Part shown: piece by piece, positions 1 to 45,773 of the stretch
Layout of the letters: each line of letters opens with the position of its first letter
Numbering within the stretch: position 1 is the first letter of the stretch
Assembly (NCBI GenBank): GCA_903845345.1
Contig: CAIMXF010000343.1
Coordinates: 1 to 45,773, forward strand
Origin: an uncultured beta proteobacterium
GTDB taxonomy: Bacteria; Pseudomonadota; Gammaproteobacteria; Burkholderiales; Burkholderiaceae_C
DNA: 45,773 nucleotides
Reading direction: 5' to 3'
Made by a program: the position numbers and the translations under genes
Notes under the pieces: model-generated
Databases searched by the model: none
The model's input: only the letters and a program-made list of their open reading frames with translations
Told to the model about the DNA's origin: nothing

Positions 1-318
1 CAAGGTGCCGGACAGCATTTTCTCTACGCGAACCTGACCAACGCGCAGTCCAAGCAGGACGTGCTCGAGGCCATTGCCGAGGCGTTCCTGTTCCCGGCGC
101 ACTTCGGCAAGAACCTGGACGCGCTCTACGACTGCATGACCGACCTCGTGCACAAGTCGGGCTCCCAGCCCGGCTTCGTCGTCGTGCTGGAACAGCTGCC
201 CGACAATCCGCGCTTCGACCGCGAGTCGCGCGAGCAGCTGCTCGACGTGTTCCGCGATGCCGCCGACTTCTGGGGGGAACGCAAGATACCCTTCAGGTGC
301 TTCTATTCTTTTCAGTAG
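1..318 (+). CDS. Barstar (barnase inhibitor) family protein, 5'-truncated by window edge
   Basis: The frame is open from base 1 (QGAGQHFLYANL...). HFGKNLDALYDCMTDL, VVLEQLP and the C-terminal aromatic tail are typical of the barstar family. Confidence 0.85.
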   Translation, partial: QGAGQHFLYANLTNAQSKQDVLEAIAEAFLFPAHFGKNLDALYDCMTDLVHKSGSQPGFVVVLEQLPDNPRFDRESREQLLDVFRDAADFWGERKIPFRCFYSFQ

Positions 319-511
319 CCCGCTCTCAAGAAAATGGGTCATGGGAGCGGGCGGCGGAAGCGGCCCCAGTCATCGACAAGCCGGCCCCGAAGGCCAGCAC
401 GAAAGCCAACGCGAATGCCGGTTTCGGCACGAACATGCCGCTGATGAGCAGCGCGTTCGACACGGCGATGTGGCTCAACGCCGCCTGATCTCCAGGCGAC
501 GTCGCAACAGC

Positions 512-541
512 AAAGGGCTCCCGCGGGAGCCCTTTTTCTTT
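512..541 (+). terminator. Rho-independent terminator
   Basis: Perfect GGGCTCCCGCGGGAGCCC hairpin followed by TTTTTCTTT. Confidence 0.85.
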
Positions 542-586
542 GTCCGCGGGAAGCCCCCGGTCGGTCAGGGCACCTGCCGCGCGGCG

Positions 587-1402
587 TCAATCATCCGCGG
601 CGTCGCCCAGGTCGGGCCCGGCCAGCGCCTGCTCGGACAGCGCCGGCAACGCCAGCGCCAGCGCGATGTATTCGTCCACCGGCACCTGCTCGGCGCGGCG
701 GGTGCCGTCGAACTCGCCCGTGTAGCCTTGCTCGACGAGCCACTTGCCGAGCGTGGCGCGCAGCATCTTGCGGCGCTGCGAGAACGCCACGCTGACGATC
801 TTGCCCAGCACCTTCGGCGACACCGCCGCCGGCGTCGCGCGCGGACGCATGCGCACGATGGCCGAATTGACGCGCGGCGGGGGGTCGAACGCCTCGGGCG
901 GCACGTCGAACAGGTGCTCGATCTGGTAACGCCACTGCAGCATCACCGTGAGCCGGCCGAAGGCCTTGGTGCCCGGCCGTGCGGCCATGCGGTCGACCAC
1001 TTCCTTCTGCAGCATGAAGACCTGGTCGACGACGTGCGGCGCCGCGGAAATCAGGTGGAACAGGATCGGCGACGAGATGTTGTACGGCAGGTTACCGACC
1101 ACCCGGATCGGCCCGCCCAGGCGCTCGGCCAGCGCACCGAAGTCCACCTTCAGCACGTCGGACTCGACCACCTCGAGATCGCCGCGCCGGCGCAGTCGCT
1201 CGGCCAGGTCGCGATCGAGCTCGATGACGGTCAGCGCGTCGCAGTGCTGGCGCAGCGGGATCGTCATCGCGCCCAGGCCCGGGCCGATCTCGACCAGGCG
1301 CTCGCCGGGCTGGGGCGCGATCGCCTTGACGATGCGATCGATGACGTCGACGGCCGTCAGGAAATGCTGGCCGAAACGCTTGCGCGCGATATGAGCACCC
1401 AT
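587..1402 (-). CDS. rsmA: 16S rRNA (adenine1518-N6/adenine1519-N6)-dimethyltransferase
   Basis: [16 protein letters not shown]...[11 protein letters not shown]...[17 protein letters not shown] is the RsmA/KsgA signature. Start chosen at [12 protein letters not shown]. Confidence 0.95.
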
Positions 1403-1485
1403 GCGATACCGCGCTTCAATCCGGGACGGCGCGGCAGCCGGCGGCAGGCCCACCCAACACACGGGAAGCGAGGATCACATCCGAG

Positions 1486-1534
1486 CCGATCCGGGCTCCC
1501 CCTCGGGGGCAGCGAACGGAGGGAGCGCGGGGGC
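1486..1534. repeat. Burkholderiales-type intergenic repeat / hairpin element
   Basis: Minus strand reads cccccgcgctccctccgttcgctgcccccgagggggagccc. This resembles a widespread intergenic motif in Burkholderiales genomes (from memory) and lies between the surA stop and rsmA. Confidence 0.45.
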
Positions 1535-1536
1535 TC

Positions 1537-2991
1537 TCATACGGGCGGGTCGCGGTATTCGATGAAGGCCTTGGCGCGCAGGTCGGCCACCCATTCGGCG
1601 TAGGCCGGGTCGAACTTCTGCTCCTTCAGCGCGTTGGTCGCCTGCTCGCGCAGCTGCTTCGGGTCGACCGTGATCTCGCGGCGGTCGAGCACCTGCACCA
1701 GGTGGACGCCGAAGCGCGAGCGCACCGGGCCTGACAGGCCGGAGATCGGCAGCTTGTCCATCGCCTCCTCGAACTCGGGCACGAACGAGCCGGGCGACGC
1801 CCAGCCGAGGTCGCCGCCGGCCTGCGCGCTGCCGTCTTCCGAATACTGGCGCGCCATTTCCTCGAAGGTCTTGGCGCCGCTGGCGATCTGCTGGCGGAAG
1901 TCGAGGATGCGACGCTCGACGGCGTCGATGCTCAGCTGCGCCGACGGGCGCAGCACGATGTGGCGCACATGCGTCTGGGTGACCGTCAGGCCGGATTCCT
2001 CGCCGCGCGAGAGCACCTTCAGGATGTGGAAGCCGGCGCCGCTGCGCACGAGGTCGGTCGTGCCGCCCACCTTGACGTTGGCCACCGCCTGGGCGAACAG
2101 GTCGGGATACTTGTCGATCGGGCGCGACCCCATCTCGCCGCCCTTGGCGTGGTTGCTGTCCTCGGAGATCTCGCGCGCGACCTGGTCGAACGGCTCGCCG
2201 TTGCGCACGCGCGCGAGCGCCTGCTCCGCGCGGGCCTTGCGCTGGGCCTCGACCTCGGGCGTCGCATTCTCGGGCACCGTGACCAGGATCTGCGCGATGT
2301 TGATGTTCTGCGCTGAGGTGTGGTCGCCGTGCATCTTGGCGATGTAGTCGTTGACCTCGGTGTCGGTCACGCGAATGTGCGACACGACCTCGCGTTCGCG
2401 GATCCGTTCGATGGTGATCTGGTCGCGGATGCCGGCCTTGAACGTGCCGTAGTCGATGCCCTGCTGGCGCAGGCGGTCGCGCAGCTGTTCGGACGTCATC
2501 TTGTTGGACGACGCGATGTTGCCGATCGCGCGGTCGACCTCGGCGTCGTCCACCTTGACGCCGTTGTCGCGCGCGTAGGTCACCAGCACGCGCTCCTCGA
2601 CCAGCGCGTCGAGCGCCTGCTTGCGCAACTCGCCGGGCGTCGGCTGCGAGCCGCCGCGCTCGATGCTTTCCTGCTGCATCTTCTGGAACCGCGCCGTCAC
2701 CTCGTTGTTGGTGACCGATTCGCTGTTGACGACCGCCACGATGTAGTCGGCCGACCGGGCGATCGCCTTGATGCGCGGCAGCGAGCCGAACTGGCGCACG
2801 CCCGAGGCGGCGACGGGCGAGACCAGAGCCGGCTTGTTGACGTCGGGCAGCGGCGCCGCGGTGGACGGCGTGGGGACCGACGCCGCCCGCGCAGCGGTCG
2901 CCGCGGTTTGGGCGAAGCCGTTGGCGGCAGCGCCGAGCGCGAAGGTCGCGGTGACCAGGGTCAGGAAATTGAGCTTCAAGCGATCTCTCAT
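1537..2991 (-). CDS. surA: Periplasmic chaperone / peptidylprolyl isomerase SurA
   Basis: Signal peptide MRDRLKLNFLTLVTATFALGAAANGFAQ, N-terminal SurA domain, and two parvulin domains (THVRHIVLR..., ARQYSEDGSAQAGGDLGWASPG). Start overlaps the lptD stop (ATGA). Confidence 0.95.
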   Translation of the reverse strand: MRDRLKLNFLTLVTATFALGAAANGFAQTAATAARAASVPTPSTAAPLPDVNKPALVSPVAASGVRQFGSLPRIKAIARSADYIVAVVNSESVTNNEVTARFQKMQQESIERGGSQPTPGELRKQALDALVEERVLVTYARDNGVKVDDAEVDRAIGNIASSNKMTSEQLRDRLRQQGIDYGTFKAGIRDQITIERIREREVVSHIRVTDTEVNDYIAKMHGDHTSAQNINIAQILVTVPENATPEVEAQRKARAEQALARVRNGEPFDQVAREISEDSNHAKGGEMGSRPIDKYPDLFAQAVANVKVGGTTDLVRSGAGFHILKVLSRGEESGLTVTQTHVRHIVLRPSAQLSIDAVERRILDFRQQIASGAKTFEEMARQYSEDGSAQAGGDLGWASPGSFVPEFEEAMDKLPISGLSGPVRSRFGVHLVQVLDRREITVDPKQLREQATNALKEQKFDPAYAEWVADLRAKAFIEYRDPPV

Positions 2992-5669
2992 TGTGAATTC
3001 GGGGTCGCGGCCGATGCGCCGGGGTCGTTGCGCAAGGGTTGGTAACCAGGGACATTGTCCTTCAAGACCCTCAGCGATCCTGTTCCGAGCGTCGACAGGC
3101 CATTCAGTTCCAACTGGAGCACCAGATGGGTGGTGCTCTGCTGGCTGCCGGTGGACGTGCGCTCGACCAGGACGCGGCCGATCCAGCAGCCCGCGTCGTA
3201 TTCGAGGCCGCCGATCGCATAGGTCGCGCGGCTGTCGGTCACGCTGTAGTCGACCCGCCCGACCGCGTAAAGCGTGCCGCCGCAGCCGTTGGCGCGCGGG
3301 GGCTGGTGGTAGACGGGCCATTGCCCGCCGACTTCGTACTGCTGGCTGGCGCCGCTGCCGCTGTTTGGACCGTTGGCACCGTTGCCGCCGCTGGTGCCAT
3401 TGGCAAAACGATAGGTGAGACTCAGCGACCTAAAGGGCCCAGGATGATAGCGAGCGCTCACAACGGCGCGTTGCGTGAGGCTGGAGGAACTCGATGGATT
3501 CACCTCGACGATGCCGTCGAAGCTCCAGTGCTCCATTGCCGACGACGAGCCGTACAGCAGCACGTCCGACACCTTCTGCTTGTCGGCCGCCGGATTGGTT
3601 TGCAGATAGTTGTCCGTCGTCAGCTGCTGGTCGCTGAACAGGAACTTCTGGGCGATGCCCACGCGCAGCAGTTCGCGCCCGTTGGTCTCGTCGTTGTAGC
3701 GCGTGCTGACGCCGGCGGTCAGCTGGTTCTCGTCGGCGATCCGATCCTCGCCGGTGAACGGGTTGGTGCTGTAGATCGAGACCTCGTTGAAGTCCTTGGG
3801 CGCCGTGTCGTACAGCGGCAGGTCCGTCTGGTTGCGGCGCGGCGTCAGCACGTACAGGAAGCGCGGCTCAAGCGTCTGCACCAGGCCGCGCCCGAACAGC
3901 TCGGTCTGGCGCTCGAAGCTGAACGAGCTGTCGCCGCTGAGCGTGGGCACCCAGCGGGTGGTATCGATTCGGGTGCCGTCGGAGGTGATGTCGGACCGAT
4001 AGGTGGCGCCGTTGATCGCCAGCTTCGGCTCGAAGTGGCCCCAGTCGGAGGAGAAACTGCGCGACAGGGAGGCGATCACATGGGCGCGGCTGCCGCCGAC
4101 GCGCTTGTCGGTCAGCGAGCAGCCGTCCAGCTGGGACGCGTAAACGGGGCCGAGGCAGTTCGGTACGTTGAAGCCGGCGGCCGCGTTGTTGAACGCGACC
4201 GCGTTGTTGAACGCGCCCTGGTCCGACAGGTCGAAGCGGTTGCCTTCGGCCTCGAAGTCCAGGCGCACCTGGTCCGCGAGGTTCACGTTGCCGCGCAAGC
4301 CGATCTGCGGGCTGCGCTGGTAGGGCGAACTGATCAGCGACGAAGGGTCCTTCTCGTCGGGATCCTGCAAGGTCTGGAAGCGTTCCACGCGCGCATACGC
4401 ATCGATCTCGCCGGCGTCGCCGAACGGCAGGAAGCGGCGCGTGCCGGACAGGTCGGTCGGCAGCAGGCGCTGCGTCAGCGAGGGCATCTGGCCGGGAAAG
4501 TCGATCCAGTACTTCGAATCGGAGACGCGCTGAATGCGCGCGCTGTAGGTGAGCCAGTCGCTGCGCGATCCCTCGTGCGCCCACTCGAGCGCGCCACGCG
4601 TCTCGTTCTGCTCGGCCATGTCGTCCGGCAGCAGGTAGGTGGTGACCTGGCCCAGGTCGTTGGGTTGCAGGTAGCGCAGTTCGCCCGACAGCTCCGCGCC
4701 GCGCCGGGTACTGGCGCCGGCGGACAGCGTCGCGTCGACGTCGGGCTGGATGTTCCAGTAGTAGGGCGCCGACAGGGCAACGCCGCTGCGGTTGCTGATG
4801 TCGGCAGTCGGCGGCAGCCAGCCGGACTTGCGCTCGGCCGTGACCGGAAACGTGAGCGACGGCGCCGCGAGGATCGGCACGCCCAGGAAGACCAGCCTGG
4901 CGTGCTGGGCCTTGCCCTCGTTGGTTGACGTGTCGATGTCGATCTTGTCGCCGGTGATGATCCAGTCGGGTTCGCTGGTGCCGTCGCGGGTGCAACTCGT
5001 GTAGTTGGCGTCGTAGGCCGTCGAGCGGTTGCGGTCGATCAGCTCGATGCGCTGCGCATGGCCGCCGGCCTTGCGGGCGCCCAGTTCGTACTGCGTGCCG
5101 ACCAGCGTGCCCGCGTCGCGCGTCAGCTCCAGGTCGACGCGGTCGGCGCTGAACCAGTCGAGGCCGCGGTCGATGCGCACGTTGCCCTGGGCGTGCGCGG
5201 TGTCGCTGAGCTGGTCGTAGGTGAGGTAGTCGGCGTGGAGATCCATGTCCAGCCGCTTGACCTCCACCTTGCCGCTGGCCTGCGTCACGTTGCCGATGTG
5301 GCTGACGACGTCGTCGGCCATCAGCGTGATCGGCGGCGGCGGCGTGTCGGCGCCGGGGGCGTCCTTGGGGGCGGCCGGCGCCGGCGTCGCCTTCACGCGC
5401 GGCAGCATCTGCGCGCCCGCGCTCGCGGCGAACGCGCACAGCGCCGCCGCGACGGCCAGCGGCGCGAGCACGGACGGGGGGCGGGGACGGCGACGCGGCA
5501 GGGAAGAACGCAACACGCGAACTGAGAGGGGCTGGATGGCGGTGGCCGCCTGGGTTCGAACCGGGTCGGCCCCACGCGCGGCGAACAGCGAATCGACGCG
5601 TCGACGCCGCCCTGCGGGGACCCGAGCCGCTTGCGACGCAGGGGGATTATTAGAATGTCGATTATCCAC
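2988..5669 (-). CDS. lptD: LPS-assembly protein LptD
   Basis: OstA-like domain (ADYLTYDQLSDTAHAQGNVRIDRG), C-terminal barrel with CGGTLYAVGRVDYSV and two-Cys pattern, directly upstream of surA. The exact start is uncertain. Confidence 0.93.
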   Translation of the reverse strand: MDNRHSNNPPASQAARVPAGRRRRVDSLFAARGADPVRTQAATAIQPLSVRVLRSSLPRRRPRPPSVLAPLAVAAALCAFAASAGAQMLPRVKATPAPAAPKDAPGADTPPPPITLMADDVVSHIGNVTQASGKVEVKRLDMDLHADYLTYDQLSDTAHAQGNVRIDRGLDWFSADRVDLELTRDAGTLVGTQYELGARKAGGHAQRIELIDRNRSTAYDANYTSCTRDGTSEPDWIITGDKIDIDTSTNEGKAQHARLVFLGVPILAAPSLTFPVTAERKSGWLPPTADISNRSGVALSAPYYWNIQPDVDATLSAGASTRRGAELSGELRYLQPNDLGQVTTYLLPDDMAEQNETRGALEWAHEGSRSDWLTYSARIQRVSDSKYWIDFPGQMPSLTQRLLPTDLSGTRRFLPFGDAGEIDAYARVERFQTLQDPDEKDPSSLISSPYQRSPQIGLRGNVNLADQVRLDFEAEGNRFDLSDQGAFNNAVAFNNAAAGFNVPNCLGPVYASQLDGCSLTDKRVGGSRAHVIASLSRSFSSDWGHFEPKLAINGATYRSDITSDGTRIDTTRWVPTLSGDSSFSFERQTELFGRGLVQTLEPRFLYVLTPRRNQTDLPLYDTAPKDFNEVSIYSTNPFTGEDRIADENQLTAGVSTRYNDETNGRELLRVGIAQKFLFSDQQLTTDNYLQTNPAADKQKVSDVLLYGSSSAMEHWSFDGIVEVNPSSSSSLTQRAVVSARYHPGPFRSLSLTYRFANGTSGGNGANGPNSGSGASQQYEVGGQWPVYHQPPRANGCGGTLYAVGRVDYSVTDSRATYAIGGLEYDAGCWIGRVLVERTSTGSQQSTTHLVLQLELNGLSTLGTGSLRVLKDNVPGYQPLRNDPGASAATPNSQ

Positions 5670-5787
5670 GACAGTGCTGCCGCCTTGTGTCGGAAGACGT
5701 CGTGCCGCGTTGCCGCGATGTCACGGAAATTTCAAGAGCCTTCCCGACCCGCCGCGACGCTTCTCCCTTGCGCTGGATCCCCTTCCG

Positions 5788-6867
5788 ATGAACGACTCCT
5801 TTCCCGGTTCCGCCACCGCGGCCGCGCCGCCTGCGGCGATCGCCTGGACCGACCCCGAGCGCGAACGCGCGTTCCTGCGCTGGTTCGACGAGCTCGCCCC
5901 GCGCCACCGCCTCGACCGCGGCACGCTGCACCTGGCCTCGGCCGACGCCAGCTCGCGGCGCTACTTCCGCGTCGCCGGGCCGGACGGCAGCAGCTACATC
6001 GTGATGGACTCGCCTGCGGCGGAAGACAGCGTCGCCGCCTTCGTGCGCATCGGCGAACTGGTGCGCGGCGCCGGCCTGAACGGCCCGCGCGTGCTGGAAC
6101 AGGACGTCCACCAGGGCTTCCTGTTGCTGGACGACCTTGGCCACACCCAGTACCTGGCCGCGCTGCGCCAGGCCGACCTCGCCGGCGCCGACACCCTGAT
6201 GCGCGACGCCATCGGCGCGCTGATCCAGTGGCAGCTGCGCGGCGACGCCAGCACGCTGCCGCCCTACGACGACGCGCTGCTGCGCCGCGAGGTGCAGCTG
6301 TTTCCCGACTGGTGCGTCGCACGCGAGTTCGGCGTCACCTGGACGCCCAGGGAACAGGACACCTGGAAGACCGTCAGCCAGCGTCTGATCGACAGCGCGC
6401 TCGCCCAGCCGCAGGTGGCCGTCCACCGCGACTGGATGCCGCGCAACCTGATGGTGTGCGCGCGCAACCCGGGCGTGCTCGACTTCCAGGACGCCGTGCG
6501 CGGCCCGATCACCTACGACCTCGCCTCGCTGCTGCGCGACGCCTTCCTGTCTTGGGACGAGGAACGCGAGCTCGACTGGGCGGTGCGCTACTGGCAGGAC
6601 GCGCGCCGCGCGGGCCTGCCCGTGGACGCCGACTTCGGCGAGTTCTGGCGCCAGACCGAATGGATGGGCCTGCAGCGCCACCTGAAGATCCTGGGCATCT
6701 TCTGCCGCCTGAAGCACCGTGACGGCAAGCCGCACTACAGCGAGGACCTGCCGCGCTTCTTCAACTACGCGACCAAGGTGGCCAACCGCTACGGCCCGCT
6801 GCGCTCGCTGCTGAACCTGCTGGAGCCGCTGACGGGCGCGGCGGTGCAGGCGGGCTACACGTTCTGA
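5788..6867 (+). CDS. amgK: Aminoglycoside phosphotransferase-fold kinase, AmgK-like (MurNAc/GlcNAc anomeric kinase)
   Basis: Kinase fold motifs VHRDWMPRNLMV and GVLDFQDAVRGPITYDLASLLRDAF. Divergent from lptD, the usual amgK position in this lineage. Confidence 0.85.
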   Translation: MNDSFPGSATAAAPPAAIAWTDPERERAFLRWFDELAPRHRLDRGTLHLASADASSRRYFRVAGPDGSSYIVMDSPAAEDSVAAFVRIGELVRGAGLNGPRVLEQDVHQGFLLLDDLGHTQYLAALRQADLAGADTLMRDAIGALIQWQLRGDASTLPPYDDALLRREVQLFPDWCVAREFGVTWTPREQDTWKTVSQRLIDSALAQPQVAVHRDWMPRNLMVCARNPGVLDFQDAVRGPITYDLASLLRDAFLSWDEERELDWAVRYWQDARRAGLPVDADFGEFWRQTEWMGLQRHLKILGIFCRLKHRDGKPHYSEDLPRFFNYATKVANRYGPLRSLLNLLEPLTGAAVQAGYTF

Positions 6868-6968
6868 AGGTTCGGCGCCTGCCCGCCGGCGTCCCCCACG
6901 CTCGACACTAGAATGCGCGCGGCGCTCCGCCAGGAGCACCGGCCATCCAACAAGACAGGGAGAGCGTC

Positions 6969-8813
6969 ATGAACGCGAAGGGAATCGGGGCGGCGGTCAT
7001 CTGTGCCGTCATTGCGAGCGGCTGCGGCGGGGGAGGAGGCGGATCGTCGACCCCGCCCGCGCCGCAGGCGTCCTATGTGTCGCCGTCGACGTACGTGCAG
7101 GGCCAGGCCATCACGCCGCTGGCGCCGGCAGTCACGGGCACGGCCACGACGTTCAGCGCGGCCCCCGCGCTGCCTGCAGGACTGGCGCTCGACGCCGCCA
7201 CCGGCGTGATCTCGGGCACGCCCACCACCGGCGCGCCCGACGGCGACTACACGATCACGATCGCGGGGCCGGGTGGGTCGACCACGGCCCACGTCCATCT
7301 CTCCATCGAGCCCGTGGCCAACGTCACGCGGACGGCGGTAGCGGGCACGTCGGTCTATCCCACGGTGACGCTCGACGCCACCGCGCTGGGCCTGACCGGC
7401 ACGCTGCACGTGGCGGTGACCGATGCGGGCGGCACCTTCGCCGCGCCGGTCACGGTCAGCGCCAGCGGCACCACCCGGGTGCTCGAATTCACATCGGCCG
7501 GCTCCGCGGCGGCAGGCATGCACACGGGCCAGGCCGTCGTGAGCCTGTGCCAGGACGTCGCCTGCACCACGCCGCAGGCGGTGCCGACGCTGCTGGTGAA
7601 CTACAGCCTCACCGTGATGGCGCCGAACGGCGCCTGGCCCGGCAACCACCTGACGACGCTGTCGTCCATGCCAGGCGCGCCCGAATGGGCCACCTTCCAG
7701 GGCAACGCGGCGCACACGGGCTACGTGCCGGTCACGCTCGACCCGAATCAGTTCGGAACGCGCTGGCAACTCGGCGTCCCCGCCTTCCTCTATTTCAACG
7801 GCCTGTTCAACCTCGCCACGGTGACCACCGAAGGCGGGAAGTTCTACATCGCGGGCAACAACGCCGTCACGGCGCACAGCGAGTTCGACGGCAGCACGGC
7901 CTGGAGCTACAGCTTCGCCGCGCTGCCCGACCCGTCGGTGAACCCGCCCGCGGTCAGCAACGGTACCGTCTACGTGGCCGCGGGACAGCAGTCGTCGACC
8001 TACATGTTCGGCCTCGATGCCGGCACCGGTTCGGTGAAGTTCCGATCCGCCATGTCCTCGCAGTGGGAAGACTACCTCGCCCCGACCGTGGGGCCTTCGG
8101 GCGTCTACACCAACGCCGGCACCTACGGCGGCCTGTACGGATTCGACTCGCAGGGAACCCAGCTGTTCTTCGGAAGCACGGCCCAGCAATCCGCGTGGAC
8201 GCCCGCCGTCGACGCCAGCAGCGTGTATGCCTACTCGGGTGACGCGCTCCGCGTGTTCGACCCCGTGTCCGGCGCGCTCAAGGCGTCCATCAGCGACCCG
8301 ACCTTCACGAACTACATCTACGAGATCGGCGGCTCGGCGGTGCTGGGCGCGCCCGATTCCGTGTTCGCTGCGGCCTACGGCAACAGCTGGCTGAACGGCG
8401 GCGGGATCGGCAACTCGCTGGTGCACTTCAACCTCCAGTCGAACACCGTCGACTGGTCCATCCACGGCGTCTATCCGTCCACGCCAGCCTACAACGGCGG
8501 GGTCGTGTACGTCGCCAACAACAACCCGCTGCGCGTCGAGGCGCGCGCCGAGGCCGATGGCTCGCTTATCTGGTCCTGGACGCCGCAGGCTGCGGGCGAC
8601 ACCAAGTTCGTCAGCGAAGTCCTGCTCACCCAGAACACGCTGGTCGTGAGCACGAACCTGTCGACGTACGCGATCGACCGCACGACGCACCATGTCGTGT
8701 GGAGCTATCCGATCGCGGGCAACCTGGCGCTATCGCCCAACGGCATTCTCTACATCGAGAGCTACGGCACCGGCAGCGGGACGACGACGCTGACGGCGAT
8801 CAACGTGCACTGA
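6969..8813 (+). CDS. Exported lipoprotein with putative Ig (He_PIG-like) domain and PQQ-like beta-propeller repeats
   Basis: Lipobox-like IASGCGGGGGG; LPAGLALDAATGVISGTPT is a He_PIG signature; repeated GTVYVAAGQ..YMFGLDAGTGSVKFR motifs resemble PQQ_2 propeller blades. Confidence 0.75.
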   Translation: MNAKGIGAAVICAVIASGCGGGGGGSSTPPAPQASYVSPSTYVQGQAITPLAPAVTGTATTFSAAPALPAGLALDAATGVISGTPTTGAPDGDYTITIAGPGGSTTAHVHLSIEPVANVTRTAVAGTSVYPTVTLDATALGLTGTLHVAVTDAGGTFAAPVTVSASGTTRVLEFTSAGSAAAGMHTGQAVVSLCQDVACTTPQAVPTLLVNYSLTVMAPNGAWPGNHLTTLSSMPGAPEWATFQGNAAHTGYVPVTLDPNQFGTRWQLGVPAFLYFNGLFNLATVTTEGGKFYIAGNNAVTAHSEFDGSTAWSYSFAALPDPSVNPPAVSNGTVYVAAGQQSSTYMFGLDAGTGSVKFRSAMSSQWEDYLAPTVGPSGVYTNAGTYGGLYGFDSQGTQLFFGSTAQQSAWTPAVDASSVYAYSGDALRVFDPVSGALKASISDPTFTNYIYEIGGSAVLGAPDSVFAAAYGNSWLNGGGIGNSLVHFNLQSNTVDWSIHGVYPSTPAYNGGVVYVANNNPLRVEARAEADGSLIWSWTPQAAGDTKFVSEVLLTQNTLVVSTNLSTYAIDRTTHHVVWSYPIAGNLALSPNGILYIESYGTGSGTTTLTAINVH

Positions 8814-8883
8814 GCCGCCTCCGGCCCGGGATGCCGCGGCATCGATGGCGAAGACGGGATCGTCCCGCGCCTCGGCCAACGAC

Positions 8884-8908
8884 AACGGGCGCCGCGGCGC
8901 CCGTTTCT
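8884..8908 (+). terminator. Rho-independent terminator, possibly bidirectional
   Basis: AACGGGCGCC-GC-GGCGCCCGTT hairpin followed by TCTC, between convergent genes. Confidence 0.6.
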
Positions 8909-8928
8909 CGTCGCGCACCGGGCGCGGT

Positions 8929-10713
8929 TCAGAAGCTTTCCCAATCGTCGCCGGCGCCGGCAGCCGGCGGCAACGCCACGGCCACCGGTGCGTCCGGTGC
9001 CGCGGGCGCGACGCGCGCCGGTGCGGGCTTGGACGAGGCCGGCCGGGTCGCCACGGCCGCCCGCGTCTTCGCACGCGCGATCGCCTGGTTCGCAGCCGGC
9101 GCGTGCGCCGGCGCCGCGGCGCGGGCGGCCACCGCGCGCGGGCTCGGGTCGCCTTCGGCCAGTCGGAAGGTGGATACCACCGCCGCCAGCTTGCTCGCCT
9201 GCTCCTTGAGCGATTCCGCGGCGGCGGCGCTTTCTTCCACCAGCGCGGCGTTCTGCTGGGTCATCTGGTCGACCTCGCCGATCGCGCCCTTGACCGACAC
9301 GATGCCCTGGCTCTGTTCGGTGGACGCGGCGCTGATCTCGCCGATGATGTCGGTCACGCGCTGCACGCTGGCCACGATCTCGTTCATCGTCGTGCCGGCG
9401 TCGTGCACCAGGCGCGAGCCCGATTCCACGCGGTCGACCGACGCGCCGATCAGCGCCTTGATCTCCCTGGCCGCCTCGGCCGACCGTTGGGCCAGGCTGC
9501 GCACCTCGCCGGCGACGACCGCGAAGCCGCGGCCCTGCTCGCCCGCGCGCGCGGCTTCCACGGCGGCATTCAGCGCGAGGATGTTGGTCTGGAACGCGAT
9601 GCCGTCGATGACGCCGATGATGTCGGCGATCTTCTTCGAGCTGTTGTTGATGTCGTCCATCGTCGACACCACCTGCGCGACGACCTGGCCGCCGCGCGCC
9701 GCGACCGTCGCGGCGGAGGTGGCGAGCTGGTTGGCGGTGTGCGCGGCGTCGGTCGACTGGCGCACGGTCACGGTGAGGGTGTCCATCGAGCTGGCGGTGC
9801 GCTGCAGGTGGCTGGCGGCGAGCTCGGTGCGTTGCGACAGGTCGGTGTTGCCGCTGGCGACCTCGGAGCTGGCGACCTCGATGCTCTCGGAGGACTCGCG
9901 CACCTGGCCGACCAGGTTGCGCAGCGAGGCCTGCATGTCGGCGAGGCCGCGCAGCAGGCGGGCGGGCTCGTCCTGGCCCTCCACGACGATGCGGCTGGCG
10001 AGATCGCCGCTGGCGATGCGGGTGGCGACGGCCACGGCCTGGTCGAGCGGCCCGCAGATCGAGCGCAGCGTCATCCACATCAGCGGCAGGAAGACGGCGA
10101 GCGTGATGCCGATCAGCGCGACCCGCGCGATCGACGCGATCATCGTGCCCTGCGCGATCTCGCCGCGGATGCCGGCCAGGCCGGCCTGCTGTGATTTCAG
10201 GATGGCGGTCAGATTGGCCTGCGCCGTCTCGAGCTTCTCGTTGGCCTGGCCGGCGTAGGCGAGCGCGGCGGTGGCATCCATCTTGGCGTCGGTGAGCTGC
10301 TGCGCGATCGGGTCGATGATCTCGACGACGTCGGCCAGCAGCTTCTTCTGCTTGGCGACGATATCCACCAGCGCAGTGTCGGCCGGATGCGCCTTCACCA
10401 GCCTGTCGCCGCCGGCATTGAGCGCCTCGATCTCCTTCTTCCAGGCGTCGTGCAGCGGGCCCACGCCGGTGGGATTGGACACGGCGGTGGCGATCATCTC
10501 GGCCTGGTAGCGGCGCACGGTGGCCATCGACTCGCGCAGCGACCCGACCTGCTGCGCCGTGGCATCGGCCTGGTCGAACAACACGGTGATCGAGGCGCTG
10601 CCGGACTGGGCCGAGACCCATCCCCAGCCCGCCTGGATCAGCAGCGAGATCGCCACCAGGGACATCACCAGGTAGAACCGGGAGCGGACTGAGATGTTGC
10701 GCATCGAAAGCAT
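8929..10713 (-). CDS. Methyl-accepting chemotaxis protein with C-terminal tether
   Basis: N-terminal TM, 4-helix-like ligand domain, HAMP, and MCP signalling hairpin ([49 protein letters not shown]). Ends ...DDWESF. Confidence 0.95.
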
Positions 10714-10994
10714 GGGCGCCTCACGGAAGGTGAAGGGTGGATCGGGCCGGGTCGCGTGCGACGTTCCGTCGGTGCGGAACTCTCCAGCTCTTCGACCGAT
10801 TTTGAGCAATCGAGAACTCCGGACAAAACGCGAATAGCCCCGCTTAAGCGGCCAAATTCACACCGCCGCGCCGTTCGCTTGTCAACGCCCAACAAAGGGG
10901 CGTTCGTATTGTTTATTTCGACGCCGACGGGCTAGCACGACTCGCCAAATCCCTGCGCCAGCAGGCGTTCGCGCGCGCCGCTAACCTGCGCCGC

Positions 10995-12086
10995 ATGACC
11001 TCCCTGTTCGATCCTCTCCAGCTCGGCGACATCGCCCTCGCCAACCGCGTCGTCATGTCGCCCCTGACGCGCGACCGCGCCGCGCCCGGCCGCGTGCCCT
11101 ACGCGCTCAACGCGCTCTATTACGAGCAGCGCGCCGATCCGGCCACCGGTGCCGGGATGATCATCTCGGAAGGCACGCAGATCGCGCCGCTGGGCCAGGG
11201 CTACCTCGATACCCCGGGCGTGTACAGCCCCGAGCAACTCGCCGGCTGGAAGCTGGTGACCGACGCCGTGCACGCCAAGGGCGGCAAAATCGTCGCGCAG
11301 ATCTGGCACGTGGGCCGCATCTCGCACACCTCGCTGCTGCCCGAAGGCGAGCAGCCGGTGTCGGCCACCGCGAAGATCGCGAACACGAAGACGTTCACGC
11401 CCAACGGCTTCGAAGCCGTCTCGCCGCCGCGCGCGCTGACGACCGAGGACGTGGGGCAGGTCGTCGACCAGTTCCGCCAGGCCGCGCGCAATGCGATCGA
11501 CGCCGGCTTCGACGGCGTCGAAGTGCACGGCGCCAACGGCTACCTGGTGGAACAGTTCCTGCGCGACTCGTGCAACGACCGCACCGACCGCTACGGCGGC
11601 TCCGTCGAGAACCGCACGCGCTTCCTGGTCGAGGTGATGGCCGCGGTGTGCAAGGAGATCGGCCCCGGCCGTGTCGGCCTGCGGCTGTCGCCGGTCACGC
11701 CGGCCAACGACATCGGCCAGGATTCCGACCCGTTCGCGCTGTTCAGCCACGTGGTCAGGGAACTCGCCAGGCTGGACTTCGCGTTCATCGAGGTCGTCGA
11801 GGGCAGCACCGGCGGCCCGCGCGACTTCGCGCCGTTCGACTTCGACGCGCTGCGCCGGCTCTGGCCCAACGCCTGGATCGTCAACAACGGCTACACGCGC
11901 CAGATGGCCATCCAGGCGGTGGAGACGGGCAAGGCCGACGCGGTCTCGTTCGGCAAGCTCTTCATCTCCAACCCCGACCTCGGGCGGCGCCTGCGCGAGG
12001 ATCTCGAGCTGGCGCAACTCAACCCGAAGACGATGTACGGCGGCACCGCCGAGGGCTACACGGACTATCCGGCGCTGCCGGCCTGA
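10995..12086 (+). CDS. nemA: Alkene reductase, Old Yellow Enzyme family (NemA-like)
   Basis: SLFDPLQLGDIALANRVVMSPLTR, QIWHVGRISH, DGVEVHGANGYLVEQFLRD, NRTDRYGGSVENRTRFLVEV. Confidence 0.93.
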   Translation: MTSLFDPLQLGDIALANRVVMSPLTRDRAAPGRVPYALNALYYEQRADPATGAGMIISEGTQIAPLGQGYLDTPGVYSPEQLAGWKLVTDAVHAKGGKIVAQIWHVGRISHTSLLPEGEQPVSATAKIANTKTFTPNGFEAVSPPRALTTEDVGQVVDQFRQAARNAIDAGFDGVEVHGANGYLVEQFLRDSCNDRTDRYGGSVENRTRFLVEVMAAVCKEIGPGRVGLRLSPVTPANDIGQDSDPFALFSHVVRELARLDFAFIEVVEGSTGGPRDFAPFDFDALRRLWPNAWIVNNGYTRQMAIQAVETGKADAVSFGKLFISNPDLGRRLREDLELAQLNPKTMYGGTAEGYTDYPALPA

Positions 12087-12152
12087 TCGGGCTCGTCCGC
12101 GTCCGGCGGGGCCGATCGCGGCGATGCGCTCGGCCCTTGTCGCTGTCGAGGC

Positions 12153-12737
12153 TCAGGTGCGCCGCGGGCGTGTGCGATCCCGAAACAGCTCGACCACCCC
12201 GACCGCGCGCGGCCCGGGAACCACCTCGAACGTGTCGCCCGCCGCGATGGTGCCCGGCACGCGCACCGCGAGCCAGAAGCCGCACCAGCGCGACTGCGCG
12301 ACCATCTTCGCCGCGTGCGGAAAGCCGAGCGTCGTGTCGAAGCGGGCGTCGGGCAGGCGCGGGGCGCTGACCGCCAGCGTGCAATCCGGGAAACGCAGCA
12401 GGTCGCCGATCCACAGCTGCGATTCCTGCAGGCCGTGCAACGCCAGGTGCTCGTCGAACGATGCCGCGGGCACGGGCTGCTCGCGCGGCGTCACGCGCGC
12501 CTGCGCCCGCACCGTGCTCCAGAACGGGTGGTGCGCGGTCGGATAGGCGTAGACGGCATAGGCCAGCGCGTGGTCGGCCGGGGCGATGGTCGGATCCTCG
12601 GCCGGCGGCACGTCGGGGCCGGGCGCGAAGCCGAGCGGGCCGATCTCGACGCGCCCGGCGGCCGGAGCCAGCCGCAGCACGCCGGCGGCGGCGTTGGCGG
12701 ACAGGGGAACATTCACGCAGGCCACGGTCATCGTCAT
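12153..12737 (-). CDS. MOSC domain-containing protein
   Basis: ORF with AYPTAHHPFWSTVR...GENL-region equivalent...QSRWCGFWLAVRVPGTIAAGDTFEVVPGPR, typical of MOSC/YiiM C-termini. Confidence 0.65.
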   Translation of the reverse strand: MTMTVACVNVPLSANAAAGVLRLAPAAGRVEIGPLGFAPGPDVPPAEDPTIAPADHALAYAVYAYPTAHHPFWSTVRAQARVTPREQPVPAASFDEHLALHGLQESQLWIGDLLRFPDCTLAVSAPRLPDARFDTTLGFPHAAKMVAQSRWCGFWLAVRVPGTIAAGDTFEVVPGPRAVGVVELFRDRTRPRRT

Positions 12738-12774
12738 CGGCGCATTGTCAGCGCTTGGCCGCGACAATGGCGAT

Positions 12775-13185
12775 ATGTCCGCCACGCCCATCTCCGACCT
12801 CGCCACGCTGCTCGCCTCGATGCGGCCCGAACTGCACGCCGGCGCGTGGGCGTGGTGCGGGCTGCCGCGGGGCGCGTCGACCGAAGGTGTCGACGCGATC
12901 GCCACGCTGCGCGAGGCCGAAGGCCTGACGCTGGTCGTCGATGAAGCCGAGGCGCTCGCGCGCGGCTGGCGCGTGGCGTTCCGCAGCGCCTGGATCACGC
13001 TGACCGTGCATTCCGACCTCGCCGGCGTCGGCCTGACCGCGGCATTCGCCCGCGCGCTGGCCGACGCCGGCGTCGCTTGCAACGTGGTCGCCGGAATCCA
13101 CCACGACCATCTGTTCGTGCCCCACGAGCGCGCCGCCGACGCCATGACGGCGCTCCAGGCACTGCAGGCGCGTTCGACTGGCTGA
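12775..13185 (+). CDS. ACT domain-containing protein
   Basis: WITLTVHSDLAGVGLTAAFARALADAGVACNVVAGIHHDHLFVPHERAADAM matches the ACT-like family of small conserved proteins. Confidence 0.8.
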   Translation: MSATPISDLATLLASMRPELHAGAWAWCGLPRGASTEGVDAIATLREAEGLTLVVDEAEALARGWRVAFRSAWITLTVHSDLAGVGLTAAFARALADAGVACNVVAGIHHDHLFVPHERAADAMTALQALQARSTG

Positions 13186-13210
13186 ACGGGCCTCATGCGC
13201 GGCGCGAGCG

Positions 13211-13245
13211 TGGTCATGCCGGGCTCGACTCCTATACTGACGCGC
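13211..13245 (+). promoter_or_regulatory. Candidate sigma70-type promoter for the ccm operon
   Basis: TATACT at 13233-13238 in a GC-rich background, with weak TGGTCA 16 bp upstream, 40 bp before ccmA. Confidence 0.35.
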
Positions 13246-13277
13246 CCTCGCCTCCCGACCACGGCCCCGAACGCCCG

Positions 13278-13991
13278 ATGAACTCCACCCCGCTGCCCGG
13301 CATGTCCGCCGCGACGACCCCGTCGTCGCCGCTGCCGTCGCTGCGGCTGGTGGATGTGGCCTGCCGCCGCGGCGACCGCCTCCTTTTCACGGGGCTGAAC
13401 GAGACGCTGCAGTCGGGCGAACTGCTGTGGCTGCGCGGCGGCAACGGCCGCGGCAAGACCAGCCTGCTGCGGCTGGTGGCCGGGCTGTCTCCGCCCGAGC
13501 GCGGGCAGATCCTGTGGGGCGACGCGCCCACGCGCGGCAGCGATCGCTTCGCCGCCGAGCTCGTCTACATCGCCCACGCGAACGCGCTCAAGGACGACCT
13601 CACCGCCGCCGAATCTTTGGCCTTCCTCGCGCGCGTGCACGGGCGTGACGCGAGCCCGGGCGCGCTGCGCGCCGCGCTCGTCCGCCTGGGGCTGGCCGGA
13701 CGCGAACGCACGCCCACCCGCAGCCTGTCGCAGGGCCTGCGCCGGCGCGTCGCGCTGGCCCGGCTGGCGCTCGAGACGGCGCCGGCGCTGTGGGTGCTGG
13801 ACGAACCCTTCGACGCGCTCGACGTCGCCGGCACCGCCACGCTGCACGAGCTGCTGGCGGCGCACCGCGCGCGCGGCGGCAGCGTGCTGCTGACCAGCCA
13901 CCACCTGCATCTCGATGCCGAAGCCGCCAGCGCCGGCTTTCGCGTGCTCGACCTGGACATGCTGCCGCGCGACGCCGGAGTCCTTGCATGA
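13278..13991 (+). CDS. ccmA: Heme exporter ATP-binding protein CcmA
   Basis: Walker A GGNGRGKTSLL, SLSQGLRRRVALARL, Walker B ALWVLDEPFDALD; first gene of the ccm operon. Confidence 0.95.
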   Translation: MNSTPLPGMSAATTPSSPLPSLRLVDVACRRGDRLLFTGLNETLQSGELLWLRGGNGRGKTSLLRLVAGLSPPERGQILWGDAPTRGSDRFAAELVYIAHANALKDDLTAAESLAFLARVHGRDASPGALRAALVRLGLAGRERTPTRSLSQGLRRRVALARLALETAPALWVLDEPFDALDVAGTATLHELLAAHRARGGSVLLTSHHLHLDAEAASAGFRVLDLDMLPRDAGVLA

Positions 13992-14659
13992 ACGGCGCCG
14001 TCTTCGTCGCCGTGTACCTGCGCGACCTGCGCCTGGCGTGGCGCCGCCGCACCGAGGCGCTGCTGCCGGTCGCGTTCTTCCTGGTCGCGGCCAGCCTGTT
14101 CCCGCTGGGCGTCGGGCCCGATCCGCAGGTGCTCAAGCTGATCGCGCCGGGCGTCGTGTGGGTCTGCGCGCTGCTGGCGGCGATGTTGTCGATGCCGCCG
14201 CTGTTCGCCGCCGACCACGCCGACGGCTCGCTGGAGCAGTTGCTGCTCGCGCCGGGCGCGGGTCCGGCCGTCGCCGCCGCGAAGGCGGCCGCGCACTGGA
14301 CGATCAGCGGCGCGCCGCTGGTCGCCTGCGCGCCGCTGCTGGGCCTGCTGCTGGGCCTGCCGTCCGGGGAACTTCCGGTGCTGTTCGTCTCTCTCTTGCT
14401 GGGGACGCCGATCCTGAGCCTGCTGGGCGGCGTGGGCGCCGCCCTGACGCTGGGGCTGCGCTCGGCGGGCATGCTGATCGTGCTGATCGTGCTGCCGCTG
14501 GCCATTCCCGCGCTGATCTTCGGCGCGGGCGCCGCGGCGGCGGTCGATGCGGGGCAGTCGGCGTCGCCGCACCTGTCGCTGCTGGGCGCGCTGCTGATCG
14601 CCTGCCTGGTCGGCGCGCCGCCCGCGACGGCCGCCGCATTGCGCATCGCGGTGGAATGA
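13988..14659 (+). CDS. ccmB: Heme exporter permease CcmB
   Basis: Six-TM protein with FAADHADGSLEQLLLAP; overlaps ccmA by 4 bp. Confidence 0.95.
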   Translation: MNGAVFVAVYLRDLRLAWRRRTEALLPVAFFLVAASLFPLGVGPDPQVLKLIAPGVVWVCALLAAMLSMPPLFAADHADGSLEQLLLAPGAGPAVAAAKAAAHWTISGAPLVACAPLLGLLLGLPSGELPVLFVSLLLGTPILSLLGGVGAALTLGLRSAGMLIVLIVLPLAIPALIFGAGAAAAVDAGQSASPHLSLLGALLIACLVGAPPATAAALRIAVE

Positions 14660-14707
14660 CCCTGGTCCATGACATCCTGCAACACACCCACGCCTGACAA
14701 CGGGACA

Positions 14708-15496
14708 ATGCACGCCGTGAACTCGCCCGCCGCCCTCGCTGCCGTCCGCCCGCGCCTGACCTGGTTCACGTTCGCGTCGCCGGCCAATTTCTACCGGCTC
14801 GCGGGCGTTCTGGGGCCGCTGTGCGGGCTCGTCGCCGCGGCGTTCGCCGTCGCCGGCCTGTGGATGGGCTTCTTCGTCGCGCCCACCGACGCCGTGCAGG
14901 GCGAGGTCTACCGCATCATCTTCATCCACGTGCCGGCGGCGTGGCTGTCGATGGTGTTGTACGTGGCGATGGCGTTCTGGGCCGCGCTCGGCTGGTTCCT
15001 GAACGCGCGCATGGCCTTCATCTTCGCCCGCGCGATCGCGCCGACGGGCGCGCTGTTCACCGTGCTGGCGCTGTGGACGGGCTCGCTTTGGGGCCGTCCG
15101 ACCTGGGGCACCTGGTGGGTGTGGGACGCGCGTCTCACGTCCGAGCTGATCCTGCTGTTCCTGTACCTCGGCTACATGGCGCTGGTCGCCGCGATCGACG
15201 ACACCCGGCGCGCCGACAAGGCCGGCGCGCTGCTGGCCATCGTCGGCGTGGTCAACGTGCCGGTGATCTACTTCTCCGTTGTCTGGTGGAATACGCTGCA
15301 CCAGGGATCGAGCCTGACAATGGGCAAGGATCGGCACATGGCCTCGACGATGCTCGTCGCGATGCTGCTGCTCACGCTCGCCTGCTGGGCCTATGCTTTC
15401 GCCGTGGTGTTCGTGCGGGCGCGGGCGATCGTGCTCGAGCGCGAAGGCGACGCCGCCTGGGCGCGGGCGCTGGTCGCCGCTTCGAATCAAGGATGA
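14708..15496 (+). CDS. ccmC: Heme exporter / heme lyase component CcmC
   Basis: RIIFIHVPAAWLSM and WWD motif WGTWWVWDARLTSELILLFLYLGY. Confidence 0.96.
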   Translation: MHAVNSPAALAAVRPRLTWFTFASPANFYRLAGVLGPLCGLVAAAFAVAGLWMGFFVAPTDAVQGEVYRIIFIHVPAAWLSMVLYVAMAFWAALGWFLNARMAFIFARAIAPTGALFTVLALWTGSLWGRPTWGTWWVWDARLTSELILLFLYLGYMALVAAIDDTRRADKAGALLAIVGVVNVPVIYFSVVWWNTLHQGSSLTMGKDRHMASTMLVAMLLLTLACWAYAFAVVFVRARAIVLEREGDAAWARALVAASNQG

Positions 15497-15499
15497 GCC

Positions 15500-15697
15500 A
15501 TGCAATGGCACTCGCTTTCTGAATTCCTGGACATGGGCGGCCGCGGCGGCTTCGTCTGGGGCGCGTACGGCACGTTTGTCCTGCTGGTGCTCGTGGAGCC
15601 GCTGCTCGCGCGCTGGCGCCACCGCGCGGCGCGGGCGGCGATCGCCGAGCGCATGGCCGACGAGGAAGCCGCGCGCGCGGCGGGAGGTCGTCCATGA
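15500..15697 (+). CDS. ccmD: Heme exporter protein CcmD
   Basis: Small single-TM ORF between ccmC and ccmE ([25 protein letters not shown]). Confidence 0.85.
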
Positions 15698-16146
15698 CCC
15701 CGCGCCGCAAGCGGCTGACGATCATCGTCGGCATCCTCGTGGCCGTCGGCGGCGCGACCGCGCTCGTCCTCAACGCGTTCAACTCCAACCTCGTGTTCTT
15801 CTACTCGCCGTCGCAGGTCGCGGCGCACGAGGCGCCCGAGGGCCGGCCGTTCCGCATCGGCGGCATGGTGACGAACGGCAGCGTCAGGCGCGACGGCGTC
15901 GACGTGGTTTTCACGGTCACCGACCTCGCCAAGTCGATGCAGGTGCACTATCGGGGTCCGCTGCCCGACCTGTTCAAGGAAGGCAAGGGCGTGGTGGCGC
16001 AGGGCAAGCTGGGGCCGGACGGCGTCTTCACGGCGCAGGAGGTGCTGGCCAAGCACGACGAGAACTACATGCCGCCGGAAGCCGCGGCGGCGCTGAAGAA
16101 GGCCGCCGAGCATGGCGGTTCGATGAAGACGGAGATGAACCGATGA
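15694..16146 (+). CDS. ccmE: Cytochrome c maturation heme chaperone CcmE
   Basis: [12 protein letters not shown] and heme-binding [13 protein letters not shown]. Confidence 0.96.
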
Positions 16147-18209
16147 TTCCGGAAATTGGCCAGGTATCGCTGCTGCTCGCGCTCGCCGTGGCCCTGGTGC
16201 TGGGCACGCTGCCGCTGGTCGGCGCGGCACGCGGCCGGGCCGACTGGATGGCGCTCGCGCGTCCCGCGGCGCGCGCGCACGCGCTGCTGGTGGCGGTCGC
16301 GTTCTTCTGCCTCGTCTCGTGCTTCGTGCGCAACGACTTCTCGGTGCTGTACGTCGCCAGCAACTCCACCACCTCGCTGCCGCTGCCCTACCGCATCGCC
16401 GGCGTGTGGGGCGGCCACGAGGGCTCGCTGCTGCTGTGGCTGTCGATGCTGGCCGCGTGGATGCTGGCGGTGGCGCAGTGGAGCCGCAGGCTGCCGACGC
16501 CGTTCGTCGCGCGCGTGCTGGGCGTGATGGGGCTGATCGCCATCGGCTTCCTGCTGTTCATGCTGATGACGTCGAACCCGTTCGACCGCCTCGTGCCGGT
16601 GCCGCTGGACGGCAACGACCTGAACCCGCTGCTGCAGGATCCGGGCATGGTGGCGCATCCGCCGATGCTCTACATGGGCTACGTCGGCTTCTCGGTGGCG
16701 TTCGCGTTCGCCGTTGCCGCGCTCATCGAAGGCAAGCTCGACGCCACCTGGGCGCGCTGGACGCGTCCGTGGACGACCGCCGCCTGGTCGTGCCTGACCA
16801 TCGGCATCATGCTGGGCAGCGCCTGGGCGTACTACGAGCTCGGCTGGGGCGGCTGGTGGTTCTGGGATCCGGTGGAGAACGCGTCGTTCATGCCGTGGCT
16901 GGCCGGCACCGCGCTGATCCACTCGCTGGCCGTCACCGAGAAGCGCGGCGCGTTCAAGTCGTGGACGGTGCTGCTGGCGCTGCTCGCGTTCGCGCTGTCG
17001 CTGCTGGGCACGTTCATCGTGCGCTCGGGCGTGCTGTCGTCGGTGCACGCGTTCGCCACCGACCCGTCGCGCGGCCGCTTCATCCTCGGCTTCCTGATCG
17101 TCGTGATCGGCGGATCGCTGGCGCTGTACGCGTGGCGCGCGCCCAAGGTCGGGCTGGGCACGCGCTTCGCGCTGGTGTCGCGCGAGTCGATGCTGCTGGG
17201 CAACAACATGCTGTTCGTGGTCGTGTGTGCGTCCGTGCTGCTGGGCACGCTGTACCCGCTGCTGCTCGACGCGCTGAACATGGGCAAGATCTCGGTCGGA
17301 CCGCCGTACTTCGAGACGGTGTTCCTGCCGCTGATGGTGCCCGTCGTCCTGCTGATGGCGTTGGGGCCGCTGGCGCGCTGGAAGGAAGCGTCGCTGCCGT
17401 CGCTGTTCCATCGCCTGCGCTGGGCCGCGCTGGCCTCGGTGCTGGGCGCGCTGGCCACGGCGTGGGTGGCGGGCAAGCTGTCGCTGACGGCGATCCTGGG
17501 CCTGCTGATGGCGTACTGGATCACCGCCTCGATCGTCACCGATGCCCTCGAGCGCCTGAAGTCGGACGGCGGCTCGCCGCTGTCCGTGTTCGCGCGCATG
17601 CGGCAGTGGCCGCGTTCGGTGACGGGCATGTGGCTCGCGCACTTCGGCGTGGCGGTGTTCGCGTTCGGCGTCAGCATGGTGCGCACCTACGAGGTCGAGG
17701 AAGACCTGACCATGGCCGTCGGCAGCACGGCGACGCTGGGCGGCTACGAGTTCAGGCTCGGCGACGTGCACGACCTGCGCGGCCCGAACTACGTGGCCAA
17801 GGAAGGCACGATGCCCGTCACGCACGACGGCAACGAGGTGACGGTGCTGCACCCGCAGAAGCGGGTCTACCTGATCCAGCGCACGCCGACCACCGAGGCC
17901 GCCATCCAGCCGGGCATCACGCGCGACCTGTACGTGTCGCTGGGCGAGGAAGTGCAGCCCAACACCTGGACCGTGCGCATCCACGTGAAGCCGTTCGTCG
18001 ACTGGATCTGGGGCGGCTGCCTGTTCATGGCGCTGGGCGGGCTGCTGGCGGTGAGCGATCGCCGCTACCGGCTCAAGCACAAGCGTGCGGTGGTCGAGGA
18101 CGCCCCCATCGAGCCCTCGCCAACGGTGTTTGAACCGGTGTTTGCGCCACTGCCAATGGCGACGCCGAACATGAGCGTCAATGGCGGCGGTCAGGGACGC
18201 GCCCAATGA
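16143..18209 (+). CDS. ccmF: Cytochrome c heme lyase CcmF
   Basis: [43 protein letters not shown]; overlaps ccmE by 4 bp. Confidence 0.96.
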
Positions 18210-18736
18210 AGGCCTTGAAGTTCATCATTCCGCTGGTGGTCTTCGCCGTGCTGGCCGGCTTCCTGTTCAAGGGCCTCTACCTCGACCCGCGCGAGGTGCC
18301 CTCGCCGCTGATCGACAAGGCCGCGCCCGAATTCGCGCTGACGCAGCTCGACAAGCCCGAGCAGACCATCCGCCGCGCCGACATGCTGGGCAAGGTGTGG
18401 ATGCTCAACGTGTGGGCGTCGTGGTGCGAGGCCTGCCGGGACGAGCATCCGTACCTCGTCGAGTTCGCCAAGCTGAAGGCGCTGCCGATCTACGGGCTCG
18501 ACTACAAGGATCAACGCGAGCCCGCCTCGCAATGGCTGGCCGAGCGCGGCAATCCGTACGACGCGTCGCTGTTCGACGAGAAGGGTCGCGTGGGGATCGA
18601 CTTCGGCGTCTACGGCGTGCCCGAGACCTTCATCATCGACAAGCAGGGCGTGATCCGCTTCAAGCAGATCGGCGCGTTGACGCCCGACGTGCTCAACGAC
18701 AAGGTGATGCCGCTGCTGAGGAAGCTCAATGGCTGA
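18206..18736 (+). CDS. ccmG: Thiol:disulfide interchange protein CcmG/DsbE
   Basis: WASWCEACRDEHPYL thioredoxin active site; GVYGVPETFIIDKQGVIRFK. Confidence 0.95.
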   Translation: MKALKFIIPLVVFAVLAGFLFKGLYLDPREVPSPLIDKAAPEFALTQLDKPEQTIRRADMLGKVWMLNVWASWCEACRDEHPYLVEFAKLKALPIYGLDYKDQREPASQWLAERGNPYDASLFDEKGRVGIDFGVYGVPETFIIDKQGVIRFKQIGALTPDVLNDKVMPLLRKLNG

Positions 18737-19295
18737 AGCCCGCCGTTGCAGCCTTGCGCTGATGCTGGCCGGCGCGCTCGCGCTGCCCGCGTTGGCCGCC
18801 GACGTGCCGGCCTCTTCGCCGTCCGCACCTGTTTCGACATCGGCCGACTCCACGGTGAGGTTCCATGCGCCGACGGCGCGCCTCACGGCGGGCGATCCGG
18901 CGATCGAGGCGCGCATGCTGGCCATCACCGGGGAGCTGCGCTGCCTGGTCTGCCAGAACCAGACCATCGCCGATTCGCACGCTGATCTCGCCGTCGACCT
19001 GCGCCAGGAAGTGCGCGAGATGCTGCAACGCGGCCAGACGCCCGAGCAGATCCGCCGCTACATGACCGATCGCTACGGCGACTTCATCCTCTATCGCCCG
19101 CCGCTGAAGGCGACCACCGCCGTGCTGTGGCTGGGGCCGGCGCTGCTGCTGGTCGTCGCGCTCGCGGCGCTGGCGCTGGTGATCCGCCGCCGCAGCCGGC
19201 TGGCCGATGACGAATTCGAACCCGAACCGATGCTCGACGACGGGGTGGCGGATGCCGCGGCCGATCCGTACGCGCGTCCTGGAACCCTCGCATGA
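18729..19295 (+). CDS. ccmH: Cytochrome c-type biogenesis protein CcmH
   Basis: LRCLVCQNQTIADSHADLAVDLRQEVREML and FILYRPPLKATTAVLWLGPALLL. Confidence 0.95.
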   Translation: MAEARRCSLALMLAGALALPALAADVPASSPSAPVSTSADSTVRFHAPTARLTAGDPAIEARMLAITGELRCLVCQNQTIADSHADLAVDLRQEVREMLQRGQTPEQIRRYMTDRYGDFILYRPPLKATTAVLWLGPALLLVVALAALALVIRRRSRLADDEFEPEPMLDDGVADAAADPYARPGTLA

Positions 19296-20002
19296 CGCTG
19301 TTCGCGCTCCTGTCCCTGCTGCTGTTCGCGGCCACGCTGGCCATCCTCGTGTGGCGCGGCCCCGCCGTCGCCCACGTCACCGACGCGGACACCGCCGCCG
19401 AGGCCGTCACGCGCCCGACGCGCGGGCTGGTCCTGGGGCTGGCGCTGCTGGTCGCGATCGTCGCCGGCGCCGGGTACGCCTGGGTCGGCTCGCCGCGCCT
19501 GCTGCCGGTGACGCCCGACGTGCCGCCCGGCCCCGGGCCCGCGGCCGACGCGCAGGTGGCCGAGGTGCAGGCGCGTGCCGAGAAGCACCCCGACGACGCC
19601 AACGCCTGGATGCAGGCCGCCCGGCTGCAGGTGATGCTCAACCACGGCCCGGAAGCCGTGGCCGACTACCGCCGCGTCTTGGCGCTGCGGCCCGACGACG
19701 CCAATGTGATGGCCGACCTGGCCGACCTGCTGGCCGCCACCGGCAACGGCGGGCTGGCCGGCGAGCCGATCCAGCTGGTCGAGCGCGCGCTGGCGATCGA
19801 CCCGAACCAGGTGAAGGCGCTGGCGCTCAAGGGCAGCTACGCCATGAGCCAGCGCGACTTCCGCACCGCGATCACCAGCTGGAACCACGCGATCACGGTG
19901 GCCCCGCCCGGCGACCCGATCGCCCAGTACCTGCGCGGGCAGCTGGACGAGCTGCGCGCGATGGCGCAAGGAGCGGCGTCGGCGCCGGCCGGCAACCCGT
20001 AA
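19292..20002 (+). CDS. ccmI: Cytochrome c biogenesis protein CcmI (short form)
   Basis: Two N-terminal TMs and TPR domain (HPDDANAWMQAARLQVMLN...); last gene of ccm operon. Confidence 0.88.
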   Translation: MTLFALLSLLLFAATLAILVWRGPAVAHVTDADTAAEAVTRPTRGLVLGLALLVAIVAGAGYAWVGSPRLLPVTPDVPPGPGPAADAQVAEVQARAEKHPDDANAWMQAARLQVMLNHGPEAVADYRRVLALRPDDANVMADLADLLAATGNGGLAGEPIQLVERALAIDPNQVKALALKGSYAMSQRDFRTAITSWNHAITVAPPGDPIAQYLRGQLDELRAMAQGAASAPAGNP

Positions 20003-20030
20003 GTCAGCACACGCGATCATGCTCATCGGA

Positions 20031-20054
20031 CGGCGCCCTCGGGCGCCGTTTTCC
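20031..20054 (+). terminator. Rho-independent terminator after ccmI
   Basis: CGGCGCC-CTCG-GGCGCCG hairpin followed by TTTTCC. Confidence 0.75.
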
Positions 20055-20380
20055 TTGGCGGCCGCGCTTCGCAGATTTCGTGCAGAAGCGCACGGTCGGG
20101 CTGGATTTGCGTTGCGTTTGCACACAACTGAGGCCCGGTCCCTCCTAACAGAACATCTGGTTACCGATTACCCGCCGGGCGAAACAGTGCGACCAAAAAT
20201 ACGGCACTTTTTCACGCTTCGCCAAAGCTCTTCACTGCGAAGATGCGCTCCAAGCGGCTGGAAGTGCAATCCGCATGCCTGCCGCGCACCCCTTTTCAGG
20301 GGATGCCCCGCCAAATCCACAACAACGATCTGCGTCTTCCTCAGGGTCCCGCGAACCATCCGGTTCCGGGTCAAGCTTCC

Positions 20381-21352
20381 ATGACCAGCCACTCGCCCGT
20401 CACCGCCGCTTCGCCGTCGCCGACATCCGTCCGGGGTGCCGGCGCGGGCTGGTACCGGCGCGAGGAGGCGATCATGGGCACGTCCGTCGAGGTCGAACTG
20501 CATGCGGCGAGCCGCGCGGACGCCGAAGCGGCGATCGCGGCGGTGATGTCGGAGATGCACCGCATCGACGCGACGATGAGCCCGCACAAGGCCACGTCCG
20601 AGCTGTCCATCATCAACGCGCACGCGGCCGACGGGCCGGTCACCGTCAGCGAAGGCCTGTTCGGCCTGCTGTCGCGCGCGCTGGCGTTCTCGAAGCTGTC
20701 GGGCGGCGCGTTCGACATCACCTTCGCCAGCGCCGGCAACCTCTACGACTACCGCGCCGGCGTCGCGCCCGACGCGTCCGCCCTGGGCGACGTGCTGTCG
20801 CTGATCGACTGGCGCCACGTGCAGCTGGACCCGAACGCCCGCAGCGTGCGCTTCGCGCGCCGCGGCGTGCGCATCGACCTCGGCGGCTTCGCCAAGGGCC
20901 ATGCCGTCGACAACGCCGTCGCCATCCTGCGCCGGCTGGGCATCGCCCACGCGATGGTGGCCGCCGGCGGCGACAGCCACGTGATGGGCGCGCGCGGCGA
21001 CCGGCCGTGGACGGTGGCCATCCGCGACCCGCGCCGCGAAGGCGCCGTGGTGGCGGTGCTGCCGCTGGAAGACGTGTCGATCTCGACCTCGGGCGACTAC
21101 GAGCGCTTCTTCGAGCGCGACGGCGTCCGTTGCCACCACCTGCTCGACCCGCGCACCGGCCGCTCGCCCGCCGGCGTGCGCAGCGTGACCATCATCGCCG
21201 ACGACGGCCTGACCACGGAGGCGTTCTCGAAGACCGTCTTCGTGCTGGGCGTCGAAGAAGGACTGCGCTTCGTCGAGGCCCACTCGGGCATCGACGCGGT
21301 GATCGTGGATGCGCAGGGCGCACTGCACTACTCCGCCGGCCTGCTCGGTTAG
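20381..21352 (+). CDS. apbE: FAD:protein FMN transferase
   Basis: IMGTSVEVELHA, KLSGGAFDIT, RVRIDLGGFAKGHAVD-type motif, GGDSHVMG, STSGDYERFFERDG..HHLLDPRTGRSP are ApbE signatures. Confidence 0.95.
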   Translation: MTSHSPVTAASPSPTSVRGAGAGWYRREEAIMGTSVEVELHAASRADAEAAIAAVMSEMHRIDATMSPHKATSELSIINAHAADGPVTVSEGLFGLLSRALAFSKLSGGAFDITFASAGNLYDYRAGVAPDASALGDVLSLIDWRHVQLDPNARSVRFARRGVRIDLGGFAKGHAVDNAVAILRRLGIAHAMVAAGGDSHVMGARGDRPWTVAIRDPRREGAVVAVLPLEDVSISTSGDYERFFERDGVRCHHLLDPRTGRSPAGVRSVTIIADDGLTTEAFSKTVFVLGVEEGLRFVEAHSGIDAVIVDAQGALHYSAGLLG

Positions 21353-21391
21353 CAGGCGCGGACGACGAATACCCCAAGGAAAGAGGCCCTC

Positions 21392-24300
21392 ATGAAGCTG
21401 CCGATCATGTTCTCGACGCGCTCCCTGCTCGGATGCGCCGGCGCACTCGCCGCCGCCGGCGTCCTGTCGCTCGCCGCCTGCGGAGGCGGCTCGAAGACCG
21501 AGTCGAACACCGTCACCGTGCAGGGCGACGTGCCCATCGCGTATGCCAAGCGCGTCAACACGATCGCGCTGAACCCGACCAACTCCGGGCCGTCCGCCGA
21601 CGGCGGCGACCTGATGATCCGCGAGAAGTCCTCGCCGAGCGCGCCCGAGCACAACATGACGGCGCAGTTCACGATGGGCAAGGGCGACGTCCAGACGCCC
21701 GAGGTGTCGTGGGACGGCAAGAAGATCCTGTTCTCGATGCGCTGCAACGCCGCCAACGCGGTGACGATCGGCGGCGTGCCGGCCTGCACCGGCCGCTGGA
21801 ACATCTGGGAATACGACATGACCACCGGCGGCCTGACCGGCGGCACGTTCCGGCGCATCACGTCGTCCGCCGGCGACGACGACATCCACCCGGTCTACCT
21901 GCCCGCGGGGCAGGGCATCGTGTTCACGTCGAACCGCCAGACCGAGTCCATGCCGAACCAGGCGCTGGGCCACAGCTACTACGCGCTGGACGAATACGAG
22001 CGCGAACGCGTGTCCAACCTGCACACGATGGCCCTGGACGGCAGCAACATCACGCAGATCTCGTTCAACCAGAGCCACGACCGCAACCCCGTCATCCGGC
22101 CGAACGGCCAGATCATGTTCTCGCGCTGGGACCACGTCGGCGGCCGCAACCACTTCAAGGTGTTCACGGTCAACCCGGACGGCACCGACATGTTCGTGCT
22201 GTACGGCTCGCACAGCGACGGCAACAGCTTCCTGCACCCGCGCGACATGGATCCGAACGGCAAGTACGCGGGCTTCCTGACGGCCGACGTGATGCCGCTG
22301 CAGCGCACGCAGGAAGGCGGCGCGCTGATGATGGTCGACGCGGCGCACTACTCCGAGCAGAACACGCCGGCGACGCCGGCCGTGCCCGCCACGGGCGGCG
22401 AGGTGCAGGCCACGACCACGCAGATCACGCTCGACGAAGGCCTGTCGATTTACGGCCGCATCACCTCGCCGTACCCGCTGTGGGACGGCACCGATCGCGT
22501 GCTGATGTCGTACCGGCCGTGCGAGGTGACCAACAACGGCGTCGTCGTGCCGTGCTCCACGCTCAGCGCCGACGAGATCGCCCTGCTGTCCGACATGGAC
22601 CGGTCGGTGGCCGACGTCGCGGCCGATCCGATCAAGAACAACGTGCCGCCGCCGTACGCGGTCTACATGTTCGACCCGGCCAACCAGTCGATGCTGCCCA
22701 TCGCCACGCCGCCCGCCGGCTTCATGTACGTCGACCCGGTCGCCATCCAGGCGCGCACCGAGCCGGCCACCAGCTCGCCCGCGGCGCTCGACTCGACCCT
22801 CGCGTCGCAGCACATGGGCACGCTCGACGTGCGCAGCGTCTACGACACCGACGGCCTGGGCCGCATGGGCGAAGGCATGCTGACCGCCTCCGACGCGAAT
22901 GCCGGCTGCACCGCGCCGCTGATCCCGCAGACGAAGCCGATCGACGTCAACGACACGCGTGCCTCGGTCGCCGACATCAACCTCATCAAGGATCCGGCCA
23001 ACGCGGCCTACAACTGCGCGCCGGCGCGCTTCATCCGCGCGGTGCGCGCGGTGGCCCCGCCCACCAACATGATGAAGATGCGCAGTTCGCTGGGCGAGAC
23101 CGACTTCGAGGCCCAGCAGGTGCTCGGCTACGCGCCGATCGAACCCGATGGCTCGTTCAAGCTGAACGTGCCGGCCGACACGCCGATCGCGCTGGCCGTG
23201 ATCGACGCGCAAGGCCGCGCGCTGCAGACGCACACCAACTGGATCCAGGTGCGCCCCGGCGAACGCCGCACCTGCGACGGCTGCCACAGCCCGCGCCGCG
23301 GCGCGCCGATCAACTCGGGCGCGATCGCCAACACCGTGCCCGCGGGCATCCTGGCCTCGATGGCCGCCGCGCACCAGTCCGGCGAGACGATGGCCGACAC
23401 GCACGTGCGGCTCGACCCGACGGCCGCGATGCTCAAGCCCGACATGGTGTCCACCGACATCTGGGCCGACACGACCAAGGCCGGCGTCACCGCCCGCCCG
23501 GCCGTCGCGCTGCGCTACACCGGCAACCCGAACCCCGCCGACGACCTCGTCACGCCGGCACCGGTCAACGGCGTCATCAACTACCCGACGCACATCCAGC
23601 CACTGTGGACGCGCGATCGCGGCGCCAACACCTGCACCTCGTGCCACAACATCTCCGACCACACCGACCTGAGCGCCACCATCGGCGGCGACGGGCGCGT
23701 CGTGTCGTACGACCGGCTGATGATCGGCGACCCGCAGCTCGACTCGTCCGGCCGCCCGATCATCTTCTTCGATGACGGCGTGCCGATGGTGCAGCGCCTG
23801 GACGCGCTGGTGAACACCGCCGCCAGCGAAGGAGAGGCCACGGGCCTGGCGCGCAAGAGCCGGCTGGTCGAGATCCTGTCGGGCCAGAACCTGATGTCCG
23901 ACGACGCCGCGAAGGCCGCGCATCCGAACCCGCCCTCGACCGCGCCGGATCACTCCAAGATGCTCAATCGCGCCGAGATGCGCCTGCTGGCCGAGTGGAT
24001 CGACACCGGCGGCAAGTACTACAACGACCCGTTCGACCCGACCAGCGGCACCCGCATCGTGCCGACGCTCGACGAGGACAGCTTCATCGCCTCGGTCTAC
24101 CCGATCGTCGAGAGCACCTGCGCGACCTGCCACATGGCCCATGGATCCACCAACACGCCCACCGGCGCGACCTCGTTCACCAACAACCGCTACGTGCTCA
24201 CCGGCGATCCCGATGGCGACTGGGGCGTGACGATGACGATGGTGTCCGACACCTGCCATCCGCCGGTGGACTACCTGCTGGCCAAGCCGTCGACCATCCC

Positions 24301-24406
24301 GCACCCGGACGGCGCGACCAGCCAGACCACTGCAGTACTGCCCGCGAACAGCGCGAACTATGCGACCATCGCCAACTGGATCGCAGCGGGCTGCCTGACT
24401 CCATGA
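21392..24406 (+). CDS. HzsA-like / PD40-propeller multiheme c-type cytochrome lipoprotein
   Basis: Lipobox LSLAACGGG; WD40/PD40-like repeats (DGKKILFSMR, QGIVFTSNR, NGQIMFSRWD); three CxxCH motifs (CDGCH, CTSCH, CATCH) in the C-terminal half. Confidence 0.85.
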   Translation: MKLPIMFSTRSLLGCAGALAAAGVLSLAACGGGSKTESNTVTVQGDVPIAYAKRVNTIALNPTNSGPSADGGDLMIREKSSPSAPEHNMTAQFTMGKGDVQTPEVSWDGKKILFSMRCNAANAVTIGGVPACTGRWNIWEYDMTTGGLTGGTFRRITSSAGDDDIHPVYLPAGQGIVFTSNRQTESMPNQALGHSYYALDEYERERVSNLHTMALDGSNITQISFNQSHDRNPVIRPNGQIMFSRWDHVGGRNHFKVFTVNPDGTDMFVLYGSHSDGNSFLHPRDMDPNGKYAGFLTADVMPLQRTQEGGALMMVDAAHYSEQNTPATPAVPATGGEVQATTTQITLDEGLSIYGRITSPYPLWDGTDRVLMSYRPCEVTNNGVVVPCSTLSADEIALLSDMDRSVADVAADPIKNNVPPPYAVYMFDPANQSMLPIATPPAGFMYVDPVAIQARTEPATSSPAALDSTLASQHMGTLDVRSVYDTDGLGRMGEGMLTASDANAGCTAPLIPQTKPIDVNDTRASVADINLIKDPANAAYNCAPARFIRAVRAVAPPTNMMKMRSSLGETDFEAQQVLGYAPIEPDGSFKLNVPADTPIALAVIDAQGRALQTHTNWIQVRPGERRTCDGCHSPRRGAPINSGAIANTVPAGILASMAAAHQSGETMADTHVRLDPTAAMLKPDMVSTDIWADTTKAGVTARPAVALRYTGNPNPADDLVTPAPVNGVINYPTHIQPLWTRDRGANTCTSCHNISDHTDLSATIGGDGRVVSYDRLMIGDPQLDSSGRPIIFFDDGVPMVQRLDALVNTAASEGEATGLARKSRLVEILSGQNLMSDDAAKAAHPNPPSTAPDHSKMLNRAEMRLLAEWIDTGGKYYNDPFDPTSGTRIVPTLDEDSFIASVYPIVESTCATCHMAHGSTNTPTGATSFTNNRYVLTGDPDGDWGVTMTMVSDTCHPPVDYLLAKPSTIPHPDGATSQTTAVLPANSANYATIANWIAAGCLTP

Positions 24407-25062
24407 CGATGAAGCTCTCGAAGATGACTCTTTCTCTCGGCGTCCGCGCCGGCGCCATGGCGAACGCGACGCTCGCGGCCGCCCTGCTCGCCGGTTGCGG
24501 CGGCGGCGGCGACCCGCTGACCAACCCGGGCAACGTGACGAACCCGACGACCACCGGCGGCGCCTCGCTCGCGTTTCCCTATTTCGAGAAGTGCATCTTC
24601 CCGATCTTCCTGAAGCAGTTGCCCATCACGCAGAATGGCGTCACTTCGACGAACACCTGCGCGGGCTCGGGCTGCCATGACAGCAACACCGGCACCGGCG
24701 GCGCGTTGCGCGTGATCGTCGCGGCCTCCGCGGTGGCCGACTCCGACCTGACGGCCGCGGCGACCGACTCCGCCACGGCCACCGCGATTCGCGCCACGGA
24801 CATGTACAAGAACTTCTATTCGGCGCAGGGGGTCACCGTGTTCGGCAGCCCGCTGCAGAGCCGGCTGTTCGACAAGCCCCTTGTCCTCAACGTGCTGCAT
24901 GGCGGCGGCCGCATCTTCGCGAGCGAGGACGATCCGAACGCGAAGCTGATCAACTACTGGATCAGCCATCCCGTGCCCAACGGCCAGGACGAATTCAGCA
25001 GCTCCAGCTACAGCATGTTCACTCCTGCGGATCCGGCGACGGGTACGTGCAACACGCAATGA
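24403..25062 (+). CDS. Small exported lipoprotein, cytochrome c-like with CX4CH motif
   Basis: Lipobox LLAGCGGGG; YFEKCIFPIFLKQL...TNTCAGSGCHDS resembles the PIF..C..CH region of small planctomycete-type cytochromes. Start overlaps the previous stop (ATGA). Confidence 0.7.
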   Translation: MTMKLSKMTLSLGVRAGAMANATLAAALLAGCGGGGDPLTNPGNVTNPTTTGGASLAFPYFEKCIFPIFLKQLPITQNGVTSTNTCAGSGCHDSNTGTGGALRVIVAASAVADSDLTAAATDSATATAIRATDMYKNFYSAQGVTVFGSPLQSRLFDKPLVLNVLHGGGRIFASEDDPNAKLINYWISHPVPNGQDEFSSSSYSMFTPADPATGTCNTQ

Positions 25063-26075
25063 ACGGCGTCCGCGCCGTGTCGTCGCCCTCCATGCCGCCC
25101 CGGGTGATCGCGGGCTTGCTGGCGTGCATGCTCGCGCTCGCCTGCGTGGGCGTGCGCGCGGCCGACGCGCCGACCCCGGCGCCCGTCGCCGCGGCTGCAT
25201 CGGCGCCCGCTCCGGTCGCCGCCGCGTCGGCGCCCGAGGCCGCGGCTTCCGCGCCTGCCGAGGCGGCGTCCGCGGTCGAGGCCAGGCCGTTGATCGCCAC
25301 GGTGCCGGTGCCCGGTTCGACGACGACCGTCGACATCCCCGCGCCGCTCGCGACCGTCTCGGCGCCGACGGTGCCGGTGGCCGACTCGGTGCCCGGCGGC
25401 GACAAGGTGGAGCGCGTGCAGGTCACCGATCCGTTCATCGAGCTGCACACGTTCCCGGGGCGCGGCTATCCGATCTTCTATGTCGCCGGCCGCGGCGAAT
25501 GGGTGTCCATCGAGCTGCGCCACACCGACTGGTACAAGGTGCGCACGGCCACCGGCAAGGTGGGCTGGGTCACGCGCACGCAGTTGCAGACCACGCTGGC
25601 CGAGAACGGCCTGCAGACCGACTTCGGCGACGTCGCCTTCAACGACTACCTGGCGCGCCGCTGGGAGCTCGGCGCGGGCTACGGCCGCTTCCACCAGGAG
25701 CCGATGATCAAGTTCTGGGTGTCGTTCCGACTCTCGGACACGCTCAGCCTCGAATCGACGCTGGGCCAGGTGCAGGGCGTGTTCTCCGGCACCTCGCTGT
25801 GGCACGTCAACCTGCAGGCCGAGCCCTGGTCCGACCAGCGCTTCTCGCCGTTCGCGGGCATCGGCATCGGGCAGTTCAAGAACATCCCGAACCAGAGCCT
25901 GGTCAACTTCCAGACCACCAACGCGCGCCTGGCGGACGCCATCGTCGGCGCGCGCTACCACCTCACCGATCGCTTCATGATCCGGGCCGACTACGCGATC
26001 TACACCGCGTTCGTGTCCGAACAGCGCTCGCTCGAGTACCGCGCGGCCACCGCCGGACTCTCCTTCTTCTTCTGA
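25059..26075 (+). CDS. SH3-domain plus outer-membrane beta-barrel protein
   Basis: Signal peptide, Ala/Ser/Pro linker, SH3b-like VTDPFIELHTFPGRGYPIFYVAGRGEWVSIELRHTDWYKVRTATGKVGWVTR, then alternating beta strands ending in LSFFF. ATGA overlap with the previous gene. Confidence 0.8.
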   Translation: MNGVRAVSSPSMPPRVIAGLLACMLALACVGVRAADAPTPAPVAAAASAPAPVAAASAPEAAASAPAEAASAVEARPLIATVPVPGSTTTVDIPAPLATVSAPTVPVADSVPGGDKVERVQVTDPFIELHTFPGRGYPIFYVAGRGEWVSIELRHTDWYKVRTATGKVGWVTRTQLQTTLAENGLQTDFGDVAFNDYLARRWELGAGYGRFHQEPMIKFWVSFRLSDTLSLESTLGQVQGVFSGTSLWHVNLQAEPWSDQRFSPFAGIGIGQFKNIPNQSLVNFQTTNARLADAIVGARYHLTDRFMIRADYAIYTAFVSEQRSLEYRAATAGLSFFF

Positions 26076-26085
26076 TGCGCCGCCC

Positions 26086-26793
26086 ATGACCGCCAAGAGC
26101 CGCTCCAAAACCGCCGCACCTCTCGCGAAGCTCGCCATCGCCGCGCGCATGGCCGCCGCCACGCTCTCCACCGCGTGCCTGCTCGCGCTGCTCGCGCACG
26201 GCAGCGCGCACGCGGCCGACGCGCCCGCCGCGGACACGCCCGACCAGGTGGTCGTGCCCGAGGTCGACCGCCGCGACGTGCACAAGCCGAAGTACCCGTC
26301 CAACGACTTCGAGATCGGCCTGTTCGGCGGCACCTACTCGTCGCAGAACTTCGGCACCGCGTTCGCCTGGGGCGGCCGGCTGGGCTACGACATCACCGAA
26401 GACTTCTTCGTCGAGGCCACCTACGGCAAGTCCAAGGTGAGCGACAAGGAGTTCCGGCAGATCCTGCCGGGCGGCATCTTCACGGCCGAACAGCAAAAGC
26501 TGAAGTACTACGACCTGTCGCTGGGCTGGAACTTCCTGCCGGGCGAGATCTTCATCGGCAAGAACTGGGCGAAGGCCTCGACGATGTACGCGATCGGCGG
26601 CATCGGCAGCACGTCCTTCGATTCGCAACGCATGCAGACCTGGAACTTCGGCCTGGGCGCCAAGCTGTTCCTGGCCGACTGGGTCGCGCTGCGTGCCGAC
26701 GTCCGCGACCACATCTACACGCTCGACTTGCTCGGCAAGCGCGGCTCCACGCAGAACCCCGAAGTCACGCTCGGATTCTCTTTCTTCTACTGA
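26086..26793 (+). CDS. Outer-membrane beta-barrel protein
   Basis: Signal peptide; FEIGLFGGTYSSQNFGTAFAWGGRLGYDITEDFFVEATYG...TLGFSFFY with terminal aromatic residue. Confidence 0.8.
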   Translation: MTAKSRSKTAAPLAKLAIAARMAAATLSTACLLALLAHGSAHAADAPAADTPDQVVVPEVDRRDVHKPKYPSNDFEIGLFGGTYSSQNFGTAFAWGGRLGYDITEDFFVEATYGKSKVSDKEFRQILPGGIFTAEQQKLKYYDLSLGWNFLPGEIFIGKNWAKASTMYAIGGIGSTSFDSQRMQTWNFGLGAKLFLADWVALRADVRDHIYTLDLLGKRGSTQNPEVTLGFSFFY

Positions 26794-26890
26794 CATTGCC
26801 GAACCCGCCCCGGCTTGATCGCTCGGTGCCGTCGTCGATATCCCTCACGACGCTTCCGTCTCCACCGTCCGTTCCAGCCAGGTGAACCCC

Positions 26891-27400
26891 ATGCGCATGA
26901 TCCGCTCCGTCTTTTCCGTCGTCGTGGCCGCCGTCCTTGCCACCGCCTGCCTCGCGGCGTCGGCCGCCTCGCCCGCGGCCAATGCCGTCGCGCCCGACTT
27001 CACCCTCCGCGGCGCCGACGGCCGCAACGTGCGCCTGGACGAACTGCGCGGGCAGGTCGTGCTGGTGAACTTCTGGGCCACCTGGTGCGGCCCGTGCCGC
27101 GAAGAGATGCCGCGCCTGGACGTGCTGTACCAGAGGTACCACAAGTCGGGTTTCGTGCTGCTGGGCGTCAACGTCGACGACGACCCGCGCACCGCGCTCG
27201 CCACGGCCGCCAAGCTGGGCGTGAGCTTCCCGGTGCTGCTCGACACCGACAAGAAGGTCAGCAAGCTGTACGACCTCAACACCATGCCGTCGACCCTGGT
27301 GATCGATCGCGACGGCAAGGTGCGCTACCTGACGCGCGGCTACCGCGCCGGCACGGAGCAGGACTACGAGCAGCAGATTCGCGGATTGCTGAAGGAATGA
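26891..27400 (+). CDS. TlpA-like periplasmic thioredoxin-fold protein
   Basis: Signal peptide and VNFWATWCGPCREEMPRLDVLY; cis-Pro region NTMPSTLVIDRDGKVRY. Confidence 0.93.
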   Translation: MRMIRSVFSVVVAAVLATACLAASAASPAANAVAPDFTLRGADGRNVRLDELRGQVVLVNFWATWCGPCREEMPRLDVLYQRYHKSGFVLLGVNVDDDPRTALATAAKLGVSFPVLLDTDKKVSKLYDLNTMPSTLVIDRDGKVRYLTRGYRAGTEQDYEQQIRGLLKE

Positions 27401-27657
27401 CGATGGCACCCTTGCGATCAGTTTCGCGACTCCTCGCGCTCGTCGCTGCCGCCCTCGTGCTCGCGGGCGCGAGCGGCTGCGCGCTCAAGCCCATCGAGCC
27501 CTGGGTCAAGCCCTACGAGCGCGAACGCCTGGCCGATCCGGTGATGAAGACCTCGCTCAACGAGCTGCCGGGTCGCCAGCAGGACCACATCTACACGGTG
27601 CGCGAAGGCTCGCGCGGGGCGACGGGCGTGCAGGGAGGCGGCTGTGGCTGCAATTAG
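27397..27657 (+). CDS. DUF4266 lipoprotein
   Basis: Lipobox AGASGCALKP; VKPYERERLADPVM...GVQGGGCGCN C-terminus, characteristic of DUF4266. ATGA overlap with the thioredoxin gene. Confidence 0.88.
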   Translation: MTMAPLRSVSRLLALVAAALVLAGASGCALKPIEPWVKPYERERLADPVMKTSLNELPGRQQDHIYTVREGSRGATGVQGGGCGCN

Positions 27658-28753
27658 GAACGCCGCCAAGGTCGCGGGCCTCGTGGGCGGCGCGATCGCC
27701 GCGAGCTCGGTGCAGGCGGTCGACCTGCCCGAGGACCGCGCCGAGACGATGTACCACCTGTACGACGGCGGCGGCGTGATCGCGCAGGGGCCGGCGGTGC
27801 TGATCCGCAAGAGCATGCTCGATCGCGTCGCGTTGTCGGGCAGCTACTACGTCGACGCGGTGAGCAACGCGTCGATCGACGTGGTCACCACCGCCAGCAA
27901 GTACAAGGAGACGCGCGACCAGGCCAACCTCGGACTCGACTACGTCGTGCGCGACTCGCTGATCCACGTGTCCGGGTCGAAGAGCACGGAGCCCGACTAC
28001 ATCGCCAACACGCTCAGCATCGACCTGACGCAGGACGTCTTCGGCGGCATGACCACCGTCGTTCTCGGCTACAGCCACGCCGACGACAAGGTGGGCCAGC
28101 ACGGCACGCCCGGCTGGATCGGCTCGGCGCACCACTGGCAGTACCGCCTGGGCGTCACGCAGATCCTCACGCCGCGCTGGACGGCCAGCGCCAACCTCGA
28201 GTCGGTCGACGACGACGGCTACCTCGGCAGCCCGTACCGTCTCGCCCGCGTGTTCGGCACCTTCGTCCACGAGAACGATCCGACCACGCGCGAGAGCAAG
28301 GCGCTCAAGCTGTCGACCACCGGCGACATCACGCCCGAGGGCGCCGAGCACCGCCGCTCGTTCCGCGCCGAGTACCGCTACTACTGGGACACCTGGGGCG
28401 TGCGCGGCCACACGCTGGAGCTGGGCTACAACCGCGACATCGCGCCGGGCTGGCTGTTCGAGAGCTTCATGCGCTACTACCGCCAGAACCACGCGCTGTT
28501 CTACAGCGACAACGCGCCCGACCAGACGCTGTACGTGAGCCGCAACCGCGAGCTGAGCACCATGCACGACTTCGGCCCCGGCGCCACGCTGTCGTACACG
28601 CTGCGCAGCGTGCCGGGCAAGTACGACGTCAAGCTGAGCGCGTCGTACCAGTTCATCGATTTCCACTACGCCGACTACACCGACGTGCGCACCGGCAAGC
28701 CGTACTCGTACAAGGCGAGCGTGGTCAACACCGTGCTGTCGGCCACGTTCTAA
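27644..28753 (+). CDS. DUF3570 outer-membrane beta-barrel protein
   Basis: GTG start overlapping DUF4266 by 14 bp; YHLYDGGGVIAQGPAVLIRKSMLDRVALSGSYYVDAVSNASIDVVTTASKYKE is DUF3570-like. C-terminal Phe. Confidence 0.9.
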   Translation: MAAIRNAAKVAGLVGGAIAASSVQAVDLPEDRAETMYHLYDGGGVIAQGPAVLIRKSMLDRVALSGSYYVDAVSNASIDVVTTASKYKETRDQANLGLDYVVRDSLIHVSGSKSTEPDYIANTLSIDLTQDVFGGMTTVVLGYSHADDKVGQHGTPGWIGSAHHWQYRLGVTQILTPRWTASANLESVDDDGYLGSPYRLARVFGTFVHENDPTTRESKALKLSTTGDITPEGAEHRRSFRAEYRYYWDTWGVRGHTLELGYNRDIAPGWLFESFMRYYRQNHALFYSDNAPDQTLYVSRNRELSTMHDFGPGATLSYTLRSVPGKYDVKLSASYQFIDFHYADYTDVRTGKPYSYKASVVNTVLSATF

Positions 28754-28771
28754 AGACAAGAGAGAGCCCGC

Positions 28772-29530
28772 ATGCTGAACCTCACTCGCGCGGCGTTGAT
28801 CGCCCTCGGACTCTGCGCCGCCACGGCGTTCCCCGCCGTCTTCGCGGCCGACGCCCCCGCCGCCGCGGCGTCCGCGCCGCTGCCCGCGGCGGTGGAGGCC
28901 GCGATGCCGGCCGTCACGTCGGCCTCGGCGGCCGTCACGTCGGCGTCGGCGCCCGTCACGGCGGCCTCCGCGCCGACGTTGTCGGCCTCGGCGCCGGACG
29001 CCGCCGCCAGCGGCGCCGCCCCCGCGCCCGAGAGCGCCGCGAGCGCAGCGGCCGCCGCCGCGGCCGCCAGCGAGCCCGCGCCCACCGGCAGCCTCGACGA
29101 CCGCGTGCAGCAGACCAAGGCCGACGTGATCCGCCTGAACCGCGACCTGCTGGTGCTGGAAGAGGAACTGCTGTTCCCCGCCAACACGCAGGTGGCCGTG
29201 TTCGTGTCGATGGACGTCGGCCTGCTGTTCGACCTCGACTCGGTGCAGATCAAGCTCGACGACAAGGTGGTCACCACCTACCTCTACACGCCGCTGGAAG
29301 TGCAGGCGCTGCACCGCGGCGGCGTGCAGCGCGTCTACCTCGGCGACCTGAAGGCCGGCAGCCACGAGATCGTCGCCTTCTTCACCGGCAAGGGTCCGCA
29401 CGACCGCGACTACAAGCGCGCGACGACGATCAAGTTCGACAAGAGCACCGAGCCCAAGTACATCGAGCTGCAGATCCGGGACGTGCAGCAGAAGCTGCAG
29501 CCGGAATTCGACGTCAAAGTCTGGCAGTGA
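28772..29530 (+). CDS. Periplasmic protein of unknown function with Ala/Ser-rich repeat region
   Basis: Signal peptide, 7-aa repeats, coiled region (DDRVQQTKADVIRLNRDLLVLEEELLFP), then a beta-rich PEGA/Ig-like domain. Confidence 0.75.
   Translation: MLNLTRAALIALGLCAATAFPAVFAADAPAAAASAPLPAAVEAAMPAVTSASAAVTSASAPVTAASAPTLSASAPDAAASGAAPAPESAASAAAAAAAASEPAPTGSLDDRVQQTKADVIRLNRDLLVLEEELLFPANTQVAVFVSMDVGLLFDLDSVQIKLDDKVVTTYLYTPLEVQALHRGGVQRVYLGDLKAGSHEIVAFFTGKGPHDRDYKRATTIKFDKSTEPKYIELQIRDVQQKLQPEFDVKVWQ
28910..28993 (+). repeat. Imperfect 21-bp tandem repeat, 4 copies, in-frame
   Basis: gccgtcacgtcggcctcggcg / gccgtcacgtcggcgtcggcg / cccgtcacggcggcctccgcg / ccgacgttgtcggcctcggcg, encoding AVTSASA/AVTSASA/PVTAASA/PTLSASA. 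Confidence 0.8.
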
Positions 29531-31461
29531 CGACGATGCGCCAGCGTTCGCGCTTCTCTCCCGGGCTGGCCGCCGCGCTCGCCGTCTTCATGGCGGGCGT
29601 GCTGGCGCTGGCCGGCGCGCGCGCCGCCGATGATCCTGACAAGGTGCCGGCCGATCCGCCCAGGCATCCGGTGCTGGATCCGCACTACGGCGACGTGCTG
29701 TTCGAGTTCTACCAGGGCCGCTACTTCCCCGCGATCACCAAGCTGGAGGTGTCGCAGCACTTCGACCGCATGCAGCATCACGCCGACGAGGCCGAGATCC
29801 TGCGCGGCGGGCTGCTGCTGTCCTATGGCCTGCACAAGCAGGCGGCCGAGGTGTTCGAGGCGCTGCTGGCGCGCGGCGCGCCGCCGTCCGTGCGCGACCG
29901 CGCCTGGTACTTCCTCGCCAAGATCCGCTACCAGCGCGGGCTGATGCCCGAGGCCTCGCAGGCGCTGGCGCGCATCGAGCATCGCCTGCCCGATCCGCTG
30001 GAGGACGACCGCCGACTGCTGCAGGCCAACGTGTTGATGGCGCTCGGCGACAACGCGGGCGCCAGCAAGATCCTCACGCCGATCGCCGGACCGCGCGGCG
30101 AGGACCTGTACGCGCGCTACAACCTGGGCGTCGCGCTGATCCGCGGTGGCGACGTCGGGCACGGCACGACGATCCTCGACGACCTCGGCCGCCAATCGAT
30201 GCCCGACGAGGAAGGCCGCGCGCTGCGCGACAAGGCCAACGTGGCGCTCGGCTTCGCCGCGCTCAAGGCCAACAAGCCGCAGGACGCGCGCACCTACCTG
30301 CAGCGCGTGCGGCTCGAAGGCATCGACGCCGACGCCGCGCTGCTGGGCTTCGGCTGGGCCGCCGACGCGATGAACCAGCCCAAGCTCGCGCTGGTGCCCT
30401 GGGTCGAACTCGCGGGCCGCGACAAGACCGACGCCTCGGTGCTCGAAGCGCAGCTGGCCGTGCCTTACGCGTACGCCGAGCTGCATGCCGACGCGCAGGC
30501 GCTGCAGCGCTACGAGAACGCGATCGCCAACTTCGAGACCGAGGACGCCAACATCGACGCGACCATCGCCGCCATCCGCGCGGGCAAGCTCGTCGAAGGC
30601 CTGATGGGTCGCAATCCCGACCAGGACATGGGCTGGTTCCAGACCTTCCGCGACCTGCCGCTGATGCCGCACGCGCGCCTGCTCACGCCCGTCATCGCCG
30701 GCAACGAGTTCCAGGAAGCGTTCAAGAACTACCGCGACCTGCAGTTCCTGTCGCACAACCTCGCCGACTGGCACGACAACCTCGGCGTGTTCGGCGACAT
30801 GCTGGCCACGCGCCGCCAGGCCTTCGCCGAGCGGCTGCCCAAGATCCGCGCGATGGGCCAGGCGAGCGGCCAGAACATCGCGCAGCTGCAGCAACGCAGC
30901 GACGACAACGCCGCCGCGCTGAAGCAGGCCGAGGACACGCAGGACGGCGCCGCCTTCGCCGACGCCAACGAGCGCGCGTTGCAGGACCGCCTGCAGCGCG
31001 TCACCGACACGCTGGCCAAGCTGCCGCCCGACACCGACCCCAGCCTGGCCGAGGCGCACGACCGCCTGCGCCGCGTGGCGGGCGCGCTCGCGTGGCAGCT
31101 GGCGCACGAATATCCGGCGCGCGACTGGACGGCCAGGAAGGGCCAGAAGCAGACCGAGGACGCGCTCGTCGACGCCCGCGCGCGCGACGAGCACCTGGCG
31201 CAGGCCCAGCGCGACGAGCCCGCGCGCTTCGAGGACTTCGCGCGCCGCATCGCCGAGCTCGATGCCCGGCTGGGCATCCTCGCGCCGCGCGTCGTCGCGC
31301 TGTCGACCGAGCAGCAGGCCGCGTTGAACGAGATCGCCGTCACCGAACTGAAGGCGCAGAAGGAACGCCTGGCCGCCTACACCGCGCAGGCGCGCTACGC
31401 CGTCGCGCAGCTGTACGACCGCGCCACCGAGCCGAAGGAGGGCGACCATGCGAAGCCCTGA
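29527..31461 (+). CDS. Exported TPR protein
   Basis: GTG start overlapping the previous stop; signal peptide; TPR-like repeats (LYARYNLGVALIRGGDVGHG..., NVALGFAALKANKPQDARTYLQRV). Confidence 0.78.
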   Translation: MTTMRQRSRFSPGLAAALAVFMAGVLALAGARAADDPDKVPADPPRHPVLDPHYGDVLFEFYQGRYFPAITKLEVSQHFDRMQHHADEAEILRGGLLLSYGLHKQAAEVFEALLARGAPPSVRDRAWYFLAKIRYQRGLMPEASQALARIEHRLPDPLEDDRRLLQANVLMALGDNAGASKILTPIAGPRGEDLYARYNLGVALIRGGDVGHGTTILDDLGRQSMPDEEGRALRDKANVALGFAALKANKPQDARTYLQRVRLEGIDADAALLGFGWAADAMNQPKLALVPWVELAGRDKTDASVLEAQLAVPYAYAELHADAQALQRYENAIANFETEDANIDATIAAIRAGKLVEGLMGRNPDQDMGWFQTFRDLPLMPHARLLTPVIAGNEFQEAFKNYRDLQFLSHNLADWHDNLGVFGDMLATRRQAFAERLPKIRAMGQASGQNIAQLQQRSDDNAAALKQAEDTQDGAAFADANERALQDRLQRVTDTLAKLPPDTDPSLAEAHDRLRRVAGALAWQLAHEYPARDWTARKGQKQTEDALVDARARDEHLAQAQRDEPARFEDFARRIAELDARLGILAPRVVALSTEQQAALNEIAVTELKAQKERLAAYTAQARYAVAQLYDRATEPKEGDHAKP

Positions 31462-34369
31462 CCGCCGGATGACGGCCCCGCGACCGCGCACGCTGGCCGT
31501 GCTGCTGCTCACCAGCTCGCTCGGCGCTTGCTCGATGTTGCATGGCTGGTTCGGCGGCAAGCCGGGCGCCACGCCCGACAACGCGCCGACGATCGCCACG
31601 CTGAACAAGCGCGCGGTCGTCATCGCGCCCGATCCCGGCATCCCGGCCGACGAGGACAAGGCGATCGCCGCCTACCGCAACTTCCTCGCGGTGACGCCCG
31701 ACGCCAAGCAGCGCGCCGAGGCCTTGCGCCGCCTGGGCGACCTGTCGATGGCCAGCGCCGACAACGCCAATGCCGCCACCCCGACGCCCAGCGGCACGCC
31801 CGACTACACCGTCGCGATCAAGCAGTACCGCGACTACCTCAAGACGTATCCGAACGATCCGGACAACGACCGCGTGCTGTACCAGCTGGCGCGTGCGCAG
31901 GAGCAGGGCGGCCAGCTCGAGGACGGGCTGAAGACGCTGGACCTGCTCGTCGCGACCTATCCGAAGACGCGCTACCGCGACGAGGCCGAGTTCCGCCGCG
32001 GCGAGCTGCTGTTCACGCTGCGCCAGTATCCGAAGGCCGAGCAGGCCTACACGCTGGTCCTCGACGGCGAGAAGGACAATCCGTACCGCGAGCGCGCGCT
32101 GTACATGCAGGGCTGGTCGAAGTTCAAGCAGGGCAACCTGGAGGAAGCGCTGGGTTCGTTCTTCGGCGTGCTCGATGGCAAGATCGTCGGCATCAAGGAC
32201 GACGACCTCGACAAGTCCGATGCGCTCACGCGCGCCGACAAGGAGCTGGTCGACGACACGCTGCGCGTGATCGGCATCTCGCTGGCCAACCTCAAGGGCG
32301 CGGAGTCGATTCCCGTCTACATCACCAGCGACGACCGCCGCTCGTACGAGTTCCGCATCTACGAGCAGCTCGGTCAGCTCTACCTGACACAGGACCGCCC
32401 GAAGGACGCCGCCGACACCTACGCCGACTTCGCGCGCCTGAACCCGCTCGACGCGCAGGCGCCGGCCATGCAGGCGCAGGTGATCGCGATCGACCAGGCG
32501 GCCGGCTTCGACCAGCTGGCGCTCGCCGCGAAGAAGGACTACGTCGCGCAGTACGGCCTCGACGGCGAATTCCGCAAGGCTAATCCCGAGGGCTGGGAAC
32601 ACGCGCAGCCGCTGGTCAAGACCGCGCTGGCCGAACTGGCGCAGCGCTATCACTCGCAGGCGCAGAAGACCAAGTCCCAGGCCGACTACGTCGAGGCCGC
32701 GAAGTGGTACCGCGCGTGGCTGGCCGAATTCGGCAGCGATCCGGAGGCGCCGGAGAACAACTTCCTGCTGGCCGAGGTGCTCTACGACAGCGGCCAGTAC
32801 GCCGCCGCGGCCCTCGAGTACGAGAAGACGGCCTACGAGTACCCGGCGCATCCGCACAGCGCCGACGCCGGCTACGCCGCGCTGCTGGCGCACGCCGCCG
32901 AACAGAAGGGCGTGACCGGCGACGCGCTGGTGCCGATGCAGCGCACCGGCGTCGACAGCGAGCTGCGTTTCGCGGCCGCGTTCCCGGACGACGCGCGCAC
33001 GCCCGCGGTGCTCACCAACGCCGCCGACACGCTGTTCAAGCTGCACGACAACGATCGCGCCGCGGGCGTCGCGCAGCAGGTGCTCGCGCTGCAGCCGCCG
33101 GCCACGCCGGCGCAGCGGCGCGTCGCGTGGACGCTCGTGGCGCACACGTCGTTCGAGGCCGGCCGGTTCGACCAGGCCGAGAAGGCCTACGTCGAGGTGC
33201 TGGCGCTCGCGCCGGCCAACGATCCGGCGCGCGGCGAGCTCACCGAGCGACTCGCGGCGTCGATCTACAAGCAGGGCGAGCAGGCGCGCACGGCCGGCGA
33301 CGACAAGGCCGCGGCGGCGAACTTCGCGCGCGTGGCCGTGGCCGCGCCGACGTCGGCCGTCCGCGTGAACGCCGAGTACGATGCCGCCGCCTCGCTGATC
33401 GCGCTGAAGGACTGGGCCGGCGCGGCCCGCACGCTGGAGGACTTCCGCCAGCGCTATCCGAACCATCCGCTGCAGCCCGAGGTCACCGCGCGCCTGGCGC
33501 TGGCCTACAGCGAGCAGCGGCAGTGGGCGCCGGCCGCCGCGCAGTACGAGCGGATCGCGCTGACGCCGACCACCACGCCCGAGGGCGCGACCCGCGCGCG
33601 CGCGGCGCTGTGGCAGGCGGCCACGTTGTACGAGAAGGCGGCGGCGAGCGATCCCGACAGCGTCCAGGCCGGCAAGCCGCGTCCCGCCGACGCCGCGGCC
33701 AACCGCGCGCTGGCCGCCAGGGACTACGACCGCTACCTGAAGCAGTATCCGAGCCCGCTGGAGCCGGCCGTCGAGGCGCACTATCGTCTCGCGCAACTGG
33801 CGCACATCGACGGCAACGCCGCCGCCGAGAGCGCGCAGATGCACGCGATCTTCGTCGCCGACCAGAACGGCGGCGCCGCGCGCACCGACCGCACCCGCAC
33901 GCTGGGCGCGATGGCCGCGCTGGCCGCCGCGCAGCCGGTGTTCGAGGCCTACCAGAAGGTGCAGCTGGTCGAGCCGCTGGCCAAGAACCTGAACATCAAG
34001 AAGGCGAAGATGCAGGACACGCTGAAGGCGTACGCGGTGGCCACCGACTACGGCGTCGCCGAGGTCACCACGGCCGCCACGTTCCACGTCGCGACGCTGT
34101 ACCAGGACTTCGCCAAGGCGCTCACCACGTCGCAACGGCCGAAGAAGCTGTCCAAGCTGGAGCTCGAGCAGTACAACGAGCTGCTCGAGGAACAGGCCGA
34201 CCCGTACGTCGAGAAGGCGATCGAGCTGCACGGCGTCAACGCGCACCGCACCACGCAGGGACTCTACGACGAGTGGGTCAAGAAGAGCTTCGATGCGCTC
34301 AAGACGTTGCAGCCAGCGCGCTACAACAAGACCGAACACAGCGAGGCGACCGTCGATGCGATCCGCTGA
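31448..34369 (+). CDS. Large TPR-repeat lipoprotein (973 aa; possibly GltE-type)
   Basis: Lipobox SSLGACSML; many TPR/Sel1-like helices (AIAAYRNFLAVTPDAKQRAEALRRLGDLSM, DRVLYQLARAQEQGG...). Overlaps the previous gene by 14 bp. Confidence 0.8.
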   Translation: MRSPDRRMTAPRPRTLAVLLLTSSLGACSMLHGWFGGKPGATPDNAPTIATLNKRAVVIAPDPGIPADEDKAIAAYRNFLAVTPDAKQRAEALRRLGDLSMASADNANAATPTPSGTPDYTVAIKQYRDYLKTYPNDPDNDRVLYQLARAQEQGGQLEDGLKTLDLLVATYPKTRYRDEAEFRRGELLFTLRQYPKAEQAYTLVLDGEKDNPYRERALYMQGWSKFKQGNLEEALGSFFGVLDGKIVGIKDDDLDKSDALTRADKELVDDTLRVIGISLANLKGAESIPVYITSDDRRSYEFRIYEQLGQLYLTQDRPKDAADTYADFARLNPLDAQAPAMQAQVIAIDQAAGFDQLALAAKKDYVAQYGLDGEFRKANPEGWEHAQPLVKTALAELAQRYHSQAQKTKSQADYVEAAKWYRAWLAEFGSDPEAPENNFLLAEVLYDSGQYAAAALEYEKTAYEYPAHPHSADAGYAALLAHAAEQKGVTGDALVPMQRTGVDSELRFAAAFPDDARTPAVLTNAADTLFKLHDNDRAAGVAQQVLALQPPATPAQRRVAWTLVAHTSFEAGRFDQAEKAYVEVLALAPANDPARGELTERLAASIYKQGEQARTAGDDKAAAANFARVAVAAPTSAVRVNAEYDAAASLIALKDWAGAARTLEDFRQRYPNHPLQPEVTARLALAYSEQRQWAPAAAQYERIALTPTTTPEGATRARAALWQAATLYEKAAASDPDSVQAGKPRPADAAANRALAARDYDRYLKQYPSPLEPAVEAHYRLAQLAHIDGNAAAESAQMHAIFVADQNGGAARTDRTRTLGAMAALAAAQPVFEAYQKVQLVEPLAKNLNIKKAKMQDTLKAYAVATDYGVAEVTTAATFHVATLYQDFAKALTTSQRPKKLSKLELEQYNELLEEQADPYVEKAIELHGVNAHRTTQGLYDEWVKKSFDALKTLQPARYNKTEHSEATVDAIR

Positions 34370-35108
34370 GCACGTCCGCCTTCCGTTGCTGACGCTGGCG
34401 GCCGCGATGCTGCTGGCGGGTTGCGGCTCGATCGGGTGGCGCATGCCGGGGTCGTCGCCGGCGCCGGCAGCGGCGGCCGCTCCCGCGCCTGCGGCGAGCG
34501 TGGCGGCAGCCGTCCCCAAAGCCGCGGCCAGCGCGGCCGCCACGCCGAAGCCGGCGTCCACCGGCCCGATCGCGCCGGCCACGCAGCGCGCCTACGACGA
34601 CGCGCTGGCGCTGATGCGCGCCGGCCACGCGGCCGAGGCCGAACGCATGTTGCGCGCGTTGACGCAGTCCGACCCCGACCTCGCCGGACCGCATGCCAAC
34701 CTCGGCCTGATCGCGCGCGAGCAAGGCCACCTGCCCGAGGCCGTCGCCGAGCTCGAGAAGGCCACCACGCTCGCGCCTGGCCTGGCCGTCGCGTGGAACC
34801 AGCTCGGACTCGCGTACCGCGCCAGCGGCGAGTTCACGAAGGCGCGCGACGCCTACCAGCATGCGCTGGCGATCGACCCCAACTACGCCACCGCGGTGCT
34901 CAACCTCGGCGTGCTCGACGACCTGTACCTGGGCGACGGCGCGCACGCGCTGGAGTTCTACACGCGCTACCTCGCGCTGACGCCGGGCGGCGACCCGGTC
35001 GTCACGAAGTGGGTTGCCGACGTCAGGAATCGCCAGCCGAAGACGGCGGCACCCGCCGCGTCCGCGCCGGCTGCGGCTCCGGCCAATGCGCCCAAGGAGA
35101 AGTCATGA
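34356..35108 (+). CDS. TPR lipoprotein
   Basis: Lipobox AMLLAGCGS; canonical TPRs AGPHANLGLIAREQGHLPEAVAELEKATTLAPG, AVAWNQLGLAYRASGEFTKARDAYQHALAIDPNYATAVLNLGVL. Confidence 0.88.
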   Translation: MRSAEHVRLPLLTLAAAMLLAGCGSIGWRMPGSSPAPAAAAAPAPAASVAAAVPKAAASAAATPKPASTGPIAPATQRAYDDALALMRAGHAAEAERMLRALTQSDPDLAGPHANLGLIAREQGHLPEAVAELEKATTLAPGLAVAWNQLGLAYRASGEFTKARDAYQHALAIDPNYATAVLNLGVLDDLYLGDGAHALEFYTRYLALTPGGDPVVTKWVADVRNRQPKTAAPAASAPAAAPANAPKEKS

Positions 35109-35419
35109 TCCATCGCCTCGCTGCGCTGCTTACGATCGGTTGCCTTGTCGCCCCTGCCTTTGGCCAGGATCACGCCGAAATCGACCCCACGAAGATCATC
35201 GGCAACCGAGAATTGCCGAAGGTGCTCTATATCGTTCCCTGGAAGAAGCCGTTGCCGGGCGACCTGGCCGGCCGGCCGCCGGTGAGCGTGGTCGACGAGG
35301 CACTGGCGCCCCTCGATCGCGACGTGTTCCGGCGCCAGGTGCGCTACGACAAGCTCGAACAGGAGCACGCCGCCGCGGCGGCCCCTGCCGCGACGCCGGC
35401 CACGCCGGCGGCGCACTGA
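35105..35419 (+). CDS. Small exported protein of unknown function (104 aa)
   Basis: ATGA overlap with the previous gene; signal peptide MIHRLAALLTIGCLVAPAFGQ; KVLYIVPWKKPLPGDLAGRPPVSVVDEALAPLDRDVFRRQVRYDKL. Confidence 0.7.
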   Translation: MIHRLAALLTIGCLVAPAFGQDHAEIDPTKIIGNRELPKVLYIVPWKKPLPGDLAGRPPVSVVDEALAPLDRDVFRRQVRYDKLEQEHAAAAAPAATPATPAAH

Positions 35420-35473
35420 ATCCGCGTCCATCCGTTTCACGTTCCAAGAATCTGTTCCCCCGGAGATTTCCAG

Positions 35474-36124
35474 ATGAATTCCTTTGAGTCGATCATCAAG
35501 TTCTTCCAGGACTGTGGTCTGTTCATCTTCCCGAGCCTGGCCATCATGGCCACGGGCCTGGCGATCGCCATCGAGCGCTTCGTATTCCTGCAGAAGGCGC
35601 GCGTGGCCAACCGCCGCGACTGGGCGAAGGTCCTGCCGCTGCTGCAGGGCGGCCAGTGGAAGGAAGTGCTGGGGCTGACGGCGTCGTCGGATTCGGCCAT
35701 CGGCAAGATCGTGCACAACGGCCTGTCGCGCCTGCAGTCCTCGCGCCGCCGCGACGACATCGACGCCGCCATGGAGGAAGGCATGATGGAGATCGTGCCG
35801 CGCCTCGAGAAGCGCACGCACTACATCGCGGTGTTCGCCAACGTCATCACGCTGGTCGGCCTGCTGGGCACCATCACCGGCCTGATCCACGCGTTCACCG
35901 CGGTGTCGCAGGTCAATCCGGCGGAGAAGGCGGCGCTGCTGTCGGCGTCGATCTCCATCGCGATGAACAACACCGCCTTCGCGCTGATGGTCGCGATCCC
36001 GTTCCTGCTGATCCACTCGTTCCTGCAGGCGCGCACCGCCGACATCGTCGACGGCCTCGAGGCCGCCAAGATCAGCTTCCTGAACCTCGTCCAGCGTCTG
36101 GCTCCGGAACACAAGGCGGCTTGA
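35474..36124 (+). CDS. MotA/TolQ/ExbB proton channel family protein (AglR-like)
   Basis: Three TM segments; ITLVGLLGTITGLIHAFTAVS and SISIAMNNTAFALMVAIPFLLIHSFL. Confidence 0.92.
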   Translation: MNSFESIIKFFQDCGLFIFPSLAIMATGLAIAIERFVFLQKARVANRRDWAKVLPLLQGGQWKEVLGLTASSDSAIGKIVHNGLSRLQSSRRRDDIDAAMEEGMMEIVPRLEKRTHYIAVFANVITLVGLLGTITGLIHAFTAVSQVNPAEKAALLSASISIAMNNTAFALMVAIPFLLIHSFLQARTADIVDGLEAAKISFLNLVQRLAPEHKAA

Positions 36125-36166
36125 TCATGCGCCGTTCCACCCACCCGCGACACCGGGGGTGCCGCC

Positions 36167-36661
36167 ATGGCCGTTAGACGCTTGCGCAAGGGTTCGGAGG
36201 CGCTCGAGGTCAGCGCCTTCATCAACCTGATCGTCGTGCTGATCCCGTTCCTGCTGTCGACGGCGGTGTTCTCGAACATGTCGGTGGTCGACCTGACGCT
36301 GCCCGCGAAGTCGGGCAACTGGGACAACCTCAAGGCCAACGACCTGAAGCTCGAGGTCGTGGTGCGCCACGACTCGATCGAGGTCGGCGACAAGATCGGC
36401 GGCCTCCTGTTCCCGGCCATTCCCAACACGCCGACCGGCCCCGATCTCGTCACGCTCAACGCCGACATGTTCGTGGTCAAGAACAAGTTTCCGGACGTCA
36501 CGGCCGCCTCGCTGCTGCCCGAGCCGAACATCCCGTACGACACCGTGATCCACGTGATGGACGCGATGCGTACAGGCAAGTCGGCCAACGGCGGCACCAC
36601 GGTGCTCGACGTCGACCTGTTCCCGGCGATCTCCATCGGCGATGCGCCGGTGCGGCACTGA
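36167..36661 (+). CDS. ExbD/TolR family protein lacking the conserved TM Asp
   Basis: Single N-terminal TM SAFINLIVVLIPFLLSTAVFSNMSVVDLTLPAKSG; position and topology of ExbD/TolR. Confidence 0.82.
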   Translation: MAVRRLRKGSEALEVSAFINLIVVLIPFLLSTAVFSNMSVVDLTLPAKSGNWDNLKANDLKLEVVVRHDSIEVGDKIGGLLFPAIPNTPTGPDLVTLNADMFVVKNKFPDVTAASLLPEPNIPYDTVIHVMDAMRTGKSANGGTTVLDVDLFPAISIGDAPVRH

Positions 36662-36673
36662 AAGGGGCGCGCG

Positions 36674-37156
36674 ATGAAGCAGACCCCACTCGAGAAGCGC
36701 ACCGCGCGCAAGGCCCGGCACGGCAGCGGCCTCGACATGAACCTCGTGTCGCTGATCGACGTCTTCACCATCCTGATCTTCTTCCTGCTGTCGAGCTCGG
36801 GCGTCGAGACGCTGCCCGCGGCCGCGGTGCACCTGCCGGTGTCGAGCGCGAAGAAGGATCCCAAGCAGACGGTCGTGGTCGTGGTCAACGCCAGCGAGAT
36901 CACCGTCGACGGCCGCAAGGTGGCCGACGTCGCGCCGCTGGCCGCCGCGACGGACGACCTGATCCCGGGCCTGAAGGCCGAGCTCGACATCATGTCCGCG
37001 CGGCCCGTCGCGCTGGCCGAGAACGCAGACCAGGCGCACTCCGTCACGATCATGGGCGACAAGGACATTCCCTACCAGTTGCTGCGCAAGGTGATGTACA
37101 CCGCGGCGGTGGCGGACTACACCAACGTGTCGTTCGCCGTGAACCGGGACGAGTGA
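36674..37156 (+). CDS. ExbD/TolR family protein
   Basis: MNLVSLIDVFTILIFFLLSSSG with canonical Asp; C-terminal IMGDKDIPYQLLRKVMYTAAVADYTNVSFAV. Confidence 0.92.
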   Translation: MKQTPLEKRTARKARHGSGLDMNLVSLIDVFTILIFFLLSSSGVETLPAAAVHLPVSSAKKDPKQTVVVVVNASEITVDGRKVADVAPLAAATDDLIPGLKAELDIMSARPVALAENADQAHSVTIMGDKDIPYQLLRKVMYTAAVADYTNVSFAVNRDE

Positions 37157-38253
37157 AGCCCATGGCCGCCATCTCATTCCGAACGTCGACGCTGCCATGG
37201 GCCCTGGCCCACGACGACGAGGAGCGCTTTCGCAAGCTGTTCCTCGCGCTGCTTGGCTTCGTGATCGTATTCGGCATCGCGCTGCGCTTCATCACGCTGC
37301 CCGAGCCTGAACGCGTGGCGGTGACGACGCTGCCACCGATCGCCGCCAAGCTGCTGCTGGACAAGCCCACCCCGCCGCCACCGCCGCCGCCCAAGGCCGT
37401 GGAAAAGATCGAGCCGCCCAAGCCCGATGCCACCGACAAGCGCGAACCCGCGCCGCTGCCCACCAAGCCCGTGCCGCGCGAGCGGCCGGTCGTCGAGGCG
37501 CGCCAGCCGATCCCGGGCAAGCCGCCGGGCGAGGACCGCGACGCCGCGCGCAACAAGGCGGCCGGCGTCGGCCTGCTCGCCGCGTTGAAGGACCAGCCGC
37601 CCGAACTGCACGGCGCGCCGCTGGCGGTGCAGCTGAACCAGGACATCAAGAAGGGTGCGGGCGTGGGCACCGGCGCCGGCGTGGGCGTCGGCGCCGGCAA
37701 GGAGCAGGGCCTGCCCGATCGCAACATGATCACGTCCAACGCGGCGGGCGGCAGCGGCGGCATCAACACCGCCGGCTTCAGCCGCGACTCGGGCGGCGGC
37801 GGCCTCGCCGGCCGTTCGACGACGCTCGTCGCCGGCGTGGCCGGAGGCGGCGGTGGCGGCGGCCCGGGCCTCGGCGGCCAGATCAGCGGCACCGGCGGCC
37901 ACGGCACGGGTGCCGGCAACGGCAAGTCCGGCGGCACCTTGACCAAGGGCGCCGGCGGCAAGGCCTCGCGCTCGCTCGAGGAGGTGCGCCTCGTGCTGGA
38001 GCGCAACAAGGGCGCGCTCTACGCGATCTACAACCGCGCGTTGCGCGAGGATGCGTCGCTGCAAGGCAAGGTCGTCGTCAGTTTCACGATCGAGCCCAGC
38101 GGCAGCATCAGCGAATGCCACATCGTGTCGAGCGAGCTGAAGAATGCCGAGCTCGAACAGAAGCTGCTCGCGCGATTCCGTGGGATGACGTTCACGGCCG
38201 AGGATGTCGGAACGCTGACGACCACGTATCCGATCGACTTCCTGCCGTCCTGA
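37153..38253 (+). CDS. AgmX/PglI C-terminal domain (TonB-like) protein
   Basis: GTG start overlapping the previous stop; one TM, proline-rich PTPPPPPPPKAVEKIEPPKP, Gly-rich linker, and C-terminal VRLVLERNKGALYAIYNRALREDASLQGKVVVSFTIEPSGSISECHIVSSEL. Confidence 0.9.
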   Translation: MKPMAAISFRTSTLPWALAHDDEERFRKLFLALLGFVIVFGIALRFITLPEPERVAVTTLPPIAAKLLLDKPTPPPPPPPKAVEKIEPPKPDATDKREPAPLPTKPVPRERPVVEARQPIPGKPPGEDRDAARNKAAGVGLLAALKDQPPELHGAPLAVQLNQDIKKGAGVGTGAGVGVGAGKEQGLPDRNMITSNAAGGSGGINTAGFSRDSGGGGLAGRSTTLVAGVAGGGGGGGPGLGGQISGTGGHGTGAGNGKSGGTLTKGAGGKASRSLEEVRLVLERNKGALYAIYNRALREDASLQGKVVVSFTIEPSGSISECHIVSSELKNAELEQKLLARFRGMTFTAEDVGTLTTTYPIDFLPS

Positions 38254-38525
38254 TCCCACGCGCCCGGGCGCGAGACGCCGGCCCTCGCGACGCATCGCGG
38301 CGGCCGGCGAGACGTTCGGTCAGCACTTCCGTGACCGGGACTGCACCGTGAACGTGACGAAGCGAGGCTTCTTCCTGAACCGCGTCCGGGACGTACAGGT
38401 CACCCGCCACATGCTGACGACCCACGACGGCATCACCGCGTTCGAAGAAGAACTCGAACGGCAGGCGGCTCCCCCTGGGCGGCCGCAACGACGGCGGGGG
38501 CGACTTCGAGCCGCAGCCCCGCCGC

Positions 38526-41345
38526 TCACGCCGCCGCGATGCTGAACCGGTCCCGCCCGGCTTCCTTGGCCTCGTAGAGCGCCTTGTCGGCGCGTGCCAG
38601 CAGTTCGGTGGGCTGCGCGTGGCCGTCGGCCTGCCAGGCGATGCCGATGCTGGTGGTGACGGCCAGCCGCGTTCCGGCGACGTCGAACGGGCGGTTCATG
38701 GCCGCGAGGATCTTGTGCGCGATGACCTGCGTCTCGGCCGGCGTGTGCAGGCGCTCCAGGATCACGACGAACTCGTCGCCCGCGAGCCGCGCGACGGCAT
38801 CGGTCTCGCGCACGCTCGCGACGAGGCGCTGCGCGAAGATCTTCAGCACCTCGTCGCCGGCGGCGTGGCCCCGCGTGTCGTTGATGCGCTTGAACTTGTC
38901 GACGTCGAGGAAGAAGAGCGCGATCGGCATGTTGCTGCGGCGGCTGCGCGCCAGCGCCTCGGCCAGCTTGTCGTTGAACGCGTAGCGGTTGGACAGCCCC
39001 GTCAGCACGTCGGTGCGCGCCTGCAGTGCCAGCCGGGCCTCGGCGGCCTTCTCGGCGGTGACGTCCGACATCAGCACGTACAGGCCTTCCACGCGCCCGT
39101 CGATGACATCGGGCACGTAGGTGCCGTGCAGGTGTCGATGCACGCCCAGCCAGGTGGACTCGATGTCGAAGTCGGAGCGCTCGCCCGACAATGCGCGGTC
39201 CACGTGCGCCGTGCGCTTGCCGAATTCCTCGGCGCCGAGCACGTCGATCATCGACCGGCCGACCATGCTGGCCGAGTCGACGCCCATCCACGTGCCGTAC
39301 GTGCGGTTGACGAACTGGTAGCGCGCGTCCTTGTCGATGTAGGAGATCAGCACCGGCAGGTTGTCGGTGATCGTGCGCAGGCGCCGATCGCTGCGCGCCT
39401 GCGCCAGCTCGGCATCGCGGCGCGCGGTGAGATCCAGCACCATGCCGTAGATGCCCTGCACGCGGCCGTGCTCGTCGACGTCCGGGATGTAGTGCATCAG
39501 GCTGTGCATCGTGCGGCCGTTGACGGTCACGCTCGACTCGAAGCTGCGCGTCTCGCCGGCGAGCACGGCGGCCAGCTGGGACGCCACGCGCTCGTAGGCG
39601 ACGTCGCCCACGACATCGCGCACCGGGCGGCCCAGCATGCGCTGCTCGTCGATGTCGAACCAGCGGCGATAGGTGGCGTTGGCGTACGAATAGCGCAGGT
39701 CGGTGTCGATGTGCGAGAACAGCGCCGGCATGTTGTCGGTGACGGTGCGCAGGCGGCGCTCGCTCTGCGCCAGCAGGCGCTCCGCGCGCAGGCGGTCGGA
39801 GATGTCGTGCAGGAAGGCGTAGGCGACCTCGCCCCCTTCCGTGCGCAGCGCCGCGGCCGACAGTTCGACCGGGATCTCGACGCCGCTCTTGTGCAGCACG
39901 CCCAACTGCACGCGGTGCGTCGCGCCGACGCCGCGGCGCGTGAACGCGGCGATGCCCGTGCGCGGCTGCGGGCAGCGCGCGGCCTCGGGCACCAGCAGCG
40001 TCGACAGCGGCTGCCCGAAGGCCTCGTCGCGCGTCCAGCCGAAGGTCTGTTCGGCCTGGCGGTTCCACTCGCTGATGCGGCCGGACTCGTCGATCGCGAT
40101 GTACGCGTCGGGTGCGTGCGTGAGGATCGCGCGCAGGCGCTCCTCGCTGTGCCAGCGCTCGCGCACGGCCCACGCGAGTTCCTCGTTCGTGCGCTCCTGC
40201 GCGGCGGTGCGTTCGACGACGCGGGCCTCGAGGCTGGCGTTCATGTCGCGCAGGTGCGCGGCATCCTCGCGATGGCGCTGGGCATAGCGGTCGAGCGCCT
40301 GGCCCAGCAGGTCGGCCTCGCGATACAGCGGATGGCCGCGTGCCGGCGGTTCGTCCTCGGGTGGCGCCATCATCTGGGCGCCGAGCTCGCGCAGCGGCGT
40401 CGCGAGCCGGCGCGACAGCAGCCACAGCAGCGGCGCGAGGAACAGGCACAGCAGCCCCGCGGCCACGCGGGCGCGCACCTGCAGCGCGTGGAAGTCGGCC
40501 ATCGCGACGGCCTCGGGCTGGCGCAGCACCACGTTCCAGCCCAGGCCCGGAAAGCGGCCCGACCCTGCGGTGCGAGATTCCACCGACAGCTCGCCCGCCC
40601 GCGGCGCCGGCAACTTCTTGCCTTGCAGCGCGGCGGAGCCGAGCAGCACGGTGCCGTCGCTGCCGACGACCATCGCCTCGGCCTGGTGCTTCGCGAGCGC
40701 GGTGTCGACCAGGTCGTGCTTGATCCCGGCGGCCCAGCTCCAGCTCAGGTGCGCGCCCAGCACGCCGCGCAGCCTGCCGTCGGGCGAATAGACCGGCGTG
40801 GCGATGTCGACGAAGCGCCACGGCTCGGCACGCGCCGGCAGCAGCCTGGACAGCAGCAGCGCGCTGTGCACGTCGCCCACGAACGTGCCGTGCTGCGCGC
40901 CCGCGAACCAGGGCCGCGCGGCAACGCTGGCGCCCTGAAGCAGGCCGTCGACCGACGCGATCACGCGGCCGTCGCGGCCGGCCAGCCCCAGCCAGGCGTA
41001 TTGCGGGAAGCTCGCGTGCATCTGGTCGAGCGCGCGGCGGATCACCGCCGGGTCGCTCGCGCCGGTCAACTGGTCGAGCTGGCCGAGCACGCGCACCTGC
41101 TCGTAGTTCTGCGCCATGCCGCGGTCGAGCGCATCGCTCAGCGCGTCGGCGTGCGCCTGCAGGAACTGGGCCGCCTCGTGGCGCGCCTCGTCGCGCGCGA
41201 AGCGGTCGATCAGCAGCGTGCACATGAGCACGGCGGCGATGGTCGCGCCCAACACGCTGACGAACAGCCACGTGACCAGCGAGGGACGCGTGGAGCGGGC
41301 GGCGGGCAGGGAATGGGGCATCGTGCGGACAGCAAAGGACTTCAA
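38526..41345 (-). CDS. Membrane-bound PAS-GGDEF diguanylate cyclase (AGDEF active site)
   Basis: dCache/CHASE-like periplasmic region between two TMs, three PAS domains, GGDEF domain (TDVLTGLSNRYAFNDKL... RETDAVARLAGDEFVVILERL). Confidence 0.92.
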   Translation of the reverse strand: MKSFAVRTMPHSLPAARSTRPSLVTWLFVSVLGATIAAVLMCTLLIDRFARDEARHEAAQFLQAHADALSDALDRGMAQNYEQVRVLGQLDQLTGASDPAVIRRALDQMHASFPQYAWLGLAGRDGRVIASVDGLLQGASVAARPWFAGAQHGTFVGDVHSALLLSRLLPARAEPWRFVDIATPVYSPDGRLRGVLGAHLSWSWAAGIKHDLVDTALAKHQAEAMVVGSDGTVLLGSAALQGKKLPAPRAGELSVESRTAGSGRFPGLGWNVVLRQPEAVAMADFHALQVRARVAAGLLCLFLAPLLWLLSRRLATPLRELGAQMMAPPEDEPPARGHPLYREADLLGQALDRYAQRHREDAAHLRDMNASLEARVVERTAAQERTNEELAWAVRERWHSEERLRAILTHAPDAYIAIDESGRISEWNRQAEQTFGWTRDEAFGQPLSTLLVPEAARCPQPRTGIAAFTRRGVGATHRVQLGVLHKSGVEIPVELSAAALRTEGGEVAYAFLHDISDRLRAERLLAQSERRLRTVTDNMPALFSHIDTDLRYSYANATYRRWFDIDEQRMLGRPVRDVVGDVAYERVASQLAAVLAGETRSFESSVTVNGRTMHSLMHYIPDVDEHGRVQGIYGMVLDLTARRDAELAQARSDRRLRTITDNLPVLISYIDKDARYQFVNRTYGTWMGVDSASMVGRSMIDVLGAEEFGKRTAHVDRALSGERSDFDIESTWLGVHRHLHGTYVPDVIDGRVEGLYVLMSDVTAEKAAEARLALQARTDVLTGLSNRYAFNDKLAEALARSRRSNMPIALFFLDVDKFKRINDTRGHAAGDEVLKIFAQRLVASVRETDAVARLAGDEFVVILERLHTPAETQVIAHKILAAMNRPFDVAGTRLAVTTSIGIAWQADGHAQPTELLARADKALYEAKEAGRDRFSIAAA

Positions 41346-41374
41346 CTCGGGATATCGACCGCTCCGCTGCGTTC

Positions 41375-41408
41375 TGAAAAGGAAAGAGCGACTCCAAGGC
41401 CGCTCTTT
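41375..41408 (-). terminator. Rho-independent terminator downstream of the HNH gene
   Basis: AAAGAGCG-N10-CGCTCTTT stem followed on the minus strand by CCTTTTCAG. Confidence 0.6.
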
Positions 41409-41423
41409 GCGCAGTTTCGACGC

Positions 41424-42035
<612 letters not shown>

Positions 42036-42152
42036 GCGCTCGGGGGTGTCGAGACGCCATACGAAAGATTCCGGTCACGGGTTCCGGAGCCGCCCAATCG
42101 TTGCGGCCGGTTTGCGTCGCGTGGCGTGAGCGCCTGCGCGACTTCGGGTTGT

Positions 42153-42228
42153 TGGCGCCGTGTGCGGGATTCGAACCCGCGTTGCCGGCTTGAAAAACCG
42201 GAGTCCTGACCAAGTAGACGAACACGAC
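42153..42228 (-). tRNA. tRNA-Glu (anticodon UUC), CCA encoded
   Basis: Minus strand GTCGTGT TC GTCT ACTTGGTCA GGAC T CCGGT TTTTCAA GCCGG CAAC GCGGG TTCGAAT CCCGC ACACGGC G CCA folds as a 76-nt cloverleaf; anticodon TTC. Confidence 0.92.
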
Positions 42229-42410
42229 ATGACGACTTCCACTTCGGCTGTGCCCTCGCGCGAGCCCTCCCGTCGGAGGCGGCGTCTCGCTGCACGAGGC
42301 CGGGTGACCCGCCGCGCACATCCCGCGCCGCGTACACCTGGGGGTCTTGCGGCGTCGGAGTGCAAAGGCACACCCGAAGTGAAAGGACGAACTGGACAGA
42401 CAAACGAAAA

Positions 42411-42438
42411 GGCCCGGATCCTTGGCGGGATCCGGGCC
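42411..42438 (-). terminator. Strong hairpin terminator of a minus-strand transcript
   Basis: GGCCCGGATCC-N6-GGATCCGGGCC inverted repeat; minus-strand 3' side runs into TTTTCG. Confidence 0.75.
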
Positions 42439-42655
42439 TCTGGAATTCAGAGTGCGGCTCAGGCGCGTCGTCAGACGCGGCTGCCTCCCGGATCGGGACG
42501 ATCCTCGGACTCGCAATGCGCGGGCGCCTGCCCCGACGGCAGGCCGCCATGCGCCCGCGAAACAGCGCGGTCGCACGCACGGAAGCCGACGAGGGCTTGG
42601 GCGTTGCGAAGGGCGTTCCGGCTGTTCACGATGGATGTCCTGGTGCTGTTCGTTC

Positions 42656-42677
42656 GAGGCGCGACGAATCGCGCCTC
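42656..42677 (-). other. Perfect 9-bp stem with UUCG loop (minus-strand RNA)
   Basis: Minus strand GAGGCGCGA-TTCG-TCGCGCCTC. Confidence 0.7.
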
Positions 42678-42717
42678 ATCCAAATGGTCGCCGCCTTTTC
42701 AAGCGACAGGACGCAGT

Positions 42718-42732
42718 GTAAATAGTCTTTAC
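42718..42732. promoter_or_regulatory. Palindromic site GTAAATAGTCTTTAC, copy 1
   Basis: GTAAA-N5-TTTAC, identical to copy 2 at 45300-45314; adjoins perfect palindrome GTTTGCGCAAAC (42734-42745). Confidence 0.65.
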
Positions 42733-42942
42733 TGTTTGCGCAAACCCTGCGCGTTTCGGCGTGGCGTGCGATCCACGATCGTGCGTCGGGCACCAGGACG
42801 GTTCACAAGAGAAATCGATGAGCTGAAAGAAATAATTCGCGCTTGCGCGAGCGTGGCGGCATTTCCAGAATCGATGCACTCCGCGATCTCCGGCGTCGGG
42901 GGTCGCTCACAATCGTCCGGTCACTCGCAGCAGGAAATCGCC

Positions 42943-43680
42943 ATGGCACCTGACGTCTCACTCTGGCCGCTCGTCGGCGTGGCCTTCATCATCGCGGGCT
43001 TCATCCTGCGCTTCAATCCGATGATCGTCGTCATCGGCGCGGCGATCGTCACCGCGTTCGCCGCAGGCTTCGGCGTCGTGGCCACGCTGGGTGCGATCGG
43101 CACCGGCTTCCTGAAGGCGCGCAATCTCACGCTGGCCATCATCCTGCCGCTGGCCACCATCGGCCTGCTCGAGCGCCACGGGCTGCGCCACCATGCGCAG
43201 CACTGGATCCAGCGCTTCCGCAACGCGACCGCCGGCCAGCTCCTGATCGTCTACCTCGCGGCGCGCGAGATCACGGCGGCCCTGGGCCTGACCGGCCTGG
43301 GCGGCCATGTCGTGATGGTGCGGCCGCTGATCGCGCCGATGGCCGAGGGTGCGGCCGAGGCCCGGCACGGCCCGCTGCCGGAGCGCATCCGCCACCGGCT
43401 GCGCGCGCTCGCGGCGGCCACCGACAACGTCGGCCTGTTCTTCGGCGAGGACATCTTCGTGGCGTTCGGCGCCGTCGTGCTCATCACCACCTTCCTGAAG
43501 GAGGCCGGCATCGCCGTCGAGCCGCTGAAGGTCGCGTTCTGGGGCCTGCCGACGGCGGGCTTCGCGTTCGTCGTGCACGCCGTGCGGCTGTGGCGCCTCG
43601 ACGCCGCGCTCGCCCGCGAGATGCGCGAGGAACCCGCCGACCAGCCGCCCGCGACGCGCAACGACGGGAGCGCCGAATGA
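42943..43680 (+). CDS. DUF969 family membrane protein
   Basis: WPLVGVAFIIAGFILRFNPMIVVIGAAIVTAFAAG...PLATIGLLERHGLRHHAQHWI...ATDNVGLFFGEDIFVAFGAVVLI, followed directly by DUF979. Confidence 0.9.
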   Translation: MAPDVSLWPLVGVAFIIAGFILRFNPMIVVIGAAIVTAFAAGFGVVATLGAIGTGFLKARNLTLAIILPLATIGLLERHGLRHHAQHWIQRFRNATAGQLLIVYLAAREITAALGLTGLGGHVVMVRPLIAPMAEGAAEARHGPLPERIRHRLRALAAATDNVGLFFGEDIFVAFGAVVLITTFLKEAGIAVEPLKVAFWGLPTAGFAFVVHAVRLWRLDAALAREMREEPADQPPATRNDGSAE

Positions 43681-44636
43681 TCTTCTCGCTCGCCCACCTG
43701 TACGTGCTGGCCGGCCTGGTGCTCGCCAGCGTGGCCCTGATGACCGCGCTCGATCGCACGCATCCCCGGCGCATCGGCAGCGCGTCGTTCTGGGGCTTCT
43801 ACGCGCTCGTGTTCCTCGTCGGCGACTTGCTGCCGCCGTCGTGGATCGGCGGCGGCGTGGTCGCGATGGCGGTCATCGCGGGCCTGCGCCGCGTCGCGGG
43901 CGGCGTGCACGTCGCGCCGACCGTGGCTGACTACGCCGACCGTGCCCGCCGCCTCGGCAACAGGCTGTTCCTGCCGGCGCTCGCGATTCCCGTGGTCGCG
44001 GTCGCGGCCTCGCTGCTGTCGAAGAAGGGCGTGGTCGCGGGCATTGCGCTGCTCGATCCCGCCAACGCGACGCTGGCGGCGATCGGCTTGTCCAGCATCG
44101 TGGCGCTCGGGCTCGCGTGCTGGCTCACGCGCGAGACGCCAGCGCAAGGCCTGCGTGAGGCGCGCCGCCTGGTCGACGCGATGGGCTGGGCGCTGGTGCT
44201 GCCGCAGTTGCTCGCGATGCTCGGGCTGGTGTTCTCGGACGCCGGCGTCGGCAAGGCGGTCGCCTGGATCGCCACGCACTACATCGCGATGGACGTCCGC
44301 TTCGTCGCCGTGGCCGTCTACGTGATCGGCATGGCGTTGTTCACCGTCATCATGGGCAACGGCTTCGCCGCGTTCCCGGTGATGACCGGCGGCATCGGCG
44401 TGCCGGTACTCGTGGGCGTGTTCCATGCGAACCCGGCCGCGATGGCGGCCATCGGCATGTTCTCGGGCTACTGCGGGACGCTGATGACGCCGATGGCCGC
44501 CAACTTCAACATCGTGCCCGCCGCGCTGCTGGAGCTGCCGGACAAGAACGCCGTGATCCGCGCACAATGGCCGACGGCGATGACCGTGCTGGTCTTCAAC
44601 ATCTTCCTGCTCGACTTCCTGTTGCCCGCCACGTGA
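43677..44636 (+). CDS. DUF979 family membrane protein
   Basis: ALMTALDRTHPRRIGSASFWGFYALVFLVGDLLP and ITVIMGNGFAAFPVMTGGIGVP..LVGVFHANPAAMAAIGMFSGYCGTLMTPMAANFN-type sequence. 4-bp overlap with DUF969. Confidence 0.9.
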   Translation: MIFSLAHLYVLAGLVLASVALMTALDRTHPRRIGSASFWGFYALVFLVGDLLPPSWIGGGVVAMAVIAGLRRVAGGVHVAPTVADYADRARRLGNRLFLPALAIPVVAVAASLLSKKGVVAGIALLDPANATLAAIGLSSIVALGLACWLTRETPAQGLREARRLVDAMGWALVLPQLLAMLGLVFSDAGVGKAVAWIATHYIAMDVRFVAVAVYVIGMALFTVIMGNGFAAFPVMTGGIGVPVLVGVFHANPAAMAAIGMFSGYCGTLMTPMAANFNIVPAALLELPDKNAVIRAQWPTAMTVLVFNIFLLDFLLPAT

Positions 44637-45289
44637 CCTCGACCATCCTCCTCACCGGCTTCGAACCCTTCGGCGGCGAGTCCGTCAATCCGTCGTGGGA
44701 GATCGCGCGCGCGCTCGACGGCTGGGTCTGCGAAGGCCGTACGGTGCGGGCCGTGCAGCTGCCCTGCGTCTTCGGCGACGCGCTGAAGGCGCTGGACGAC
44801 GCGCTCGCCGCGCATCGCCCCGAACTCGTGGTGTGCCTGGGGCAGGCCGGCGGCCGCGCGGAGATCTCGCTCGAGCGTGCCGCGCTCAATGTCGACGACG
44901 CGCGCATCCCCGACAACCTCGGCCGCCAGCCGATCGACGCCGCGGTCGTGCCCGGCGGCCCGGCGGCCTATTTCTCGACGCTGCCGATCAAGGCGCTCGC
45001 GCGCGACCTGCGCGCTGCGGGCGTCGCGGCAGCGGTGTCGAACACGGCCGGCACCTTCGTCTGCAACCACGTCTTCTACGCGCTGATGCACCGCCTGGCC
45101 ACCGCGCCCGCGCTGGCGCACGCGCGCGGCGGCTTCATGCACGTGCCCTACACGCCCGAGCAGGTCGCGCACCGGCCGGGCGTGCCCGCGATGGCGCTGG
45201 CCACGCAGGTCGAGGGCATCCGCCAGGCATTGCGCTCGGCCGTGCTCACGCGCGCGGACGTGCGCGAGACGGCGGGCCGCGAGCATTGA
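44633..45289 (+). CDS. pcp: Pyroglutamyl-peptidase I (pyrrolidone-carboxylate peptidase)
   Basis: ILLTGFEPFGGESVNPSWE, VCLGQAGGRAEISLERAALN, SNTAGTFVCNHVFYALMH catalytic Cys motif, GFMHVPYTPEQ. GTGA overlap with DUF979. Confidence 0.95.
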   Translation: MTSTILLTGFEPFGGESVNPSWEIARALDGWVCEGRTVRAVQLPCVFGDALKALDDALAAHRPELVVCLGQAGGRAEISLERAALNVDDARIPDNLGRQPIDAAVVPGGPAAYFSTLPIKALARDLRAAGVAAAVSNTAGTFVCNHVFYALMHRLATAPALAHARGGFMHVPYTPEQVAHRPGVPAMALATQVEGIRQALRSAVLTRADVRETAGREH

Positions 45290-45299
45290 CCCCGCCGCA

Positions 45300-45314
45300 G
45301 TAAATAGTCTTTAC
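45300..45314. promoter_or_regulatory. Palindromic site GTAAATAGTCTTTAC, copy 2
   Basis: Identical 15-mer to 42718-42732, in the intergenic gap upstream of the HTH-like gene. Confidence 0.65.
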
Positions 45315-45371
45315 GATCGTCCCGGTGGCGGCGACAATCGGGGTCGACTTCTCCGCCGGCCTTCCTCGCTC

Positions 45372-45737
45372 GTGACCGATCCCACCGTTTCCCGCCGCCG
45401 CAACGTGCTGGCGCTGTTCCAGGCCTATGCCGAGAACGCCGTCGCCACGGGCGCGGCCCCCAAAGGCCTCGAGCAGGCCTTCGCCGCGCACGTGGAGATC
45501 TCGCCGAGCATGTGGAGCCAGATCAAGTCCTCGCGCCCGATCGGCGACAAGCTCGCGCGGCAGATCGAGCAGCACTGTGCCAAGCCCGCGGGCTGGCTCG
45601 ACGAGGAACGCGAGGCCGCCGGCCTCACGCCGGGCGAGCAGCAGTTCCTCGCCATCGCGCTGCGGGCCTGGCGCGCCACCAACGCCGAGGGACGCAAGGC
45701 GTTGAAGGCGCAGATGAAGCAGATCTCCCAAGGCTGA
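45372..45737 (+). CDS. Small HTH (XRE-like) DNA-binding protein
   Basis: GTG start; GLEQAFAAHVEISPSMWSQIKSSRPIGDKLARQIEQHCAKPAGWLDEE resembles a lambda-repressor-like HTH; short helical C-terminus. Confidence 0.7.
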   Translation: MTDPTVSRRRNVLALFQAYAENAVATGAAPKGLEQAFAAHVEISPSMWSQIKSSRPIGDKLARQIEQHCAKPAGWLDEEREAAGLTPGEQQFLAIALRAWRATNAEGRKALKAQMKQISQG

Positions 45738-45773
45738 GGCGAGCCGACACGCCATGAACCAGCGATTCGTCGA

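Follow-up and report, generated by a model that had tools for sequence, protein, structure and literature searches.

A conserved 17-gene cluster associates a Glt-type envelope motor with a putative outer-membrane redox module

We describe a cluster of 17 genes, all on the plus strand at positions 20381-38253 of a 45,773-nucleotide contig (hereafter the window), in which heme-, thiol-, and flavin-related genes are followed by the genes of a Glt/Agl-type motor, a relative of the motor behind gliding in Myxococcus. Sets of about 17 such genes occur in many environmental bacteria. The parts of both halves are recognizable, the gene order and the cofactor motifs are conserved, and the subtypes of the two halves occur almost exclusively together. 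As the two halves are nearly always found together, they probably form one machine, and we have high confidence that the 17 genes act as one functional unit. In the best reading, this unit would be a Glt/Agl-type trans-envelope machine that carries a redox complex as its outer-membrane module, an interpretation to which we assign an even chance. The window is contig G000:C343 of a fragmented assembly with 631 contigs, whose named relatives are Burkholderiales.

The upstream half begins with apbE (20381-21352; PF02424, E = 3.7e-78), encoding an FAD:protein FMN transferase with an uncertain start (ATG at 20243, 20303, or 20381). It is followed by an HzsA-like lipoprotein (21392-24406; PF18582, E = 1.5e-19) with propeller-like repeats, an HZS_alpha middle domain, and three CxxCH heme motifs, which are present in 97-100% of 61 alignment rows. 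The next lipoprotein (24403-25062; no Pfam match) carries one CX4CH heme-type motif, invariant in 65 rows. The frame at 25047-26075, conserved in other loci and uncertain in its start, encodes an exported protein that, as read from its sequence, appears to combine an SH3-like part with a barrel-like C terminus. This is the gene called "SH3-barrel" in the initial annotation; it is present as a single protein with these two parts. An outer-membrane barrel of the OMP_myx_plus family follows (26086-26793; TIGR04565, 143 bits against a cut-off of 60), and then a TlpA/ResA-like thioredoxin (26891-27400; PF08534; alternative starts GTG 26882 or ATG 26897) with a CxxC motif found in 98-99% of 89 rows. 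A DUF4266 lipoprotein (27397-27657; PF14086, E = 1e-20), whose C-terminal CxC is invariant in 80 rows, and a DUF3570 protein (27644-28753; PF12094) of what we term the H-type, with the motifs SNAS and TTAS, complete this half.

The downstream half opens with the AlaSer protein (28772-29530; no Pfam match), in which an Ala/Ser-rich linker precedes a conserved domain. The domain is modeled as a long helix plus a beta-sandwich (pLDDT 87), and a fold search against the PDB returned generic beta-sandwiches and no informative match. Three TPR proteins come next: tprA, which is exported (29527-31461; weak TPR matches); tprB, a large lipoprotein (31448-34369; TPR families); and tprC, a lipoprotein (34356-35108) with GltE as its best NCBIfam match (E = 7e-15, below the equivalog cut-off). 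The first two have no specific match and were placed as GltC and GltD by position. A small exported protein (35105-35419), conserved in the cluster and without a Pfam match, precedes an ExbB/AglR-like proton channel (35474-36124; PF01618, E = 1.3e-26), two ExbD proteins (36167-36661 and 36674-37156; both PF02472), and an AgmX/GltG-like TonB-type transducer (37153-38253; NF033768, 69.9 bits against a cut-off of 40; weak match to GltG).

All of the named genes are thus present and co-directional, as the initial annotation had stated; its count of 16 becomes 17, which is also the number of genes in its own list. Eight junctions overlap (4-16 bp), and the remaining gaps measure 10-97 bp. The previously noted overlap range of 4-14 bp holds for seven junctions, which overlap by 4 or 14 bp, and the eighth overlap measures 16 bp, provided that GTG 25047 is the start of the SH3 gene. 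Inside 20381-38253, a simple scan, which provides weak evidence, detected neither promoter-like sites nor terminator-like sites on the plus strand. Cytochrome c maturation genes (CcmC/CcmF-type, dsbE, ccmH, and ccmI) lie directly upstream at 14669-20002; the congeneric genomes G002 and G003 likewise have ccmI ahead of the cluster. These genes adjoin the cluster in the window's genus and not in most named loci, and we rejected them as members of the system. The outer flanks are ordinary: upstream are the minus-strand genes for SurA and LptD (1540-5669), and downstream are those for DUF969, DUF979, and a pyroglutamyl peptidase (42160-45286).

The gene order is conserved beyond the window. G002 and G003 carry all 17 genes with order and orientation unchanged, as does G009, from a different genus in the family, at roughly 50-80% identity; in G001, most of the genes are present, again in this order, divided between two contigs. 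Scanning named genomes for the AlaSer domain yielded 547 confirmed matches, and our statements about loci rest on the 80 loci listed. Among the matches listed, most loci are from Burkholderiales, and the cultured hosts that carry cluster-type loci include Rivibacter, Albitalea, Piscinibacter, Rhizobacter, Sapientia, and Caldimonas. Where Burkholderiales loci are long enough, the order is identical, and individual weak genes, most often tprC, sometimes fall below threshold. The arrangement is far beyond chance, given that G002, G003, G009, and most long Burkholderiales loci all share the 17-gene order. Several gammaproteobacterial loci have their two halves in divergent orientation, and some genomes carry the motor genes at another site; apbE stands at the head of the Glt half in some divergent loci, and the cluster apbE is absent from several split loci. 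One genome (G021, L037:7548-16683) has kept the redox half and AlaSer in a cluster that ends in a truncated tprA; the rest of the Glt half was not found at this locus, and no AgmX over the cut-off was found in the genome.

To quantify the linkage, we surveyed 339 genomes of the class with profiles built from coupled loci. Of these genomes, 72 have AlaSer, 78 have DUF4266, and 74 have an AgmX that exceeds its cut-off. The H-type DUF3570 (at least 198 bits) occurs in 50 genomes; all other DUF3570 matches score at most 138 bits, and the 138-bit match is itself the second piece of a split H-type gene. AlaSer is present in 50 of the 50 H-type genomes and AgmX in 49 of the 50. Conversely, all 47 genomes in which AlaSer reaches at least 140 bits, a line drawn after the scores were seen, have an H-type DUF3570, and none of the 32 genomes whose only DUF4266 is of the other type has AlaSer at this level. 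Fisher's test for H-type DUF3570 against AlaSer gives p ~1e-54, a value that, like the co-occurrence counts, ignores shared descent. The H-type genomes span 28 family codes, and some families mix genomes with and without it; in a set of 170 genomes from the phylum, no genome outside the class reached an H-type score. With regard to position, of the 51 H-type DUF3570 genes, 29 have AlaSer on the same strand at a distance of no more than 3.5 kb, 8 have it in divergent orientation at up to 16 kb, 2 are separated from it by 22-29 kb, and 12 sit on a contig without any AlaSer gene. OMP_myx_plus exceeds its cut-off in 49 genomes of the class, 48 of which are H-type. The sole exception without an H-type DUF3570 is G322, where locus L212 has sh3, barrel, and TlpA-like genes beside a divergent ExbD- and AgmX-like pair. 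A search for plasmid carriage of DUF3570 gave no match.

Relatives of each half do occur alone. The 40 low-scoring AlaSer copies are never within 40 kb of an H-type DUF3570, and 31 of them have AgmX within 12 kb; those copies with AgmX are plain Glt clusters, which, in the loci read, are preceded by unrelated genes and contain no redox genes. Likewise, the other DUF4266 regions contain a plain tlpA-DUF4266-DUF3570-apbE cluster without HzsA, SH3-barrel, OMP_myx_plus, or Glt genes. This independence could suggest that the two operons of the window are unrelated and have been kept together by chance or transferred jointly. We consider this very improbable, as the co-occurrence also holds where the halves are divergent or on separate contigs. 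The initial annotation had proposed independent occurrence of the halves in related genomes as the observation that would speak against their coupling. Such independence is true for the other subtypes and was rejected for the H-type/Glt subtype, whose members co-occur almost without exception, an association stronger than the window by itself could have revealed to that annotation. Together with the same gene order in related genera, the co-occurrence in 50 of 50 and 47 of 47 genomes supports the coupling that it proposed: the cluster is real and conserved, and its halves are more than adjacent. Trees of AlaSer and TprB did not clearly separate coupled from uncoupled Glt, so we speak of a "type" and claim no coupled clade.

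The upstream half resembles a cluster of ApbE, DUF3570, DUF4266, and thioredoxin, for which Meheust 2021 (PMC8238504) describes a double flavinylation motif on DUF3570. ApbE, DUF3570, DUF4266 with its CxC, and a thioredoxin-like protein stand side by side in the window as well. The window, however, adds the HzsA-like, CX4CH, SH3-barrel, and OMP_myx_plus genes and the Glt motor, and its DUF3570 subtype lacks the Gly of the two [ST]GA[ST] motifs, reading SNAS and TTAS instead. Most H-type proteins share the pattern D..[ST][NS]AS IDVV T.AS, and the motif Gly is found in only 3 of 85 proteins at motif 1 and 2 of 85 at motif 2. Judged by its sequence, the upstream half is a distinct "H-type" subtype of the Meheust cluster. 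Because the final Ser of the motif is kept, a variant ApbE site on the H-type DUF3570 is plausible, and we lean slightly toward the view that FMN is attached to it. The DUF3570 motif is gone in two clusters that have also lost genes: that of G099 lacks tlpA, duf4266, and apbE, and that of G057 lacks a separate duf4266 and apbE. This tracking of motif loss with duf4266/apbE loss is a correlation in two lineages and no more. The presence of ApbE as such was uninformative about the motif, since all 49 genomes examined have an ApbE somewhere. In G057, the DUF3570 protein (L215:14200-16300) has an N-terminal DUF4266-like stretch, apparently a fusion, and both the CxC and the flavinylation motif are lost. 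Two loci from other Burkholderiales (L040 and L041) have DUF3570 proteins of ~900 amino acids with a large C-terminal extension, and L040 has two divergent copies.

DUF3570 had been listed apart from the barrels of the cluster. The protein is present, and its H-type form is itself a predicted outer-membrane barrel with 16 strands (pLDDT 84), whose PDB matches are outer-membrane barrels. In the model, strands 3 and 4 are joined by a loop of low confidence that contains the motif; by strand counting with both ends periplasmic, this loop would face outward.

The large heme lipoprotein shares propeller-like repeats, the HZS_alpha middle domain with CxxCH, and a C-terminal heme motif with HzsA (PDB entry 5c2v), although only ~70 residues align well and the window protein has three CxxCH motifs. 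Identification as a hydrazine synthase was rejected, as the score of 60.1 bits compares with an NCBIfam equivalog cut-off of 800 and partner subunits are missing; none of the 17 genes gave a family match to HzsB or HzsC.

The downstream half was compared with the Agl/Glt "core complex" (gltC, gltD, gltE, gltG, aglR, aglQ, and aglS), which is found in bacteria described as non-gliding, according to Luciano 2011 (PMC3169522; Group B). Both comprise, in one region, one ExbB-type and two ExbD-type proteins (here PF01618 and two PF02472 matches), TPR proteins, a TonB_C-type transducer, and an extra conserved gene, whereas the redox module and the extra barrels are additions in the window. The window's transducer is of the GltG type, with an AgmX/PglI C-terminal domain over its curated cut-off; the GltG equivalog itself is far under its own. 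The resemblance to Agl/Glt suggested in the initial annotation is thereby borne out by the AgmX/PglI tail and by GltE and GltG, which are among the best NCBIfam matches at sub-threshold scores. A difference lies in the ExbD pair. AglQ and AglS of Myxococcus are described in PMC9389320 with Asp in both subunits; here, the proton-binding position is Asn in the first ExbD (70 of 76 rows) and Asp in the second (76 of 76 rows). The paired Asn/Asp ExbDs (36167-37156) possibly indicate an asymmetric motor. The same pair was seen in five plain Glt loci read (L165-L169).

The Agl/Glt-type core and the OMP_myx_plus barrel might point to an apparatus for gliding or other surface motility with accessory redox proteins. 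The occurrence of the core complex in non-gliding bacteria noted above, the lack of a recognized adhesin in the cluster, and an ExbD without the Asp reported for both AglQ and AglS leave this explanation with very little probability. The motor also shares a proton-driven ExbB/ExbD-type design and a TonB_C-type transducer with TonB-ExbBD and Tol-Pal, from which it differs in having two ExbDs. A TonB-like uptake system, in which surface reduction frees a metal such as iron or a nutrient and the motor drives import through a barrel, would agree with the TonB_C-type domain of AgmX and with the link of some DUF3570 clusters to iron transporters mentioned by Meheust 2021 (PMC8238504). Neither a TonB-dependent receptor nor Pal was detected among the family matches of the cluster, however, and ExbB and both ExbDs score far under the curated tolQ, exbB, exbD, and tolR cut-offs, which makes uptake improbable.

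In the trans-envelope machine that we favor, proton flow through the ExbB/ExbD motor, with its Asp and Asn ExbDs, would drive the AgmX/GltG-like transducer. The transducer and the TPR proteins would act on an outer-membrane assembly composed of the DUF3570, OMP_myx_plus, and SH3-barrel proteins and the HzsA-like triheme and CX4CH lipoproteins, with which TlpA and the CxC lipoprotein DUF4266 would exchange thiol electrons. The variant double motif of DUF3570 may serve as the site at which ApbE attaches FMN. By moving, opening, or placing the assembly, the motor would enable it to exchange electrons with something at the cell surface. The best hint that the redox half forms the outer-membrane part of the machine comes from the location there of OMP_myx_plus, a family named for myxobacteria. 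Whether the motor acts on an outer-membrane redox assembly is, in our estimation, evenly balanced. We propose only tentatively that it works as a mechano-redox machine, whose motor mechanically gates or shifts an outer-membrane heme/flavin/thiol conduit and so places surface electron exchange under the control of the proton motive force.

The motor might alternatively serve assembly rather than turnover. TlpA, DUF4266, and ApbE would then mature the cytochrome and flavin proteins, and the Glt motor would carry the heme lipoproteins to display at the surface, the HzsA-like and CX4CH lipoproteins going through or along the outer membrane. Such a role would be in line with the cargo-moving function of Agl-Glt/Nfs in Myxococcus (PMC3858216) and with the presence of heme lipoproteins and a thioredoxin in one conserved operon. 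The CxC protein DUF4266 and the flavin-type barrel nonetheless point to a chain of carriers beyond maturation alone, and we regard biogenesis and surface display as a doubtful explanation, if one to be taken seriously.

That non-gliding bacteria can carry Glt-type core complexes has been known since 2011 (Luciano 2011, PMC3169522), and we found no function assigned to these complexes in the literature searched. The almost exclusive redox partner of one Glt subtype provides a concrete, testable lead on this function, and the DUF3570 subtype with an altered flavinylation motif offers a direct handle on ApbE specificity. In the open-licence literature searched, we found no paper on the coupling of a Glt core to a flavin cluster, and we provisionally consider the coupling to be new.

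Finally, gammaproteobacterial versions of the cluster (L156:10994-16708; L132, L137, L144, L146-L148, L152, L154, and L164) contain three extra genes that are absent from the window, encoding a CxxCH protein of ~420 amino acids, a LamG-containing diheme lipoprotein, and a protein of ~550 amino acids with a Tat-like signal. Speculatively, the lectin-like LamG domain and the other extra genes might point to a glycan or another surface substrate.
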